A stretch of DNA of 64,000 nucleotides. Origin: Aureimonas jatrophae (GTDB lineage Bacteria; Pseudomonadota; Alphaproteobacteria; Rhizobiales; Rhizobiaceae). Within the stretch, counting starts at the first letter, position 1. Each line of letters opens with the position of its first letter. Both the position numbers and the translations under genes were made by a program. Location: the NCBI RefSeq assembly GCF_900104035.1, contig NZ_FNIT01000006.1, positions 62,001 through 126,000 on the forward strand. Direction: 5' to 3'. Of this stretch, positions 1-64,000 are shown in pieces. The notes beneath the pieces are model-generated. The model made no database searches. It was given only the letters and a program-made list of their open reading frames with translations, and was not told the DNA's origin.

Positions 1-1160
1 CGACCGCCGATCCGATCGGATTTGTCACGACCGCCGCCGCGCTGGTCGGAAACGCCCTGATGTTCGCGGTCGCCCTTCAGGTCGCGATCCGCCCCTTCGT
101 CGGGCCGTTGCCCTCGGGTCTTCGGCGTGCGCACGAGACCCACGTCCTCATCTGGATCGGGCCGCTCGTGCTCGGCATCATCGGACTGCTTGCCGCGATC
201 TTCTCGGTCACCACGCATCAGTTCATCTCGAACCCGATGTCGCCGCCGGATCCGTCCGGCGCGCTGGCGGTCGATATCGCGCTCGGCTTCCATTGGGGTC
301 CGGCCCTCATTCTCTCGATCGCGACGGTTGTTCTAGGCGCCGTGCTTTTCTGGCGAGCGGCGCGGGCGCGGGCGACGATCGCCGGCTGGTTGACCCGGAT
401 CGGCTGGGGGCCGGATCGGGGGTTCGACCAGTTCATGCGCGGGCTCGTTCAGGTCTCCTACAAGGTGACGATCGCCCTGCAGCCCGGTCTTCTCGACGTC
501 TACATGCGCGTGACGCTCGCCGTGATCGTCGGCACCGTCTGGGTTACCATGGTCTGGACCAACAGCCTGCCGAGCTGGCCGGGCATGCCGCACCTCTTCT
601 TCTACGAATGGGCGGTGATCGGCATCATCGTGATCGGCGTCCTCGTCGTGGTCCTGGCGGCGAGCCGCCTGACGGCGGTCGTCTCGCTCGGCATTCAGGG
701 ACTGGCCGTGGCGCTCCTCTTCATGCTGCTCGGCGCGCCGGACCTGTCCTTCACCCAGTTCATGGTGGAGGTTCTGTCGGTCTCGATCCTGGCGCTCGTC
801 ATGACGCGTCTTCGCCTGATGCCGGCCGACAAGCGCCCGTGGCGCGACATGGGCGCGGAGGCCGCGCTTTCGGTCGCCGGCGGCCTGGGTCTCGCCCTGT
901 TCCTGCTCGCGATCGTCCAGCGCCCGTTCGATACCGCCGTCACCGACTTCTACGAGCGCTACAGCTATACGATCGCCCATGGTCGTAACATCGTGAACGT
1001 GATCCTCGTCGACTTCCGCGGCGTCGACACGATGGGCGAGATCGCGGTCGTTCTCACGACGGGCGCGGCGATCCTCGCGTTGGTCCGCATACGGGCGGCC
1101 AAACCCGATGCGCGTCATTCGCGCAAGCGGCGGCGCCGGGCAGGGGAGCTGCAGGCATGA
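1..1160 (+). CDS. mrpA: Mrp antiporter subunit A, C-terminal part (cut by window edge)
   Basis: C-terminal part of the large membrane subunit of the Mrp/Mnh/Pha monovalent cation/proton antiporter. The reading frame is open from the first bases, so the gene starts upstream. The visible part has many hydrophobic segments and the conserved C-terminal stretch [20 protein letters not shown], typical of the MrpA C-terminal (DUF4040/MbhE-like) region. Its stop overlaps the mrpB start at 1157, the first of several overlaps in a tightly packed operon. The family catalyses Na+ or K+ efflux in exchange for protons at the inner membrane, serving pH and salt homeostasis (family knowledge). Confidence 0.95.
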
Positions 1161-1576
1161 GAACCGTGATCTTCCGCGTCGCGGCCCCCTATCTTACCGC
1201 GCTGATGCTCCTGTTCTCGTTGTTCGTGCTTCTGCGCGGACACAACGAACCCGGTGGAGGCTTCATCGGCGGGCTCATCGCGTCCTCGGCCATCGCGGTC
1301 TACGGCATGGCGTGCGGGGTGGAAGCGGTTCGCAACGCGCTCCATTTCCATCCGATCGCCTATGCGGGTCTGGGCCTGCTCCTTGCCGTGTTCGCCGGCT
1401 TCATGCCGCTTCTGGGCGGCGAGCAGTTCATGACCGGCCTGTGGCTGTTCCTGAACGTGTCGGGAAGCGAACTTGCGCTTTCGACGACGCTCCTCTTCGA
1501 CATCGGGGTGTTTCTCGTGATCGTCGGCGCGATCTCCGCGATCGCGCTGTCGCTCGAAGACTCGCAGGCGGGCTGA
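1157..1576 (+). CDS. mrpB: Mrp antiporter subunit B
   Basis: A 139-residue hydrophobic protein with about four membrane segments and the MnhB-family N-terminal pattern [15 protein letters not shown] (residues ~27-41). It starts at an ATG overlapping the mrpA stop (ATGA), which implies translational coupling. It is part of the hetero-oligomeric Mrp complex in the inner membrane. Length and position after mrpA match the usual mrpABCDEFG order. I see no internal promoter. Confidence 0.95.
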
Positions 1577-1579
1577 GGC

Positions 1580-1957
1580 ATGGAGGTCGCGCTCGTCGGT
1601 CTGATCGGCATCATGTTCTCGGTCACGATCTATCTGCTGCTGTCGCGCTACATCATCCGCATGCTGCTGGGCGTCGTGCTTCTCGGCAACAGCGTCAACC
1701 TCACGCTGTTCGTGGCCGGCCGCATCGATCCGATCGCGCCTCCCCTCATACCGGCCCAACTGACGACCCCGCCGCAGGATGTCGCCAACGCCCTGCCGCA
1801 GGCGCTGGTGCTGACCGCGATCGTGATCTCTTTCTCGTTCTTCGTGTTTTTGCTGGTGCTGGCCTATCGCGCCTATCAGGACCTGGAGACCGACGACACG
1901 CACGAGATGCGGGTCGCCGAGCCGGAGGACGAGGGGCTGCCGCCCCTCGGATACTGA
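1580..1957 (+). CDS. mrpC: Mrp antiporter subunit C
   Basis: A 125-residue NuoK-like protein with three membrane helices. It carries the family stretch LLGNSVNLTLFVAG (about residues 34-47) and a charged C-terminal tail. It starts 3 bp after the mrpB stop. NuoK/MrpC proteins form part of the antiporter-like proton path shared with complex I (family knowledge). The stop at 1955-1957 overlaps a possible mrpD ATG. Confidence 0.95.
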   Translation: MEVALVGLIGIMFSVTIYLLLSRYIIRMLLGVVLLGNSVNLTLFVAGRIDPIAPPLIPAQLTTPPQDVANALPQALVLTAIVISFSFFVFLLVLAYRAYQDLETDDTHEMRVAEPEDEGLPPLGY

Positions 1958-1971
1958 TGGAAGGCGGGACG

Positions 1972-3660
1972 ATGAACGAGACCCAGGCCCTGATCGACGC
2001 CGCGATGGTAACGCGCGACTACACGTCGGATCAGGCTCTGGTCGTCTTTCCGGTGCTGATCTGCTTCGTCTTCGGCGCGGTGCTTCTCATGGCGCGGCGC
2101 CGTATGGACCTGCATCCGCCGATCGCGGTGACGGGACTGGCGCTTCTCCTGGTCGCCGACCTCGCGCTGCTCGCCCGCATCGCGGGCTGGGGTCCGATGT
2201 CGATGGCGATGGGCGGATGGCGTCCGCCCTTCGGCATCTCCTTCACCGTCGACCTTCTCAGTGCGCTGTTTCTCACGGTCGCGGGCTTCGCCGGCCTGGC
2301 CTGCGGCATCTATGCGGTCGCCTCGATCGATGAGGAGGGACGCCGCTACGGCTTCTTTCCGTTCCTGTTCATGGTTCTCGGCGGCGTGTCCGGCGCCTTC
2401 CTGACCGGCGACATCTTCAACCTCTACGTCTGGTTCGAGGTGATGCTGATCGGGTCCTTCGGGCTTCTGATCCTGGGGTCGGAGCGCGAGCAGCTCGACG
2501 GCGCGACGAAGTACGGTTTCCTGAACCTTCTCGGCGCGACGCTCTTCCTGCTGACGATCGGCTATTGTTACGGCGTGTTCGGAACGCTCAACATGGCCGA
2601 TATCGCGCTGAAGTCGGCGAGCCTCGAGGGCAACGGCGTTCTGCTCACGATCGCCTCGCTCTTTCTGGTCGCCTTCTCGATGAAGGCCGCCGCCTTTCCG
2701 TTGAACTTCTGGTTACCGGCCTCCTACCACACGCCTCGTTTCGTCGTGTCGGCCCTGTTTGCGGGTCTTCTCACGAAGGTCGGCATCTACGCGTTGATCC
2801 GCGTCGTCCTGATGCTGTTCCCGCCGGAGCGCGGCGGCATCGGATTGATACTGGCATGGATGGCGGCGCTCACGATGCTCGTCGGGTCGCTGGGTGCGCT
2901 CGCCCAAAGCGACCTGCGCCGGCTCCTGAACTATGTCGTGATCGCCGGCATCGGTACGATCCTGGTGGGTCTGGCGGTTCCGCCCGTTCTGGAAAGCAAC
3001 TCGGCCGCCATCACCACGGGCGCCGCGGCGGTCCTGCGCGAGCAATCCGGGTTGCCCTTCAACAACGGCGTCTCCAGCGATGGCCCGCTCGCGACGGGCT
3101 TGTCCGGCGCGATCTTCTACGCCGTCCACTCGATCGTGGTCATGACGGCGCTGTATCTCGCCGCCGGCGTCGCCGCCTTCCGGACCGGCACGTCCTCGCT
3201 GCACGAGATGGGCGGCATGTGGCGGCGCCACCCGCTGTTTTCGGTTCTGTTTCTGGTGCTGCTTCTGGGCGTTGCCGGGTTGCCGCCCTTCTCGGGGTTC
3301 TGGCCGAAGCTTCTTCTGGTCCGCGCGTCGATCGCAGCCGATCTGCCTTGGCTCGCGACCACCGTCCTGGTGTCCGGCTTCCTTCTGACGATCGCGAGCG
3401 CCCGTATCTTCGCGCTCGCCTTCTGGCGTCCGCTGCCTGTGCTGGCCGACGCGAACGAGCCGCATCCCCACTCCGAGGACGGCTTCCGTGCGCCGCCGCC
3501 CGGACGCCCGCTCGCGCTCGTGCCGCTCGTCGCTCTCAGCCTGTTCGTGGTCGCGATCGGTATCTGGCCGGAGGGACTGGGACGGTTGAGCTTCGAGGCC
3601 GCGCATCAGGTGCTCTCGCCGAGCGCCTATCTCGCCTCGGTCCTGGGAACCGCGCCATGA
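1972..3660 (+). CDS. mrpD: Mrp antiporter subunit D
   Basis: NuoN/NuoM-like proton-translocating subunit of about 562 residues with some 14 predicted membrane helices. It contains the family segment LTGDIFNLYVWFEVMLIGSF and the helix-breaking KAAAFPLNFWLPASYHTP. I place the start at ATG 1972, which has GGAAGGCGGG about 3-12 bases upstream; an in-frame ATG at 1957 overlapping the mrpC stop would add five residues (MEGGT). The stop overlaps the mrpE start at 3657. The residues QALVVFPVLI fit an MrpD N-terminal helix. Confidence 0.95.
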   Translation: MNETQALIDAAMVTRDYTSDQALVVFPVLICFVFGAVLLMARRRMDLHPPIAVTGLALLLVADLALLARIAGWGPMSMAMGGWRPPFGISFTVDLLSALFLTVAGFAGLACGIYAVASIDEEGRRYGFFPFLFMVLGGVSGAFLTGDIFNLYVWFEVMLIGSFGLLILGSEREQLDGATKYGFLNLLGATLFLLTIGYCYGVFGTLNMADIALKSASLEGNGVLLTIASLFLVAFSMKAAAFPLNFWLPASYHTPRFVVSALFAGLLTKVGIYALIRVVLMLFPPERGGIGLILAWMAALTMLVGSLGALAQSDLRRLLNYVVIAGIGTILVGLAVPPVLESNSAAITTGAAAVLREQSGLPFNNGVSSDGPLATGLSGAIFYAVHSIVVMTALYLAAGVAAFRTGTSSLHEMGGMWRRHPLFSVLFLVLLLGVAGLPPFSGFWPKLLLVRASIAADLPWLATTVLVSGFLLTIASARIFALAFWRPLPVLADANEPHPHSEDGFRAPPPGRPLALVPLVALSLFVVAIGIWPEGLGRLSFEAAHQVLSPSAYLASVLGTAP

Positions 3661-4130
3661 ATCCCTTCGTCGCCAATCTTCTGCTCGCTCTGGTCTGGCT
3701 GGTGGTGACCGGCACCTTCAGCCTCGGCAACCTCATCTTCGGTTTCGTCTTGGGGGCCGGCAGCCTGTTCCTGATCCGCGAGCAGATCGGCGCGGTGTCC
3801 TATTTCCGCCGTGGCAAGAAGATCGTCTCGCTCATCCTGTTCCTGATCTACGATCTGGCGATCTCGGCCTGGCGCGTGGCGCGAACCGTGCTGAACCCCA
3901 AGCTCGATGTCCGGCCCGGCGTGTTCCTGTATCGGCACCGCGTCTCCTCCGAGTTCGAGATCGCGCTCCTGTCGAACCTCGTCGGCCTGACGCCGGGAAC
4001 CCTGATCTTCGACATTTCTGACGACGAACGAACGCTTTTCATTCACGCGCTCGATTGTTCGGATCCCAACGCCCGCCGTCGCGAGATTCGCGACGGATTC
4101 GAGCGCCGGATCTTGGAGCTCTTCGCATGA
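3657..4130 (+). CDS. mrpE: Mrp antiporter subunit E
   Basis: A 157-residue MnhE-family protein. The N-terminus has two membrane helices, and the soluble part carries the family signature [17 protein letters not shown] followed by [10 protein letters not shown]. It starts ATGA-overlapped with mrpD and ends ATGA-overlapped with mrpF. MrpE helps assembly and activity of the antiporter complex (family knowledge). Confidence 0.94.
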
Positions 4131-4486
4131 ACCTCCTTCAGTTCTCCGACCTCTTCCTCGACGTCTGCCTGTCGATCGCGCTCGCGCTTTTGTGCCTGGC
4201 CCTGTTACTGACCGTCGCCCGCATCTGGAAGGGACCGACCCTGCCGGACCGGGTCCTCGGTCTCGATGTCCTGACGTCCTCCGCCATCGGCTTCATCGCG
4301 GTGATCGGCATCGACACGGGCTTCACGCTCTATGTCGACATCGCCATCGCGCTCGGCCTCGTCGGCTTCCTCGCCACGATCTCGTTCGCGCGCTTCATTC
4401 TGACGCGTGGCGACACGGAACGCTCTCCGGTCTATGGCGCGCCTGAACCCGCCGACTTGCGCGCCCGCCGCGAGGAGGACGAATGA
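4127..4486 (+). CDS. mrpF: Mrp antiporter subunit F
   Basis: A 119-residue, three-helix MnhF-family protein with the conserved run [20 protein letters not shown] in the first loop. The ATG at 4127 overlaps the mrpE stop and gives the expected length; earlier in-frame ATGs would extend into mrpE. The stop overlaps mrpG. MrpF has been linked to Na+ and bile-salt efflux in other bacteria (family knowledge). Confidence 0.94.
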
Positions 4487-4860
4487 GCGGCATCGGCAAC
4501 ATCCTCGCCGGTATCTTCGTGGTCATGGGCGCGGGCTTCGCCCTGATCGCGGCGATCGGTATCCTGCGCCTGCCTGATTTCTACACGCGCATCCACGCGG
4601 CCTCGAAGGCGGGAACGGTTGGTTCGGTCCTGGCGCTGCTCGCGCTCGCCATCGTATCCGACGAGTCCGCCGAGGTGCTGCGCGCGATCGCCGCCATCGT
4701 GTTCTTCTTTCTGACCGCGCCGATCTCCGCCCATCTTCTCGGTCGATCTGCTTACACGGCGGGCTATCGCATGTGGGAGGGGTCCGTGCGCAACGAGATG
4801 CAGGAACTCAAGGAAACGGGCCGGGTGGAATCGGCGCCGAGTTCCGAGGCGCCGAGTTGA
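4483..4860 (+). CDS. mrpG: Mrp antiporter subunit G
   Basis: A 125-residue MnhG/PhaG protein with three helices and the conserved motif [20 protein letters not shown] between helices 1 and 2. It is the last antiporter subunit of the operon. Its stop overlaps the TTG start of the next gene, so a small DUF423 protein is probably co-translated with the antiporter. Confidence 0.95.
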
Positions 4861-5228
4861 GGCCGGGGCGCCTCGATCGGCTCGCCGTCGCGCTGGCCGG
4901 CCTCCTCGGCGCGCTGGCGACTGCAGGCGCGGCGCTGGCCGCTCACGGGCGCACGGAGGGGTCGTTCCTGGCGATCGCGGCCGCCGTCGCCTTCGTCCAT
5001 GCGCCCGCGCTGCTGGCACTGGGCCTCGCGGGCTCGGCCTTGCGGGCGCGAGCCCTTCCGATCGGGTTGATGACGCTGGGCACGCTACTCTTCTCCGGTG
5101 ACCTCGCATCGCGCGCTCTGCTCGGTGGCCGGGCTTTCCTGAACGCGGCGCCGACCGGCGGAACGCTGCTGATCCTCGGCTGGCTGTCGCTCGTGGTTCT
5201 GGCAGCTCTGCCCGCACGCCGAGCTTGA
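4857..5228 (+). CDS. DUF423 family membrane protein
   Basis: Small hydrophobic protein with about four membrane helices and the DUF423 pattern GAxAAHG (ALAAHGRTEG) plus LFSGDLASRALLGG and PTGGTLLILGW. I choose the TTG at 4857, which overlaps the mrpG stop and gives 123 residues, the usual length of this family. A longer upstream frame would run through mrpG. The family has no firm function. Its coupling to mrpG suggests co-expression, not necessarily a shared role. Confidence 0.82.
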   Translation: MRPGRLDRLAVALAGLLGALATAGAALAAHGRTEGSFLAIAAAVAFVHAPALLALGLAGSALRARALPIGLMTLGTLLFSGDLASRALLGGRAFLNAAPTGGTLLILGWLSLVVLAALPARRA

Positions 5229-5277
5229 CGCAGGCGCTCCTTCCGCTTCTACGCGAAGCGCAAACGGGAAGGGCACG

Positions 5278-6066
5278 ATGATGACCGGGTTCGACAGGGC
5301 GCTGTTCGAAGGGCGAAGCGTGGTGGTGACGGGTGCCGGACGTGGCATTGGCGCCGCCGTGACGGCTGGCTTCCTGGCCTGCGGCGCGCGCGTCGTCGCT
5401 CATGCGGGGCGTGATCTCACCCATGCCGAGACCGACCTTCTGCCCCGATTGTCGGATGGGGAGCGCGCACGGCTTCAACTCGTAACGGGCGACCTTGCCA
5501 AGCCCGATGGCGGCGAGCAACTGGCAGCCGCCGTACTGGCTGCGGCAGACGATGCGGTGGATGTGCTCGTCAACAACGCCGGGACGATGGGCGGCCGCGT
5601 CCTGGCGGGCGACACCACACCCGGCTTCTACGACGAGGTGCTCGACCTCAACATCCGGCAGGTCGTGACGTTGACGGCGGCGTTGTTGCCGGCGCTGCGG
5701 CGAGCGAGCGATGCGGCGATCGTCAACACGGTGTCGATCTCGGCGCGGCAGGGCGGCAGTGCGGGTTCGTCCCTGTATTCGGGCACCAAGGCCTTCGTCG
5801 CCGCCTGGAGCAAGTCGCTCGCCAAGGAGCTGGCGCCGGACGGCATTCGCGTCAACGCGGTCTCGCCCGGTACGATCATGACCGACTTCCACCGGCGCTA
5901 CTCCTCCGAGGAGAAGCTGCGCGCGACGGCCGAGACCATTCCGCTGAAGCGTCTCGGGACGGCCGAAGACTGTGCCCCGGCTTATCTTTTCCTCGCTGCG
6001 CCTGCGCTGTCCGGCTACCTGACGGGGCAGGTGATCGAGGTGAACGGCGGTCAGCTCATGGCCTGA
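5278..6066 (+). CDS. SDR family oxidoreductase (FabG-like)
   Basis: A 262-residue classical short-chain dehydrogenase/reductase. It has the nucleotide-binding glycine motif TGAGRGIG, the NNAG motif, the catalytic serine in NTVSIS and YSGTKAF with the YxxxK pair, and the C-terminal GQVIEVNGGQ typical of FabG-like enzymes. A ribosome site (GGGAAGG) precedes ATGATG. The substrate cannot be told from sequence. It converges on acvB, with only 6 bp between the stops. Confidence 0.9.
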   Translation: MMTGFDRALFEGRSVVVTGAGRGIGAAVTAGFLACGARVVAHAGRDLTHAETDLLPRLSDGERARLQLVTGDLAKPDGGEQLAAAVLAAADDAVDVLVNNAGTMGGRVLAGDTTPGFYDEVLDLNIRQVVTLTAALLPALRRASDAAIVNTVSISARQGGSAGSSLYSGTKAFVAAWSKSLAKELAPDGIRVNAVSPGTIMTDFHRRYSSEEKLRATAETIPLKRLGTAEDCAPAYLFLAAPALSGYLTGQVIEVNGGQLMA

Positions 6067-6072
6067 CGACCC

Positions 6073-7482
6073 TCACGGCGTGGTCGCCGTGACGGCAGCC
6101 GTCACGGCCGCGGGCGGTCCGCCCTTGAGGGCGGCGAGAATGCGCTCGGCCATCGCATCGTAGTTGCCGTCGAAGTGATGGCCACCGTCGATCGGCAGCT
6201 TCGTCACGCTGGCGAGCTTGGGATCCAAGCAGGCCGTGTCGGTCTCCTCCGTGCCGTAGACGCAGAGCAACTTGGCGGCCGGGATCGACGCCGCCGAGGC
6301 GACGACGCCCCGGTCGCCCGTGGACATGCCGAGCCAGCCGCCGACGGAGATCTGGAAGCCGGTCTGGAGCGAGGGTGCGAGCAGGCCCACCAGTGTGACC
6401 CGATCTTGCAGCGCCTGCGGCAGGAAACCGTAGGCGAAGGGCAGGGTATCGGCGCCGAAGGAGTAGCCCATCAGGGCGACCGGGATGCCGGGCCGCGGCT
6501 TGGCATCGGCGAGCATGTCGCCGATGTCGGCGGCCATCTGCTCGGGCGTCTTTTCGCTCCAGAAGTAGCGCAGGGAATCGACGCCGATCACCTCGACGCC
6601 GTGCTCGGTGAGCCAGTCGCCGATCGTCTTGTCGAGATCGCGCCAGCCACCGTCGCCCGAAAAGAAGATCACGGTCGCGACCGGATCGCCCTTGGGTTTG
6701 CCGACCACGATCGGGAGCGCAGAGTTGTCGGCCTCGGCGATGCGCACCGCGGCGTCGACGCCCGCGTCCTGTCGCTCATCGGCCGCCGCACCGATCTCGG
6801 TGCCCGCGTGAAGCGTTCCCGTCAGCGGTGTCGGTGCCGCCGTGCCCGCATCCAGCACGAAGGTGAAGGGCTGGGGCAGTTCCGCCGCGCGGTCGTAGCT
6901 GAACGTGTTGTGGCCTTCCGGCGTCGCCTTGGCGCCTTCGCAGACCGGCAGGCGCGAGCGCGCCGTATCGGAGGGCTGGATCGCGACGCCGCCCGCGAGC
7001 GTCGCCGCCGGTGCGTCGGCCACGGCGGCATAGGCCATGGTGCCGCCTTCGCCCCGTCCGATCACGACCGGATGGAAGTAGGTGTCGAGCTGCAGCGCGC
7101 GCAACGCTTCCTTTGCGATCCCTTCCAGGTCGGAGCCGAGATAGATGCAGTCGTCGCCCGTCTCGATCTCGGACTCGACGCCCGCGCGCCACCGGTCGAG
7201 GTCGACCGGGAGAACGATCAGCCCGCTGTCGACGAGGTCCGCCGCCAGCGATCGATCGGCGGCCGTCAGTCCGCCGCCGTCGGAGATCAGGACCGCAAGA
7301 CCCGTCGCGTCGCCATCGGGCGACAGGACCGGCACGTTGGTCATGTTTTCGTAGGAGACGGTCGTGGCCGGCACGGCCTCGGCGGTATCGGTGCCGACGG
7401 CCTGCATGACGAGCGCGCCGGTGGCGACACCCGCGACGACCACCGCGCCGATGGCGGAGAGAACGAGAGCGATGCGGTTCAT
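6073..7482 (-). CDS. acvB: AcvB/VirJ family protein, probable lysyl-phosphatidylglycerol hydrolase
   Basis: Protein of 469 residues with an N-terminal signal/anchor helix (ALVLSAIGAVVVAGVATGALV) and a VirJ-type alpha/beta-hydrolase domain. It has FSGDGGWRDLDK, the nucleophile elbow GYSFGAD and a late DGGHHFDG histidine. AcvB in Agrobacterium and rhizobia hydrolyses lysyl-phosphatidylglycerol in the periplasm (family knowledge). The ATG at 7482 overlaps the stop of lpiA/mprF, whose product makes that lipid. Synthesis and breakdown are therefore coupled in one operon. Confidence 0.88.
   Translation of the reverse strand: MNRIALVLSAIGAVVVAGVATGALVMQAVGTDTAEAVPATTVSYENMTNVPVLSPDGDATGLAVLISDGGGLTAADRSLAADLVDSGLIVLPVDLDRWRAGVESEIETGDDCIYLGSDLEGIAKEALRALQLDTYFHPVVIGRGEGGTMAYAAVADAPAATLAGGVAIQPSDTARSRLPVCEGAKATPEGHNTFSYDRAAELPQPFTFVLDAGTAAPTPLTGTLHAGTEIGAAADERQDAGVDAAVRIAEADNSALPIVVGKPKGDPVATVIFFSGDGGWRDLDKTIGDWLTEHGVEVIGVDSLRYFWSEKTPEQMAADIGDMLADAKPRPGIPVALMGYSFGADTLPFAYGFLPQALQDRVTLVGLLAPSLQTGFQISVGGWLGMSTGDRGVVASAASIPAAKLLCVYGTEETDTACLDPKLASVTKLPIDGGHHFDGNYDAMAERILAALKGGPPAAVTAAVTATTP
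6087..6107. terminator. Hairpin between convergent SDR and acvB ends
   Basis: Perfect 9-bp stem CCGTGACGG / CCGTCACGG with a 3-nt loop. It lies inside the last codons of acvB (repeated Ala-Val-Thr) and 20 bp past the SDR stop. It could terminate both convergent transcripts, but it lacks a T-run, so this is tentative. Confidence 0.35.
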
Positions 7483-10085
7483 GGCAGCTTCGGGCGTCCT
7501 GAGATGAGCGTGGTCACGTCGACGAGGACCTTGGCCGTGTCGAAGCCGCCGGGACAAACGAGGTAGTGCGGCGTCCAGACCGGCCCGAACTTCTGCTTGA
7601 ACGCCTTCAGGCCGTCGAAATGGTAGAAGGATCCGCCGCGCCGGTAAAGAAACGAGCCGAAGCGGTTCCAGCGCGAGGCGCCGCGCCGGTCAACGAGGCC
7701 CGAAAGCGGTGCCGCTCCAAGATCGAACCATTGGTACCCTTCGGCCTTGGCATGCAGCATCAGACGCGTGAAGAGCGCGTCCATGATGATGCGCGAGACG
7801 TTGGGCAGGAAGCGCATGAGATCGATCGATATCTCGTGCCTGTCGGCTCCGCGCCAGAGGTTCGCGAAGGCGACGATCCGCCCCTCCTTCCGGAGCACCG
7901 CCATGTCGAAGTGCTGGAGGTAGGCGGGGTCGAAGTAGCCGAGCGAGAACCCCTTCTCGGAGCCCGACTTGATCGCAAGCCAGGCGTCCGAGACGGCGCG
8001 CAGCTCGTCCATCGCAGCGACGACCTCCTCGCGGCTAATGATCGAGAACTCCAGCCCCTCGCGCTCGGCGCGCCGCACGGCCGTGCGTAGGTCCTGACGC
8101 TTCGGACCGTCCGTGTTGAACTTCGTCAGATCGACGCGCGCGACCTCGCCGAGCTTCAGGGCCACGAGACCCATGTCGAGAAACAGGGGCAGGCTTTCGG
8201 GGCGCACCTGGTAGAAAACCGGGCGCTCGGCTTCACGATCGGCCTTGTCGCGAAAGCTCCAGGCCAGGTCCGCCATGATGTCGGGCGGCGCGACGGGCTC
8301 GCCGAGCGCGATCAGGCTGCCGCCCGAGCGCGCGTACATCACGAAGCCGCGCTTGTCGGGTGAAAACAGGAAACGCTTGTCGCCGAGGAGCGCAAGGGCC
8401 GATGCCGTATGAGGCGAGGCGGCGACGATCGGCGCCACCTCCGGGGGCACGTCGGAGCGCTTCTGGACGCGTTCGGTGCGCCGATGGATCGCGACGTCGA
8501 GACCCACCGCGGCCAGCACCGCGAAGGCGACGACACTGGCGCGCAGGAAGCGCGGCGCGTTGGCCTCGGTGGCGAAATCGAACCAGAGCGTGTTGGCGTA
8601 GTCGACGTGGCGATAGGCCAGAAGTCCCAGCCAGACGCTGGCGATCAGGGTCGCGCAGACGGCGGCAAGCCAGCCCCAGGTGATCGCAAAGGGATTGATG
8701 CCGGAGCGGCGGTAGAAGGCATGGCGGAAGCCGAGCAGCAGGACGGCGAGAACGAGAAGAATGACGGCTTCTTCCCAGTCGAGGCCCTTGAGGAGCGAGA
8801 AGAGCGCGCCCGCCACAAGCAGACCGATCGAGACGAGCCACGCGCGCCAGAGACGCTTGGCAAGACCGCGTGCGATGACGAGCAACGCAACGCCGACCAC
8901 GGTCGCGGCCAGATGCGACATCTCGATAAAGGGCAGCGGCACGAAATCGTTGAGGACGGTCAACCGGTCGGCGATGCCCGGCGTCGAGCCCGAGGCGAGA
9001 AGCACAATGCCGCCCGCAAAGGCGAGGACGGCAACGGTCGGCGGCACCATGGGTTCGAAGACCCGTACGAACTCGCGCGTCGGTCCCTTGATCGCATCGC
9101 GCCGACGCACCGCCTCGACCACGAGAAGCGCGACCACCGTGAGGACGAGCGGCAGAACCGTGTAGATCAGGCGATAGATCAGGAGCGCGGCGACGACATC
9201 GGCGCGATTCTGAAGGCCGAGGCTGATGACGATCGTCGCCTCGAAGGCACCCAGACCGCCCGGCGCGCTGGAGGCGACACCCACCACCACCGCCACCGCG
9301 AACACCACGGCGAAGAGCACGAAGGAGCCGACGCTGTTCTCGGGCAGGAGCACGTAGAGAACGCCAGCCGCGGCCGCGAGGTCGACGATGCCGGCCGCGA
9401 TCTGCACCAGCGCGCCGTTGCCCGAGGGCAGCGGCAGCGACAGCTTGCCGACGCTGGCGCGGCGGTCTCCGTAGGACAGCCAGACCACGAAGCCGACGAC
9501 ACCGATCACCAGCGCGGCGCCCAGCGCGATCTCGGCGGCAAGGCCCAGATCGCGCAGGACGGGCACCTCGGTCGGATCCACCAGCAGCGCCGCGCCCACC
9601 ATGAGCGCGAGCGCGAACCAGAGGGCGAACCAGGACGTGCCGACGATCCGTCCGATGTCGGCCAACTCGATGCCGCCGGACTTGTAGACGTGGTAGCGCA
9701 GGGCGCCACCGGTCAGAAGCGGGAAGCCGAGCGCGTTCGACACCGCGTAGCCGGCCGCGCCCACCGCTGCGGCCACCGGCCGGGTGACGCGTCCCGGCGC
9801 GATCGTATCGACGGCGACCACGTCGTAGAGCGAGACGGCGGCGAAGCTCAGCCCCGTCAGAAGAACGGCCATCACGAGATCGGCGGTGCTGACGGCGGAG
9901 AGGGCACCCCGCACGTCGGCGAGCGAGATCTCCGACACCATGCGCTCCAACGCCACGAAGGCCGCGAGCGTGATCGCGACTCCGATGACGATCGGAAGAA
10001 ACCGCTTCCACGCCGGTGCGGCTTCAGCGTTGGGAAGCCCCGGTGCGGACAGGGACGCTTCGGTCCGCTCGACCCCAGTTGTCAT
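7479..10085 (-). CDS. mprF: Bifunctional lysylphosphatidylglycerol flippase/synthetase
   Basis: Protein of 868 residues of the MprF/LpiA family. The N-terminal half has many membrane helices of the flippase domain, including SSAPGGLGAFEATIV. The C-terminal third is the cytoplasmic DUF2156 aminoacyl-transferase domain (LLGDKRFLFSPDKRGFVMYA, WFDLGAAPLSGL, FKQKFGPVWTPHY). It transfers lysine from lysyl-tRNA to phosphatidylglycerol and flips the product, lowering surface charge. The ATG at 10085 is chosen over upstream in-frame codons because the family N-terminus begins here. It is followed by acvB with a 4-bp overlap, like the acid-induced lpiA-acvB operon of rhizobia. Confidence 0.93.
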   Translation of the reverse strand: MTTGVERTEASLSAPGLPNAEAAPAWKRFLPIVIGVAITLAAFVALERMVSEISLADVRGALSAVSTADLVMAVLLTGLSFAAVSLYDVVAVDTIAPGRVTRPVAAAVGAAGYAVSNALGFPLLTGGALRYHVYKSGGIELADIGRIVGTSWFALWFALALMVGAALLVDPTEVPVLRDLGLAAEIALGAALVIGVVGFVVWLSYGDRRASVGKLSLPLPSGNGALVQIAAGIVDLAAAAGVLYVLLPENSVGSFVLFAVVFAVAVVVGVASSAPGGLGAFEATIVISLGLQNRADVVAALLIYRLIYTVLPLVLTVVALLVVEAVRRRDAIKGPTREFVRVFEPMVPPTVAVLAFAGGIVLLASGSTPGIADRLTVLNDFVPLPFIEMSHLAATVVGVALLVIARGLAKRLWRAWLVSIGLLVAGALFSLLKGLDWEEAVILLVLAVLLLGFRHAFYRRSGINPFAITWGWLAAVCATLIASVWLGLLAYRHVDYANTLWFDFATEANAPRFLRASVVAFAVLAAVGLDVAIHRRTERVQKRSDVPPEVAPIVAASPHTASALALLGDKRFLFSPDKRGFVMYARSGGSLIALGEPVAPPDIMADLAWSFRDKADREAERPVFYQVRPESLPLFLDMGLVALKLGEVARVDLTKFNTDGPKRQDLRTAVRRAEREGLEFSIISREEVVAAMDELRAVSDAWLAIKSGSEKGFSLGYFDPAYLQHFDMAVLRKEGRIVAFANLWRGADRHEISIDLMRFLPNVSRIIMDALFTRLMLHAKAEGYQWFDLGAAPLSGLVDRRGASRWNRFGSFLYRRGGSFYHFDGLKAFKQKFGPVWTPHYLVCPGGFDTAKVLVDVTTLISGRPKLP

Positions 10086-10693
10086 GGCCAGATGAGTCCG
10101 TGGTTGAGGACGGGCGCGCGATCCTGCTGGACCGGACGCAGGCGCATCTACCGAAACGTTCGGGCGACACAAGAGGAGGTGCCTTACCTTCCGGCAATTT
10201 AATCCGACGCGGACCACCGCGTGCAGACCGCAGACTGTACCGACTCCATATCCGGACGTCAGCGTGCGTCGTCACGACAAGGCTGACCCGGGAGACGGGA
10301 TGAAACGGGTTTGGGTCGTCGGGAGCGACCCGGCCGTCGCGACATCCCGGCTCTCGTTTCATCGTTGTCGCTCGAATCTAACCCTATGGCCTGCGCTCGA
10401 TCGGGATAGGTCATTCGCCAAGGCAACCTACGACGAACGACCCATCCCGTTAGGGAACGTGCTGGGATGGGTGTCTGCTTTGGCACATTCGATGCCGCCC
10501 GGCCGAACGTCCGTTTAGACGTCGTGCTCCGCTTGGCGCGCCGGAAGCGATCCTGACCGCCCGTACCGGACCGAAACGACGGGGCGGACGTGGCGCTCCT
10601 CATTATATCGCCGACCGCAGGGTTAGGCATGTGCGGCGACCGTGTCAGTTTCCCACGGCTCAGAGGCGGGGTTTCCTGACAATGCCTACAGGA
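10086..10693. other. Chromosomal intergenic flank left of the transposon
   Basis: No convincing gene: the open frames here lack ribosome sites and family-like sequence. Two hairpins stand out: ACCCATCCC/GGGATGGGT (10440-10472, 9-bp stem) and CCGAA/TTCGG (near 10149). The stretch should contain the promoter of mprF, reading left. I found no tRNA cloverleaf and no glmS-like end that could serve as a classical Tn7 attachment site. Confidence 0.5.
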
Positions 10694-10816
10694 TGTGCGT
10701 CGTCACGGAACCCTGACTCGAATTCAGGCGATCTGCGGCTCGTTGGTCAGAGAACTCCGACTCGAAAATCGTGGAAGTCCGACTCTGCGACAACCCTCGT
10801 CGCGATAGTCCGACTC
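10694..10816 (+). repeat. Transposon left end with four TnsB-type repeats
   Basis: Terminal repeat 10694-10719, followed by further copies of the inner core: CTGACTC ending 10719, TCCGACTC ending 10763, 10785 and 10816. The spacings are 44, 22 and 31 bp. Spaced sites at one end and close-packed sites at the other is how Tn7 tells left from right (family knowledge). The target copy CAGGA occupies 10689-10693. Confidence 0.85.
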
Positions 10817-11011
10817 TGCATCGAAGCGCGAGGGTGACCGAAGGTGTCCCTGCCTCCCCAATCAATCCCAACGGACGCATGCGTTGGTGCGAAACCAACG
10901 AGATGGCGAGATTGTTAGTTGTCCGGCTGGTCGCGGACACTCGTCCCTGTTGTGGCCTGCCCATCATCCAAACGCGGACGTCGATCCGCTATGCTTCAGG
11001 AGGAAATGGTC

Positions 11012-11194
11012 ATGGCCGACAATCTCAAGCGGCGTCAGCCGGAGGATCCAACGAAGGTCAACGTCAACGAGAAGTGGGAGGTCGACTACTGGACCAACAA
11101 GTGGGGCGTGACGGAACAGCAGCTTAGGGATGCCGTGAAGTCGGTCGGCGTGATGACCAAGGACGTCGCGAAGAAACTCGGCAAGACGGCCTGA
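11012..11194 (+). CDS. DUF3606 domain-containing small protein
   Basis: 60-residue protein beginning MADNLKRRQPEDPTKVNVNE, with the DUF3606 core EVDYWTNKWGVTEQQLRDAV. The start at 11012 is set by AGGAGG at 10999-11004, seven bases upstream; an ATG at 11006 is too close to that site. These short helical proteins are common in alphaproteobacteria, often stress-linked, with no proven function. It is the first cargo gene inside the left end. Confidence 0.8.
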   Translation: MADNLKRRQPEDPTKVNVNEKWEVDYWTNKWGVTEQQLRDAVKSVGVMTKDVAKKLGKTA

Positions 11195-11221
11195 ACCCGG
11201 CTCCCAATGCTACTGACAGCA

Positions 11222-11259
11222 GACGCAACCTGGGGGTTCGGTCACCTCCGGGTTGCGTC
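11222..11259 (+). terminator. Long hairpin after the DUF3606 gene
   Basis: GACGCAACC pairs with GGTTGCGTC, and inside it GGGGG (GGAGG-like) pairs with CCTCC, giving a stem of 13-14 pairs with one bulge. No T-run follows, so it is a terminator-like hairpin rather than a textbook intrinsic terminator. Confidence 0.45.
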
Positions 11260-11392
11260 CGTAGGCCAAAGGTCACCTGCGATGGGCGTCTTCGACGATC
11301 CACTAGGCACAGGAGCGTCCCAGGTCCGATCAGAATGGTGCCGTTAGTCTTTGTGCGCTACGTTCATGTTTTGATCTCAAGGGGCCTGTCGA

Positions 11393-12724
11393 ATGAAGAC
11401 CGTGACCGATAACCAGATCAACGGTGAATTCGGCGAGTCGATGGTTCGGACAAGGGTTCTGTCGATGGGGCAGGTCTTCGAACAGAATGGCCGCCTGGAG
11501 ACGGGGATCGACGGGATGATCCATCTGCGCGATCCGAAGACCGGGATGGCGCTCGGCAAGATGATCGGCGTTCAAGTCAAAACGACGACGGCAGGAACCT
11601 ACTCCGGTGAAACGGAACATGGCTTCGACTATCTGCTGAAGTCCGACGATCTGGCGTTCTGGAGAACGACGAACGTCCCGGTCATCATCGTTCTGCTGCG
11701 TCGGGCGGACGAAAGCTTCTTCTGGAAGAGCGTGGACGCGGGCGTAGCCGGGGAGGAGCGTCGGCTTCGGTTCGACAAGAAGCAGGATCTCTTCGACAGG
11801 TCCGCGGTCGACCGGATCGCCCAACTGTCGATCGATCGTTCCACGCACGGAGCGCATCTGCCCCCGCTACAGTCCGGCGAGGAAGCCCATCTGAACCTCG
11901 TCGAGGTTTTGCCCCCATCCGAGATCTTCGTCGCAACCTCTCCGTTTAGGGACGCCCGAGCTGCCATCGCCGAGATGCTTCGTCACGACGATCGCGACTT
12001 CGACTGGGTCCTTCGTGGCGGGCGTTTTCTTTCGTTCCGTGATCCTAGGACCAATGCCGCAGCATGTATCGTTGACGATGAAAGCGTCGAGGCCGTGGAG
12101 ACGTCCATCATCGCCGACAGCGACGATCGGGACGACGAGATCGCTTTCATTGAGCTTCTCAGGCGGACAATGGGACGCCAGCTCGAACCGGACATCGGTT
12201 TCGACAAGGACGGACGCAGCTACTACTTCCGTGCTCCCGAACGTCGGAAGGGCCGTTCCTACGCTTACACGGCGACGAGAAATCAGGCCAAGGCCGACGT
12301 CGTCAAAGTGTACATGGACAAGAAGGATAAGACGCGGATCAGCAGCGTCCGACATCACGCGTTCGTCCCACGCTTCCTGCCGATCGATGGACGCTGGTTC
12401 GCGTCGATCAGTCCGACCTTCGTCTTCACCGAGGATGGTTCGAGGACCCATAGGTTCTCTTCGACCCTGCTGACCGGAAAGAAGAAGCTCGAACGCAACG
12501 ACGCGATCCGCGGGCAATTCGTCATGTGGCGTCACCTTCTGATGGAAAGTGGAAAGCCGACGGCACCTAGCCTCTTCGGGATGGGAGGTGAGATTGAGCC
12601 TGGAAGACTGAGGTTCGCTCCCGTGCGCTCGATAGAGATGGAGAGGTCGGTTCCCGAGGAGTCATGGAAGGTCCAGGACCCCAACGCGGATAGACTGAAG
12701 GCGAACGAGCCGGGGCTGTTCTGA
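11393..12724 (+). CDS. DUF4365 nuclease-APAZ protein of a short-Argonaute (SPARDA-type) system
   Basis: A 443-residue protein. Residues ~1-150 form a DUF4365/DREN PD-(D/E)xK-like nuclease: acidic residues E12/E15, D40 and the motif QVK at 61-63 in MIGVQVKTTT. The rest fits an APAZ-like region that pairs with a short Argonaute. In characterised SPARDA systems, guide-directed target recognition by the Argonaute unleashes non-specific DNase/RNase activity of this partner, killing or arresting the cell (family knowledge). A ribosome site AAGGGG precedes ATG 11393. The stop overlaps the Argonaute start, so the two are co-translated. Confidence 0.82.
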   Translation: MKTVTDNQINGEFGESMVRTRVLSMGQVFEQNGRLETGIDGMIHLRDPKTGMALGKMIGVQVKTTTAGTYSGETEHGFDYLLKSDDLAFWRTTNVPVIIVLLRRADESFFWKSVDAGVAGEERRLRFDKKQDLFDRSAVDRIAQLSIDRSTHGAHLPPLQSGEEAHLNLVEVLPPSEIFVATSPFRDARAAIAEMLRHDDRDFDWVLRGGRFLSFRDPRTNAAACIVDDESVEAVETSIIADSDDRDDEIAFIELLRRTMGRQLEPDIGFDKDGRSYYFRAPERRKGRSYAYTATRNQAKADVVKVYMDKKDKTRISSVRHHAFVPRFLPIDGRWFASISPTFVFTEDGSRTHRFSSTLLTGKKKLERNDAIRGQFVMWRHLLMESGKPTAPSLFGMGGEIEPGRLRFAPVRSIEMERSVPEESWKVQDPNADRLKANEPGLF

Positions 12725-14172
12725 TGGACTTCCGCTCGAAGGTACTTGAAGAACCCCTGCTCGAGTTCGGCGACAAGCAGACTTCCGTCGATCCACGCTA
12801 CGGACTGACTGAGTTCGGTCCCCTGCAACCTGCTTTGGGTGACAGAGTACGAATTGGGGTCATAGGCACTGCGGAGACGATGGATGGTTTCTCCTCCTTC
12901 CTCGAACGTGCCATGGCCGGCATCCCGAACGATAGCCGCTACGTCAATCTCAATCCGAGCTTTCCAGGACTGGGGAATCGGAACCCATTCCGGTGCTCGT
13001 TCGAGGTGGACAGGGAAGGGTCAAGAGTACTTCCGAACCGCGACATCAAAACCGTTCTCGCGGTGCCACGCCACGACGATGCGGTCAGATCTGCGGTCGA
13101 TGTCTTCATCGACCAAGCCCGTTCACTGCTCGAGGGATCGAGTCGACCGGACGTCATCGTCCTCGCTCTACCGAAGCAACTCATCGAGAAGGTCGTCAAC
13201 GCGAGATCGGCCGACGAGGATGAGGGTGACGATAAGGACGAGCCGGCTGCGACATCCCTCGTCGACTTCAGGGACCTCTTCAAGGCACGCGCACTGTCTC
13301 TCAACGTTCCGACGCAGATCGTCTGGCCGACGCTATGGGACGACCATGCGACCATAGGACGGAAGTTCAGAGGCACGAGGACCGTGCAGGCACCATCGGT
13401 ACGAGCCTGGAACCTCCTGAACGCGCTGTTCTACAAAGCCGGCAAGGCTCCTTGGCGGCTCCCCGTCAAGGACGACGAGTATCGGACGAGCTATCTTGGC
13501 ATCGGCTTCTATCGTGACCTCGATGGGCAGCGACTCTGGACCAGCACGGCCCAGATGTTCGACGAACGTGGGAAGGGAATCATCCTACGCGGAGCGCGAG
13601 CCCATACGGACCGACCCGGCAACCACCCCTATCTCACTCGTGAGGACGCATACGCCTTGCTCCGCAAATCGGCTGATGCCTACCGGATGCAGCATCGGCA
13701 CTATCCAGCGAGAGTCGTCGTCCTGAAGACGTCGCGCTTCGAGACGAGCGAAGTCGACGGCTTCGAAGCGGCGCTCGACGAGGTAGGCGTCGATATCTCA
13801 GATATGGTCTGGGTGCAGGAGTCGACGCCGTTGGCCCTTATGCGGGAAGGGGACTATCCGGCTCTTCGAGGGAGCTTCGTCGATCTTGGACGAAGCGCCA
13901 TCCTCTATAGTCGTGGAAGCGTTCCCTACTACGGCACCTATCCTGGCGCACGGGTTCCCCGCCCGTTGGAGCTACGTCCAGCCCCTGGAGGTGACACGCC
14001 GTTGGCGCAGATCGCCGAGGAGATCCTGGCGTTGACCAAGATGAACTGGAACTCGACCCAGTTCGACCAAGCTTTGCCGATACCCATCCGGGCGGCACGA
14101 CAGGTGGGTCGGATCCTCAAACACGTCAGCTACGGGGACAGAGACCAGAGCGATTATCGCTACTACATCTGA
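12724..14172 (+). CDS. Short prokaryotic Argonaute (MID-PIWI), catalytically inactive
   Basis: 482 residues, the size of short pAgos lacking N and PAZ domains. The MID-like part includes RPDVIVLALPKQLIEKV. The PIWI C-terminus has KMNWNSTQFDQALPIPIRAA, a hallmark of Argonautes. Where active PIWI domains have the first catalytic Asp (GID), this one reads GIGFYRD, so slicing is not expected. It starts at ATG 12724 inside the stop of the nuclease partner (TGATG). It forms the guide-binding sensor half of the defence pair. It runs towards a TnsD-like gene on the other strand. Confidence 0.87.
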   Translation: MDFRSKVLEEPLLEFGDKQTSVDPRYGLTEFGPLQPALGDRVRIGVIGTAETMDGFSSFLERAMAGIPNDSRYVNLNPSFPGLGNRNPFRCSFEVDREGSRVLPNRDIKTVLAVPRHDDAVRSAVDVFIDQARSLLEGSSRPDVIVLALPKQLIEKVVNARSADEDEGDDKDEPAATSLVDFRDLFKARALSLNVPTQIVWPTLWDDHATIGRKFRGTRTVQAPSVRAWNLLNALFYKAGKAPWRLPVKDDEYRTSYLGIGFYRDLDGQRLWTSTAQMFDERGKGIILRGARAHTDRPGNHPYLTREDAYALLRKSADAYRMQHRHYPARVVVLKTSRFETSEVDGFEAALDEVGVDISDMVWVQESTPLALMREGDYPALRGSFVDLGRSAILYSRGSVPYYGTYPGARVPRPLELRPAPGGDTPLAQIAEEILALTKMNWNSTQFDQALPIPIRAARQVGRILKHVSYGDRDQSDYRYYI

Positions 14173-14254
14173 TCTGTTCCGGCGTCGGCAACGGGTGTCT
14201 CGAAGTAGGACATACCCAAAGGGCTCCATTCGGAGTAAACGGGCACGAATTCGG

Positions 14255-16183
14255 CTAGACTAACGCTTGTTCACGGGCTTTCTGCCGTAGTTGCGCTCTG
14301 CTGCGCTCGCTCCTGAACGCGTCCTTCTCGAGCGCTTCGACCTCGGCCCGCCGATAGAACGAGGAGGCGCGTCCGATTCTCGGCGAGGGCCGGATCGGGA
14401 CGGCGACCGCCAGCCCTGCCTCGCCCAGCTTCCTCCCGACCACGCGGACGTGGCACCCGAGGTGGTCCGCGGCCTCCGCCATCGAGACGTAGTCGCGATC
14501 GAAGGCGTCCAGGTCCGCGTCGCGGATGCATTCCGGACGTCGTCCTTCGAGCACGCCGGCCCTGACCTCGCTCCGGAGCACGCCTGTGTCGACGAGTTCC
14601 CGCAGAACGTAGATCGTCGTCCGGAGACGCTTCATTGCCACCATGATCGGCGACCATTCGCCCATGTCCCGGTCGAGAAGGCGGCGCATCTCTCGGACGT
14701 CGACGAGGACGCTCGGCCATGGCTTCGCGTTCGCGAGCACGCCGCGGCAGGCGAGTGTGCCGTCCAGGAGGGCCGCGACGATGCGATCGATCGAGGCTTG
14801 TCCGACCGCGCTGGCGCCGACCAGGGAGACGCACCCGTCGGGCACGTCGTCGACCACGGGCGCATCGCGACGGAGCCGGCCTATCCACGCGTCGAGTTCG
14901 CTTCGGCGGTAGAGATGGATCCCGCCCTCCTGCTCGCCGGGCACGAGCCACGGCGTCAGCGTGTTCGACGCCATGAGCGGTCGAAGCGTCCCCCGCGGGA
15001 TCCCGTAGATCTCCAGCAACTCGATCTGGTTGATGGAGTCCCGGATGGCGGCGAGGGCCTCCTTCGCCCGCGGCGCGGGCACGAAGATCCTCCAGACGTC
15101 GCGCTGCGCGTTCTGTTCGTCCAGGATCCCCAGGCGGACGAGGACCTGGATCACCCGCTCCCGGCTCGTCCTGGCGGCGGTGTGGATATGGGCCGGGGTG
15201 TAGATCGCCCGCTCCCCGATCAGTCGGCCGAAGAACTCCTCCTTCGGGTTCACCGGGAACGATGCGAGCGCGTGGTCTCGGATCATGGCACGGACCCGGT
15301 CGTAGACAGGGCCGGACTGGGTCGCCTTCCTCTCGTGGTTCAGCCACGTGTAGAGCGCGCCATAGACGACGTTGGGCCCCCAGTTCCCCTTCGGCGGGTC
15401 CGCCTTTTCAAGCATGCGGTCGAAGAACGCATCCGGATCGCTCAGGGCGTGGAAGCCGGCCGTCATGACGTCGTGGATGTCGACGTCCGGATCTCGTCCA
15501 TGATCACCGACGCCCAGCACCCCGACGAGACCGAACTGTCGGATCAACGCGATGGCGCGACCGAGCGGTAGTTCGTCCAGGAGGGACGAGGACGTCGGCT
15601 CCAGGAAGCCCATTCGACCCAGGAGGTATCGTTCGCAGGATACGTCGGCGACGGGGCGCGAGGGGACGTCCATGAGGCTTCCGACGCCATCGCCACCGTC
15701 CGTGGGGTCGAGGTGGAGCGGGTGGACGCGGAAGATCTGCGAGCCTTTCCGGCCGCGCTCGAGCATGACGGAATGGACCGGACAGACGCCGATCGTCCGC
15801 AGGAACCACCATTCCCGCCAGTGACCTCGCAGATGCGGATGGCTTGTGCCTGTCGCCGCATCGGCCCGCAGGCACTCGGGGCAGACGAGATGCACGCCGT
15901 TCTGGACGTTCTGCTTGAAGAGCGTCTCCCGCCCATCCGGCCCGGTCCCGAACCTCTCTCCGTCGACCCGGAACGTGTTTCGCCGCATGAGGTCCAGGTC
16001 GTAGCCGCCCGCCTCGGCGAAGTGCTCCAGGTCGCGACCACGCGTGATGGCCGTGTAGTCCAGTCCGTAGTCGTTGCAGAACTCGCGGGCGCTCGGCACG
16101 GCGCATAGGCGGGCAAGCCGATGGAGGATGCTCCAGGCCGGCTCGTCGGGCCATTGTTCGACTCGGATGGGTATGCGCGTCAC
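14255..16183 (-). CDS. tniQ: TniQ/TnsD-like transposition target-site selector (long form)
   Basis: A 642-residue protein with a TniQ N-terminal domain: PDEPAWSILHRLARL, then CPEC (101-104) and CPVH (134-137) zinc ligands. The long C-terminal part contains several helix-turn-helix-like segments (e.g. SMAEAADHLGCHVRVVGRKL). In Tn7, TnsD recruits TnsC and TnsB to a specific chromosomal site (family knowledge). This long copy near the left end, far from tnsABC, is a candidate site-specific selector, whereas the short tniQ at 61 kb is operonic. It converges on the Argonaute gene (82 bp between stops). Confidence 0.85.
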   Translation of the reverse strand: MTRIPIRVEQWPDEPAWSILHRLARLCAVPSAREFCNDYGLDYTAITRGRDLEHFAEAGGYDLDLMRRNTFRVDGERFGTGPDGRETLFKQNVQNGVHLVCPECLRADAATGTSHPHLRGHWREWWFLRTIGVCPVHSVMLERGRKGSQIFRVHPLHLDPTDGGDGVGSLMDVPSRPVADVSCERYLLGRMGFLEPTSSSLLDELPLGRAIALIRQFGLVGVLGVGDHGRDPDVDIHDVMTAGFHALSDPDAFFDRMLEKADPPKGNWGPNVVYGALYTWLNHERKATQSGPVYDRVRAMIRDHALASFPVNPKEEFFGRLIGERAIYTPAHIHTAARTSRERVIQVLVRLGILDEQNAQRDVWRIFVPAPRAKEALAAIRDSINQIELLEIYGIPRGTLRPLMASNTLTPWLVPGEQEGGIHLYRRSELDAWIGRLRRDAPVVDDVPDGCVSLVGASAVGQASIDRIVAALLDGTLACRGVLANAKPWPSVLVDVREMRRLLDRDMGEWSPIMVAMKRLRTTIYVLRELVDTGVLRSEVRAGVLEGRRPECIRDADLDAFDRDYVSMAEAADHLGCHVRVVGRKLGEAGLAVAVPIRPSPRIGRASSFYRRAEVEALEKDAFRSERSRAQLRQKAREQALV

Positions 16184-16186
16184 GGT

Positions 16187-16204
16187 CCCTCCACGAGTGG
16201 AGGG
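16187..16204. promoter_or_regulatory. Perfect palindrome just upstream of the long tniQ
   Basis: CCCTCCAC-GA-GTGGAGGG, an 8-bp stem with a 2-nt loop, immediately before the tniQ start (16183, minus strand). It could be an operator for this gene or a hairpin ending the upstream small gene. It lacks a T-run. Confidence 0.35.
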
Positions 16205-16215
16205 TGCCGATTCTT

Positions 16216-16521
16216 CTAGAAGGCTCGATTAAAGTCCGAGACGACCTCCATCCCTGCCTGGAGTATATCGATGGGCTGCGGCCCTTGGCACAACCGAATC
16301 ACAATGCCTTGGACTAGCCCGGACAGGGCATTCCACGCCTCTGTAGGGCGCTTCGCCTCCGCAGCCTTGGGACCCAAGCTACCTCGGGCTTCGAAGCGCA
16401 TCACAAGTAGTGAGATGCCAATGGTTTCCACTCCCCAACAGAAACTGCCAATTCCATCGTCAAAATGCACCGAATATGAGTCTGACCTTCTTTTGCACGC
16501 CGATCTGACGTCCCATTCCAA
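16216..16521 (-). CDS. Small hypothetical protein, possible cassette gene
   Basis: 101 residues with protein-like segments (SYSVHFDDGIGSFCWGVETI, SLLVMRFEARG). I do not recognise the family. Its start lies about 12 bases after an attC-like structure (16533-16602), the position expected of a first reading frame in an integron gene cassette. There is no recognisable attC at its own 3' end. It may be a truncated cassette. Confidence 0.4.
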   Translation of the reverse strand: MEWDVRSACKRRSDSYSVHFDDGIGSFCWGVETIGISLLVMRFEARGSLGPKAAEAKRPTEAWNALSGLVQGIVIRLCQGPQPIDILQAGMEVVSDFNRAF

Positions 16522-16532
16522 CGCCGCGTGAC

Positions 16533-16602
16533 ACCTAACGCGTTGGAACGAGCGGATTAAGCCGCTGCGTCGGCAGTTAGGCGAAGCCTAGTCCGCTCGT
16601 TC
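16533..16602 (-). repeat. attC-like imperfect inverted repeat
   Basis: On the minus strand the 3' box reads AACGCGTTAGGT, containing GTTRRRY, next to TCCGCTCGTTC. This pairs perfectly with GAACGAGCGGA 35 bases away (11 bp: 16546-16556 with 16592-16602). GCCTAAC, a RYYYAAC match, lies inside. The layout resembles a degenerate integron recombination site between two small minus-strand genes. The outer R'' box is not recognisable and no integrase gene is in the window. Confidence 0.35.
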
Positions 16603-16656
16603 TGGACGATTCAGCAAATATCCTTGGAGGGTAGCAATTAAACTCTGTCGCTGATG

Positions 16657-16962
16657 CTACGCGGTACCCCGTAATTGTTTGGACAGATCTGCCATTCTTC
16701 GGTCAAGTTCGTCCGAGGCCGCCAAGATGCGTATCGCATGGTCACGTAGCACGATGCCAGCCTCTGTCGGGTCAACTCCGCGTCCGTTGCGCACCAGGAG
16801 GCGGAGACCGAATTCCTCTTCTAGATACCTGACGGTCCGACTGAGGCTAGGCTGTGATATTCCGAGGCGGTCACCGGCCTTCGACAGATTTCCAGTCTCG
16901 CAGATTGTCTTGAATATACGTAGATCGCGGAGCGTCGTCTCGTGGCGATCCTCGGCAGACAT
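16657..16962 (-). CDS. LysR-type DNA-binding domain only
   Basis: 101 residues holding the LysR helix-turn-helix: LRDLRIFKTICETGNLSKAG, LGISQPSLSRTVRYLEE, FGLRLLVRNGRG. The protein ends after the dimerisation helix, with no effector-binding domain (full LysR proteins have about 300 residues). It may be a truncated regulator or a small stand-alone repressor. A hairpin GTCGGCT/AGCCGAC (16971-16988) sits just upstream of its start. Confidence 0.65.
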   Translation of the reverse strand: MSAEDRHETTLRDLRIFKTICETGNLSKAGDRLGISQPSLSRTVRYLEEEFGLRLLVRNGRGVDPTEAGIVLRDHAIRILAASDELDRRMADLSKQLRGTA

Positions 16963-17215
16963 GTCGAACCGTCGGCTTCCTAGCCGACGTGAGGCGTTGT
17001 CGGCAGATCACTTTGCCCGACATCGAGACGACAAGCAACGCTGCCAACCGACACGCGCGTACACGGAAGATCATGGCGTGAACAGTAATCGATGTCGATC
17101 GGTCTTGCTTGTCGACCTTTCAGAAACAGGCCTCAGAGGCGGGTCGCCGACGATCCGCCGGACTCCGCCACCCATGCGAGGGCAGCGAAGTCCACATGCG
17201 GGCCGGATCCGTCGG

Positions 17216-18373
17216 TCAGCTCAACTCGCGCATCTCCGCCGACCCGCCTTGCGCATGAAGGCGATGGCGTAGCCAGGCGACCTCGACGAGCGCCGAACGG
17301 TAGGGGCATACGAGCGTCCAGCACTTGCCCGCACCACCGACGCCATGGTTCCAGCGGTAACCTCTGACCTTCAGGTCGTCCCTGATCGCATACGTCGGCC
17401 CGGTCGCCACGACCTCGACGCGACGCTCGTCGATCCGGTGACGGATCTGCGCGAAGGGGGGATCCTCCGTCATTAGCCAGCGACCGGCCGAGAGGGCCAC
17501 GACGAGGGCCTCGCAACCTTCCCTGGGCGTCTCCACGTCGGCGAACAGCCCGAAGCGTGCCAGGATGGACGCCAGACCGTCCCCGTCCACGCCCAGACGC
17601 CGCCAGTCGACGGCCTCCCGGGTGCGGGCCCAGGGGAGAGCGCGGAGAAGCGGGAAGCGCGATCGCAGGGCCTCCGGTAGGGAGCCGCCGTCGTGCGACA
17701 CGCAGAGGTGGATGCGTCCCGCGAACGCATCGAAGGCTCCCGCCTCCAGTGTGCCTGTCGCCGCCGGCCTTACCGATCCGGAGAAGGCGAGGCTGCCCTG
17801 CGACTGCCCGTCCAGGACGGCGACGACGTCCCTCAGACCGGCATCGTCGTAGCTCGCGAGGACGACCGACGCGTTGTCCAGTTGCGATCCGCGCCGTCTG
17901 GGGACGCCCGGTCTCGAATGAGCGACCAGGACCAGTCGGTCGTCGGGGCCGAGGGGGCGCGGCTCCACGGACCGGGATGGAAGCCGTCGCATGACGCGGT
18001 ACCGGCCGGACGCCTCCAGGCGACGGGCTGTCGTCTCGAGTTCGTCGCCACGACCGGCCGGGTGGCGCCTGCGCGGAAACGGAACGACGTCGCATCGTAC
18101 CGCCCGGATCGCTCGGTCGGCGATGCCGAGAGGGGCTCGCCCTCTTGGTCGCGGGACAGGGAGATTCATCGTGCGGCGGTCCGGGCCAGGAGGCGTTCCA
18201 CACCGTGAGGCGATGCCGCCTTCGGGGCAGGCCTGCCGAACCTCGTCGCCTGCGGTAACGTCGCCTCGACCGGCGACCGGACCGCTCGGCGTCTCTTTGT
18301 TCTCCGGTTCGTTCGACACTGCGCCCATACCGGGGCCGGAGGTCGATCTGGACTTCGACTTCGATCCGCTCAT
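17216..18373 (-). CDS. Uncharacterised protein coupled to FtsH-like protease
   Basis: 385 residues, family not recognised. The Arg/Pro/Ser/Gly-rich N-terminus (~1-100) looks disordered. The central part (~150-290) is mixed alpha/beta in character, with LVLVAHSRPG. The C-terminus has AIRDDLKVRGYRWNHGVGG.GKCW, resembling the 'LKxRGYRW...W' tail seen at the end of some DnaQ-type exonucleases, but I see no exonuclease DEDD motifs. The ATG at 18373 overlaps the stop of the AAA+/M41 gene, so the two are co-translated and probably act together. It is the last gene of a four-gene operon. Confidence 0.7.
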   Translation of the reverse strand: MSGSKSKSRSTSGPGMGAVSNEPENKETPSGPVAGRGDVTAGDEVRQACPEGGIASRCGTPPGPDRRTMNLPVPRPRGRAPLGIADRAIRAVRCDVVPFPRRRHPAGRGDELETTARRLEASGRYRVMRRLPSRSVEPRPLGPDDRLVLVAHSRPGVPRRRGSQLDNASVVLASYDDAGLRDVVAVLDGQSQGSLAFSGSVRPAATGTLEAGAFDAFAGRIHLCVSHDGGSLPEALRSRFPLLRALPWARTREAVDWRRLGVDGDGLASILARFGLFADVETPREGCEALVVALSAGRWLMTEDPPFAQIRHRIDERRVEVVATGPTYAIRDDLKVRGYRWNHGVGGAGKCWTLVCPYRSALVEVAWLRHRLHAQGGSAEMRELS

Positions 18374-20316
18374 CGGGCCACGCCCTCCGACGGTGCCTGG
18401 GCAACTGCGCCGAGGAGGTCGTGACGGGCGGCGAACTTCGTGATCCTGTCCTTGTTCATGTATCCCGAAGACATCAGGAGTTCGGCCAGCGCGGTGACGG
18501 CGGACTGGTGGCGGACCATCAGGGCGAGGGCATCGGAGTATGCGCGCCTGAGGATCGCCTCGACCGCGTTCTGCTCCGGTCGAGGACGGAAGACGAGCGA
18601 GGCCCCGAAGGCGTAGGCGCCTTCGAAGTCCGTGGCCAGACGCGTCGCGTTGGCAAGGTCGGAGTCGTCGTGACCCCCGGCTCCCGCCGACACGGATCCG
18701 ATAACGATCTCCTCGGCGGCCCGTCCCGAGAGAGTGACGAGGATCTCGCGTCGGACGGTGTCCGCCGAGATCTCCGTGACCGGGACGGGGTCGAAGCGGA
18801 CGGCGCCGCCCCCCGTGATCGAATCGACGAGGCTGACCGCGTACGGGACGACGCCCGACGCCAGCGCCGCGACGACGTGCCCGGCCTCGTGGATGGCGAT
18901 CACGCGACGCACCTCCTGCGACCTGGTGTCGGGCGGGAGGATCGCCGCCTGGACGTCGGCGACGCGGACCGCCCTTCCGGCCTGGCGCGCCGTCCGCCTA
19001 GCCTCCCTCGCGACCTGGACCATGTCGGCGCCGGTGGCCCTTCCCGCGACCGCGTCGCAGAACGGACGCACGCTCTCGGGCGAGACCGCGCCGTCGAGCT
19101 TCGAGGCGAGGATGCGCGACAGGTCGGTGGCGTCGGGCAGGTCGATCCGGACGGTCCGGTTGAGCCGCCCGGCCCGCGTCAGGGCCGGGTCGAGACGGTC
19201 GCCCCGGTTACAGGCCGCCATGACCGCGACACCGTCACGGCCCGACAGCCCGTCGATCTCCTCGAGCAGGGCGTTGATCACGGCGAAGTACCACGACCTG
19301 TTCCGGCCTTCCGATCCCCGGACCGGAAGCGAGTCGATCTCGTCGACGAAGAGGATGGAGGGTGCCACGGAACGGGCATGCGAGAAGTCGTTGTGGATCG
19401 CCCGGAGCACGTCGCCCAGGTGACCTTCCTCCGACCTCTGCCACGTCGAGTAGGACGTGGCGACGATCGGAATGCCAGCGGCCTGTGCCACCCTTCGGGC
19501 GAACTCGGTCTTGCCCGTGCCAGGAGGTCCGGTGAGGACGAGCGTCGAGTCGACCTCGCGCCAGGGCAACGCTCCGGACCGGAAGGCAGCGAGGTCCTCG
19601 ACGAACCGCCGGGCCCAGACCTTCGCCACACCGTACCCGACCATGTCGGCCAGCGGATCCGAGAGGGCCGCGTAGTCGGACGGACCGACGGCTCCCGTGT
19701 CTGCGATGTCATTCAGGAAGGCGAGGGCGGTCTCGACGGTCGTCGCCTTCTTGCAGACGAGATCGAGCATCGAGAGCGGCGCTCCGGTAGGCCAGGACCA
19801 GCCCGGGTCGAGTTTCGCCTCTTCGCCGAACACGTGACGCAGCGTCGCTGCCACGTCGGGTCCGGTCAGACGGGTCAGATCGACTTGGGCATCGAAGAGC
19901 GGGGCTGGATCCGGCCCCGTCACCTCGTCCAACACCACGACGATCTCGTTGATTGCGACCTGGCTGCCGAGGAACTCTAGATCGAGACGCCGGACCAGAT
20001 CCCTGTCCACCGGGCTGGCGGCGGCGCTCACGAAGGCGACGGAGGTGCGACGGTTTCCTCCGTCGGCGATCTCGAACACGGCCTCGATCGTCGCCTCGAC
20101 GATCTTCCGGTCGGTCTTGGAGACGACGACGCGAAGGACGTGCTGCATGTCCTTTCGCGTCGTCGGATCGTACTGCCTCAGAAGGGCGTGCTCGATCGCG
20201 ACCTGCGTCGGGTCGAGATGGGCGCGCAGATGGGCGACTAGGGCCTCGCGGTCCGCCTGCGTCCGATCCGTCGAGCGGGGCTCGCCCCCGAAGTTGGTGA
20301 TGTCCGACACGCTCAC
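18370..20316 (-). CDS. Soluble FtsH-like AAA+/M41 zinc metalloprotease
   Basis: 648 residues: an N-terminal region (~1-240) without membrane helices, then an AAA+ module with Walker A GPPGTGKT (263-270), Walker B ILFVDEID (321-328) and arginine-finger segment LTRAGRLNR, then an M41 peptidase with HEAGH (476-480) and a later Asp in HDDSDL as third zinc ligand. True FtsH is membrane-anchored; this one is not, and it differs in its N-terminal domain. The start is GTG 20316 with GGAGGG just upstream, overlapping the previous stop (GTGA). It is a substrate-specific ATP-dependent protease of unknown target inside transposon cargo. Confidence 0.82.
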   Translation of the reverse strand: MSVSDITNFGGEPRSTDRTQADREALVAHLRAHLDPTQVAIEHALLRQYDPTTRKDMQHVLRVVVSKTDRKIVEATIEAVFEIADGGNRRTSVAFVSAAASPVDRDLVRRLDLEFLGSQVAINEIVVVLDEVTGPDPAPLFDAQVDLTRLTGPDVAATLRHVFGEEAKLDPGWSWPTGAPLSMLDLVCKKATTVETALAFLNDIADTGAVGPSDYAALSDPLADMVGYGVAKVWARRFVEDLAAFRSGALPWREVDSTLVLTGPPGTGKTEFARRVAQAAGIPIVATSYSTWQRSEEGHLGDVLRAIHNDFSHARSVAPSILFVDEIDSLPVRGSEGRNRSWYFAVINALLEEIDGLSGRDGVAVMAACNRGDRLDPALTRAGRLNRTVRIDLPDATDLSRILASKLDGAVSPESVRPFCDAVAGRATGADMVQVAREARRTARQAGRAVRVADVQAAILPPDTRSQEVRRVIAIHEAGHVVAALASGVVPYAVSLVDSITGGGAVRFDPVPVTEISADTVRREILVTLSGRAAEEIVIGSVSAGAGGHDDSDLANATRLATDFEGAYAFGASLVFRPRPEQNAVEAILRRAYSDALALMVRHQSAVTALAELLMSSGYMNKDRITKFAARHDLLGAVAQAPSEGVAR

Positions 20317-20570
20317 GACCGTCCCTCCTGCAGATCCATGCGCTGCAGCATGGCGAGGGCGAGGCCGGAGGACGTGCTCCCGCCGTCGGCCTGGCGCCGG
20401 AGGGCACAGAGGATCCTCCCGTATTCCCTCCTGTCCCGACGCCGACGGGATCGATGGCGGATCGCCGCACCGATGGCGACGGTCGAAGGCATCTCGACGA
20501 CGTTGGTATCCGACGTGCGGGTGTGTGTGGGCGGGGACCTGCGTCCTGCCGTCCTGTTCTGATGTCTCAT
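20313..20570 (-). CDS. Small basic hypothetical protein upstream of the M41 gene
   Basis: 85 residues, Arg- and Thr-rich in the first 50 (RRSRRRRDRREYGRIL), ending LALAMLQRMDLQEGRS. Family not recognised. Its stop overlaps the GTG start of the AAA+/M41 gene, and an AGGGA ribosome site precedes ATG 20570. The overlap argues it is a real operon member. It could be an adaptor or substrate of the protease (inference). Confidence 0.5.
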   Translation of the reverse strand: MRHQNRTAGRRSPPTHTRTSDTNVVEMPSTVAIGAAIRHRSRRRRDRREYGRILCALRRQADGGSTSSGLALAMLQRMDLQEGRS

Positions 20571-20633
20571 GATCGTATCCCTGGCCGCTTCCGGGCCGTT
20601 TCCGAGGTTCGCGATGGAAGGCGTCGGCGAGCG

Positions 20634-20933
20634 TCAGACGCGCCGCAGGACGATCTCCGGATCGGCGTGGGATCCGTCCTCGAAGTCGGCGGCGAGCAGG
20701 CCCCGGTTCATGAGGACGACGATCTGGACGTAGGGATTGCAGTGGTGGCGACCGACGATGGCGAGCGCCTCGTCGAGCGGAACCGACGAGCCCGGGGCGG
20801 GGATCTGGTTCAGGAGTTCGACCTGACCGAGCGCGAGTGCTCGGTACGGAAACTCGTCGTTAACCACGATCCGATCGTGGATCTCTTCTGCATTGCGGAC
20901 ATGGTCCGCCATGGCGTATGGATGGTTACCCAT
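20634..20933 (-). CDS. Small hypothetical protein, first gene of the M41 operon
   Basis: 99 residues, MGNHPYAMADHVRNAEEI..., predicted mostly helical with a late beta-like VQIVVLMNRG. The ATG at 20933 is chosen because AAGGAG lies 8-14 bases upstream; upstream in-frame ATG 20987 has no such site. Family not recognised. It sits 63 bp before the 85-residue gene and probably starts the four-gene transcript. Confidence 0.6.
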   Translation of the reverse strand: MGNHPYAMADHVRNAEEIHDRIVVNDEFPYRALALGQVELLNQIPAPGSSVPLDEALAIVGRHHCNPYVQIVVLMNRGLLAADFEDGSHADPEIVLRRV

Positions 20934-21270
20934 TACCTGTAGCTCCTTAACAGCTATGGTTGTGGCAAGGCCGGAGAGTGGTTGCACCCGCTCTCTGGCC
21001 TGCTTTGCGTTGCCGTAGTTGGCAATGTGAAAGATATACCCGTAATGTTATAACGGGAAGGCGCTTCCCAATTTTCCGACCACCATGGTGAACGCGGTGT
21101 TATCGTGCGTGTTCAGATGGTTTCCGTGGGCGCATGTGGCTGTGGCATTGCTCGCCAAAGATGCTCGGTGAACCTATCCCTTAAGGGTACATCTCCAAAT
21201 CTGGACGTCTTGGCCACACCGGTTGATCTTCAACCCCGGTCCATCATGTGCCGTGACTGAGCACCTAGAA
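20934..21270. other. Intergenic region, probable promoter of the M41 operon
   Basis: No gene seen. On the minus strand, before the 99-residue gene, there are three inverted repeats: CCCGT/ACGGG around TATAACATT, TTGCC/GGCAA, and GGCC-GAGAG/CTCTC-GGCC. An operator-rich or structured leader is likely. Towards 21,185 there is a CCCTTAAGGG palindrome. The rest is unremarkable. Confidence 0.4.
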
Positions 21271-23649
21271 TCAGTTTGGCGCCAAACGAAGTCTCAGCTG
21301 CATCTGTGTTCGTGCGATGGCATCGGCTTCATCGCACACTAGCGGACGGCCGAGCAGATAGCCTTGCGCTGTCCCGCAGCCGAGTTCCAGAAGGTTCTGC
21401 AACTGGCTTTCCTGTTCGATGCCTTCAGCCGTGGTGTCGATATTCAACTCCCGTGCCATGGACACGACGGCACGTATGATGGCTGCGGCGCCTGGATCGC
21501 TTGTGGATGCTGCGATGAAGCTTCGGTCGATCTTGATGCGATCGACCTTGAATGCACGCAGATGAGCGAGCGACGAATAGCCCGTTCCAAAGTCATCCAT
21601 CGCGATGCGAACGCCCAACGCGCGCAGGCTTGTGAGGGTTAAAGCGATCTGAGCGCTATTCTCGACCATGGCGGTTTCCGTGATCTCGATCTCGATCCGC
21701 TTTGGGGATACGCAGTGCTTCGTAAGCGTCTGCGCAAGTTGTGAGACAAGCGCTGCCGATCGCAACTGGATGGCCGACACATTGATCGACATGTAGACGT
21801 GATCTGGCCACAACGCGGCCTGCCGACATGCGGCATCGATCACCCAAGCACCAATCGAGGTGATCATCCCGGAGCTTTCGGCAATTGGGATAAACTCGGC
21901 GGGTGAAACGATGCCGCGTTGAGGATGACGCCAGCGCAAAAGCGCCTCGAACCCGGTCAGTGTTCGTCCGGGCAGACTGTAGAGAGGTTGATACCAAAGT
22001 TCGAGTTGATCGGCGTCGAGAGCTTCGGAAAGATCCTGTTCGAGAAGGCGCTTGTTGGCCTCGTCTTCCAACATCCCGTCCCGGTATGTCTCGAACCGGT
22101 TTCGACCTCCGTTCTTAGCGGCGTAAAGCGCCAGATCCGCCTTCTGCTGAACGATCGAGGTATCATCGCCTGGCTCGGCCGCGGCGATCCCGATGCTGCA
22201 CCCGATCGCCACGACGTGCGGATTGATCTCGAATGGGATGGCTATGGATGTCGTAATGTCCTGGGCCAGAGCGATCGCCCGTTCCCTGGGTGCCGATACG
22301 AGCACGGCCAACTCGTCACCGCCAAGTCGGAAAGCTTGTTCTGACGGTTGAAGGAGTGTCGAGATGCGGGCCGTGACGTGTCGTAGGAGTTCGTCGCCGA
22401 CGGCATGCCCCAGACGGTCATTGACGCTCTTGAAGCGATCGAGGTCGATCATTAACATCGTCACCCGGCCTTGAGAGAGGAGATCCTCCATCGACTGCGC
22501 GAACATCCGGCGGTTCTTCAGTCCCGTCAGGGCATCGTGGAATGCCATGTGGGCGATCGTCTTCTGTCCGTTTCGCGCTTCGGTGACGTCCTCATATGTC
22601 AGGATCGCTCCGCCTCGCGCGACAGGTTGGCAAGCGACGGCGAGGATGGTGCCGTCGTCGAAGTGATGTTCGAGACGGGTGGGTGTGATCGACCGCATCC
22701 AGGTCTGATGGTTGTCGAGAACCCGCCTGACGCGCTCGCTGTCCCATCCGGCTCGACGACCGATGGCTGCTATGTAGCTCTCCAGCGTCATGCCGATCCT
22801 GAGCTCGTCCTTGCCCAAGTGAAACAGGGCATGAACTCGCTCATTGACGAGCGTCACCAACCCGCTGGACGAGAGCATCGTCAGTCCGTTCGACATATTG
22901 GCGAGGGCGTCAGACGCCGTTGCCCGGGCCTTCGTATCGATAAAGCTACTCGCGAAGCCCGATCCGACGATAAACGAGCCGACGCAGGCAACCGCAAACG
23001 CAAGGGCGTTCAAAGCCTCCGGATCGGAATAGGATCCATCGATCAGCATCGGCGAGACACGAAACGCCGTCATGCCTGTGAAGTGAAGACCGATGATGGA
23101 AAGAAAGAAGAGAAAAGTCGCCAGATGAGGGCGGACGTGCTCGTCCCCAACTCTGAGTGCCGCATGCAAGCTCGCCGCAGAGAGCACGCAGGAGATGAAG
23201 ATCGAGGCGGCTAGGAACGACCGGTCCCAACTCACGATACCTTGGACGCGGTAGGCGAGCATTCCTGTGTAGTGCATCACCACAATGGAAAGACCAACGA
23301 CGGCGCCCCCGATCGCTGGTGCGCTCGGTCGTTTCGAGGTGGCGATAAGGAAGCCGATGCCGGAGCCTGTCATGGCCACCAGCAGCGAGACGATCGTCAG
23401 AACCGGATCGAAGCCGATCGGTAGACCGGGCTCATAGCCCAGCATTGCAACGAAGTGAGTGCACCAGATCGAGGCTCCGGTGACGAAGGCCGACAGTACG
23501 ACCCAGGCCAGCTTCTCCAACGAGTCGGCTGTCGCAGCTCGAAGAAACAGGCGAACCATGGCCCAGGAGCCGGAACCGCAGATGACGGCTGCCATGAGCA
23601 CAAGCCATAGATTGTGGTGTTCAATGATACATCCGACGACCGTCATCAT
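21271..23649 (-). CDS. MHYT-PAS-GGDEF-EAL cyclic-di-GMP signalling protein
   Basis: 792 residues. The N-terminal seven-helix MHYT sensor (~1-250) has three copies of the motif (CTHFVAMLGY, VMHYTGMLAY, LHFTGMTAF), proposed to bind metal and sense O2, CO or NO. A PAS-like linker (~250-350) follows, then GGDEF with RLGGDELAVL, so the cyclase site is intact (GGDEL). The EAL domain has GFEALLRWRHPQRG and MDDFGTGYSSLAHL, so the phosphodiesterase residues are also present. It may make and/or degrade c-di-GMP at the inner membrane. Base composition is less GC-rich than the neighbours. Confidence 0.92.
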   Translation of the reverse strand: MMTVVGCIIEHHNLWLVLMAAVICGSGSWAMVRLFLRAATADSLEKLAWVVLSAFVTGASIWCTHFVAMLGYEPGLPIGFDPVLTIVSLLVAMTGSGIGFLIATSKRPSAPAIGGAVVGLSIVVMHYTGMLAYRVQGIVSWDRSFLAASIFISCVLSAASLHAALRVGDEHVRPHLATFLFFLSIIGLHFTGMTAFRVSPMLIDGSYSDPEALNALAFAVACVGSFIVGSGFASSFIDTKARATASDALANMSNGLTMLSSSGLVTLVNERVHALFHLGKDELRIGMTLESYIAAIGRRAGWDSERVRRVLDNHQTWMRSITPTRLEHHFDDGTILAVACQPVARGGAILTYEDVTEARNGQKTIAHMAFHDALTGLKNRRMFAQSMEDLLSQGRVTMLMIDLDRFKSVNDRLGHAVGDELLRHVTARISTLLQPSEQAFRLGGDELAVLVSAPRERAIALAQDITTSIAIPFEINPHVVAIGCSIGIAAAEPGDDTSIVQQKADLALYAAKNGGRNRFETYRDGMLEDEANKRLLEQDLSEALDADQLELWYQPLYSLPGRTLTGFEALLRWRHPQRGIVSPAEFIPIAESSGMITSIGAWVIDAACRQAALWPDHVYMSINVSAIQLRSAALVSQLAQTLTKHCVSPKRIEIEITETAMVENSAQIALTLTSLRALGVRIAMDDFGTGYSSLAHLRAFKVDRIKIDRSFIAASTSDPGAAAIIRAVVSMARELNIDTTAEGIEQESQLQNLLELGCGTAQGYLLGRPLVCDEADAIARTQMQLRLRLAPN

Positions 23650-24010
23650 GTTGGAACGATAAATCTTGCCTCGAGGAGGAGCGTGGACAGAATCGAATGC
23701 GATTCGAGGTGCCAGCGCCCCAACCTATCGCGCGTCAGGTTATTGCCTGACTAAAGGTCGGTGACAAAACTGTTGGGCTTGGATGCATCAGACGTGAGTG
23801 CCGCGCGATTTCGGAACGCCACTCTACTCATGACTGAGCTTCCACAGCGCACAGCGAAGCGACAGAGTGGAGCCGGTGAAATGAACCTACCCATCGTCAT
23901 CGCGGCGAAACCAAGCTCCTGCTTGCCTTTGGTGCCAGATTCGGCACTGCGAGACGCTTTCCGCGGTGACGCTTGAGATCGTAGCTGTGTTCGAGAACGG
24001 CTTGCCGCGC
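23650..24010. other. Intergenic region with no clear gene
   Basis: 361 bp between the MHYT-GGDEF-EAL and DedA genes. Short open frames on both strands (e.g. 23761-23976) have no ribosome site and no family resemblance. The stretch may include worn IS sequence, but I cannot identify it. The promoter of the GGDEF-EAL gene should lie near 23,660-23,760. Confidence 0.35.
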
Positions 24011-24580
24011 CTACGAACGAACCAGCGCCCAACGGCGTCGCGTCCACAGGGCTAGGGCGCCAACGAACAGAAGCGCACCGACGATGGAAACGAGAAGGCG
24101 GTGATGCGAACGCAACTGCCCGAAGATCGTCTCGATGCCATGTCCGAACCAGTACCCGGCGGAGACAAAGACGAGTGCCCAGGTTGCAGCCGCAGCGGCA
24201 TTGATGACGACGAAGCGCAGTGCTGGAAGTTGTGTGGTTCCGATCGCGATCGGGCTAACGGTCCGGAAGCCGTAGACAAACCGAAAGCCGAAGGTGAACA
24301 GGAGGGGGCGTTTCTCGAAGGCGTTCAAAGCCTTTGCAAAGAACGGTTTAGCGCTGATCCGTCGGACGAAGCGTGCGTTACGAAAGAAGCGCCCGCAGAC
24401 GAAAAAGATCTGATCGGCCGTGAACGAGCCAAGGCCCGCCGCCAGGACCGTCGGCCAGAAGCCGAGCGTTCCTGCATGGGCGGCGACGCCAGCCAGAACC
24501 GCAACGGTCTCCCCCTCAAAACCGGCACCGAGGAAGATGGCCGGAAGACCGTACTGCGCGACGAGGGTCTCGATCGTCAT
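24011..24580 (-). CDS. DedA family membrane protein
   Basis: 189 residues. The DedA/SNARE-associated fold shows as FLGAGFEGETVAVLAG, then FTADQIFFVCGRFFRNA, and the conserved RFVYGFRTVSPIAIGTT with arginines needed for transport in characterised members. Four to five hydrophobic helices. DedA proteins recycle undecaprenyl phosphate or other lipid carriers and keep proton-motive-force-dependent functions (family knowledge). It lies downstream of the rhodopsin/blh pair on the same strand, 149 bp after blh. Confidence 0.85.
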   Translation of the reverse strand: MTIETLVAQYGLPAIFLGAGFEGETVAVLAGVAAHAGTLGFWPTVLAAGLGSFTADQIFFVCGRFFRNARFVRRISAKPFFAKALNAFEKRPLLFTFGFRFVYGFRTVSPIAIGTTQLPALRFVVINAAAAATWALVFVSAGYWFGHGIETIFGQLRSHHRLLVSIVGALLFVGALALWTRRRWALVRS

Positions 24581-24729
24581 TTGGACTCATGAAATGAACA
24601 TACGGTGCGGGGGCGAAGTAGTTAGAGATATGGATGAGACCGCTACAAACAGTTCATCGCAGAACGTTCGATAGGCAGTGTATCTGATCGTGGTAGGCGT
24701 CCTCCGCCACGGGTAAGTCGTCGTCAGAC

Positions 24730-25653
24730 TCAACGTTCAGACGGCGCTGCCCGCCGTTCAAACAACGGGGTCACCAGCATGTGCGGCACGGTCAGGGCTG
24801 CAAGACCGATGAACACAACGTTCAGTGCAGGCGCCTGACCGCTAGCGAACAGAGCTGCTAGCGACGCGAACAGGATGGCGGCACCGACCAGCGTCGGCGA
24901 GCAGGCCAGGAGATACGCACGAAGGGTCGGCAGGTGAAGTGTCGCCATGCGTTCGTGCGTCTGGCCTCGGCTGTGGACGAGCGCGAAGACCAGCGCAAAG
25001 CCGACCAGCGGCGAGAAGGTCAAGAGGGCTCCCGCAATTAGCACCAGTTCCAGCGCTGATGCGCGTTCCCGGTCCCGGAGACGTAAGACGACGGCTAGCG
25101 ACGCCAAGGCCAGCACTGGCAGCGCGAGGAACGAGGCCACTCCTGCGAGCGCATCGCCTCCCGGTGATGTCGAGAGCGCCGCGAAGAGCTGCGCCAGCGC
25201 CTCGGCATGGAACAGCGCGGGAAGCGTGATCGGCATCAGGCCTCGAGCCACGCGCTCGGCCCAGCGCATTCCATCCGACACGTCGTCGATCGCGAAGTGC
25301 ACGGCGGACAAGGCCAGGAAGGCCGCTAGCGTCGCGCCGGGTGCTGCATGCCAAAGGACGAGCGTGATGGCGACGGCGCCGAGATAGAGAACGAGAAAGG
25401 CGAGAAGGCGGACGGGGTCGTCCCGCATCCGGCGTCCCGCCATGGCCGCCAGATGGTCGCTGGCCCCGTGTGGAAGACCCAGACCGAGGATCAGGATCGC
25501 AGCGAACACAAGAGGCACGGGGCCGGCGGCGATATCGGCCGCCAGTCCCAGGAGCGCGAAGCCGCCCGCCCACAGAAGGCGGCTGGAGGGCCGCCTCGAT
25601 GATGCGACGCGTCCGGATGGAAGCGTCGCGGGGGTCAGGTGAACGAGCGTCAT
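24730..25653 (-). CDS. blh: Brp/Blh-family beta-carotene 15,15'-dioxygenase
   Basis: 307 residues, all-helical membrane protein with the conserved histidine sites of Blh: LPHGASDHLAAM, SAVHFAIDD, LVHSRGQTHERM and LTVPHMLVTP. These bind the iron that cleaves beta-carotene into two retinals. It lies 20 bp behind the rhodopsin gene on the same strand, so one transcript makes opsin and chromophore. No carotenoid genes are in the window, so beta-carotene must come from elsewhere in the genome. Confidence 0.88.
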   Translation of the reverse strand: MTLVHLTPATLPSGRVASSRRPSSRLLWAGGFALLGLAADIAAGPVPLVFAAILILGLGLPHGASDHLAAMAGRRMRDDPVRLLAFLVLYLGAVAITLVLWHAAPGATLAAFLALSAVHFAIDDVSDGMRWAERVARGLMPITLPALFHAEALAQLFAALSTSPGGDALAGVASFLALPVLALASLAVVLRLRDRERASALELVLIAGALLTFSPLVGFALVFALVHSRGQTHERMATLHLPTLRAYLLACSPTLVGAAILFASLAALFASGQAPALNVVFIGLAALTVPHMLVTPLFERRAAPSER

Positions 25654-25673
25654 CGAAAATCGCGTCCCTGCCG

Positions 25674-26381
25674 TCAGGCGAGGCGACGCTCTTCGCGCTT
25701 CACGAGTTCGGGCTCTGCCTTCTTGAGACGCTCGCCAGCGGTGAAGCCGTAGACGACCTTGGCGATGATATCGAGGATCAGGATGGCCCAGACGCTGGCA
25801 GCGCCGGAGATGATGCCGAGACCCTCGGGACCGACCGCGAACACCACCGGGTAGATCAGCCAGACCACGGAGAGCTGAAGGGCGTTCTTGCGGTAGACCT
25901 CGTTGAGCGCACCGCCGTAGCTAGCCGAGCGCTCGCGCAGCGGTCCCCAGAGCATGAAGTAGACGCCCGCGAACGCCGCGCAGGACCACAAGAACCAGAC
26001 GAGGCGGGTCGAGCCGTCGAGGCTCATGGCCGACAGGAGACCCGTCAGGATCATGAGGGCGTCGAGACCGACGATAGCGACGACGTAGCCGCCCTGGCGA
26101 GGATGCTCGTGGAGCGCGAGGGCAACCAGGCTCGACAGGAGCAGAGGTGTCGTGAAGATCCAGTCGCCGTAGCGTGGCACGTAGAGGGTGACCCCGTCCC
26201 CCCGGTCCATGACGAAGGTGCCGAGATACATGGCCAGATAGGCGGTGGCCGCGATGAACGGCACCAGCGCATGGATCTGTGTGTGGTGTCGGATCGCACT
26301 GGCCTTCGAGCCGGTAACGTAGATCCCGATGGATGCGATCGACATCACGATGAAGCCGATCAAAAGGGCAGTGCTTTCCAT
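25674..26381 (-). CDS. Light-driven proton pump rhodopsin of the DTS type
   Basis: 235 residues from ATG 26381 (a TTG three codons upstream is a poorer start). Seven helices. Helix C reads RYGDWIFTTPLLLSS: D73 is the proton acceptor, T77 follows, and S84 sits where bacteriorhodopsin has its D96 donor, giving a D-T-S motif. Leu81 at the tuning position suggests green absorption. Helix G has LILDIIAKVVYGF with D204 and the retinal-binding K208. Outward proton pumping is the expected role; the missing carboxylate donor matches the DTG/DTS group of eubacterial pumps. Confidence 0.92.
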   Translation of the reverse strand: MESTALLIGFIVMSIASIGIYVTGSKASAIRHHTQIHALVPFIAATAYLAMYLGTFVMDRGDGVTLYVPRYGDWIFTTPLLLSSLVALALHEHPRQGGYVVAIVGLDALMILTGLLSAMSLDGSTRLVWFLWSCAAFAGVYFMLWGPLRERSASYGGALNEVYRKNALQLSVVWLIYPVVFAVGPEGLGIISGAASVWAILILDIIAKVVYGFTAGERLKKAEPELVKREERRLA

Positions 26382-26390
26382 ATGTCCCAA

Positions 26391-26668
26391 CCTTACGAGA
26401 ATTTAACGTCGCGGACATGTGTCCAAGCGGAATTGCCGCAAGAGGTTGCCACGCAATTTAATGTTGCGGGTTGATGATCGGGTGCGGTCATAAGTTATGT
26501 AAGCTACTGTTTGTGATACATTATTGAGTTAAAATCTCGGGCTTCCGCCTATTCGGCCGGATGTTTCTTCAACCGATGAAACGACCATGTACGGAACATT
26601 AAATTTCAAGAGGGGGCATTGCCCATTTGGTTCAGCCGGCGAATTAGTCGTCCACAAAGAGTGGCTGG
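26391..26668. promoter_or_regulatory. AT-rich divergent promoter region between rhodopsin and SDR
   Basis: 278 bp, clearly more AT-rich than the genes on either side (e.g. TTATGTAAGC, TACATTATTGAGTTAAAAT). It must serve the rhodopsin-blh transcript leftwards and the SDR-GH15-cyo transcript rightwards. I see no clear sigma-70 pair or photoreceptor-type operator. Confidence 0.5.
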
Positions 26669-27670
26669 ATGGAACCCTTGAATAAGATTGCTGTCATTAC
26701 GGGCGCTGGCGCCGGGGTTGGGCGTGCAACGGCCGACGAGTTCGCCCGTGCGGGCTACGACGTGGTTCTCCTGTCGCGGGATCCCGAACGGTTGGAGCGC
26801 GCGGCAAGCTACGCGCGGAGCCAAGGCGTTCGAGCCCTCGCGATCCCGACCGACGTGGCGGACGCCGCGGCCGTGGAAGCTGCCGCTGATCGGGCCGAAC
26901 GCGAACTTGGCGCCATCGACGTATGGGTCAACGTCGCCATGGCAACGGTGTTCTCGCCCGTATCGAAGCTGACACCCGAGGAGGTCGAGCGAGGGACGCG
27001 CGTGACCTATCTCGGTCAGGTCCACGGCATGATGTCGGCGCTCAAGCGGATGCGCACTCGCGACCGCGGCGTCATCGTGAACGTCGGCTCGGCCTTGGCC
27101 TATCGCTCCGTTCCCCTCCAGTCGGTCTACTGCGGCGCCAAGGCGGCCATCCGGGGCTTCACGGACTCGCTGCGGTCCGAGATCATCCACGACAAGCTGA
27201 ACGTCCGCCTCACCATGGTGGACCTTCCCGCCGTGAACACGCCGCAGTTCGACTGGGCGCTGAACAAGATGGGGCGCCGTCCCCAGCCCGTTCCCCCGAT
27301 CTTCGAGCCCGAGGTCCCGGCCCGCGCCATCCGTTTCGCCGCGGAGCACGACCGGCGCAACGTCTGGGTCGGCTACCCCACCGTCCAGGCGATCCTTGGG
27401 AACCGGATCGCGCCGGGGCTTCTCGACCGCTACCTCGCCCGGAGCGGCTATTCCGGCCAGCTCACGCAGGAGCCGAAGCCGGAGGACGCGCCGAGCAACC
27501 TCTTCGAGCCTGTGAAAGGCGACTACGGCTCGCACGGACGCTTCGACAGCCGCTCCAAGCCGCGCAGCATCCAGATGTTCACGGACCGCCACCGCACGGC
27601 GTTCTGGGGTCTCGCCGGGCTTCTGGCGATCCTCGGCCTCCATCGCCTCGCGCGTCGCTTCGACGTGTGA
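26669..27670 (+). CDS. SDR family oxidoreductase with C-terminal membrane helix
   Basis: 333 residues. The SDR core has TGAGAGVGRATAD, the less usual NVAMA in place of NNAG, and YCGAKAA with the YxxxK pair. The C-terminus adds about 70 residues ending in a hydrophobic helix (WGLAGLLAILGLHRL), so it is probably tail-anchored. Substrate unknown. It is 12 bp from the GH15 gene and probably opens a transcript running through the quinol oxidase genes. Confidence 0.88.
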   Translation: MEPLNKIAVITGAGAGVGRATADEFARAGYDVVLLSRDPERLERAASYARSQGVRALAIPTDVADAAAVEAAADRAERELGAIDVWVNVAMATVFSPVSKLTPEEVERGTRVTYLGQVHGMMSALKRMRTRDRGVIVNVGSALAYRSVPLQSVYCGAKAAIRGFTDSLRSEIIHDKLNVRLTMVDLPAVNTPQFDWALNKMGRRPQPVPPIFEPEVPARAIRFAAEHDRRNVWVGYPTVQAILGNRIAPGLLDRYLARSGYSGQLTQEPKPEDAPSNLFEPVKGDYGSHGRFDSRSKPRSIQMFTDRHRTAFWGLAGLLAILGLHRLARRFDV

Positions 27671-27682
27671 CGGGCGGAGCCG

Positions 27683-29467
27683 TTGACCGTTCCCCTCGAA
27701 GACTACGCTATGGTCGGCGACGGCGAGACCGTCGCCCTCGTTTCGAAGCACGGATCCGTGGACTGGCTCTGCCTGCCGCGGTTCGACTCGCCCGCCTGCT
27801 GCGCCGCATTGCTCGGTGACGGCCGCCACGGGTTCTGGAGTCTTGCCCCGGACGGCGAGGCGCTGGAAACCTGCCAAGGCTACCGTCCCGACACGATGGT
27901 CCTCGACACCGAGTTCCGGTGCGAGGGCGGCACGCTCGTCGTCACGGACTTCATGCCCGAGCGGGACGGTCGCCCGCTCCTGATCCGCATCGCCCGGGTC
28001 GTGAAGGGACGCGTCGAACTCGTCTCGCGCGCGGCCTTCCGCTTCGACTACGGCAACATGCCGCCCTGGATCGTACGGGAGGGCACGGGGCTGGCCATGC
28101 ATGTCGGTCCCGACAAGCTCGCTCTCCACACCGAAGCGCCGATGTCGGTCGAGAACGACGCCGTCGTTTCACGCATCACTCTTCTCGAGGGCGAAAGCTG
28201 TGCCTTCGTTCTCGTCTATGGACGGTCCAACGAGATCGTCGGCGACGGGATCGACGCCGAGGCCGCGCTGCGCGAGGCCGAGCGCGAGGGTCGCGACTGG
28301 ATCGCACGCCTCGCGACCGACGGCCTCGCCTATCCCGAGGCCGTGCGCCGTTCCCTGCTGACGCTGAAGACCCTCATCCACCGCCCGACGGGCGGTCTCG
28401 TCGCGGCGCCCACGACCTCGCTGCCCGAGCAGCCCGGCGGCACCATGAACTGGGACTACCGCTACTGCTGGCTGCGCGACGCCGCCTTCACGCTGGACGC
28501 GTTCGTCGAATGCGGTTTCGTCGACGAGGCCCGCGACTGGCGCGACTGGATCCTGCGCGCGGTCGCCGGCGCCCCGGAGAAGATGCAGATCATGTACCGG
28601 GTCGACGGGTCGCGCCGGCTCGACGAGGCGGAACTTCATTGGCTGCCGGGCTATCGGTTCGCCAAGCCCGTGCGCGTCGGCAATGCGGCCGCGGGACAGC
28701 TCCAGCTCGACGTCTGGGGTGAACTGATGTCCGCGCTCCACATCGCGGAGGGCGCCGGCATGGAGCGGACGACCCAGGGCCGGCATATGGAGCATGCCGT
28801 GGTGGACCATGTCGCCAGGGTCTGGACCCAGCCCGACCAGGGGCTGTGGGAAAGCCGAGGCGAGCCGCGCCACTACGTCTACTCCAAGGCCATGGCCTGG
28901 GTCGTGCTGGATCGTTTCCTGAACGGCCGAGGCGCGCAGGAACTGGCGGACGAGCGCCGCTCGGACCTGGACACCCTGCGTAAGCATATGCACGCCACGA
29001 TCTGCGCCGAAGGTTTCGACACGGGACTGAACAGCTTCACGTCCTTCTACGGTGGGGCACAGGTCGACGCCTCGCTGCTTCTTCTTCCCAAGATCGGCTT
29101 CCTGCCGATGAGCGACGCGCGCATGGCGGGCACGCTCCAGGCCATCGAGGCGCAACTTGTTGAGGACGGCTTCGTGCGGCGTCACCGCATGGAGGCCCTT
29201 GTCCCGGAGGGCGCGTTCCTGGCCTGTTCGTTCTGGCTGGCCGAGTGTCTCCTGGGCGTCGGGCGCCGCGCGGACGCGGTGAGGACGATCGAGGCGGTGA
29301 TCGGTGTCGCCGGCGGCACCGGGCTCCTGTCGGAGGAATACGACATGCGATCCCGTCGCCTGGCGGGCAACCATCCGCAGGCCCTCAGCCATCTCGCGCT
29401 GATCCAGGCCGTTCTTGCCCTCAAGCGGTTCGATGATGGCGAGCGAGGCGACGATGCCGATCTATGA
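27683..29467 (+). CDS. Glycoside hydrolase family 15 protein (glucoamylase/trehalase type)
   Basis: 594 residues. The N-terminal domain begins MVGDGETVALVSKHGSVDWLCLPRFDSPA, typical of bacterial GH15 proteins. The (alpha/alpha)6 barrel contains GGTMNWDYRYCWLRDAAFTL and RRHRMEALVPEGAFLACSFW. The start is a TTG at 27683 in the gap after the SDR; in-frame codons upstream lie inside the SDR gene. It probably hydrolyses alpha-glucosides such as trehalose or maltose; no signal peptide, so cytoplasmic. Its end overlaps the start of cyoA. Confidence 0.88.
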   Translation: MTVPLEDYAMVGDGETVALVSKHGSVDWLCLPRFDSPACCAALLGDGRHGFWSLAPDGEALETCQGYRPDTMVLDTEFRCEGGTLVVTDFMPERDGRPLLIRIARVVKGRVELVSRAAFRFDYGNMPPWIVREGTGLAMHVGPDKLALHTEAPMSVENDAVVSRITLLEGESCAFVLVYGRSNEIVGDGIDAEAALREAEREGRDWIARLATDGLAYPEAVRRSLLTLKTLIHRPTGGLVAAPTTSLPEQPGGTMNWDYRYCWLRDAAFTLDAFVECGFVDEARDWRDWILRAVAGAPEKMQIMYRVDGSRRLDEAELHWLPGYRFAKPVRVGNAAAGQLQLDVWGELMSALHIAEGAGMERTTQGRHMEHAVVDHVARVWTQPDQGLWESRGEPRHYVYSKAMAWVVLDRFLNGRGAQELADERRSDLDTLRKHMHATICAEGFDTGLNSFTSFYGGAQVDASLLLLPKIGFLPMSDARMAGTLQAIEAQLVEDGFVRRHRMEALVPEGAFLACSFWLAECLLGVGRRADAVRTIEAVIGVAGGTGLLSEEYDMRSRRLAGNHPQALSHLALIQAVLALKRFDDGERGDDADL

Positions 29468-30428
29468 AGGGATATGCCGCCGCATCGTCCGACGTTGGGG
29501 GAGGCGTCTTGCGGTCATGGCACCGCTTGTTCTCCTGGCGGGATGCGGTTCTGGGATCAGCTTCCTCGATCCGCACGGACCCGTCGCCGCGACGCAGCGC
29601 GACCTCTTCTTCGAGGTCACCGCCTGGATGATGGTCGTCGTCCTGCCGGCAATCCTTCTCGTCCCCTTCGTCGCCTGGCGCTTCCGGCGCACGGCCAAGA
29701 ACGCGGCCTACCATCCGAACTGGCGCTTTTCCTGGCCGCTGGAGATCCTTGTCTGGGGCGTGCCGGTGATCCTCGTCTGCATTCTGGCGACGCTGATCGT
29801 CGGCAAGGCCCGGTCGCTCGACCCCTATGCCGCGATCCCGTCCGACAAGGCGCCGCTCGAGGTCGAGGTCATCGGCCTCGACTACAAGTGGCTGTTCGTC
29901 TACCCCGAGCAGAACGTCGCGAGCGTCGGCGTCCTGGCGCTGCCCGTCGACCGCCCGGTGCGCTTCCGGCTGACAAGCGACACGGTCATGCAATCCTTCA
30001 TGATCCCGGCGCTCGGCAGCCAAATCTACGCCATGGCCGGCATGGTGACGGAACTCAACCTTCTGGCCGACCGGCCCGCGGTCCTCTTGGGACAGAACAC
30101 GCAGTTCAACGGCTTCGGCTTCCAGAACCAGAAGTTCGACGCCCTCGCCGTGCCGGAGGGGGACTTCGACCGCTGGATCGCGAGCGCGAAGGGCGTCGGG
30201 CGTCCGCTCGACGAGGGCGCCTACGCGATCGTCTCTCAGAAGGGCAAGCTGGCGGACCTGCGATCGCGGTTCGACTTCGACCCGGCCAAGGGCCTGATCT
30301 TCTCGAGCGTCGACCCGACCCTCTTCACGACCGTCGTCGCCCGATACCGGCCCGATGCCGCCCACCGGCACGAGAGCGACGAAGCCGCCAACCATTCGAA
30401 CGGGGGACACGCCCATGCCAACCACTGA
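29454..30428 (+). CDS. cyoA: Cytochrome bo-type quinol oxidase subunit II
   Basis: 324 residues from ATG 29454 (other in-frame ATGs at 29433-29436). Lipoprotein signal with lipobox LLAGC, two membrane helices, then a cupredoxin domain. It lacks the CuA ligands of cytochrome c oxidases and has the CyoA-type VMQSFMIPALGSQIYAMAGM, so the donor is quinol. The gene overlaps the end of the GH15 gene and is followed by cyoB with a 14-bp overlap. The His-rich tail (HRHESDEAANHSNGGHAHANH) is unusual for CyoA. Confidence 0.9.
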   Translation: MPIYEGICRRIVRRWGRRLAVMAPLVLLAGCGSGISFLDPHGPVAATQRDLFFEVTAWMMVVVLPAILLVPFVAWRFRRTAKNAAYHPNWRFSWPLEILVWGVPVILVCILATLIVGKARSLDPYAAIPSDKAPLEVEVIGLDYKWLFVYPEQNVASVGVLALPVDRPVRFRLTSDTVMQSFMIPALGSQIYAMAGMVTELNLLADRPAVLLGQNTQFNGFGFQNQKFDALAVPEGDFDRWIASAKGVGRPLDEGAYAIVSQKGKLADLRSRFDFDPAKGLIFSSVDPTLFTTVVARYRPDAAHRHESDEAANHSNGGHAHANH

Positions 30429-32481
30429 GGGCTGGTGGCCGCTCGTCTTGGGTCGGCTGTCCTACGACGCGCTACCCTTCTACAGCGGGATCGCGACGGC
30501 CGCCGCCTCGCTCGTGGTGGTGGGCGCGATCACGGTCGCGGCGCTTCTGACCTGGCTCGGCCGCTGGGGCTGGCTCTGGCGCGAATGGCTGACCAGCCTC
30601 GATCACAAGAAGATCGGCATCATGTACGTCGTGATCGCCATGGTGATGCTCTCGCGTGCCGTCATCGAGGGCTCGCTGATGCGCGCCCAGCAGGCGATCG
30701 CCTTCGACAATCCCGGGTACCTGGAGCCGGAGCACTTTGCCCAGCTCTTCTCCACGCATGGCTCGATCATGGTCTTCTTCATGGCCATGCCGTTCCTCAC
30801 CGGGATCATCAACTTCGCCCTGCCGATGCAGATCGGCGCGCGCGAGGTGTCGTTCCCGCTTCTGAACTCCATCTCGCTCTGGCTGACGGCCGGCGGTGCC
30901 GGGCTGATGATGGTCTCGCTCGTCATCGGCAAGTTCTCGACCGGCGGCTGGAGCGGTTACCCACCCTACACGGATGCGACCTACAATCCGGGCGTCGGTC
31001 CGGACTACTGGATCTTCGCGGTGACGCTGGGGTCGCTCGCCTCGACCATGACCGGCATCAACGTCGCGGTGACGATCTACAAGAAGCGGTGCGGCGGCAT
31101 GAACCCGTTCCGCATGCCCTTGTTCTGCTGGACGGCGCTGTGCACGTCCGTCCTGATGATCTTCGCCATGCCGCCGCTGACCGTGGCCACCGGCCTTCTC
31201 GCCCTCGACCGCTACCTCGGCGCCCACTTCTTCACGAACGACGGCGGTGGCAACATGATGAACTTCGCCAACCTGTTCTGGCTGTTCGGCCACCCGGAGG
31301 TCTACATCCTCATCCTGCCGGCCTTCGGCGTCTACTCGCAGGTGATCTCGAACTTCTCGTCCAAGATCCTCTACGGCTACGACTCGCTGATCATCGCGAC
31401 CATGTGCATCGCCGTCCTCTCGTTCACGGTCTGGGTGCACCACTTCTTCACGATGGGGCAGAGTGCGGATCTCAACGCGGTGTTCGGCGTCGCCACGATG
31501 ACGATCGGCATCCCGACGGGCGTGAAGATCTTCGACTGGATCCTGACCATGTCCTGGGGGCGCGTGCGCTTCACGGTGCCGATGCTCTACGCGCTGGCCT
31601 TCATGGTGCTGTTCACGATCGGCGGGCTGACGGGCATCCTCCTCGCCAATCCGGCTATCGACTTCCAGGTCCACAACTCCGTGTTCCTGGTGGCCCACTT
31701 CCACAACATGCTGATCCCCGGCCTCCTCTACGGGATGATCGCGGCCTACACCTACTGGTTCCCCAAGGCCTTCGGCTTCCGCCTGGACGAATGGTGGGGT
31801 CGCGTTGCCTTCGGTTGCTGGGTCACGGGCTTCTGCCTCGCCTTCCTGCCGCTCTACCCTCTCGGCCTCATGGGGATGCCACGGCGCACGCAGGAGTTCT
31901 TCGAGCCGGCCTATCTGCCGTTCACGATCGTCGCCGGCATCGGCGCCCTGTTTCTTCTGGCCGCCCTGGCGAGCCTCGTCGTTCAGCTCGTCGTCTCGAT
32001 TCGTCGGCGCGCGTCGCTCGCCGTTCCCGGTGGCGATCCCTGGAACGGGCGCACGCTCGAATGGGGCATCCCGTGTCCGGCACCTGAATACAACTTCGCG
32101 GTCCTGCCGATCGTCGATGCCCGCGATGCCTTCCACGCAGCCAAGGAGAACGGCACCGCCTATCCTACGCATCGCTTCTACTCAGACATCGAGGTGCCGA
32201 AGAACTCCATGACCGGCGTCGTCTTCGGTATCTCGCTGGCCGCGGCCGCCTTCGGACTCGTCTGGTACATCTGGTGGCTGGCCGCCCTCGGTGTCCTAAC
32301 GGCCGTGGGTGCGGTCGTCGCACGGTCCTTCGTGCTCGACACGATGCGCATCATTCCCGCCGAGGAGGTCCGGCATCAGGACCAGGCATGGTTGGCTCTC
32401 GTGCGCACGCTTCCCTGCACCGACCGTGCTGCCGAGACGATGCCCGAGAACCAGGGCTTGGCGGAGGCGGCTGCGGCATGA
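30415..32481 (+). CDS. cyoB: Cytochrome bo-type quinol oxidase subunit I
   Basis: 688 residues, haem-copper oxidase subunit I. CuB and haem ligands are visible: LFGHPEVYILILPAFG (with the His-Tyr cross-link pair), WVHHFFTMG and VAHFHNMLIPG. The length with extra helices fits CyoB rather than CtaD. It couples quinol oxidation and O2 reduction to proton pumping at the inner membrane. Start ATG 30415 overlaps cyoA; the stop overlaps cyoC. Confidence 0.95.
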   Translation: MPTTEGWWPLVLGRLSYDALPFYSGIATAAASLVVVGAITVAALLTWLGRWGWLWREWLTSLDHKKIGIMYVVIAMVMLSRAVIEGSLMRAQQAIAFDNPGYLEPEHFAQLFSTHGSIMVFFMAMPFLTGIINFALPMQIGAREVSFPLLNSISLWLTAGGAGLMMVSLVIGKFSTGGWSGYPPYTDATYNPGVGPDYWIFAVTLGSLASTMTGINVAVTIYKKRCGGMNPFRMPLFCWTALCTSVLMIFAMPPLTVATGLLALDRYLGAHFFTNDGGGNMMNFANLFWLFGHPEVYILILPAFGVYSQVISNFSSKILYGYDSLIIATMCIAVLSFTVWVHHFFTMGQSADLNAVFGVATMTIGIPTGVKIFDWILTMSWGRVRFTVPMLYALAFMVLFTIGGLTGILLANPAIDFQVHNSVFLVAHFHNMLIPGLLYGMIAAYTYWFPKAFGFRLDEWWGRVAFGCWVTGFCLAFLPLYPLGLMGMPRRTQEFFEPAYLPFTIVAGIGALFLLAALASLVVQLVVSIRRRASLAVPGGDPWNGRTLEWGIPCPAPEYNFAVLPIVDARDAFHAAKENGTAYPTHRFYSDIEVPKNSMTGVVFGISLAAAAFGLVWYIWWLAALGVLTAVGAVVARSFVLDTMRIIPAEEVRHQDQAWLALVRTLPCTDRAAETMPENQGLAEAAAA

Positions 32482-33104
32482 GTTCCGTGACCCAGCACCG
32501 CCATCCTGGCATCAACCTCGGGCACACCGATCCGGAAACCCATCGCCAGGCCGAGGAGACCCTCTTCGGCTTCTGGGTCTTCCTGATGAGCGATCTCGTC
32601 CTGTTCGCTCTCCTGTTCGCCACCTATGCCTCGATGATCGGGGCGACCGATGGCGGTCCCGGGCCGCGGGACGTGTTCGAGCTGTCATCGGCCGCGCTGG
32701 AGACCGGGGTCCTGCTCCTGTCGAGCCTCACCATGGGCATGGCGTCCATCGCCATGAAGTACGAAGAGCCCCCGCATCGGCTTTACGGATGGCTGGCCGC
32801 CACGCTCGTCCTCGGTCTTGTGTTCCTCGGCCTGGAGGCACGCGACTTCGTCAAGATGGCCTCGGAAGGGGCCACGCTCCAGCGTAGCGGCTGGTTGTCG
32901 AGCTTCTGCGCGCTCGTGTCGACGCACGGACTCCACGTCACGGCGGGATGCGTCTGGCTCGTCCTGTCGATCATCCAGCTCGCGGTGTTCGGGCTGCGAT
33001 CCGAGGTCAAGCTGCGCATCATGCGCCTGGCACTGTTCTGGCATCTTCTGGACGTCGTCTGGATCTTCATCTTCTCGGTCGTCTACCTCGGAGGGCTGGC
33101 ATGA
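32478..33104 (+). CDS. cyoC: Cytochrome bo-type quinol oxidase subunit III
   Basis: 208 residues with five membrane helices. Subunit III signatures include FGFWVFLMSDLVLFALLFATY near the N-terminus and STHGLHVTAGCVWL, then LFWHLLDVVWIFIFSVVYL at the end. The ATG at 32478 overlaps the cyoB stop, and its own stop overlaps cyoD. Subunit III stabilises the proton-pumping core (family knowledge). Confidence 0.94.
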   Translation: MSSVTQHRHPGINLGHTDPETHRQAEETLFGFWVFLMSDLVLFALLFATYASMIGATDGGPGPRDVFELSSAALETGVLLLSSLTMGMASIAMKYEEPPHRLYGWLAATLVLGLVFLGLEARDFVKMASEGATLQRSGWLSSFCALVSTHGLHVTAGCVWLVLSIIQLAVFGLRSEVKLRIMRLALFWHLLDVVWIFIFSVVYLGGLA

Positions 33105-33418
33105 GCGTCGACGTCGACGAGCACGAGAAGCGGCGCGAGTTGAGATCCTACATCGTCGGGTTCGCCATGGCGGTCGGTCTGACCGCCATCGCGTTCCTAG
33201 TCGTGGTGGCCGGAATGGCGTCGCCGACGGCCTATGCGGTGATCGGCGTCGCCGCGCTCGCGCAGGTCGTCGTCCACTTCCGGTTCTTCCTCCATATCAG
33301 TTGGCAGCGCTCGACCCGCGACGACCTCCAACTCATCCTCTTCACGACCCTGATCATCACGTTGATGGCGGGAGGAACGATCTGGATCCTCGCGAACCTC
33401 CATCACCGGATGATGTAG
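33101..33418 (+). CDS. cyoD: Cytochrome bo-type quinol oxidase subunit IV
   Basis: 105 residues with three membrane helices and the CyoD pattern YIVGFAMAVGLTAIAF and VVHFRFFLHI. It overlaps cyoC and ends the cyoABCD operon. No cyoE (haem O synthase) follows, so haem O must come from a gene elsewhere, or the complex uses another haem. Confidence 0.92.
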   Translation: MSVDVDEHEKRRELRSYIVGFAMAVGLTAIAFLVVVAGMASPTAYAVIGVAALAQVVVHFRFFLHISWQRSTRDDLQLILFTTLIITLMAGGTIWILANLHHRMM

Positions 33419-33690
33419 CGTAAAGGAGAGCGGGTGCGCTGGAAGCGGAAGCGGTGCCCGTCCGGATCGACTTCCGAACGGTTTCCGGTCCCACGTCTGC
33501 CCCCTGGCGTTACCCGATGGCTCCTGGTGCGCCCGCGCGGCAGGTCTTGGAAGAGAAACGTCGCCCAGTCGCCCATCCAGACCAGCCCCTCGATCCAGCG
33601 AAAGCCCGTCGCCAGCACCTCCACCGGCGCGTTCGAGAGCGTCAGCTGGTCGAATTCGGGCTCCACCGTTTCGAAACGGAAGTCCGCCAT
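33403..33690 (-). pseudogene. SMP-30/gluconolactonase N-terminal remnant
   Basis: From ATG 33690 the protein begins MADFRFETVEPEFDQLTLSN, then ATGFRWIEGLVWMGDWATFL, which is the start of an SMP-30/gluconolactonase/LRE-like protein of about 300 residues. After LFQDLPRGRTRS the similarity is lost, consistent with a frameshift or junction. The frame stops inside the end of cyoD. A truncated, non-functional remnant is most likely, with cyoD's 3' end as the break. Confidence 0.6.
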
Positions 33691-33719
33691 CGCCAGACCC
33701 GCGTCGGGCACGCCGGGGT

Positions 33720-34169
33720 TCAGCGGAAGCGGCACGGCGTCGTCTGGTCGCGCTTGGAATCGAACTGAACCACCATGAGGACGGCCGGCTCGTCGCCCGC
33801 CGTGCCCGACATGTGGCCCTTGCGACCGTCCTTCTCTCGCGTGCCCTGGTCCTCGCCGAACGAAATCTCGCCCGGCCCCATCTCGACGCGCGTGCCGTCC
33901 ATGGATTCCACCCACCAGCGGCCGGAGAGCGGGATGATCCATTGCGGCGCGGGGTTCTCGTGCCAGGCGCCCTCCCAGCCCACCGGCTGCACCGTCACCA
34001 TCACGGTCATGCCGTCGTGGTGCTTCTCCCCTTGCCATTGCGGGGCGGCGGGCGGCTGCATGCTTTTCAGCTCGAACTGCGTCATCTCGCACCGGCGCTG
34101 CCGGCTGACGCCGTCCGAGTCGGCGTAGAGGTGCCAGTAGGGCACGCGGGGCGGGGTGTCGTCGCTCAT
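33720..34169 (-). CDS. Cupin-fold protein
   Basis: 149 residues; the middle (QWIIPLSGRWWVESMDGTRVEMGPGEISFGEDQ) is a single-domain cupin barrel, with HENPAPQW before it. Metal ligands are not obvious as the classical HxH. Function unknown; such proteins bind small ligands or modify sugars. The start overlaps the DoxX stop (34166-34169), so it is co-translated downstream of DoxX. Confidence 0.7.
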   Translation of the reverse strand: MSDDTPPRVPYWHLYADSDGVSRQRRCEMTQFELKSMQPPAAPQWQGEKHHDGMTVMVTVQPVGWEGAWHENPAPQWIIPLSGRWWVESMDGTRVEMGPGEISFGEDQGTREKDGRKGHMSGTAGDEPAVLMVVQFDSKRDQTTPCRFR

Positions 34170-34639
34170 GGCTGCGTCTCGGTGAGGCTGTAGGGATGGG
34201 TCGAGCCGAACGGGTCGGCGAAGAAGCGGTCGACGCTTCCCGCCGTCGGCCCGAAGGTCACGAGCAGGAAGCCGCCAGCGACGGCGAAGTTCTTGAGGAA
34301 GTCCCACAAGGTCTCGCGCCCCGTCGACGGGCCGCGAAGCCGGAAGTCCGGCGCGCGCCAGAACTGCTTGAACAGGACGGCCGTCACCGCGCAGTAGCCG
34401 GACAGGATGAAGGCGGCGAGCCGGTCGGCGACGCCGGTCAGGACCCCGAGCGACATCACCACCTCGACAAAGAGACCGGTGAGGATCAGCGCCTTCGCAA
34501 CCCCATGGCTGCTCGTGGCCTGCCCGGCCTGCTTCGTCGCATCCGCGAAGTTCAGCACCTTGTCGAGCGCGCTGAACGGCAGGAACAGGAGAACCAGCGA
34601 CAAGCGCGTCAGGAAGGCGACGAGGATCTCGAACGTCAT
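34166..34639 (-). CDS. DoxX family membrane protein
   Basis: 157 residues from ATG 34639 with four membrane helices; LLFLPFSALDKVLNF and GLFVEVVMSLGVLTGVADRLAAF fit the DoxX/DoxD-like family (quinone- or thiosulfate-linked membrane proteins in some organisms, mostly uncharacterised). In-frame codons upstream lie in an Arg-rich stretch and are not used. It pairs with the cupin gene. Confidence 0.75.
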   Translation of the reverse strand: MTFEILVAFLTRLSLVLLFLPFSALDKVLNFADATKQAGQATSSHGVAKALILTGLFVEVVMSLGVLTGVADRLAAFILSGYCAVTAVLFKQFWRAPDFRLRGPSTGRETLWDFLKNFAVAGGFLLVTFGPTAGSVDRFFADPFGSTHPYSLTETQP

Positions 34640-34793
34640 GGTGGCAGGCGGTCCTGGCTGCGGTTTGCGGGTTCCGAGGGTTCGAGACGGCATGCCGATC
34701 CGTCGGGTTCCCGTCCTTCGACGACGAAGATGGAGGAACGATCCGCGGCGCCTAGTCTTTAGCCGCAACTCGAAGCCGGCAGGAGCACAGGAT

Positions 34794-36374
34794 ATGACCG
34801 AGGACCGCTACGACGTCGTGATCGTCGGCTCGGGGCCGGGAGGGGGCACCATGGCCTGGCGCCTGGCGCAGACCGGCAAGCGCGTCCTCCTTGTCGAGCG
34901 CGGCGACTACCTGAAGCGCGAGCGCGAGAACTGGAGCACCGAGGAGGTCTTCGCCAAAGGCCGCTACCAGGTCGATGAGACCTGGGTCTTGTCGAACGGC
35001 GACCGGTTCAAGCCGGGCCTCCACTACTTCGTCGGCGGCAATTCCAAGGTCTACGGTGCGGTCCTGTTCCGGTTGCGCACCGAGGACTTCGACGACGTGC
35101 GCCATCCCGATGGCATCGCCCCGGAATGGCCGATCAAGTACGACGAGTTCGAACCCTACTATCAGGCGGCCGAGGAACTCTTCGAGGTGCGCGGCGCACG
35201 CGGCGAAGACCCCACGGAACCGCCGGCGCGCAAAGGCTACAAGCACGAGGCGATCCGGCACGAGCCGCGCATCCAGCAGCTCTCCGACGACTGGGCGCGC
35301 GAAGGGCTCCATCCCTTCCACCTGCCGATGGGCGCGCTCCTCGACCAGGACGAGACGGGCGCCGCGACCCCGCACTCGCCGCTTCTGCGCTGCGATCCGT
35401 TCGACGGCTACCCCAGCCTCACCAACGGCAAGTCGGACAGCCAGGTCATCTGCGTCGATCCGGCGCTTCGCGACCACCCGAACCTGACGCTTCTGAAGAA
35501 CGCCTATGTCGAGCGCCTCGTGACCAACGAGGCGGGCACGAGCGTCGTCGGCGTCGAAACCGTCATCGAAGGTCGGACGCATACGATCCGGGGCGACATC
35601 GTGGTTGTCGCCTGCGGTTCGCTCTCCTCGGCCCTCTTGTTTCTACGCTCCGGCAACGACCGGCATCCGGACGGACTCGCCAACGGCTCGGGCCAGGTCG
35701 GGCGCAACTACATGCGCCACAACAACGCGACCGTGCTCGCCATCTCGAAGGACCCGAACCCGACCGAGTTCCAGAAGACGCTCGGCCTCAACGACTTCTA
35801 CCACGGGCATGCGAAGTCGCCGCGGAACCCGTTCGAGTATCCGCTCGGCCATATCCAGATGGTGGGCAAGTCCGACGGCACGCAGATCGAGGCGGAAGGG
35901 CTGCCGGGCTTCCTCCAGTGGCTGCCCGAGAAGCCGTTCGACTGGATCGCGCGGCACTCGATCGACTTCTGGGTGACCTCCGAGGACCTGCCCAAGCCGG
36001 AGAACCGCATCTTCTACCGCAACGGGCAGGTGCATCTCGATCTGACGCAGACCAACATGGAAGGTCATCACGCACTTCGGGAGATGCTGAGAACCATCTG
36101 CAGCAAGGGCGGAATCCATCCGCACCTAATGGACCGCAAGCTCTACCTCGGGAAGGACACGCCGATCAGCGGCACGGCTCACCAGGCCGGCACGCTGCGC
36201 TTCGGGCCGGACCCGGCACGCGACGTCCTCGACCTCGACTGCCGCGCGCATGGGATCGACAACCTCTACGTCACGGACGCGAGCTTCTTTCCCTCGATCG
36301 GCGCCGTGAACCCGACGCTCACCATCATCGCCAACGCCCTGCGCGTGGCGGACCGGATCGTCGAGCGCCTGTGA
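34794..36374 (+). CDS. GMC-family FAD-dependent oxidoreductase
   Basis: 526 residues. The N-terminal FAD motif is VVIVGSGPGGGTMAWRLAQ, and the C-terminal GMC_oxred_C part has ISGTAHQAGTLRFGPDP with the active-site His, then NLYVTDASFFPSIGAVNPTLTI. AGGAG lies eight bases before ATG 34794. GMC enzymes oxidise alcohols or sugars; the natural substrate is not clear. It is divergent from the DoxX/cupin pair. Confidence 0.9.
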   Translation: MTEDRYDVVIVGSGPGGGTMAWRLAQTGKRVLLVERGDYLKRERENWSTEEVFAKGRYQVDETWVLSNGDRFKPGLHYFVGGNSKVYGAVLFRLRTEDFDDVRHPDGIAPEWPIKYDEFEPYYQAAEELFEVRGARGEDPTEPPARKGYKHEAIRHEPRIQQLSDDWAREGLHPFHLPMGALLDQDETGAATPHSPLLRCDPFDGYPSLTNGKSDSQVICVDPALRDHPNLTLLKNAYVERLVTNEAGTSVVGVETVIEGRTHTIRGDIVVVACGSLSSALLFLRSGNDRHPDGLANGSGQVGRNYMRHNNATVLAISKDPNPTEFQKTLGLNDFYHGHAKSPRNPFEYPLGHIQMVGKSDGTQIEAEGLPGFLQWLPEKPFDWIARHSIDFWVTSEDLPKPENRIFYRNGQVHLDLTQTNMEGHHALREMLRTICSKGGIHPHLMDRKLYLGKDTPISGTAHQAGTLRFGPDPARDVLDLDCRAHGIDNLYVTDASFFPSIGAVNPTLTIIANALRVADRIVERL

Positions 36375-36441
36375 TCGCAGGAACCTGTTGAGTGCGAACT
36401 ACGGTTAGGTTTGCTGCATTTGAATGTCCGCTTGTGGGTTA

Positions 36442-36483
36442 GGGGCTGTCATCGCTTGAACGTCTTGGCCGACGACAGACCCC
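36442..36483. repeat. 42-bp remnant of an IS5/IS427-type element
   Basis: GGGGCTGTCATCGCTTGA at the left and CGACGACAGACCCC at the right are inverted to each other. They match the two ends of the IS5-like element at 55640-56536 (right end AGGGTCTGTCATCGCTTGA, left end AGGGTCGTGTCGTCG). Only the ends remain, with no transposase. Confidence 0.4.
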
Positions 36484-36649
36484 TTGAGACTGGACGACAG
36501 GTTTTGCGACTCGGTCGCGGCTACATGCCCTCTCGAAACCGCGTCCTAGTCCGGTCGGATCCGGTTCGCCAAGGATTCGACATTCCGCGCAGATGGGTGC
36601 AGCCGAGCCGCGACAGCCGTCCGTGCTCTCCGATGGCCGAAGTCCGAGG

Positions 36650-37180
36650 TCAGTCGGACACGTGAACTTCCCGCTGGGGCGGCCTGCCCATGCAGTCGAG
36701 CAGGTGTTCAGCCGCGACCTTGGCGTCGAAAACGAGTACCGACGCATCCCGGTCGGACCAGTCGCGACGGGCCTCCTCGAAGGCGGCGAGGGCATCGACG
36801 CGGACAAGCCTGTCCCCGCTGACGATGACGTATCGTCCAGGGACGTGATCCGGATGCGTGGTCCTGACCATCGGCCCGCTCATATCGTAGCGTGCCCGCG
36901 CCGCTTCGGACGCGAAGGCCAGGAGCGGCATCATCGACAAGCTTGCGCACGCCGACCTTGTGGTGAACTCGTCTTGGGGTTCGTCCCCGACACCCATTTC
37001 GGTGAACCTGCACCAGGCGAGGACGAAGCAGGCATCCTTGAAGGAAACCGGATCCCCCGGCATCCCCGAGGAGATGAGGCGCCGGCGGCGCAGGTCGTCG
37101 ACCATCGCAAGCGTCGCGCCCGTTATGTCACCGAGTTCTTCTTCGGACAGGCTGGCGTCCTCGATGCGGATCGAAACCAT
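36650..37180 (-). CDS. Uncharacterised protein of the CBASS-like locus
   Basis: 176 residues from ATG 37180 (GAGGGAAA upstream). The N-terminal ~60 residues (LGDITGATLAMVDDLRRRRLISS, VSFKDACFVLAWCRFTEMG) look like a MerR/helix-turn-helix-like fold; the rest is not recognised. It starts 8 bp after the CD-NTase stop on the same strand, so the two are co-transcribed. It may be a regulator or accessory protein of the nucleotide-signalling system; it does not resemble the Cap2/Cap3 or Cap7/Cap6 accessory proteins. Confidence 0.6.
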   Translation of the reverse strand: MVSIRIEDASLSEEELGDITGATLAMVDDLRRRRLISSGMPGDPVSFKDACFVLAWCRFTEMGVGDEPQDEFTTRSACASLSMMPLLAFASEAARARYDMSGPMVRTTHPDHVPGRYVIVSGDRLVRVDALAAFEEARRDWSDRDASVLVFDAKVAAEHLLDCMGRPPQREVHVSD

Positions 37181-37188
37181 CTTTTCCC

Positions 37189-38628
37189 TCACTCCACGAC
37201 AACGAAGAAGCGCTCGCTGCGGCCGACGCAGACCTTGTCCCGTCGCCGGATCAAGAGCGCCTCGACCCAATGCGGGCCGCGGTACAGGGTCGCCTCCCAG
37301 CGCTGCCCGTGGCCGGCCTCCGACTTGTAGAAGCCGCCACGGAGGTTGCTGACCTGCCGAGCAGCCTCCTCGTCCGTGTTCACGACGCGCCACCTGACAT
37401 CGTAGTCGGTGGGGAATGGGTTGCCGAGGTTGTTCACCGCACTCAGCAGGAGTTCGCGCCCCTTCGAGACGATCTCTCCGGATTGGAGGGGTCCGAGGCG
37501 CCTGCCGCCGACCCGCGCGTTGTAGACGTCCGCGCGCACGTTCACCGTCAGCGTCGGTGCCATGTGCCACGGTATCTTCTTGACCCAAGGCAGGGTCGCC
37601 GGGATCCGGCTCAGGACCTCGCGGCCCGCCGCGCGCACCAGCGCGACCGCATCACCGACGACCGGAACCGCCGCCCGCGTCGCCATGGTGCCGCGGATCG
37701 CGCGGGCCTCCTCCATCAGCGTCTGCGCGGCGAACGCCTCGCCGAAGACGCGGCGCCACTTCCGGATGCTCTCGTTGCGATCCGGTTCATCGAACGCGTC
37801 GTCGATCCACGACCTGTAGGTCGCGATCTTGGCCCTGAAGTTCGCGTACTTGTCGGCGTCCCAGTGCCTCGTGAAGCTCTCTTCCGGCCAAGCGGGGTTC
37901 CTCACGTCTGGCATGGTCGGGTTCTGCTTCAGGTGGTCGTCGAGCCGTCCAACGACGACTTTCAGCGTGGTCACCGCGTCCGGCAGGGTGCCGAGCACGG
38001 AGTCGAACGCGTTCACCCGTTCGCCGACCATCGTGGTGAGCAGCACCGACTTGGCGGAGAAGGTGCCCTTGATGTCGCGAAGGTACTTCAGGAGGCGGAC
38101 TGCCTCGCGAAGCGAGTCATCGGATGCGTAGCGGCAGCGGCCGTCCCACCACTCCGCGTAGCCCTTGCCGTCGGTTCCCTCGTAGGCATCCTCGTACCTG
38201 TTGCAGATCTCCTTGCCGAAGTAGGTCTGGCGCCCGACGACGCACGGGACGACGTCGAGGCTGAAGTCGCCCGCGTAGGTCACCACCACGCACCGCGTCT
38301 TGCGCGACACCATTTCCCGGTAGGTGCCGGACGCGCGGAACGGCTCGTAGAGTTTCTCGACGTAGTCCGCCGCCGACCAGCCCGGCTCCGGCTCGACCAT
38401 GACGAGGAGGTCGGCATCGAACCCGCGGTTGCCCGGCGGCTTGATGATGGTCTTGTGCGCCCAGGAACCCTGCCTACTGAACTCCCGGATCTTCGGCGTC
38501 CAGGTCGAAGACTCGATGAAGCGCTCGATCGTTTCCACCCTCGTTTCCAAGGTGCCGATCCTCGTCTTGTTGAGGTTTACGTCATCGGCGAGGAAGCGGG
38601 CGAATTCGTCTGAGAGCTGCAAGGACAC
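37189..38628 (-). CDS. CD-NTase (CBASS oligonucleotide cyclase) with AGS-C sensor domain
   Basis: 479 residues. The nucleotidyltransferase domain has RQGSWAHKT (GS motif) and [11 protein letters not shown] (the D-x-D metal site), with a third Asp in [10 protein letters not shown]. An OAS-type helical part follows. The C-terminal ~130 residues ([20 protein letters not shown] to the end) fit the AGS-C sensor domain. Such enzymes make cyclic di- or trinucleotides when phage infection is sensed (family knowledge). The start is GTG 38628 without a clear ribosome site. The gene is divergent from the HNH-SAVED effector, 71 bp apart. Confidence 0.88.
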
Positions 38629-38699
38629 ACCGTGTTTGGCGGGCAGGACCCGGTGGGGTAAAACAGGAACACATTACAGCAATTCCCACGCGAGGCGAA

Positions 38700-39833
38700 A
38701 TGTCGAGCTCGTCCATCCCCCAGAAAACAAAGACGGCGCTGTGGGCACGTGCAGCGGGACGGTGCCAGTACCGCGGTTGCAACGAGGATCTCGTCGGCGA
38801 CCTGGTGGCGGGGCGCGAGGACGGAACGTTCGGATTCGTCGCCCACATCGTTGCGGACGAGCCGGGCGGTCCCCGCGGCGACCCGGTGCGCTCGAAGAAG
38901 CTGGCTAAGGACATCGGGAACCTGATGCTGCTCTGCGGTCGTCACCACAAGCAGATCGACGTCGACGGGAAGGACCAGCACGACGAGGACATGCTCCTCT
39001 CGATGAAGCACGAGCACGAGGAGCGCATGGCCGTCCTCACCGGGATCGACCGGAGCCGAGGCTCGCACGTGGTCCGGTTTCTCGCGAACATCGGCAAGAA
39101 CGAGGCGTCAGCCGCGAAGCAGGACATCTTCGATGCCATGCGGCCGGAGCGTTTCCCCGCCACGGAGCGGACAATCGACCTCGAGATGACGGGGGTGACC
39201 TTTCAGGATCACGAGGAGGCATACTGGACGCTCCAAGGGGCGAACCTTCGGCGCCAGTTCGACGCGCAAGTCCGAGGACGAATCGAGCGGGGGGAGATCC
39301 AGCACCTCAGCGTCTTCGCCATCGCCCCGCAACCGCTCCTGATCGAGCTGGGTCGCCTGCTCTGCGACATCGTTCCCGCGCGGATCCACCAGCGGCACCG
39401 CGAGCCGCAAACTTGGCGGTGGCAGGATGACCAGCCGGCCATCCGGTTCGCGATCACCGAATGCGGCCGTGTCCCCGGCGGCCCCGTTGCGCTCAAGCTC
39501 GCTCTGAGCGCTGAGGTCAAGGACGATCGGATCCATGCGGTCTTGGGTAAGGACGCGAACATCTGGTCCGTGACGGTCGACGGCACGCCGCACAACGACA
39601 TTCTGCGCAGGGAGGACGACCAAGTCGTCTTCCGGCAGCATGTCCGTCGCCTGCTGGACCGCATCAAGGCGGTCCACGGCGAGCAAGCGACGATCAACGT
39701 GTTCCCAGCGTTGCCCGTCTCTGCCGCGGTCGACGTCGGACGGGTGTGGATGCCGAAGGCTGACCTTCCGATGCGGATCTACGACCAGAACAGGGGATCC
39801 GGGGGCTTCTTCCCGACACTCCTGATCGAGTGA
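38700..39833 (+). CDS. cap5: HNH-SAVED effector nuclease (Cap5-like)
   Basis: 377 residues. The N-terminal HNH domain has [16 protein letters not shown] and [11 protein letters not shown], covering zinc and catalytic histidines. The C-terminal ~200 residues form a SAVED ligand-binding domain ending [20 protein letters not shown] and MRIYDQ. In CBASS, Cap5 is switched on by a cyclic nucleotide and degrades DNA (family knowledge). It is divergent from the CD-NTase and probably shares its promoter region, whereas most CBASS loci are co-directional. Confidence 0.9.
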
Positions 39834-39921
39834 GGCATCCGTCCGCACTAAGGACTTGAGTGCGTTCGATTGTGGTTTGCCGCCCCGAAGCGTCGTCTCG
39901 GACATCAACCGGGAGCGCCGC

Positions 39922-40326
39922 ATGTCCGTCACCGCAGCCTTTTCCACCGCCGTCGCGACCGCGGTTGCCGACTGGGGCAAGTCCGCCAAGGCGACGTTCC
40001 GCCTCTCGGCCGGGGCAGACAAGGCCGTCGCCAAGATGGGCGAGGACACGCTGGAGCTTTCGACGAAGACGGGCAACCTGACCGTCCGTCCGCCCTCGGG
40101 TCGCGCCGTCGCGGTCGTCGGCATCGGGGTCGACGGCGTGCTCCGCATCGATTGCGGGAACGGGCCGGCCGAACTCGGGGACGCGAAGCTGGCGGAGGCC
40201 GTCGCGGCGACCGTCCGGACGGTGAGGGCCGCCTACGAGCGCTCGTCGGCAAGGGGCAACCGGACATCCTTCACCCTCGCGCCAGCCGGCGAGGCGGGCA
40301 GCTGCATGCGGCCGGCTGGTCGGTGA
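39922..40326 (+). pseudogene. Hypothetical gene truncated by IS3-like insertion
   Basis: From ATG 39922 the protein reads MSVTAAFSTAVATAVADWGK and continues with an alpha/beta pattern (TGNLTVRPPSGRAVAVVGIG) to about residue 127. At about 40303 the sequence changes to IS3-type transposase, so the last residues (CMRPAGR) belong to the insertion. Family not recognised. The original 3' part is missing. Confidence 0.6.
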
Positions 40327-41022
40327 ACCACAAACGGGTGGAACGGATCTGGCGACGCGAGGGGCTGAAGGTGCCTCAGCGACAGCCGAAACGTGGTCGG
40401 CTGTGGTTGAACGATGGCTCGTGTATTCGGCTGCGGCCGGAATATCCCGGGCACATCTGGGCGTACGACTTTGTCGAGGCACGGACGCACGACGGGCGCA
40501 AGTTCCGCATCCTCACGATCATCGACGAGGCCAGCCGCGAGTGCCTAGCGCTGGTGGTCGCCCGTCAGCTTCGCCACGAAGATGTGCTGGCGGCCCTGGC
40601 CGAGCTGTTCATTGACCGGGGCCCGCCTGCCCGTATCAGATCGGACAACGGCAGCGAGTTCATCGCCACCGCAGTCCAGAAATGGCTTGGGCAGATCGGC
40701 GTGAACACGCTCTACATCACGCAAGGCTCGCTATGGGAGAACGGCTACAACGAGAGCTTCAATGGCTCGCTGCGTGACGAGCTGCTCAACGGAGAGATCT
40801 TCTACAGCCTCGCCGAGGCCAGAGTGCTGATCGAGGCATGGCGGCGCCACTACAACACCATCCGGCCACATAGCAGCCTGGGCTATCGCCCACCCGCACC
40901 AGAAGCGGCGACACCGCCATTGCCGGCCTCCGGTTCCGCTTCGCTCCACCTGCGCCCGGCAATGGCGGCGGAGACGACAATGCACTAACTATCTACCCGG
41001 ACCACCCAGTGGGGGCTGCTCA
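40303..41022 (+). mobile_element. 5'-truncated IS3-family insertion sequence
   Basis: Right-hand part of an IS3-family element: the C-terminal half of the OrfB integrase plus the right terminal repeat GGACCACCCAGTGGGGGCTG (ending about 41022). The left end, orfA and the first part of orfB are missing, so it cannot move by itself. The left boundary coincides with the break in the 39922 gene. Confidence 0.7.
40321..40988 (+). pseudogene. IS3-family transposase OrfB, C-terminal fragment
   Basis: Reads SVNHKRVERIWRREGLKVPQ, then IWAYDFVEARTHDGRKFRIL (first catalytic Asp), RIRSDNGSEF (second Asp), SLWENGYNESFNGSLRDELL (Glu) and TIRPHSSLGYRPPAP. The DDE core is complete but the N-terminal helix-turn-helix region and start codon are absent. 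Non-functional fragment. Confidence 0.8.
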
Positions 41023-41116
41023 CACGCCGTAAGCGCCGCTCCAGGCTCTGCTCCATAGCGGACGATATAATGCCGGGACTGAACACCTAGGCTGCTGCGC
41101 CAAGGCGTTGCACGTC

Positions 41117-41950
41117 TCAGTTGGAAGCGGCGTTCCACATCGCGTTCTTGAGGTCGATCAGCGGCGGGTTGGGCAGGACGGGAGGCGGCTGGCGACCGGG
41201 CTCCCCTAGGACCGATAGGATGGAGAAACGGACCTCGCCATCTGTGTAGTAACGGTCTCCCTCTCCGTTGCGACCGTTCAGGGTCAGGCCGACGCCGGTC
41301 ACTTCGTAGACCTCGGCAACACGCCCGGTGCTCGCAAGGTCGGCGGCCAACTCGTCACGCATGGCATCGACGTCTGGAGAGATGGCATGGGTTATCGCAC
41401 CCGTGTAATGGCTGAGCCCAACGCCGACATCGAAAGAGGCGGATCCAAGCCAGACGGGTCGGCCCTCCGCCCCGACTGGAAGGACATTCCAGAAGCGCAC
41501 ATGCTGACGCCGGTCTGCGCTACGTCCGACCGCCTTCTCAAAGGCGAGGTCTTGCTGCCGTCCCTGGTAGAAGAGCGGACTGACCGGGGCATCGCGGTAG
41601 GCGCGGTCGAGAACCACACTACCGACGATCTCAATGCTGGTACGCAGCGTCACTGGGTCGGCCGGCGTCCACCCCGCGGCTGCCATGGCCGTAACGAGTT
41701 CGCCCCGGGATCCGACGACGCCGACGTTGAGGGGATCGCCCGCCTCCCCGTCCGCCGTACGCGTCACCATCTCGAAGCCGTCGAGCGCCATCTGATGCTC
41801 GTAGTGGCGCAGCGCGAACGGCAGGATGAGATACGCCGTGCAAACCCACGCGACAACAGTTGCGCCGACGGTAAACGCTAGGCGTCGCAGAACCATGCGC
41901 CCCTGTCGCCGACGTCGGGCCGGTATCGGTTCACCGGGCCAGTCGCTCAT
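41117..41950 (-). CDS. LssY C-terminal domain protein
   Basis: 277 residues from ATG 41950. One N-terminal membrane helix (LAFTVGATVVAWVCTAYLILPFAL) follows a basic stretch; then an LssY_C-like domain with PLNVGVVGSRGELVTAMAAAGW, SPLFYQGRQQDLAFEKAVG and HVRFWNVLP. The function of this domain is unknown; in Legionella the name comes from the type I secretion locus. It appears monocistronic. Confidence 0.75.
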   Translation of the reverse strand: MSDWPGEPIPARRRRQGRMVLRRLAFTVGATVVAWVCTAYLILPFALRHYEHQMALDGFEMVTRTADGEAGDPLNVGVVGSRGELVTAMAAAGWTPADPVTLRTSIEIVGSVVLDRAYRDAPVSPLFYQGRQQDLAFEKAVGRSADRRQHVRFWNVLPVGAEGRPVWLGSASFDVGVGLSHYTGAITHAISPDVDAMRDELAADLASTGRVAEVYEVTGVGLTLNGRNGEGDRYYTDGEVRFSILSVLGEPGRQPPPVLPNPPLIDLKNAMWNAASN

Positions 41951-42171
41951 ACGTCCCGCATCTCGCGGTCGCAAAGACCCTTTTTCGTCACTGTAGGCTC
42001 CTCCCACACCGCGAGCTTTTCGAGCGCACGCAGCCGACACTCCCGGTTCTCTTTTGGTCATGACCAGATCAACAGAGCAACGCATGATGAATGGGAAGCG
42101 ATTGCATCGCCGGCCCGGTCGCCCTCCCTGTCCAACAATCTTTACCTTTTCGCGGCGGTTAGCCTTGCGGT

Positions 42172-42412
42172 CTACGCGAAGCCCCGCTTCCCGTCGGTGA
42201 ACGCCTGCGGCGTCGTCGCGATGCCGTACTGAGCCTCGGGGGTCGTGCGTCAGCGGTCGTCGACCCCAGAATCTCATCCGCTTCAGAAGGTCGGCAGCGC
42301 GCAGCTCCTACGGGCAGATGTGCTTGGGCATGACCATCCGGTAGACGGGCGTCGTCTTGGCCTTCGCCGCGGTCGACGGGGCTGCGGCCCCGTCCGCGGT
42401 GGTCGTGGACAT
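42172..42412 (-). pseudogene. Glutaredoxin-like gene broken by a stop and frameshifts
   Basis: From ATG 42412 the frame reads MSTTTADGAA...VYRMVMPKHICP and then hits TAG exactly where the family has the conserved Tyr of CPYG. After the stop the similarity continues (ELRAADLLKR), then in another frame TTPEAQYGIATTPQAFTDGK, the conserved cis-Pro part of thiol-transferases. One stop and at least one frameshift destroy the gene. It lies 18 bp downstream of the DUF305 membrane protein on the same strand. Confidence 0.6.
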
Positions 42413-42430
42413 GTCGGTATCCTTTCCCGG

Positions 42431-42943
42431 TCAGTTGCCGGCCGCGATCGCGGCCTCGGACATTCGCGGCGCGAGGTCGTGCGCGCCAGCGGCGGGCGGG
42501 TTCGCCTCGAGGTCGGCGATCAGGCGCTCCATCTCGCCGATCTCGCGGACCTGCGCCTCGACGATGCCGTCGGCAAGCTCGCGCACACGCGGATCGCGGA
42601 TGTGCGCCCGCTCGCTGGTCATGATGGCGATCGAGTGATGAGGAATCATCGCCTTCATGTAGGCCACGTCCCCGACCGTCTCCTGGCTGCGGACAAGCCA
42701 GAGGGCGCCGGCGAAGACGACGACGCTCGCTGCGACGATGCCGAGGTTCGCGCCGCGCCGGGGGTACATTCCCCACATGAAGCCGATCATGATCAGCGCC
42801 ATCACGGCGCCCATGACGACGGCCATCCACGTCCGGGTCTGGCTGTAGAAGACGTGGTCCAGTGCGTAGGTGTTCAAATACATCAAGCCGAACATCACGA
42901 CCGTCGAGGTCGCGATCATCGCGGCGAAGCGTCCGTAGCCCAT
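42431..42943 (-). CDS. DUF305 protein, membrane-anchored
   Basis: 170 residues: three N-terminal membrane helices (to about residue 85), then a DUF305 four-helix domain with AYMKAMIPHHSIAIMTSERAH, rich in His and Met. DUF305/CopM-type proteins bind copper or silver ions in the periplasm (family knowledge). GGGAGCAGGA precedes ATG 42943. It belongs to a run of minus-strand metal/redox genes (42.2-44.5 kb). Confidence 0.85.
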   Translation of the reverse strand: MGYGRFAAMIATSTVVMFGLMYLNTYALDHVFYSQTRTWMAVVMGAVMALIMIGFMWGMYPRRGANLGIVAASVVVFAGALWLVRSQETVGDVAYMKAMIPHHSIAIMTSERAHIRDPRVRELADGIVEAQVREIGEMERLIADLEANPPAAGAHDLAPRMSEAAIAAGN

Positions 42944-43015
42944 GGGTCCTGCTCCCGTTCTCTGTTTGGTCGGGTCGCCCCGGGCGCGGCCGCGCCCGGG
43001 GCATTGGTCCGGCGC

Positions 43016-43468
43016 TTACTTGGCGAGGGCCTCGACGCGGGCCGTCATCTCCTCGATCTCTTGTCTCTGCGCGTCGATGATCATCCGGGCCATTTCCTTG
43101 GACTTCTCGTCCTTGCCGGCCTTCAGCTCGACCTCGGCCATTGCGATGGCCCCCTGGTGGTGGGCGATCATCCCGCAGTTGAAGGCGAGGTCCGGGTCCT
43201 TGATCATCGCGGCCTTCATCATCGGGCCGCGCATCTTCATCATGGCGTCCATGTTGCCCTTCTGGGCCGCGTCCATCTGTCCGCCGGACATCATGTTCTG
43301 CATGCCGCCCATCATGGACGACATGTCCATGGATCCGGCGGCGGCTTCGCAGGCCGCGGGGAGCGTCACCTGCTCGGACGACATCGCCATCCCGCCCTTG
43401 TCCTGCGCGGACGCGTGGGAGACGGCGAAGGCGGCGAGGACGGCGGAGAGGATCGTGATCTTGCGCAT
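43016..43468 (-). CDS. DUF305 protein, secreted
   Basis: 150 residues with a Sec signal peptide (MRKITILSAVLAAFAVSHASA, cleavage after ASA), then a Met-rich stretch (SMDMSSMMGGMQNMMSGGQMD) and the DUF305 motif CGMIAHHQGAIAMAEVEL. A copper-binding periplasmic role is likely, as for CopM. It sits 72 bp upstream of the second DUF305 gene. Confidence 0.88.
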   Translation of the reverse strand: MRKITILSAVLAAFAVSHASAQDKGGMAMSSEQVTLPAACEAAAGSMDMSSMMGGMQNMMSGGQMDAAQKGNMDAMMKMRGPMMKAAMIKDPDLAFNCGMIAHHQGAIAMAEVELKAGKDEKSKEMARMIIDAQRQEIEEMTARVEALAK

Positions 43469-43700
43469 GGGTTGGTTCCTTTTTGGGGTCCGTCGGGACC
43501 ATTCGTCATGAGTTCGGGGTCGGCGGCGGGACTTCCCGCGGCCGTCGTCGGGCCCGCCGCCTCGGGGCCGCCGTCTCTTGGCAGCTCTCGGCGCGGCGAC
43601 GCGCGGGCCTGAAGCCCGTCGTCGAGTTCTGGTCGGTTGGGTCAGGTCGCGCGGCGAGGACGCGGGGTCCGGCGCGGGCGCGGGTGCGGCGCGTGGCCGC

Positions 43701-44066
43701 TCAGGCGACTTTGGGAGGCCGCTTCAAGCCGGGAGGGAGGACGCCCGCGCGTGCGTCGGTGACGACGGCGACGGGGTCGGAAACAGGAAGTCGCTCGGCA
43801 ACCTGCGTGGGCTGTGGGAAGGGCAGCAGGCTCGCGCAGGACTTGCCGCAGCAGGACATGCCGTCGGCGCCCGCCTTCGCCGCGCCTTGGCCCGCATGGT
43901 CCGCGTGGCCGTCAGCATGGGCCGCGGCATGGGGGCCGGCGGCACCGTGGTGGCCCGGCATGCCCATCTGCCCGGGCATGGCCATCGCCGTGCCGTGGCC
44001 GGCGAACGCGGCGACCGCGACCAGCGACAGCAAGACGACGAGACTGCGCAGGCACTTTCCGAGCAT
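43701..44066 (-). CDS. Small His/Met-rich secreted protein
   Basis: 121 residues from ATG 44066 (GGGAAG upstream). Signal peptide LRSLVVLLSLVAVAAFAGHGTAMA, then MPGQMGMPGHHGAAGPHAAAHADGHADHAGQ, then CCGKSCASLL. The His/Met and CC-x-x-x-C pattern suggests metal binding, akin to small copper-resistance proteins (DUF2946-like), but the family call is loose. It overlaps the extended frame of the DUF411 gene. Confidence 0.6.
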   Translation of the reverse strand: MLGKCLRSLVVLLSLVAVAAFAGHGTAMAMPGQMGMPGHHGAAGPHAAAHADGHADHAGQGAAKAGADGMSCCGKSCASLLPFPQPTQVAERLPVSDPVAVVTDARAGVLPPGLKRPPKVA

Positions 44067-44517
44067 CGAACTTCCCATGGGTCGATGGCGAGAAACCTCG
44101 CGGCTCCACGTTGGTTCCGTCAACCGACGCCGTGTACGGATCGTTCGCCCCCGCGGTACCCAGTCGGGTCCGCGAAGGGCGCATCCCGTTCGGGCCCGCC
44201 GGCCCGTCAGTCGTTGCCGGCGCGGCGGACGCGCCGCCGAACGAGAGGACGTCGAACTCGGCGTCCAGGTCGTCGCCCATCCCCGGCGAGCCGGCGGGCA
44301 TGCCGGGCGCGGCGATCCCCGCCACCTGCGGCCGTTCCGCGAGCAGCCTGTCGACGGCCTCCATCGGAACGTGGCCCTCGACGACGTAGCCGCCGATCCT
44401 CGCCGTGTGGCAGGACTCGACCGCCTCCGTCACGCCGAGGGAGCGTTTGACCGCCGTCATGTCCTCGCGGTCCTCGACCGTCACGTCGAAGCCGTGCTTG
44501 CGGGCGATGTCGGCCAT
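43912..44517 (-). pseudogene. DUF411 metal-binding protein, damaged at both ends
   Basis: Residues 1-95 are clear DUF411: KHGFDVTVEDREDMTAVKRS, SCHTARIGGYVVEGHVPMEA, LLAERPQVAGIAAPGMPAGS. The usual N-terminal signal peptide and CxCC copper site are absent, and the in-frame bases just upstream give PSSRRG where the Cys motif should be. Beyond the normal C-terminus the frame runs on through the next gene with non-protein-like sequence, so the original stop is lost. Probably a remnant of a copper-handling protein. Confidence 0.6.
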
Positions 44518-44542
44518 GCCGCGCCGGCTGGACGGCCGCCGT

Positions 44543-44626
44543 CTACCTGTCGCGCTTCCGGCGCGCCGCCACCGTCGTCAAGACCGGGACGAGCAGGGCC
44601 TGCTGGATCCCGATGAGCCAAAACAT
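44543..44626 (-). CDS. Possible 27-residue membrane peptide
   Basis: MFWLIGIQQALLVPVLTTVA followed by ARRKRDR: one short hydrophobic segment and a basic tail. AAAGGAG lies six bases upstream of ATG 44626, a better site than most genes nearby. It ends 26 bp before the DUF411 remnant. It could be a small peptide or the broken start of a longer gene. Confidence 0.3.
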   Translation of the reverse strand: MFWLIGIQQALLVPVLTTVAARRKRDR

Positions 44627-44668
44627 TCGAAACTCCTTTGAAGCGGACATTGCCAACCATCCTTCGAG

Positions 44669-45100
44669 CTATGCCTCCTCCTCGATGTCGATCTGCGCGA
44701 TGCGCTGGGCGCTGTCGTTGAAGCGGGATGCCACGAAGTGACCGAGGGCGACGGCCGCCACGCATAGGACCACCGACAGGGCGACGTTCAGCATGGCGCG
44801 CGGCACGGCACCCGCCCGCAGGAGATCGAGCGTCTGAAGGCTGAACGAGGAGAAGGTCGTGAAGCCGCCGCAGATCCCGATCATCACGAAGAGACGCAGG
44901 TTCTCCGAGGCCGGGAAGCGACCGGAGGCAAGTGTGAGCGTCCCGAACAGGCCGATCGCGAACGAGCCCGCGATGTTGATGAGGATCGTGCCCCAAGGCA
45001 GGTCGCGGCTGATCGGCAGGGCAAGAACCGAGATGGCGTAGCGCAGGAACGTGCCGAGAGCGCCGCCCAGCATGACGATGGCGCAACTGGTGAAGGACAT
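44669..45100 (-). CDS. crcB: Fluoride channel FluC/CrcB
   Basis: 143 residues, four membrane helices with the Fluc signatures [24 protein letters not shown] and [13 protein letters not shown]. Fluc proteins form dual-topology dimers that let fluoride leave the cell down its gradient. ATAGGAG precedes ATG 45100. The gene is headed by a fluoride riboswitch, which confirms the assignment. Confidence 0.93.
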
Positions 45101-45220
45101 GGCTGTCTCCTATCGACGTGGGTTCGCATCCTCGGAGAGGATCCGAGCATGCGCCGTGGTTTCGATAGGAGTCATCAGCCCGACGCGGGCGGTTGCGGGG
45201 GAACCCCATCCCCGTCGTGG
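45101..45220 (-). promoter_or_regulatory. Fluoride riboswitch with anti-ribosome-site expression platform
   Basis: On the minus strand, 45218-45160 reads GGGGATGGGGTTCCCCC, then CGCAAC, then GGGCTGATGACTCCTATCG, matching the crcB-motif aptamer (GGNGAUGGNGUUCNCC ... GCUGAUGACUCCUA). The 3' part of the aptamer, GGCTG-ATGA-CTCCTATCGA, is complementary to the leader of crcB itself, TCGATAGGAG-A-CAGCC (45102-45117), which contains the ribosome site. Without fluoride, this pairing should hide the site; with fluoride bound, the aptamer fold frees it. Confidence 0.87.
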
Positions 45221-45312
45221 TCAGACGCTAACGCCCTTTTCGCAGGTTGGGAAGCCACCGTTCCGTTCGCCGACGCCGTTCACGACGCGACCGATCCGAG
45301 CGGCGCCGTGCG

Positions 45313-46116
45313 TCACCGCTCCCAGCCTTCCGTGCGCATCAAGGCCTGCGCTTCAGGCGTGATCAGGAAGTCGGCGAACTCGCGAGCCTGCGGATCGGCG
45401 TCCGGGGCGACCGCAAGGTTCAGGTCGCGCCAGATCCGGCGGTCCGCATCGATCGGCACGGCGTCGAGAACGTCGCTCTTCGTCACCGTCCAGTCCGGCC
45501 AGGTGATCCAGGCGTCGGCGTCGAGATCGTTGAACGCCTTGAAGCTGGCGCCCGAGCCCGTCGAGAAGCTGACGATGTTGCGGCGGAAGCGCTCGATGTC
45601 GGACAGCCTGCCGAGGCGGCCCGCCACGTCCTCCCAGGTCCCCGTGCCCGACGTGTTGGCAACGCCCGACCCTTCCGTGACGACGATCTTCACGCCGTCC
45701 TTCAGGAGGTCCTCGAAGCCCTGGATCCCCTTCGGGTTGCCCTTCTTGACCGCGATCACGGTGGGGCGGACGTAGATCGGCTCGACCTCCGTCGAGGAGA
45801 AGGTCTTGTAGGTCTGGAGGAAGGCCGTCATCGACTGCTCGGACGTGCCCCAGATGATGTCGGCATCACCCTGCGCCTTCTTCGACCAAGTGCCCTCCGG
45901 TCCCGCGGTGATCTCAACCGTGTTCCCGGTCTGCCGCATCCAGAGGTCGGCGACCTTCTTGAACGCGGTGTGGGGGCCACCGGCGCCGTAGAGACGCACG
46001 ACACCGTCCTTCGGCTCATGCCGGATGGCAGGGTCGAACAGCACGGTGTCCTGCGCCTGCACGGTGGCGCAGGCGAGGAGAAGGGCGGCGCTGGCAAGGA
46101 TCGGGAGGCGAAGCAT
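45313..46116 (-). CDS. Periplasmic substrate-binding protein, AcfC-like
   Basis: 267 residues from ATG 46116 with signal peptide MLRLPILASAALLLACATVQA. The body (VRLYGAGGPHTAFKKVADLW, ADIIWGTSEQSMTAFL, YVRPTVIAVKKGNPKGI, VVTEGSGVANTSGTGTWEDV) resembles AcfC and anion-type extracellular solute-binding proteins. It has no ABC transporter genes next to it. Upstream is an ECF-type promoter, GGAATA-15 bp-CGTCTT, the mirror of one facing the sigma-factor genes, so it probably belongs to that regulon. Confidence 0.8.
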   Translation of the reverse strand: MLRLPILASAALLLACATVQAQDTVLFDPAIRHEPKDGVVRLYGAGGPHTAFKKVADLWMRQTGNTVEITAGPEGTWSKKAQGDADIIWGTSEQSMTAFLQTYKTFSSTEVEPIYVRPTVIAVKKGNPKGIQGFEDLLKDGVKIVVTEGSGVANTSGTGTWEDVAGRLGRLSDIERFRRNIVSFSTGSGASFKAFNDLDADAWITWPDWTVTKSDVLDAVPIDADRRIWRDLNLAVAPDADPQAREFADFLITPEAQALMRTEGWER

Positions 46117-46178
46117 CGGAACTCCTGGCGGTTCACGTCGATCGGTCGGGGGCCCTTGTCTCGGGCCGGCTTGCGGGA

Positions 46179-46205
46179 AAGACGCCGCGCTTTGCCGTTT
46201 ATTCC
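46179..46205 (-). promoter_or_regulatory. ECF-type promoter for the AcfC-like gene
   Basis: On the minus strand: GGAATA (46205-46200), 15 bp, CGTCTT (46184-46179), with the gene start 63 bp on. The same -35 and near-identical -10 at the same 15-bp spacing occur on the plus strand at 46239-46265. Confidence 0.6.
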
Positions 46206-46238
46206 GTCCGGGACAGAGAAGTTTTTTCCGAGCCATCG

Positions 46239-46265
46239 GGAATAAGGGATCGTCGGCGGCGTCTC
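46239..46265 (+). promoter_or_regulatory. ECF-type promoter for the NTF2-like/sigma operon
   Basis: GGAATA (46239-46244), 15 bp, CGTCTC (46260-46265), 39 bp before the NTF2-like gene. It faces away from an equivalent promoter at 46179-46205. The sigma factor encoded just downstream is the natural candidate to read both, giving autoregulation. Confidence 0.6.
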
Positions 46266-46304
46266 GGCATGGTCAGGACCCTTCAACGCCGAGGACGAGC
46301 AATC

Positions 46305-46721
46305 ATGAAGACCCTTCTCACCGCCGCAGCCATCGCCGCATTCACGACAACCATTGCCCACGCCGGCCCCGCCGCCGACATGGCGCAGGCCCGCATCGCC
46401 TCAATCGCCAAGGGGGACACCGCAGCCGTCGCCGGAGCCTACAGCGATGGCGCCGTCCTTCATTGGGTGGGCGGCCCGCTCGACGGCACCTACGAGGGCG
46501 CTGAGATCAAGGCCGTCTGGGAGAAGTTCGCAAAGGCCCAGCCGAACCTGACCGCGAACGTGATGGACGTCTCGGAGGCGATGAACCCGAAGGGCGCGAC
46601 GGTCACCGCCAACGTCGTGTTCGCGGGTAAGGACAAGATCCCGGTGCGCTACGTCATGCTGTTCCGCGAGGGCAAGCTGACCGACGAGATCTGGCAGGTC
46701 GACCCGGCGCTCGCGAAGTAA
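46305..46721 (+). CDS. Secreted SnoaL/NTF2-like protein
   Basis: 138 residues from ATG 46305 with signal peptide MKTLLTAAAIAAFTTTIAHA. The rest is a single NTF2-fold domain (QARIASIAKGDTAAVAGAYS, HWVGGPLDGTYEGAEIKAVW, YVMLFREGKLTDEIWQVDP). Ligand or enzymatic role unknown. It lies 7 bp upstream of an ECF sigma gene and behind an ECF-type promoter, so it is probably both member and target of that regulon. Confidence 0.8.
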   Translation: MKTLLTAAAIAAFTTTIAHAGPAADMAQARIASIAKGDTAAVAGAYSDGAVLHWVGGPLDGTYEGAEIKAVWEKFAKAQPNLTANVMDVSEAMNPKGATVTANVVFAGKDKIPVRYVMLFREGKLTDEIWQVDPALAK

Positions 46722-46728
46722 ACCCGGC

Positions 46729-47244
46729 ATGAGCGAGGACGAGATCGCACGGCTGGTGGAACCCATGATCCCGGGGCTGAGGCGCTATGCCTATGCCTTG
46801 GTGCGGGACAGCGCTGCCGCCGACGATCTCGTCCAGGACTGCCTGGAGCGGGCGGTCGGGCGCTGGCACCTGCGCCGCTCCGACGGCGACCTGCGCGCCT
46901 GGCTCTATGCCATCCTGCGCAACCTCCATCTATCGGCCCTGCGCCAAGGCCGCCGTCGCGGAGAGCACGTCGGGCTCGACGACATGACCGAGCCGCCCGG
47001 CGTCGATGGCGGTCAGATGGAGCGGGCCGAGTTCCGCGACGTTCTGAGCGGCCTGGAGGCTTTGAGCGAGGAACACCGCACGGTCCTCCTTCTCGTCGGC
47101 GTCGAGGATCTCAGCTACGAGGAGACCGCGAAGATCGTGGGCCTGCCGACCGGAACCGTGATGTCGCGGCTGTCTCGTGCCCGGGAGCGCCTGCGCGCCT
47201 ATCTCGACCAGGGCGCAAGGCCGAACCTCAGGAGGGTCAAATGA
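46729..47244 (+). CDS. ECF RNA polymerase sigma factor
   Basis: 171 residues. Region 2: LRRYAYALVRDSAAADDLVQDCLERA and WLYAILRNLHLS. Region 4: LSEEHRTVLLLVGVEDLSYEETAKIVGLPTGTVMSRLSRARERLR with its helix-turn-helix. No region 3, as usual for ECF factors. The stop overlaps the anti-sigma start (ATGA), so the pair is co-translated. Likely reads the GGAATA-N15-CGTCT promoters upstream. Confidence 0.92.
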   Translation: MSEDEIARLVEPMIPGLRRYAYALVRDSAAADDLVQDCLERAVGRWHLRRSDGDLRAWLYAILRNLHLSALRQGRRRGEHVGLDDMTEPPGVDGGQMERAEFRDVLSGLEALSEEHRTVLLLVGVEDLSYEETAKIVGLPTGTVMSRLSRARERLRAYLDQGARPNLRRVK

Positions 47245-48053
47245 ACCGTATCGACCTTCCCGTCGGCGAGGACGATCTCCAGGCCTATCTCGACGGACGC
47301 CTCGGCCCCGACCGCCTAGAGGCGGTGCGGCGCTACCTGGAGGAGCACCCTGCCATCGCAGGCGACCTGGAGCGGGACCGGATGCTGCTCGGCGAGTTGC
47401 GCGATCGTCTCGGCTCCAAGGCTGCGGAGCCCATTCCAGCCCGCCTTCGCATCTCCAGCATCCGTGCCGGTGTGCGACGCCGGCGTTGGTCGAACGTGCG
47501 GTCGGTTGCCGCCGTCTGCGCTTGGATCGCCGTCGGCGGACTGGGGGGCTGGATGGCGAACGGCCTCCTGGTGACGTCAGATCCTGCCCCCGTCCGTATC
47601 GCCCGCATAGCGGAGGACGCGATGGCGGCCTACCGCACCTTTGTGGTGGAAGTGGTCCACCCCGTCGAGGTGCGGGCGGACGAGGAAGCCCATCTGGTGG
47701 GCTGGCTGTCGAAGCGGCTGCGCACGCCGATCACCGCCCCGGACCTCACTCCGCTCGGCTACCGCCTGATGGGAGGCCGCCTCCTGCCGGGTGGTTCCGG
47801 TCCGGCCGCCATGCTCATGTACGACGACGACGCAGGGTCGCGACTGACCCTCTACGTCAAGACGGACGAGACCGAGGAGACGTCCTTCCAGTTCCTGGAG
47901 GAGGACGGCGTCTCGGCCTTCCTCTGGCGCGACCGGGGCCTTGGCTACGTGGTGACGGCAGGAACGTCCCGCGAGGCGTTGATGCCGGTCGCCCGGCTCG
48001 TCTACGACGAACTGGAGCGGCAACCGGAGCCCAAGCCTGCGAACCAACTCTGA
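47241..48053 (+). CDS. Membrane anti-sigma factor
   Basis: 270 residues: a cytoplasmic N-terminal part with the zinc-less anti-sigma pattern (DLQAYLDGRLGPDRLEAVRRYLEEHP), one membrane helix (VAAVCAWIAVGGLGGWMANGLL, residues ~90-111) and a periplasmic domain (VVEVVHPVEVRADEEAHLVGWLSKRL...). It overlaps the sigma gene. The expected role is to hold the sigma factor at the membrane until an envelope signal arrives. Confidence 0.87.
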   Translation: MNRIDLPVGEDDLQAYLDGRLGPDRLEAVRRYLEEHPAIAGDLERDRMLLGELRDRLGSKAAEPIPARLRISSIRAGVRRRRWSNVRSVAAVCAWIAVGGLGGWMANGLLVTSDPAPVRIARIAEDAMAAYRTFVVEVVHPVEVRADEEAHLVGWLSKRLRTPITAPDLTPLGYRLMGGRLLPGGSGPAAMLMYDDDAGSRLTLYVKTDETEETSFQFLEEDGVSAFLWRDRGLGYVVTAGTSREALMPVARLVYDELERQPEPKPANQL

Positions 48054-48063
48054 GGGACGACCC

Positions 48064-48963
48064 GTGACGCTTGACCAGCTCCGCATCTTCGTCGCGGTCG
48101 CCGAACGGAGCCACGTGACCGAGGCTGCAAGGGCCTTGAATCTCACGCAGTCGGCCACGAGTTCGGCGCTGGCCGCGCTGGAGACCCGGCACGGCGTCCG
48201 GCTCTTCGACCGGGTCGGGCGCGGCATCGAACTGACCGAGGCCGGACGGTTGTTCCTCCCCGAGGCCCGCGCCGTCCTGGCACGGGCGGCGGAGGCGGCG
48301 TGCGCGCTCGACGATCTGACGAACCTGCGACGTGGCCATGTCGCGTTGGTGGCCAGCCAGACGGTCGCCAACCATTGGCTTCCCTCGCACATGCGACGCT
48401 TCCGGGAACGCCATCCCGGCGTTACCCTGTCCCTGCGCATCGCCAACACGCGGCAGGCGGGCGAGGCGGTGGCCGCGGGAGACGTCGATCTCGGCTTCGT
48501 CGAGGACGAGTTGGGCGATCCCCGTCTGCGCTTGACCCGCGTCGCACACGACCGGCTCATTCTCGTCGCCTCCTCCGATCATGGTTCGACCGAGGCAGGC
48601 CTTCAACGCGTCTCCGACCTGGCGCGGGCGACTTGGATCATGCGCGAGCCCGGTTCCGGCACACGCAACATCCTGGAGGACGCGCTGCGCGTTGGCGGCA
48701 TCGATCCCACCACGTTGTCTGTCGAGCTAGAGCTTCCGTCCAACGAGGCCGTACGAGCGGCCATCGAAGTCGGCGGCGTCGTGGGCGTCCTGCCGCTGGC
48801 GGTGGCCCAGCCGGGACTCGCATCCGGCGCGCTGGTCGAGATCGGCTTTCCCCTGCCGTCGCGCGGCTTCCACGCGGTGGAGATGAAGGATCGAAGCCTC
48901 GGCCGAGCGGCGTCTGCGTTCCTGCACGAGGTTCACGACGGCGATCCGGGCCCGAGCGCGTGA
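48064..48963 (+). CDS. LysR-family transcriptional regulator
   Basis: 299 residues, full-length LysR: helix-turn-helix MTLDQLRIFVAVAERSHVTEAARAL, LNLTQSATSSALAALE, then an effector domain (RRGHVALVASQTVANHWLPS, GDVDLGFVEDELGDPRL). Start is GTG 48064. The stop overlaps the UDG start. CysL/CbbR-like members of this group control sulfur or carbon metabolism; the divergent TDT exporter nearby may be a target (inference). Confidence 0.88.
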   Translation: MTLDQLRIFVAVAERSHVTEAARALNLTQSATSSALAALETRHGVRLFDRVGRGIELTEAGRLFLPEARAVLARAAEAACALDDLTNLRRGHVALVASQTVANHWLPSHMRRFRERHPGVTLSLRIANTRQAGEAVAAGDVDLGFVEDELGDPRLRLTRVAHDRLILVASSDHGSTEAGLQRVSDLARATWIMREPGSGTRNILEDALRVGGIDPTTLSVELELPSNEAVRAAIEVGGVVGVLPLAVAQPGLASGALVEIGFPLPSRGFHAVEMKDRSLGRAASAFLHEVHDGDPGPSA

Positions 48964-49616
48964 CACGCGAACCCGGGGCGCGGCTTGATGACCTCGTCCT
49001 GCATCTCGCCGCGCTGGCGGGAACGCCGACGCTGTTCAACCCCTACGCCGATACGGACCCCGCGGTTGACGGTTCGGATGCACCCGCGATCCGACGCGGC
49101 AACCTCGGTCGCTATCTCCGGGCCTTCACGGACCGCGACGAGATCGACCTCTGGCTGGGTGAAGCGCCTTCGAGGTTCGGAGCCCGCCGCACCGGCGTGC
49201 CCTTCTCGGGCGAAGGTTACTTGGCCGACCTCTCCTCACGCCTTGCCATCGCACCGTTCGGGATCGCGACGGTTGACGCTCTCGCCACACGGCCGTCCGG
49301 CACGTCGCGACAGATCTGGAGCGCGCTGCCGGCCCGGTTGCCCCTGTTCTGGAACGCCGTCATGCATCATCCGCACCGGGTCGGAACCCCGTTGCGCAAC
49401 CGAACGCCGACGCGGTTCGAGATTACCTGCCACCGCGAGGCACTGACGCTCCTCATCGCAGCGATCCAGCCACGGCGCATCCTCGCGATCGGGCGTGTGG
49501 CGGAAGGCGCGGCTGCTGGGTATGACGTGCCGATCACCTACGTTCGCCATCCCGCTCAAGGCGGCGCCGCTCAGTTCCGCGCCGGGGTCGCCGAGTTCGG
49601 TCGGGACGCATCGTGA
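48960..49616 (+). CDS. Uracil-DNA glycosylase-like protein
   Basis: 218 residues from GTG 48960 (overlap GTGA with the LysR stop). UDG-superfamily motifs: LGEAPSRFGARRTGVPFSGE near residue 60, LFWNAVMHHPHR, and YVRHPAQGGAAQFRAGVAEF at the end, the last being the H-P-rich DNA-binding loop. It would remove uracil or related lesions from DNA. Co-translation with a LysR regulator is unusual. Confidence 0.72.
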   Translation: MTREPGARLDDLVLHLAALAGTPTLFNPYADTDPAVDGSDAPAIRRGNLGRYLRAFTDRDEIDLWLGEAPSRFGARRTGVPFSGEGYLADLSSRLAIAPFGIATVDALATRPSGTSRQIWSALPARLPLFWNAVMHHPHRVGTPLRNRTPTRFEITCHREALTLLIAAIQPRRILAIGRVAEGAAAGYDVPITYVRHPAQGGAAQFRAGVAEFGRDAS

Positions 49617-49629
49617 GGGCGGTGGCCGC

Positions 49630-50289
49630 TCATGTCTGCGCGTCCACCAGGGCACCAAGATCGGCGGCGGCGATCATGCCGACCTGACGCTGGCCGCCGA
49701 CGAAGAAGGTCGGCGTGCCGCTGACCCCGAACTCGCGACGCCCACGCTCCTGGACCTCGACGACCTGAGCCTGTAGCTCCTTGTTCGAAAGGCATGAAGC
49801 GAAGGCGTCGCGGTCCATTCCCGAAAGCTGAGCAATGCCGAGAAGCGCTGCGGAGGCGTTCTCCGCCCGAGCCCACGTCTTCTGCTGGCGGAACAGGACG
49901 TCGATCATCGCGAGCGTCGCCTCGCCGTTCAGGCATCGTGCCAGCATGAACCCGGCGAGCGAACGCGGGTCGAGTGGGAACTCGCGCAGCACCAGACGGG
50001 CGCGGCCGGTGTCGATGTGGGTTCGCTTGAACTCGGGCAGAACGCCGACGTGGAACTCGGCACAGAAGCCGCAAGTCAGCGACGTGTACTCGACCACCGT
50101 CACCGGAGCGCTGGGGTCGCCATAGGCAAGCTCCGGCAAGTCTCCTGAGGCCTGCACCGCCGCAGGGTCGACCGGACTTTCGTCGTTGGCCAGGACGGAA
50201 CCGGGTAGAACCGCTCCCAACCCGGCAAGGGCGGATCCGATCAGAAGGCGGCGTCGATCGAGATGCGACGAGCTGTGCGATAGGGTCAT
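49630..50289 (-). CDS. DsbA-family thiol-disulfide protein, Tat-like signal
   Basis: 219 residues from ATG 50289. The N-terminus has DRRRLLIGSALAGLGAVLPGSVLA, a twin-arginine-like signal. The thioredoxin-fold domain has CGFC (in YTSLTCGFCAEFH) and cis-proline in SGTPTFFVGG. The sequence GDPSAPVTVVEYTSLTCGFC is typical of DsbA/ScsC-type periplasmic oxidoreductases. It converges on the UDG gene, 13 bp apart. Confidence 0.88.
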   Translation of the reverse strand: MTLSHSSSHLDRRRLLIGSALAGLGAVLPGSVLANDESPVDPAAVQASGDLPELAYGDPSAPVTVVEYTSLTCGFCAEFHVGVLPEFKRTHIDTGRARLVLREFPLDPRSLAGFMLARCLNGEATLAMIDVLFRQQKTWARAENASAALLGIAQLSGMDRDAFASCLSNKELQAQVVEVQERGRREFGVSGTPTFFVGGQRQVGMIAAADLGALVDAQT

Positions 50290-50427
50290 GCGGGGGCCTT
50301 GCGTGTTGGGGAACATCGACCGGGACAGGTGTGTACCCGGTCTCGGGACGATGACGCTCGTCGGCATCGCTGTATTCCCGTCCGTGCTGGCGAATGGGGA
50401 TCACGACGGCGTCAGCCGGCCGACGGA

Positions 50428-51579
50428 TCAGTTGGTCTTGAGGCAGGGAGCGATGAAGAGATCGCCGCGCCAAGCGCCCCGAACCGTCCGTACCGCCACG
50501 ATCAGCCAGACCACGGCAAGGAGCGCGACCAGCGCCACGCCGAAGCCGTGGATCGCGGGGATGGGCAGGATCGTGCCTAGCTTCAGCGTCGTCACGGCGT
50601 AGACACCGATCGGGAAGGTATAGCCCCACCAACCAAGATTGAACGGCAGGCCTTCACGCAGGTAGCGGACCGTCACCAGCGCAGCGATCGCGAGCCACCA
50701 CAAGCCGTAGCCCCACAAGAGCAGTCCGCCGAGAAGACCGACACCCTCCATCGTCGGGCCGAAGCGCTCCAACCCGTTGGCGGCGAGGATCGCGGGGGCC
50801 GCCCCGCCCAGCGTCATCAGGCCGAGCGCGCCGGTGCCGATGGGCCCGAGCGCCAGCCAGCTTGACGAGGCCATGGAGGCGTGCGGCAGCTTGTGGACGG
50901 CGAGCCTCAGGACGAGCACGACGAGAACGCTCATCGCGATCGGCACCGAGAGCGCCCAGAGCGCGTAGGACAGCGTGAGAACGAGGAGCTGGCTCTGCGG
51001 GTCGGCAAGGTGAGGCGCCAGCAGACCGCCTGACACGGCGGCGACCTCGGCCGCCACCATCGGCAGGAGCCACACCGCCGTCATCTGGTCGATCGAATGG
51101 CTCTGGCGCGTGAACATCATGTAGGGGATTGCGATCCCGCAGGCCGCGGCCATCGCGACGTCGATCCACCACAGCGTCTCGGCAATGCCGATCGCGGCGG
51201 GTCCGAAGCGCGGCAGGCCGAACAGGAGGAAGCCGTTGATGATGGTGGCGAGCCCCATCGGGATGCAGCCGAAGAACATCGACACGACGGAATGGCCGAA
51301 GATGCGCTTGGCACCGTCGAAGAAGAAGATCCAGCGAGCGGCGTAGAGCCCGGTGAACAGCGCGAAGAGCGCCATGTTCAGCATCCACAGGCCTTCCCCG
51401 ACCGCATGGAGGACCGGGACCGTCGTTCCGAACTGGGCGAGCGCGATGGCGAGGATGCCCGTGCCCATCGTGGCGGCGAACCAGTTCGGGGTGAACTGGC
51501 GGACGACTTCGCGCGGACTGTCGAGGCGCGATAGGGGGTGAAGGCCGAGGGAGACGGCACGCATCTGTTCGAAGGTCAT
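50428..51579 (-). CDS. TDT-family transporter (TehA/SLAC1/sulfite exporter type)
   Basis: 383 residues from ATG 51579, ten membrane helices. FTPNWFAATMGTGILAIALAQ at the start and NLGWWGYTFPIGVYAVTTL near the end are TDT-family signatures. Members export sulfite, tellurite-related anions or C4-dicarboxylates. With DsbA and a LysR regulator beside it, sulfur-compound export is an attractive but unproven role. Confidence 0.86.
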   Translation of the reverse strand: MTFEQMRAVSLGLHPLSRLDSPREVVRQFTPNWFAATMGTGILAIALAQFGTTVPVLHAVGEGLWMLNMALFALFTGLYAARWIFFFDGAKRIFGHSVVSMFFGCIPMGLATIINGFLLFGLPRFGPAAIGIAETLWWIDVAMAAACGIAIPYMMFTRQSHSIDQMTAVWLLPMVAAEVAAVSGGLLAPHLADPQSQLLVLTLSYALWALSVPIAMSVLVVLVLRLAVHKLPHASMASSSWLALGPIGTGALGLMTLGGAAPAILAANGLERFGPTMEGVGLLGGLLLWGYGLWWLAIAALVTVRYLREGLPFNLGWWGYTFPIGVYAVTTLKLGTILPIPAIHGFGVALVALLAVVWLIVAVRTVRGAWRGDLFIAPCLKTN

Positions 51580-51938
51580 GGGTGGCAAGCCTTTCCGGTT
51601 CCGGGAAAGATGCCCCCAGGGATAGCGGCGATCCAACGCGAAGTTCCGTTCAAACCGATCGGTGGACCCGATGGATCGGTTGCCGATCGGAGGCGAAGGC
51701 GAGGCATCAAAGCGTAGTGCCGCGTCATGGGGACATCACGACGGAGCGTCCGGTCGGGCCGTTCCGGCCCCGTTGCCCTCACGCCGCCGTGATGGCAAGC
51801 ATGCGGCACGCGAATGGTGCGCAGTCCGGACGAAGGCTGAAAGTGGCAAGTCGGCGACGGACCGACGCCGCAGCCGGGGACCTGCCGTCCGCGCGACCGA
51901 TTCCTCCCGGACGCCATGTCCCCCTAAAGGAGCCCACC
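51580..51938 (+). promoter_or_regulatory. Leader of hupE with a possible cobalamin-riboswitch B12 box
   Basis: 359 bp without a gene, rich in inverted repeats. At 51873-51886 GCCGGGGACCTGCC closely resembles the B12 box (GCCNGGAGACCTGCC) that ends cobalamin aptamers, 40 bp before the hupE ribosome site. Upstream parts (CAGTCCGG, AAAGTGGCAA) fit only loosely, so a full aptamer is not shown. HupE genes under B12 riboswitches are known in alphaproteobacteria. Confidence 0.35.
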
Positions 51939-52532
51939 ATGCGCAGAGCGCTTCCCCTTCTTGCCCTTGCGGCCGCCCTCCTGCCGACCGTCGCCTTCGC
52001 CCATACCGGGATCGGCGACACGGCCGGCTTCCTCCACGGCTTCGAGCACCCGATCGGCGGGCTCGACCACATTCTGGCGATGGTCGCGGTCGGCGTGTTC
52101 GCTTACGTTCTCAGCGGCCGCGCGCTCTGGCTCGTCCCGGCAGCCTTCGTCGGCATGATGGTCGTCGGCTTCGCGCTCGGGGTAGCCCAGGTCGACGTGC
52201 CGTTTGTCGAACTCGGCATCGCCCTCTCCAGCGTCGTGATCGGCGGGGCCGCCGCCCTCGGCCGTCCGATGCCCGTCGGCGCCGCCATGGCGCTGGTGGG
52301 GGTGTTCGCCGTCTTCCACGGCCACGCCCACGGGGCCGAGATGCCCGAGACGGCGGGCGGTCTGACCTACGCCGCCGGATTCATCGCGGCGACAGCCCTC
52401 CTGCACGCCGCGGGCATCGCGCTGGCGTTCGGGGCCGCCTCGCTGATCGGCCGCTACGGGCGGACCGTCGCCCGCGCCGCAGGTGCCGTCTTCGCGCTGG
52501 GCGGCGTCGGCGTCCTCGCTGGCTGGCTCTGA
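51939..52532 (+). CDS. hupE: HupE/UreJ-family metal transporter
   Basis: 197 residues from ATG 51939 with AAAGGAG just upstream. Signal-like N-terminus (LPLLALAAALLPTVAFAHTG), then six helices. The HupE signature is HTGIGDTAGFLHGFEHPIGGLDHILAMVAVG, with metal-binding His and Asp, plus VFHGHAHGAEMP. It should take up nickel or cobalt. No hydrogenase or urease genes are nearby, so cobalt for B12 is the likelier use. Confidence 0.87.
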   Translation: MRRALPLLALAAALLPTVAFAHTGIGDTAGFLHGFEHPIGGLDHILAMVAVGVFAYVLSGRALWLVPAAFVGMMVVGFALGVAQVDVPFVELGIALSSVVIGGAAALGRPMPVGAAMALVGVFAVFHGHAHGAEMPETAGGLTYAAGFIAATALLHAAGIALAFGAASLIGRYGRTVARAAGAVFALGGVGVLAGWL

Positions 52533-52543
52533 TCTCCGGACAT

Positions 52544-52572
52544 GGCACCGGGCGGTGAACTCGCCCGGTGCC
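52544..52572 (+). terminator. Terminator-like hairpin after hupE
   Basis: GGCACCGGGCG / CGCCCGGTGCC, an 11-bp perfect stem with a 7-nt loop, 11 bp after the hupE stop. Followed only by CGGCCTTCCTGTCTT, so the T-run is poor. Confidence 0.55.
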
Positions 52573-52605
52573 CGGCCTTCCTGTCTTGAGGAAGGCTAGT
52601 CGACT

Positions 52606-52797
52606 TCAGCGCGCAAGCTCCTCCCGGACGATCGCGGCGCCCGCACCTAATGCCTTCAGCTTACCTCTCGCCAAGTCGCGCGAGAGAGGCGCCATCCCGC
52701 AGTTGGTGGCGGGGTAGAACTTGCCGGCGTCCACGAACCGGAGCGCCATGCGCAGGATCAATGCGCCATGTGTCCTTATCCCCAATGTCAGCTTATC
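52606..52797 (-). pseudogene. C-terminal fragment of a MetE-like methionine synthase
   Basis: Minus-strand frame ending at 52606 reads LILRMALRFVDAGKFYPATN, then CGMAPLSRDLARGKLKALGA and GAAIVREELAR. This is the end of a B12-independent methionine synthase-like (UROD/MetE) protein, including the zinc-ligand Cys. The frame is closed by a stop at 52798-52800, about 60 codons from the end, and the rest is absent. Dead fragment beside IS1182. Confidence 0.6.
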
Positions 52798-52836
52798 TCA
52801 GATGGCGCTCCGAAGCGGACCGGCAGGAAACCACCG

Positions 52837-54384
52837 AGGCTGTGTGGAAACCGCGTCTTGTGCTACCTTTTTGGTAGCGCTGGAGGGGTTGGGTGGGCCG
52901 TTTCATCGAAGGCTGCGAGCGACGTCAAACGCTTCTTCTGGCGGATTGCGTCGACGACTATGTCGACGCGGAGAACCCGGTCCGGGTGATCGATGCCTTT
53001 GTCGATGAACTGGACCTTGGAGCGCTCGGTTTTGAAGGTGCGGCCGCGACGGGTCGGCCCGGCTATCATCCGGCAACGCTCCTGAAGCTCTACCTCTACG
53101 GTTACATAAACCAGGTGCAGTCGAGCCGGCGCCTGGAACGCGAGGCGGGCCGCAACGTCGAGGTCATGTGGCTGACGGGCAAACTCGCTCCCGACTTCAA
53201 GACGATCGCGGACTTTCGCCGCGACAACGGCGAAGCGGTCCGCGCCACGTGCAAGCAGTTCGTCGTCCTGTGCCGGGAGATCGGTCTGATCGCAGGCGGC
53301 ACGGTGGCGGTGGACGGCAGCCGGTTCAAGGCCGTGAACACGCGCGACAAGAACTATACGCCCGGTGCGATCCGCCTCCGACTGGCGCAGGTCGAGGCGA
53401 GCATCGAGCGCTATCTCGACAAGCTCGACACCGCTGATCGGCAGGAGGCAGACGTCGCCGAGATGCGCACGACGCGCCTGAACGAGCGGATCGAGGCGCT
53501 TCGTCGGCAGATGCGTGAACTCCAGGCTATGGCCAAAGCGGTCGAGACGGCGCCCGATCGTCAGATCTCGCTGACCGATCCGGATGCGCGGGCGATGGCC
53601 ACGCACGGCAAGGGCACAGGCCTCGTCGGCTTCAACGTCCAAGCTGCCGTCGATGCCGAGAGCCATATCGTCGTAGCGCACGAGGTCACCAACCTCGGCC
53701 ATGACCGGACCCAGCTCGCCAACATGGGCCAGCGGGCGAAAGACGCGATCGGCACCGAACATCTGACGGTCCTGGCCGATCGGGGCACCTTCTCCGGGGC
53801 CGAGATCCTGGCCTGCCAAGAAGCAAACATCACGCCTATCTGCCCGAGGCCCCTGACCTCGGGTGCCAAAGCCGAGGGGCGGTTCGGCAAGCCGGACTTC
53901 CTCTACGATGGGGCCAGCGACACCTATCGGTGCCCCGCCGGCGAGACCTTGCCCAAGCGCACGACCACCATCGAGAACGGCCTTGTCCTGAACCGCTACT
54001 GGTCGCGCAACTGCCGATCATGCGCGCTGAAGCCGGGTTGCACCACCGGCAACGAACGGCGCGTGACGCGGTGGGAGCACGAGCATGTGGTGGAAGCCAT
54101 GCAGGATCGCCTGGACCGCATGCCGGATGCCATGCGCATCCGGCGGCGAACCGTCGAACACGTCTTCGGCACCATCAAGGACTGGATGGGACGCAGCCAC
54201 TTCAAGACGCGAAGGCTGCCGAACGTCGGCACGGAGATGAGCCTCCATGTCCTCGCCTACAACATCAAACGAGCCATCGCCCTGCTCGGAGCACCAAAGC
54301 TCATAGCCGCTATCCGGGGGTAAACGCGGATCGGCTTTGCAACCTCACCGTCAGTCTCAGCTCTGACCCGTTTCCACACAGCCT
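52837..54384 (+). mobile_element. IS1182-family insertion sequence, complete
   Basis: Perfect 15-bp terminal inverted repeats AGGCTGTGTGGAAAC / GTTTCCACACAGCCT bound a 1548-bp element with one intact transposase gene. Flanks CCACCG (left) and CCACCC (right) might be a 6-bp duplication with one mismatch. A GCTACC-TTTTT-GGTAGC hairpin lies inside the left end. Confidence 0.88.
52893..54323 (+). CDS. IS1182-family transposase
   Basis: 476 residues from GTG 52893 (GGAGGGG upstream). Typical N-terminus: VDDYVDAENPVRVIDAFVDE, RPGYHPATLLKLYLYGYINQ, APDFKTIADFRRDNG. DDE parts: GTVAVDGSRFKAVN, TVLADRGTFSG, and RRRTVEHVFGTIKDWMGRSH with the Glu. It appears intact, so the element may still be active. 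Confidence 0.93.
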   Translation: MGRFIEGCERRQTLLLADCVDDYVDAENPVRVIDAFVDELDLGALGFEGAAATGRPGYHPATLLKLYLYGYINQVQSSRRLEREAGRNVEVMWLTGKLAPDFKTIADFRRDNGEAVRATCKQFVVLCREIGLIAGGTVAVDGSRFKAVNTRDKNYTPGAIRLRLAQVEASIERYLDKLDTADRQEADVAEMRTTRLNERIEALRRQMRELQAMAKAVETAPDRQISLTDPDARAMATHGKGTGLVGFNVQAAVDAESHIVVAHEVTNLGHDRTQLANMGQRAKDAIGTEHLTVLADRGTFSGAEILACQEANITPICPRPLTSGAKAEGRFGKPDFLYDGASDTYRCPAGETLPKRTTTIENGLVLNRYWSRNCRSCALKPGCTTGNERRVTRWEHEHVVEAMQDRLDRMPDAMRIRRRTVEHVFGTIKDWMGRSHFKTRRLPNVGTEMSLHVLAYNIKRAIALLGAPKLIAAIRG

Positions 54385-54506
54385 CCACCCAAGGCAGCCA
54401 TTCGCGCTCCCATGCGCATCAGGCGAAGAGCGAACTCGACTTGTCCTCTTTGCTACTGAATGCCGGAGTGATGGGCGGCAAGCAGCATCGCGCCCCCTGG
54501 CGGAAG

Positions 54507-55364
54507 TTAAGGCTTGGAGGCGGCACCGAACCCATGGGCAACCAGCATCTCCCTGGCTGCCTCGTAACGCTCGGCATAGCGTTCGGGGCTGTTACCGCGC
54601 AGTCGGGCGACGACCCTCAGGTGGAGTTCGCGGTCCTCGTGCCACCGGAGCGCGCCGAACCGCTCCGCGATGCGGGCCGTGCTCTGGCGACCCCACGAGT
54701 CCGTCGCGGTTCCGTCGGCGTGGGGGACGAAGCTGTGGACATACCCGCCGGCACCAACTTCGCCGCTCGCCCATCCGTCGTCCATTTCGTCGATGCAGAA
54801 CGCGGTGGCGGCTTCCCCGGTAAGGTCTTCGAATGCCTCGGCGAACATCGCGCAGAAGCCCCACTGATAGTTCGCGGCGAACTTGGCCGGGAAGGTCGGG
54901 GTCGCCCGTGGTGGGATCCGTTGCGGGAACGTCGGGTGCGCATCGATGACCTTTGTCGCGTGGTCGATCTCCGCGATGTCCGGAGCGCGGCGCAGCGGCA
55001 ATGACCACAGGCGGTCCTCGGCGTAGGTCCTTGTGGTGACGCCCGGCTGTCGCCAGGTCGGCTGCGACCTCTCCTTGGCCAGCCGTGCGACGGTCTTCGG
55101 GGAGAACTCCCAGATGGAGGTGATGCCGCGCGCGTCGAAGACGGTCGAGGAGTCGTCGCCGACGTAGACCCGAAGCGGCACCATCTCCGCTTCGTCCCCG
55201 GCCTCCCGCTCTTTGCGGCCGTTCGGGGTCAGCCAATCGACGTGGAGAAGCCATTCGGTCCGGCGGGCGAGCGCGATGGCGAAGTTGACGCAGTCGTCTG
55301 CCTCCCAGCGCCTGACGTCCGCGTCCGTAAACCCGAGCGCCCGCTTGGCCTTTGCCTGTCCCAT
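54507..55364 (-). CDS. Uncharacterised protein with papain-like C/H/D arrangement
   Basis: 285 residues, MGQAKAKRALGFTDADVRRW... Family not recognised. The C-terminal half has GFCAMFAEAFEDLTGEAATA, then GGYVHSFVPHADGTATDSWG, which places Cys, His and Asp in the order of papain-fold hydrolases. This could be a small cysteine protease or a structural echo. It is isolated between two insertion sequences. Confidence 0.65.
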   Translation of the reverse strand: MGQAKAKRALGFTDADVRRWEADDCVNFAIALARRTEWLLHVDWLTPNGRKEREAGDEAEMVPLRVYVGDDSSTVFDARGITSIWEFSPKTVARLAKERSQPTWRQPGVTTRTYAEDRLWSLPLRRAPDIAEIDHATKVIDAHPTFPQRIPPRATPTFPAKFAANYQWGFCAMFAEAFEDLTGEAATAFCIDEMDDGWASGEVGAGGYVHSFVPHADGTATDSWGRQSTARIAERFGALRWHEDRELHLRVVARLRGNSPERYAERYEAAREMLVAHGFGAASKP

Positions 55365-55639
55365 CCGTCGGTCCTCCTGAATGCCTGAAGCCCTTCACTT
55401 GGGGTCGCCCGATACGGAAAACGCGACATCGGCAGTCACCCAGCCCGCAACCTAGGGACTTAGAGGTTCCGCGTCCGGGCTCCCGCGCGGACTCGGACGG
55501 TCTTCGAGGATGCATGGGGATGGAGTTGTCCGTCCGCGGGCAGTCAGCGTAGCCTCGCCTCCGCGACTCGGCAGATCCGCTCGATGAAGGACTCGCAACA
55601 TGAGTCCCAGGACCATGTCGTCGAAGCCCGACGAGTAGC

Positions 55640-56536
55640 AGGGTCGTGTCGTCGCTCGGCTCAACCCGCCGATGTCAATGGTGGCAGAGTCTCAGGGGGC
55701 GTGTCGTCCGCCACGTCTGAGCGTGGCGGTTGTTTGCGTCTTCGGAGGAGGAGACGTGATGCTAAGCGACGAGCAATGGGCGGTGCTGGAGCCGTTGGTT
55801 GAGGCGTGCCGACCGATCGGCAAGACACCGCCGCAGGATCTGCGCCGGACGCTGAGCGCGATTCTCTGGCGGCACCAGAACGCAGCGAAGTGGCGAGCCA
55901 TCCCAGCCGACCTTGGACCTTGGTGGCGAGCGGCGCAGGTGTTCATGCGCTGGGCCCGCGCTGGTGTTTGGGAGCGGTTGCTCGGCCTTGTTCAGGAGCG
56001 CGGCGTGCGGCTCGGCATGGTATTTCTGGACGGGACCAACGTGCGGGCGCACCAAGAGGCAGCGGGTGCCGCGCGAAGGGGGGATCTCAAGCCCAGCGAG
56101 ACCATCGTGAAGCGCTTGGCCGCTTTCGCTGCGGGTATGGAACGAAGGCCTGCGTGATCGCAGACGGTGCGGGCGGTGCCATCGCCTTCCGCATCGCGCC
56201 GGGACAGGCCCACGAACTGCCGCACGCCGTCCCGCTTTTGGATCGGCTGACCGGCGTTCCGAAATGGGTGGTCGCCGATCGCGGCTATACCAGTCATGCG
56301 TTCCGCTAGCACGTCCGGGACATGGGCGCCCGGCCGGCGATCCCGCCGCTTCGCCACGAGGCGCCTGTCGCCTGCCCGGACTGGATCTACAACAACCGCA
56401 ATCGGGTCGAACGACTGTGGGCGCGGCTTAAGGAATGGCGTGCCGTGGCCACCCGTTACGGGAAGACCGCTGCAAGCTTCCTAGGCGTCCTCTGCCTCGC
56501 GGCAGTCCACGATTGGATCAAGCGATGACAGACCCT
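55640..56536 (+). mobile_element. IS5/IS427-type insertion sequence, damaged
   Basis: Ends AGGGTC-GTGTCGTCGCT (left) and, inverted, AGGGTC-TGTCATCGCTTGA (right). The 897-bp element holds a two-frame transposase of the IS427 group with an extra in-frame TAG. A 42-bp remnant of a similar element lies at 36442-36483. I cannot settle a target duplication. Confidence 0.75.
55759..56528 (+). pseudogene. IS5-family transposase with frameshift and internal stop
   Basis: Frame A from ATG 55759 (GGAGGAGG upstream): MLSDEQWAVLEPLVEACRPI, LRRTLSAILWRHQNAAKWRA, DGTNVRAHQEAAGA, ending 56157. Frame B continues VIADGAGGAIAFRIAPGQAH, VVADRGYTSHAF, then TAG at 56307-56309, then RPAIPPLRHEAPVACPDWIY and RVERLWARLKEWRAVATRY. 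The A/B shift may be the group's programmed one, but the TAG is not, so the transposase is dead. Confidence 0.8.
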
Positions 56537-56826
56537 AGTATGAAGCCTGTGGATAACTGATAAACTACTTGACTGTAGCGGAACGGTCGGTTCCGCGCTT
56601 GGTTGTCGGTTCCCAACCAGAGCCGAGAGCCCGACCATTGTCATGACGATACGCCAGTCGCTTACGCGACCAGCGTCGTGATCTGACCCGTCCTCTGACG
56701 TCATGATGACTGTGCCTGGAAACGGCTCGGTCATCATGACTTCATTCGACCAGGCGTCGGGCGCAACCGAGCGGCGAAACCTTAACCGACGACCGTCCCC
56801 AATGCAGGCCGGCGAAAGGAGGCTCC
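56534..56826 (+). promoter_or_regulatory. Upstream region of tnsA with paired palindromic operators
   Basis: No gene. Two identical-type 11-bp palindromes, GTCAT-G-ATGAC (56700-56710) and GTCAT-C-ATGAC (56730-56740), have centres exactly 30 bp apart, three helix turns. A related GTCATGAC lies at 56640-56647. They sit 87-127 bp before the tnsA start, the right place for operators of the transposase operon. The ribosome site AAAGGAGG is just before ATG 56827. Confidence 0.55.
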
Positions 56827-57516
56827 ATGTCCGCAGTCAGGCCCGTCAGATCCTCGTTTCCATCCCTAGGCCGCAATGTTGTCAGTGGACGACGTCATAC
56901 GTTCACCGGGTACGTGCCGTCCGCCAAGGAGGGCAACGACTTCCGCGTGGTGGCCTACGAGAGCCTGCTGGAACGGGACTTCATCCAACTCCTGGAGGAC
57001 GACCACGATGTCGTCTCCTATGCCGATCGTTCGGAGCCGGTGGTCTGGATCGACCGGGACGGCGTCACGCGCCGTTACTATCCCGACTTCGACGTGCTGC
57101 GTCGCGACGATCTCCGGACGTGCGTGGAGGTGAAGCCGCTCGACCGGATCCTCAAGCACGACCTGCTACTCCACTACGAGCAGATCGAACGCTACGCCAT
57201 CGGGAGCGGTCGCTTCGCCAGGTTCGAGATTTGGACGGATCGCGAGATCAGGGATCCGATCCCGCTCTACAACGCCGAACTGCGCAACGTCGGTCGCCTG
57301 AACCGCGAACCGATGCCCTTCTCCGTATCGATCGTCTCGGCCCTTCGTGGTCTCGGGGGCCGGGCGACGCTCGGCGATCTCCGCGATGCGTCGGGTCTCG
57401 GACGCGACGCCTTCTGGGCCGTCGTCCGCTCGCTCGCCAGGGACGTCTTCCGTCTCGAGGAGCCGCATCGCCCGATCGACGATCGTTCGGTCGTCCGCCT
57501 GGAGGTCCGTTCTTGA
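56827..57516 (+). CDS. tnsA: TnsA endonuclease of Tn7-like transposon
   Basis: 229 residues. The nuclease core has E45/E49 in YESLLERDF, D87 in YYPDFDV and E101-x-K103 in CVEVKP: the restriction-enzyme-like active site of TnsA. A C-terminal winged-helix-like part follows (LGGRATLGDLRDASGLGRDA), where Tn7 TnsA contacts TnsC. TnsA cuts the 5' ends of the element, making transposition cut-and-paste rather than replicative. Strong AAAGGAGG site upstream; overlaps tnsB. Confidence 0.92.
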   Translation: MSAVRPVRSSFPSLGRNVVSGRRHTFTGYVPSAKEGNDFRVVAYESLLERDFIQLLEDDHDVVSYADRSEPVVWIDRDGVTRRYYPDFDVLRRDDLRTCVEVKPLDRILKHDLLLHYEQIERYAIGSGRFARFEIWTDREIRDPIPLYNAELRNVGRLNREPMPFSVSIVSALRGLGGRATLGDLRDASGLGRDAFWAVVRSLARDVFRLEEPHRPIDDRSVVRLEVRS

Positions 57517-59705
57517 GCGCGCCCCGTCTGCGCTTCGGTAAGACCGACATCGTGGTCCTGGACGGGCGCCGTCTTGAGGTCCGGCGCGACGGCGTCGACG
57601 AGGTCGAGTTCGTCAGCACCGACGCGGAGCGCGAGCGCTTCGTGCGAAGCCAGGCGGAACTGAGGAAGGCCTACTTCGAACGGCGACTGATCGTCGAGCG
57701 TGGGGCCGCCTCCAGGCTGCCCGATGGCCTCAAGGCCGCGCTGGAGAAGCCACTGGACTGCTTCTCGCCGAAGGGCCGCGCCGCCGCGATGCAGCGTCTG
57801 GACTACGTGAACCTGTGCGAGCGGATGCTCGGAGAGAAGCGCGTTCCGAGGACGCTTGAAGGGTATGCGAGGATCGGGCGCGTCGCGGCCTGGCTCCGCC
57901 GGGCCGGCGCCGCGTCGGTCGCCGGCTGTCGTCGCCGCACGCTGCCGCTCGAGCAGTTCGGTGCATCGACCATCAGGGGTTGGCACTGGCGCTGGCGCGA
58001 TGCCGGACGCTCCGTGAACGCGCTCGTTCCCCTGGACTACATGAAGGGCTGCCAGACGCCCTCGATCGACGCCACCGCCATCGCGGTCATCGAGCGTCAC
58101 GTGCGGGACGAGTGGCTGACCTCGACGAAGCCGCCGCTGACCGTCGTGCACGAGAGCATCGTCGCCGAGATCGATCTGTTCAACGCGAGCCTCGGGTCGG
58201 TCGGCGGGAAGCCGGCGACGCCGATCCCCGTGCCGAGCCTGTCGACCGTCGCACGCTGGGTGGACCAGAACGTCGACGAGTACGACGCGGTCCTGGCCCG
58301 ACTCGGACGCAAGGAGGCGGAGCGCCGGTTCCGTGGTGTCCGTCGCGCCCCTCAATCGGTCCGCCCGCTGCAGATCGTCCAGGTCGACCACACCCTGCTG
58401 GACATCATGGTAATCGACCCGACGTCGTCGACCGGCGTCTCGCGTCCGTGGCTGACCGCCGCGATCTGCGCGACCACGCGCATGCTCTACGGCTTCCACC
58501 TTGGCTTCGAGGCGCCGTCCTGGAGTTCGGTCATGGCGTGCCTGCACATGGGCGCCCTGCCGAAGGAGGAGGTGCTCGTCCGCTGGAAGCACGAGCGCTA
58601 CGACTTCCGGTCGGAATGGTCGGTGTTCGGTCTTCCCGAGGTCCTGGTGGTCGACAACGGCAAGGACTTCCAGTCGAACTCGCTGAAGGCGGCGGCCGGC
58701 CAACTCGGCTTCGAGCTTCGCTACACCCCGTCGCGTCGTCCGCACCTCAAGGGAAAGGTCGAGCGCTACTTCGGCGAGATCGCCCGCAACTTCCTCGCCT
58801 TCCTGCCGGGGCGGACCTTCGCCAACGTCAAGGAACGGGGCGACTACGACGCCGCGGCGGCGGCGCGCCTGTCGCTGCACGAGCTGACGCAGGCGTTCCT
58901 GATCTGGACGGTGGACTACTATCACAACAAGCCGCATCGCGGTCTGGCGCTGGCGTCGCCGGCGCAGCGCTGGAAGGACCTGTCCGCCTACGGCGTCCGC
59001 GTGACGCCCGACGTCTCCGACCTGACGGCGTTCATGGGACTGGTGCTCGATCGCTCGATCCGCTCGATCGGCGTCGAGTATCTGGGCCTCGTCTACCAAT
59101 CCAAGGAGCTTCAGCTCCTCCGCCGTGCTCCCGGCAAGGCCAAGCGCAAGTGGACGGTGAAGGCCGACCCGTTCGACCTGTCGGAGATCAGCGTCCTGGA
59201 CGAGGACGGCAGCCGCTGGCTGAAGGTCCCGTCGGTGGATCCCGATCTGACGGACGGTCTGGACATCCGTCAGTACAAGGAGATCCTGGACGAGGCCAAG
59301 GCGCTCGCGGAAGGCGGGTCGCGGGTCACCGTGTCCAACCTGCTGGACGCCCGTCGCATCCTGATGGAGATCGGCCGCGAGAAGGGCGTCCGGGCTGCGT
59401 CGCGCCCGACCGATGTCGACGTCCAGTGGTTCCGGACGAACATCGACCGTCCGATCGTGCGCGTCGCCGACAGCGCCGGTCGTCGTCGCCTTACGAAGGC
59501 GGACCGGCGCCGTTCCGACAATCGCGCACGCACCGCACTCCCGACCGAGGTCGTACCGGCACCGCCGGGCGAGACCGGTACCTCCGAATTGCATCACCTG
59601 TTCCCGGCACCGCGTCCCACCGAGGTCGCTCCGCCGGCCAAGGCATCCGCCGCAGGCGGGCGGCGGCCGCGAATCGACCCCAATGACCCGAAGAACTGGA
59701 AGTGA
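57513..59705 (+). CDS. tnsB: TnsB DDE transposase
   Basis: 730 residues from TTG 57513, which overlaps the tnsA stop. N-terminal helix-turn-helix domains bind the end repeats. The rve-type core has D292 (VQVDHT), D381 (VVDNGKDF) and E417 (KGKVERYFG), a D-D(35)E layout. The Mu/Tn7-type C-terminal beta-barrel and a Pro-rich tail (~residues 660-730), probably for TnsC contact, complete it. It cuts and joins the 3' ends. Confidence 0.95.
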   Translation: MSAPRLRFGKTDIVVLDGRRLEVRRDGVDEVEFVSTDAERERFVRSQAELRKAYFERRLIVERGAASRLPDGLKAALEKPLDCFSPKGRAAAMQRLDYVNLCERMLGEKRVPRTLEGYARIGRVAAWLRRAGAASVAGCRRRTLPLEQFGASTIRGWHWRWRDAGRSVNALVPLDYMKGCQTPSIDATAIAVIERHVRDEWLTSTKPPLTVVHESIVAEIDLFNASLGSVGGKPATPIPVPSLSTVARWVDQNVDEYDAVLARLGRKEAERRFRGVRRAPQSVRPLQIVQVDHTLLDIMVIDPTSSTGVSRPWLTAAICATTRMLYGFHLGFEAPSWSSVMACLHMGALPKEEVLVRWKHERYDFRSEWSVFGLPEVLVVDNGKDFQSNSLKAAAGQLGFELRYTPSRRPHLKGKVERYFGEIARNFLAFLPGRTFANVKERGDYDAAAAARLSLHELTQAFLIWTVDYYHNKPHRGLALASPAQRWKDLSAYGVRVTPDVSDLTAFMGLVLDRSIRSIGVEYLGLVYQSKELQLLRRAPGKAKRKWTVKADPFDLSEISVLDEDGSRWLKVPSVDPDLTDGLDIRQYKEILDEAKALAEGGSRVTVSNLLDARRILMEIGREKGVRAASRPTDVDVQWFRTNIDRPIVRVADSAGRRRLTKADRRRSDNRARTALPTEVVPAPPGETGTSELHHLFPAPRPTEVAPPAKASAAGGRRPRIDPNDPKNWK

Positions 59706-60823
59706 TCGTCATGGCCAAGCATGAAGCCGTATCCCCCGCTCCAATTCCCCTTCCAGAAGCACAGACCGTGCAGATCGTTTCGAGGGAGTTGGAGGAGGCT
59801 GTTGAAGACGATGACGACGATGACTTCGACGATTCCGCAGGGGACGAGTTGGATACCTCCGGTATCGATGAAGCGCACGTCGATGACGCGACCTGGCTTA
59901 CGTTCGCCGAGGCGTTCCGTAGGATGCGGAAGCGAGCGAAGGCCTCCGAACGCGAAGGCCGGGCCATCCTGCTATGTGGACCGACCGGATCGGGGAAATC
60001 GCACGTGTTGGATCGCGTGGAGAACGCCCCGACGTTCGTCCCGATCGAGACCGACATGGGCATCGTTCGAACGTTGGTACGCGTCGATGCGCCGGCTCCC
60101 TGCACGCTGAAGACGCTCGGCACGACGATCTACAGAGAACTGACCGGCGTCGATCTTCGTTCGCATATCCAGGAACACGAGATATGGAACCGGGTGCGTG
60201 CGCAGCTCGCCGCGCAGAAGGTGAAGTACCTGATGATCGACGAGCTGAACCATGTCCTGTTGGCGAAGAGCGTCATCGAGCATCGCAAGGTCGCCGAGAC
60301 CTTCAAGCGCGTGATGCAGATGAAGGACTGGAAGGTCTACCTGATCCTCGCCGGAATGCCGGAGTCCCTACCGTTCCTTCGAGGCAACGGTCAGCTCAAT
60401 CGCCGGACGAAGAAGATCGAGATCCGACCCGTCGTCGCTGGCGACGTCGGAAACGCCGCCATCGCGACCCACGTCAAGATCCTGATCGAGAAGCTCGGAA
60501 CGGCCGTCGACTTCGATCTCGCCGAAGCCGCCCCCCGCTTCCACCTGGCGAGCGGCGGATACCTGGGAAAGGTAGCCGAACTCCTCAAGAACGCTCTGGA
60601 GGTCGCCAGTGACGCAGGCGGCGATCACATCACCCTCGGCGACCTAGCGGAAGCCTATGACGACCTCTACGGAGCGAGCACGGATGATATTGGCGACGAG
60701 AAGAACCCCTTCCTCTGCACCGACCATTCCCTCGCCATGCGGATCGTCGCCGCGGACAACAGTCGCGAGACGAAGCTTAAGGGCAAGAGATCGTCCCCTC
60801 AGCGGCTCGAGGCCCAGATCTGA
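59702..60823 (+). CDS. tnsC: TnsC/TniB AAA+ ATPase
   Basis: About 371-373 residues; GTG 59702 overlaps the tnsB stop and ATG 59711 is an alternative. Acidic N-terminal stretch (EDDDDDDFDDSAGDELD), Walker A GPTGSGKS (90-97 from the ATG), Walker B KYLMIDELNHVL. TnsC links target selectors to the transposase and gives target immunity (family knowledge). Confidence 0.93.
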   Translation: MIVMAKHEAVSPAPIPLPEAQTVQIVSRELEEAVEDDDDDDFDDSAGDELDTSGIDEAHVDDATWLTFAEAFRRMRKRAKASEREGRAILLCGPTGSGKSHVLDRVENAPTFVPIETDMGIVRTLVRVDAPAPCTLKTLGTTIYRELTGVDLRSHIQEHEIWNRVRAQLAAQKVKYLMIDELNHVLLAKSVIEHRKVAETFKRVMQMKDWKVYLILAGMPESLPFLRGNGQLNRRTKKIEIRPVVAGDVGNAAIATHVKILIEKLGTAVDFDLAEAAPRFHLASGGYLGKVAELLKNALEVASDAGGDHITLGDLAEAYDDLYGASTDDIGDEKNPFLCTDHSLAMRIVAADNSRETKLKGKRSSPQRLEAQI

Positions 60824-61724
60824 CCAGTGGATTCCGACGTCGAGGAACACGGGCGAGGACGCATCGTCCTATACCCTCCGACTGACGGAGACGCATGGGT
60901 TCGGGTCCGTTCGTCGTTTCATGGGCGAGGCAGGGTTGCGGCGAGGGGACCTGTCGACCGGCACCGGGTTCGCGAGGCTTGCGCGGATCGGTCGCTGCGA
61001 TCCACGGGGTCTCTGGCGGGAGAGTGCGGTAGGGCGACGGAGCGGCGTCCAGATCGCCGGTCAGCAGCTCCACCGTTACCAGTGGTCGTCGACGGTCCGT
61101 CGCTTCTGCCCGTCGTGTTTCAGGGACGACGTGATGCGGAACCGAAGCGACCTCAGTCGACCCGTGATGTGGAGCCGGGTTTGGTGGGGAGTGACGGACA
61201 TCATGACCTGTCACGTTCATCGCCGTCTCCTGGCGTCGACATGCGGTTGTGGTCGGCCTGCGGACTGGTCTCACGGCAGCGTCGGCACCTGCCCGTGCGG
61301 GGGTTCCTATCGCGATAGGACGACCGAACGGGTCACCTCGATCGTCGATCGCTACATCGTCGGGCGGTTGGGCTTCGCCGATCCCATCCGCTCGAGTGTC
61401 CTCGACGATCTGCCGCTGTCGGACGCTCTCCGGGCGGTCGGCGTCTTTGCCGACACCGGCACGCAGCCCTCATCGAACCCGATCGCTCGGAGGAACACTG
61501 CCTTTGAAGCCTTGAGCGGTGGTGAGACGGAGATCGTGCGGCATATCGCTGGGATCGCAGCGCGCCGCGGCGAACGGCCGGGCGCGATGAGTCGATTCGG
61601 GGAAGTGCACACCTTCGCTCGCGATCTTCCGGCCAGTTCGGCGCGAACCCACCTGCTGGATCTCATGCGACGGAACGTCCAAATGAACGTCGCTGGCAGA
61701 TCGTCGCGCTCGAAGCGCGCCTGA
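60657..61724 (+). CDS. tniQ: Short TniQ protein, start uncertain
   Basis: The TniQ domain begins about 60867: DASSYTLRLTETHGFGSVRR, then FCPSCFRDD, TCHVHRRLLASTCGCG and CPCGG zinc ligands, about 290 residues in all. No ATG/GTG/TTG lies in frame between the tnsC stop (60823) and the domain. In-frame ATGs occur only inside tnsC (60657, 60684). A GTG at 60827, ideally placed, is in a different frame. So either the gene overlaps tnsC by about 140-165 bp, or a base is missing or misread near 60850. It is the last gene before the right end. Confidence 0.75.
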   Translation: MTTSTERARMILATRRTPSSAPTIPSPCGSSPRTTVARRSLRARDRPLSGSRPRSDQWIPTSRNTGEDASSYTLRLTETHGFGSVRRFMGEAGLRRGDLSTGTGFARLARIGRCDPRGLWRESAVGRRSGVQIAGQQLHRYQWSSTVRRFCPSCFRDDVMRNRSDLSRPVMWSRVWWGVTDIMTCHVHRRLLASTCGCGRPADWSHGSVGTCPCGGSYRDRTTERVTSIVDRYIVGRLGFADPIRSSVLDDLPLSDALRAVGVFADTGTQPSSNPIARRNTAFEALSGGETEIVRHIAGIAARRGERPGAMSRFGEVHTFARDLPASSARTHLLDLMRRNVQMNVAGRSSRSKRA

Positions 61725-61741
61725 CAGACGTCACCAGATCG

Positions 61742-61774
61742 AAAAGAAGGGGCGCACGTGGCGCCCCTTCTTTT
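61742..61774 (+). terminator. Strong intrinsic terminator of the tns operon
   Basis: AAAAGAAGGGGCGC-ACGTG-GCGCCCCTTCTTTT, a perfect 14-bp stem with a 5-nt loop and T-run, 17 bp after the tniQ stop. It keeps tns transcription from running through the right end into preT. Confidence 0.92.
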
Positions 61775-61788
61775 TGCCTCCGAACGCA

Positions 61789-61858
61789 GAGTCAGACTTT
61801 CGCGACGATCGAGTCAGACACCCCCCGGTTAAGAGTCAGGGTTCCATGACGACGCACA
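61789..61858 (-). repeat. Transposon right end with three 22-bp-spaced TnsB-type repeats
   Basis: GAGTCAGA at 61789 and 61811 and GAGTCAGG at 61833, with exact 22-bp spacing, then the terminal repeat out to TGACGACGCACA at 61858. The close packing at a 22-bp period is as in the Tn7 right end. Target copy CAGGA follows at 61859-61863. Confidence 0.88.
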
Positions 61859-61896
61859 CAGGACAATGCCGCCATGAGGCCTAGCATCCAACGGAT

Positions 61897-61912
61897 TTGA
61901 CCAGTTGGTAAA
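61897..61912 (+). promoter_or_regulatory. RutR-type operator upstream of preT
   Basis: TTGACCA-GT-TGGTAAA matches the RutR consensus TTGACCA-NN-TGGTCAA at all but one base. RutR-type TetR repressors sense uracil or related compounds and control pyrimidine breakdown (family knowledge). It sits 142 bp before preT and only 34 bp outside the transposon copy of the target duplication, so the insertion spared it. Confidence 0.65.
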
Positions 61913-62053
61913 ATAATTTGACGCGTCCCGGTTTCTGGGATCATTCTCATCTGGAACGGTTCAAGACGATCCGCTCTCCAGGGGATCGCTCCGAACCGCG
62001 AGGATCATCCGCCCTTCGCGTCGGTCGGCGCTTCGGGCCATGGAGGCGCGTTC

Positions 62054-63472
62054 ATGCAGCAGCAGCTTGGTCCCGACATCGCCCACGGGCGCCTCGAAGC
62101 CGCCGACATCGCGAGCGGCTTCTCCGATCTTCACCCGCCGCTGGAAGCGCATGAGGCGTTGGTGGAGGCCGATCGCTGCTACTTCTGCTTCGATGCCCCC
62201 TGCATGCAGGCCTGCCCGACCTCGATCGACGTGCCTCTCTTCATCCGGCAGATCCAGACGGGTACGCCCCTGGCAGCGGGCCGCACGATTCTCGACAGCA
62301 ATATCCTGGGCGGCATGTGCGCCCGCGTCTGCCCGACCGAGACGCTGTGCGAGGAGGCCTGCGTGCGCGAGGCGGCCGAGGGCAAGCCGGTGAAGATCGG
62401 CATGTTGCAGCGCTTCGCGACGGACCGGGTGCTGGAGACCGGCGACCATCCGTTCGATCGCGCGCCCGAGACCGGTTGCAGAGTGGCCGTCGTCGGCGCG
62501 GGACCGGCGGGGCTGTCCTGTGCCCATCGGCTTGCGATGCTCGGACACGACGTCACGCTGTTCGATGCCAGGCCCAAGGCCGGCGGTCTCAACGAGTACG
62601 GTATCGCCGCCTACAAGGCGACCAACGGCTTCGCGCAGGCCGAGGTCGACTTCGTGCTCGGCATCGGCGGCATCCGGCTTGAGACCGGCAAGGTCCTCGG
62701 TCGCGACATTCATCTGGCGGACTTGCGAGCCGACTTCGACGCGGTGTTCCTCGGCATCGGTCTGTCGGGCGTCAACGCGCTCGGCGCCGAAGGCGAGGCC
62801 GCCGCCGGGTCGCACGATGCGGTCGCGTGGATCGCCGATCTGCGTCAGACCGTCGACCTCGCGCAACTGCCGGTCGGGCGACGCGTCGTGGTGGTGGGCG
62901 GCGGCATGACGGCGGTGGACGCGGCCGTGCAGGCCAAGGCTCTCGGCGCCGAGGACGTGACGCTCGTCTACCGGCGCGGGCGCGCCGCGATGAACGCCTC
63001 GCGCTACGAGCAGGAACTGGCCCAGACCCGCGGTGTCCATATCCGCTGCAACCTCGCGCCGCGCCGGATCCTGGCCGAGAACGGCCACGTGACCGGGATC
63101 GAGCTGGAGCGCACGCGAGAGGAGGGCGGATCGCTCCGCTACACCGGCGAGACCCTGGTGATCGAGGCCGACCAGGTGTTCAAGGCAATCGGCCAGCAAC
63201 TCGTCGCGGATGGCCTGTCGAACGAGACCGACGGCCTTGCGCTGGATGGCGGCCGGATCCGGGTCGACGGCGAACGGCGTACGAGTCTGTCGCGCGTCTG
63301 GGCGGGCGGCGACTGCGTCACCGGCGGCTCCGACCTCACCGTCGTCGCGGTGGAAGATGGCAAGGTCGCGGCCCTGTCGATCGACACCGCCTTGCGCGCC
63401 GCCGCCATTCCCGCGGGCCTGGCCGGACGCCTCCTCGACGCCGCGACCCCTCTTCACGCCCCCGAGCGCTGA
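62054..63472 (+). CDS. preT: NAD-dependent dihydropyrimidine dehydrogenase subunit PreT
   Basis: 472 residues. N-terminal GltD-like iron-sulfur part with two Cys clusters (CYFCFDAPCMQACPTSID, GGMCARVCPTETLCEEACVR). FAD site VAVVGAGPAGLSCAHRLAML, NAD(P) site RVVVVGGGMTAVDAAVQAK, and WAGGDCVTGGSDLTVVAVEDG at the end. With PreA it reduces uracil and thymine to the dihydro forms, the first step of reductive pyrimidine breakdown. It is 15 bp from preA. Confidence 0.92.
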   Translation: MQQQLGPDIAHGRLEAADIASGFSDLHPPLEAHEALVEADRCYFCFDAPCMQACPTSIDVPLFIRQIQTGTPLAAGRTILDSNILGGMCARVCPTETLCEEACVREAAEGKPVKIGMLQRFATDRVLETGDHPFDRAPETGCRVAVVGAGPAGLSCAHRLAMLGHDVTLFDARPKAGGLNEYGIAAYKATNGFAQAEVDFVLGIGGIRLETGKVLGRDIHLADLRADFDAVFLGIGLSGVNALGAEGEAAAGSHDAVAWIADLRQTVDLAQLPVGRRVVVVGGGMTAVDAAVQAKALGAEDVTLVYRRGRAAMNASRYEQELAQTRGVHIRCNLAPRRILAENGHVTGIELERTREEGGSLRYTGETLVIEADQVFKAIGQQLVADGLSNETDGLALDGGRIRVDGERRTSLSRVWAGGDCVTGGSDLTVVAVEDGKVAALSIDTALRAAAIPAGLAGRLLDAATPLHAPER

Positions 63473-63487
63473 CACGGAGACCGATCC

Positions 63488-64000
63488 ATGGCCGACCTAT
63501 CGACGAGCTTCCTCGGTATCCGATCGCCCAACCCGTTCTGGCTGGCCTCCGCGCCGCCCACCGACAAGGAGTACAACGTCCAGCGCGCCTTCGAGCAGGG
63601 CTGGGGCGGCGTGGTCTGGAAGACGCTGGGCGAGGGTGACCCGGTGGTCAACGTCAACGGCCCCCGCTACGGCGCGATCCACGGGCCCGACCGGCGCCTG
63701 TTGGGCCTCAACAACATCGAGCTCATCACCGACCGCTCGCTCGACACCAATCTCGAGGAGATCGCGCGGGTCAAGCGCAACTGGCCCGACCGGGCCATGA
63801 TCGTTTCGCTGATGGTGCCCTGCGAGGAGGACAGCTGGCAGCGCATCCTGAAGATGGTGGACCAGACGGGGGCGGACGGCGTCGAGCTCAACTTCGGCTG
63901 TCCGCACGGCATGTCGGAGCGCGGCATGGGATCGGCCGTCGGCCAAGTCCCCGAGTACATCGAGATGGTCGCACGCTGGTGCAAGCAGCACTCGCGCCTG
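63488..64000 (+). CDS. preA: NAD-dependent dihydropyrimidine dehydrogenase subunit PreA (cut by window edge)
   Basis: The first 171 residues of PreA: MADLSTSFLGIRSPNPFWLA, SAPPTDKEYNVQRAFEQGWG, GVELNFGCPHGMSERGMG, the dihydroorotate/dihydropyrimidine dehydrogenase FMN barrel with the active-site Cys in CPHGM. The C-terminal ferredoxin part lies beyond the window. Same operon as preT. Confidence 0.93.
   Translation, partial: MADLSTSFLGIRSPNPFWLASAPPTDKEYNVQRAFEQGWGGVVWKTLGEGDPVVNVNGPRYGAIHGPDRRLLGLNNIELITDRSLDTNLEEIARVKRNWPDRAMIVSLMVPCEEDSWQRILKMVDQTGADGVELNFGCPHGMSERGMGSAVGQVPEYIEMVARWCKQHSRL

What the first reader, a model, noticed from the sequence alone, without database searches (positions are those of the whole stretch)
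11393..16183. Short-Argonaute defence operon facing a TnsD-like target selector inside the element
The SPARDA-type pair (DUF4365 nuclease and slicer-dead short pAgo) is the first large cargo, convergent with a 642-residue TniQ/TnsD protein, 82 bp apart. The simple reading is defence cargo. A bolder one is that a guide-binding Argonaute and a TniQ protein have been brought together for guided targeting, as CRISPR effectors were in CAST elements. The intact nuclease motif favours plain defence.
Basis: partly seen in the sequence, partly recalled or inferred. Interest (0 to 1): 0.82.

Follow-up and report, generated by a model that had tools for sequence, protein, structure and literature searches.

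The report
Argonaute defence cargo in Tn7-like transposon
A known type of bacterial anti-invader system (a short Argonaute with a nuclease partner) rides as cargo in a large Tn7-like transposon, and its place beside a target-selecting gene looks like ordinary cargo turnover rather than Argonaute-guided jumping.

Summary
In detail: a DUF4365(DREN)-APAZ gene and a short pAgo face a 642-aa TniQ/TnsD-type protein, 82 bp apart. The element is real: a 51,165-bp Tn7-like transposon (10694-61858) with matched terminal repeats, a 5-bp duplication, tnsB, tnsC, a probable tnsA and a second, small tniQ at the right end. The pair is SPARDA by homology, nuclease residues D40/Q61/K63 conserved. Guided transposition is not supported. 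The closest SPARDA (93-94% identical proteins, Aureimonas AU22) shows no tns match in its 21 kb. No pAgo was found in 31 TniQ/TnsD regions fetched elsewhere. tns-type genes lie within about 10 kb of 4 of 80 SPARDA loci. The most favourable case, tnsABC-tnsD-DREN-pAgo in Pararhizobium antarcticum, loses force: a sister element (TnsB 82%, TnsC 83%) has no SPARDA in the 40 kb held. Some related elements carry other defence-type genes beside tnsD. Best reading: SPARDA is interchangeable defence cargo; TniQ-642 is a TnsD-like selector in a dual-TniQ element. No sister of the window's own element was found, so the test there is indirect.

The parts
10689..10693 (.). left copy of 5-bp target-site duplication CAGGA
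10694..10719 (+). left terminal inverted repeat; related short repeats (CTGACTC/CCGACTC) at 10713, 10757, 10779, 10810, possible TnsB sites (by eye)
11393..12724 (+). DREN (DUF4365)-APAZ nuclease subunit of SPARDA, 443 aa; D40, Q61, K63 correspond to NbaSPARDA D41, Q60, K62
12724..14172 (+). short prokaryotic Argonaute of SPARDA, 482 aa
14255..16183 (-). TniQ-642: TnsD-like target selector, TniQ core with C101/C104/C134/H137 invariant among 12 relatives, HTH_17-like stretch in the C-terminal half
17216..18373 (-). exonuclease-like protein (weak 3'-5' exonuclease match; relative L035:1701-2552 matches RNase_T)
18370..20316 (-). FtsH-like AAA ATPase with M41 peptidase domain
56827..57516 (+). 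probable tnsA (TnsA-like_N match below cut-off; similar ORFs precede tnsB in relatives)
57513..59705 (+). tnsB transposase (rve and Mu-transpos_C, both below cut-off; strong profile match to relatives' TnsB); start codon not settled
59702..60823 (+). tnsC/tniB AAA regulator
60657..61724 (+). small second TniQ; the TniQ core begins near 60.83 kb, start codon uncertain
61833..61858 (-). right terminal inverted repeat; related repeats at 61789, 61811, 61833 (22-bp spacing)
61859..61863 (.). right copy of 5-bp target-site duplication CAGGA

Best explanation
The pair at 11393-14172 is a SPARDA defence operon carried as cargo by a 51-kb Tn7-like transposon. Inferred from characterised SPARDA: the pAgo, bound to DREN-APAZ and a small guide RNA, recognises invading DNA, the complexes assemble, and DREN degrades nucleic acids so that the cell dies or goes dormant and plasmid or phage spread stops. 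The convergent TniQ-642 is a TnsD-like selector (TniQ core plus a DNA-binding C-terminal half) that would bring tnsABC to a DNA site; together with the small TniQ next to tnsC it makes a dual-TniQ element. Shown: gene identities, element ends, conserved nuclease residues, separate occurrence of SPARDA and TniQ/TnsD. Inferred: the activities, and that TniQ-642 works with the tnsABC at the other end.
For: SPARDA identity; catalytic residues invariant in 6 DREN sequences. Element; flanks adjacent in 3 of 20 other congeners. Independence: the nearest SPARDA (L140, Aureimonas AU22) matches the window's DNA only over 11347-14175 at 85%, i.e. the operon alone, and its 21.4 kb shows no TnsB, TnsC or TniQ match. 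TnsB was found in 18 and TnsC in 19 of the first 20 TniQ regions, and no pAgo or DREN in any; enlarged to 31 regions, again none. Sister test: G829 has TnsA 70%, TnsB 82%, TnsC 83%, TnsD 51% identical to the Pararhizobium element and no SPARDA in 39.8 kb, with Schlafen-type and DUF2326/ABC-3C-type genes beside tnsD. The M. aminovorans genome whose two TniQs pair with the window's two in the tree has its SPARDA on another contig. SPARDA genes have lower GC3 (0.70-0.74) than TniQ-642 (0.85).
Against: SPARDA touches the 3' end of a tnsD-type gene or remnant in three unlike places: window (82 bp), Pararhizobium antarcticum L179 (co-directional, about 72 bp before the likely DREN start) and Aureimonas Leaf427 L215 (convergent, C-terminal remnant). 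The TnsD of the sister element is only 51% identical while TnsC is 83%, so a selector change together with SPARDA gain cannot be excluded. The tree pairings are weakly supported (90/74 and 91/46) with long branches. tnsC, tnsA and the small tniQ also have GC3 below 0.81, so composition is a weak argument. No activity was tested.
Confidence: 0.9

Rival explanations
1. Argonaute-guided transposition: the SPARDA pAgo has been co-opted as a guide-binding target selector that hands targets to TniQ-642 or to the small TniQ, as Cascade or Cas12k do in CAST elements.
For: Adjacency to a tnsD-type gene in three unlike places (window, L179, L215); apparent tnsABC-tnsD-DREN-pAgo run in L179; a small TniQ without a long C-terminal extension, which Faure et al. 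2023 call a hallmark of elements with additional selectors (PMC10293859 section 11).
Against: No pAgo in 31 TniQ/TnsD regions; sister of the L179 element lacks SPARDA; in L215 the TniQ core is gone from the neighbouring remnant; intact nuclease residues; TniQ-642 has its own HTH-like C-terminal half; nearest SPARDA stands alone.
Confidence: 0.02
2. TniQ-642 is a relic of an older Tn7-like element (FtsH-like, exonuclease-like, tnsABC, tnsD) whose tnsABC was lost, and it no longer selects targets for this transposon.
For: In L035, L038 and L226 the order is FtsH-like, exonuclease-like, tnsB, tnsC, tnsD on one strand; the window has FtsH-like, exonuclease-like, TniQ-642 on one strand without tnsABC between them.
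Against: The ORF is intact with its zinc-binding residues; in the tree TniQ-642 sits beside L239's separate TnsD rather than inside the FtsH-associated rows, and L239 also has a tnsABC-linked TniQ nearest to the window's small TniQ, though support is weak.
Confidence: 0.3
3. Plain chance neighbours: SPARDA and TniQ-642 arrived separately in a defence-rich region and share only the right to be carried.
For: Different base composition; operon-only DNA similarity to AU22. This differs from the best explanation only in denying that the tnsD flank is a favoured cargo place.
Against: Three tnsD-flank cases among 81 SPARDA loci (80 plus the window) look like more than scatter, but no formal background was computed.
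Confidence: 0.35

Closest known systems
SPARDA (DREN-APAZ/short pAgo), e.g. Novosphingopyxis baekryungensis NbaSPARDA (PDB 9jsb) and the 9qbp/9qbq complexes
   Same: Same two-gene operon, both proteins match along nearly their full length, catalytic D/Q/K conserved
   Different: Only its genomic place: inside a Tn7-like transposon next to tniQ/tnsD; activity untested
Tn7-like transposons with dual TniQ-TnsD (Faure et al. 2023, PMC10293859)
   Same: tnsB, tnsC, probable tnsA, a small TniQ and a large TnsD-like protein; terminal repeats and 5-bp duplication
   Different: The two selectors lie at opposite ends of the element, some 44 kb apart; TnsB is only about 30-36% identical to the best-scoring matches seen
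Tn7-like transposons with defence cargo (Benler et al. 2021, PMC8649781)
   Same: Defence genes as cargo
   Different: Cargo here is SPARDA; 'argonaute' and 'pago' do not occur in that paper's main text; its supplement was not seen
CRISPR-associated transposons (CAST)
   Same: A guide-binding effector encoded near a TniQ
   Different: No cas genes were noticed; no recurrent pAgo-TniQ pairing; effector nuclease residues intact

Membership tests
SPARDA | short pAgo (MID-PIWI) with DREN/DUF4365-APAZ partner in one operon | tested here: met
   one-base overlap
SPARDA | DREN catalytic residues D, Q, K | tested here: met
   D40, Q61, K63 invariant in 6 sequences; correspond to D41, Q60, K62 of NbaSPARDA
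SPARDA | guide-RNA/target-DNA triggered collateral nuclease activity and defence | not testable with these tools
   needs experiment
SPARDA | catalytically inactive PIWI | not tested
   stated for short pAgos in PMC12205087; residues were not mapped here
Tn7-like transposon | terminal inverted repeats with 5-bp target duplication | tested here: met
Tn7-like transposon | TnsB, TnsC and TniQ/TnsD | tested here: met
   TniB 5.5e-14, TniQ 2e-11, rve/Mu-transpos_C weak; profile matches
Tn7-like transposon | TnsA endonuclease | tested here: inconclusive
   PF08722 E 0.0094, below cut-off
TnsD-like selector (TniQ-642) | TniQ core plus DNA-binding C-terminal extension | tested here: inconclusive
   TniQ core met; HTH_17 just below cut-off; structure prediction failed (pLDDT 34)
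guide-directed transposon (CAST-like) | recurrent genetic coupling of guide-binding effector with tniQ | tested here: not met
   0 of 31 TniQ/TnsD regions; 4 of 80 SPARDA loci with tns-type genes within about 10 kb; sister element without SPARDA
guide-directed transposon (CAST-like) | physical contact of effector and TniQ | not testable with these tools
   only single chains can be folded

The most novel reading that the evidence does not exclude
A short Argonaute has been recruited as an RNA-guided target selector of a Tn7-like transposon: SPARDA's guide-loaded complex would mark DNA of incoming plasmids or phages, and the small TniQ, which lacks a long DNA-binding extension, or TniQ-642 would read that mark and bring tnsABC there. 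Three unlike tnsD-SPARDA neighbourhoods (window, Pararhizobium antarcticum, Aureimonas Leaf427) are what keeps it alive.
Probability: 0.02. Interest if true: 0.95.

Novelty: new member of a known kind. Interest (0 to 1): 0.3.

Why it matters
It adds SPARDA to the defence systems seen riding on Tn7-like transposons and gives a well-delimited example, with exact ends and a dual-TniQ set. It also shows how a tempting CAST-like pairing can be tested by comparison: sister elements that swap the neighbouring defence genes argue for cargo. If the bold reading were nevertheless true, it would be a new kind of programmable DNA insertion; the window and L179 loci are the places to test it.

Tried and rejected
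Structure of TniQ-642: predicted from a two-sequence alignment (window and L179); mean pLDDT 34.4, no residue at 70 or more, so no fold search was made. Viral contigs with the TniQ alignment: the alignment was not conserved enough. Viral contigs with the pAgo alignment: 6 relatives (22-36% identical), no TniQ, TnsB or TnsC match in them. Element ends in other loci: none accepted for L179, G140 and G602; a candidate pair in L215 (14 of 20 bases, full 5-bp duplication) was reached by 3 of 300 shuffles and overlaps what looks like an insertion sequence, so it was dropped.

Plasmids: 25 records match TniQ-642 and 99 match the pAgo; only the 15 and 25 listed rows could be compared; two records are in both lists, with the two genes about 200 kb and 320 kb apart. 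Megablast of the left 10 kb: no plasmid match. TniQ in the genomes of the SPARDA loci: 27 of 50 and 15 of 28 (L178 and L202 not held; genome G639 is in both); contigs were matched to SPARDA contigs only in part, so distances beyond 10 kb are known for few: L141 (tnsA about 13.7 kb from SPARDA) and L188 (about 40 kb). In a further contig, fetched for its pAgo, G140 C65, a 27.7%-identical pAgo lies about 32 kb from tniQ.

The tnsD neighbours sent to PADLOC and Pfam were picked by eye as defence-like from 27 tnsD ends and three further loci, so they show that other defence genes occur there, not how often. The background for tnsD-flank adjacency was not computed.
Full report
1. What is there. The first is DUF4365 and matches the DREN-APAZ chains of solved SPARDA complexes over nearly its length (9qbq_A E 6.9e-128, 9jsb_D E 4.4e-111). 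The second has no Pfam match but is a short pAgo by PADLOC and PDB sequence (9qbp_B E 2.2e-191). The third has a TniQ domain and an HTH_17-like stretch just below its cut-off; alone it matches no solved chain convincingly, but a profile of 12 relatives matches TniQ and TnsD chains weakly (best E 1.4e-4; 8glu_X TnsD E 3.6e-4).

2. The element. The same 26-base end (one free position) occurs at 10694 (+) and 61858 (-), with no other match in the window at up to 3 mismatches and none in 100 shuffles. CAGGA flanks both ends. Between them lie tnsB, tnsC and a second TniQ and a weakly matched tnsA. The unit is 51,165 bp. Congeners: the left flank gene and the right flank gene are 68, about 590 and about 455 bp apart in G596, G593 and G600; in the other 17 of 20 congeners the two flanks are on different contigs, far apart or not matched. 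So the interval is absent in three relatives; the precise pre-insertion sequence was not recovered.

3. Is SPARDA intact? D41, Q60 and K62 are the catalytic residues of NbaSPARDA (PMC12205087, passages seen). By alignment they are D40, Q61 and K63 here, invariant in six DREN sequences. Operon structure is conserved: in the five closest relatives found in the order search the DREN gene directly precedes pAgo.

4. Do pAgo and TniQ belong together? From the TniQ side: 24 of 199 genomes of the family match TniQ-642 (38 places). Twenty regions around the better places were fetched. TnsC is found in 19 and TnsB in 18 of the 20; pAgo or DREN in none. With eleven more regions (L221, L226, L230, L231, L232, L237, L239, L259, L291, L292, G829) the count is 0 of 31; for L221 a SPARDA lies 13.7 kb from tnsA, outside the region. 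Profiles of TniQ-642, TnsB and TnsC match within the held 3-21 kb of 4 of 80: L179, L195, L201, L215. L195 and L201 have short TnsB-type transposases of about 540-550 aa without an evident tnsA, Tn5053-like by recall.

5. The cases in favour. L179 (Pararhizobium antarcticum): a probable tnsA, tnsB (797 aa), tnsC (330 aa), a 723-aa TniQ/TnsD with HTH_17, then DREN and pAgo on the same strand (Pfam gave nothing for the tnsA and tnsB ORFs, which rest on profile and sister matches). L215 (Aureimonas Leaf427): pAgo, then a convergent ORF matching only TniQ-642 residues 450-625 and no TniQ domain, then an FtsH-like gene; a Drt1a reverse transcriptase lies upstream. With the window this makes three places where SPARDA abuts a tnsD-type 3' end.

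6. The tests. (a) L140, Aureimonas AU22: DREN 93% and pAgo 94% identical; DNA similarity covers window 11347-14175 only; no tns match in 21.4 kb. SPARDA moves alone. (b) G829: tnsA 70%, tnsB 82%, tnsC 83%, tnsD 51% identical to L179's; no pAgo or DREN in 39.8 kb, of which 24.8 kb lie beyond the tnsD end; Schlafen AlbA_2 and DUF2326/ABC-3C genes stand near tnsD instead. (c) In the tree of 36 TniQ cores, TniQ-642 pairs with one and the small TniQ with the other of two TniQs in L239 (Methylorubrum aminovorans), support 90/74 and 91/46, long branches. L239 has tnsABC-TniQ facing a second TnsD, no pAgo, and CBASS cyclase and phospholipase genes some kilobases away; that genome's SPARDA is on another contig (L206, 316,117 bp against 195,271 bp). 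(d) Other genes beside tnsD, picked by eye: type II methyltransferase (L044), E1-E2/JAB (L047), LmuB-like with weak scores (L037, L042), TIR (L291).

7. Mechanism. SPARDA by itself as guide-RNA-directed collateral nuclease (inferred from PMC12205087, passages). The transposon by tnsABC with a selector. Faure et al. (PMC10293859; section 11 read in full, other passages) report that in dual loci one protein is usually over 400 aa and likely binds the target directly, and that a small TniQ suggests an extra selector. Here TniQ-642 fits the first role. Whether it serves the tnsABC 40 kb away or is a relic is open: FtsH-like, exonuclease-like, tnsB, tnsC, tnsD stand in that order in L035, L038 and L226, and the window has the same order without tnsABC.

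8. Literature. Four searches gave no paper on a pAgo in a Tn7-like element among the listed titles and abstracts; Benler et al. 2021 has neither 'argonaute' nor 'pago' in its main text; the E. coli defence-island paper PMC10121019 names Argonaute only in a reference. Supplements and subscription papers were not seen, so absence from print is not shown.

9. Verdict. Observation confirmed, defence cargo supported, guided transposition unlikely (0.02). The window genome shares a genus with the genome that appears to be Aureimonas AU22 (G595 and G601 have matching hit positions), so it is probably an Aureimonas relative (inference).

Noticed in passing
window 18370-20316 (-) and relatives: FtsH-like AAA/M41 protease recurs near tnsABC: found in 9 of 31 TniQ/TnsD regions (L035, L037, L038, L041, L044, L046, L226, L291, G829), and near SPARDA in several of the 80 loci (strong matches in L184, L206, L208, L215). 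It might be a defence gene or an element-encoded remodelling protease.
   Followed up: partly
window 17216-18373 (-): Exonuclease-like partner; profile matches in 4 of 31 regions (L035, L038, L221, L226) and near SPARDA in L141, L145, L214.
   Followed up: partly
window 24730-26390 (-): Cargo holds a bacteriorhodopsin-like gene (PF01036 E 9.9e-43) beside a beta-carotene 15,15'-dioxygenase gene (PF15461 E 1.3e-37): a retinal rhodopsin module inside a Tn7-like transposon.
   Followed up: partly
window 60657-61724 (+): The small TniQ has no clear start codon: the in-frame ATG overlaps tnsC by 166 bp and a GTG just after the tnsC stop is in another frame; a frameshift or unusual start is possible.
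   Followed up: no
window 55672-56540: Broken IS4/5-type (DUF4096) insertion sequence just upstream of the tns genes (extent by eye).
   Followed up: no
G000:C9 about 40.4-46 kb (L048): A second tnsB-tnsC-TniQ(734 aa) set in the same genome; a further TnsB match on C6.
   Followed up: no
L215:3610-7335 (-): Drt1a reverse transcriptase-nitrilase gene (PADLOC, E 0) close to the SPARDA operon of Aureimonas Leaf427.
   Followed up: no
G140:C65 (L096, L097): A more distant short-pAgo relative in a long reading frame (1155 aa open) lies about 32 kb from a tnsB-tnsC-tniQ set on the same contig, with an FtsH-like gene between.
   Followed up: partly
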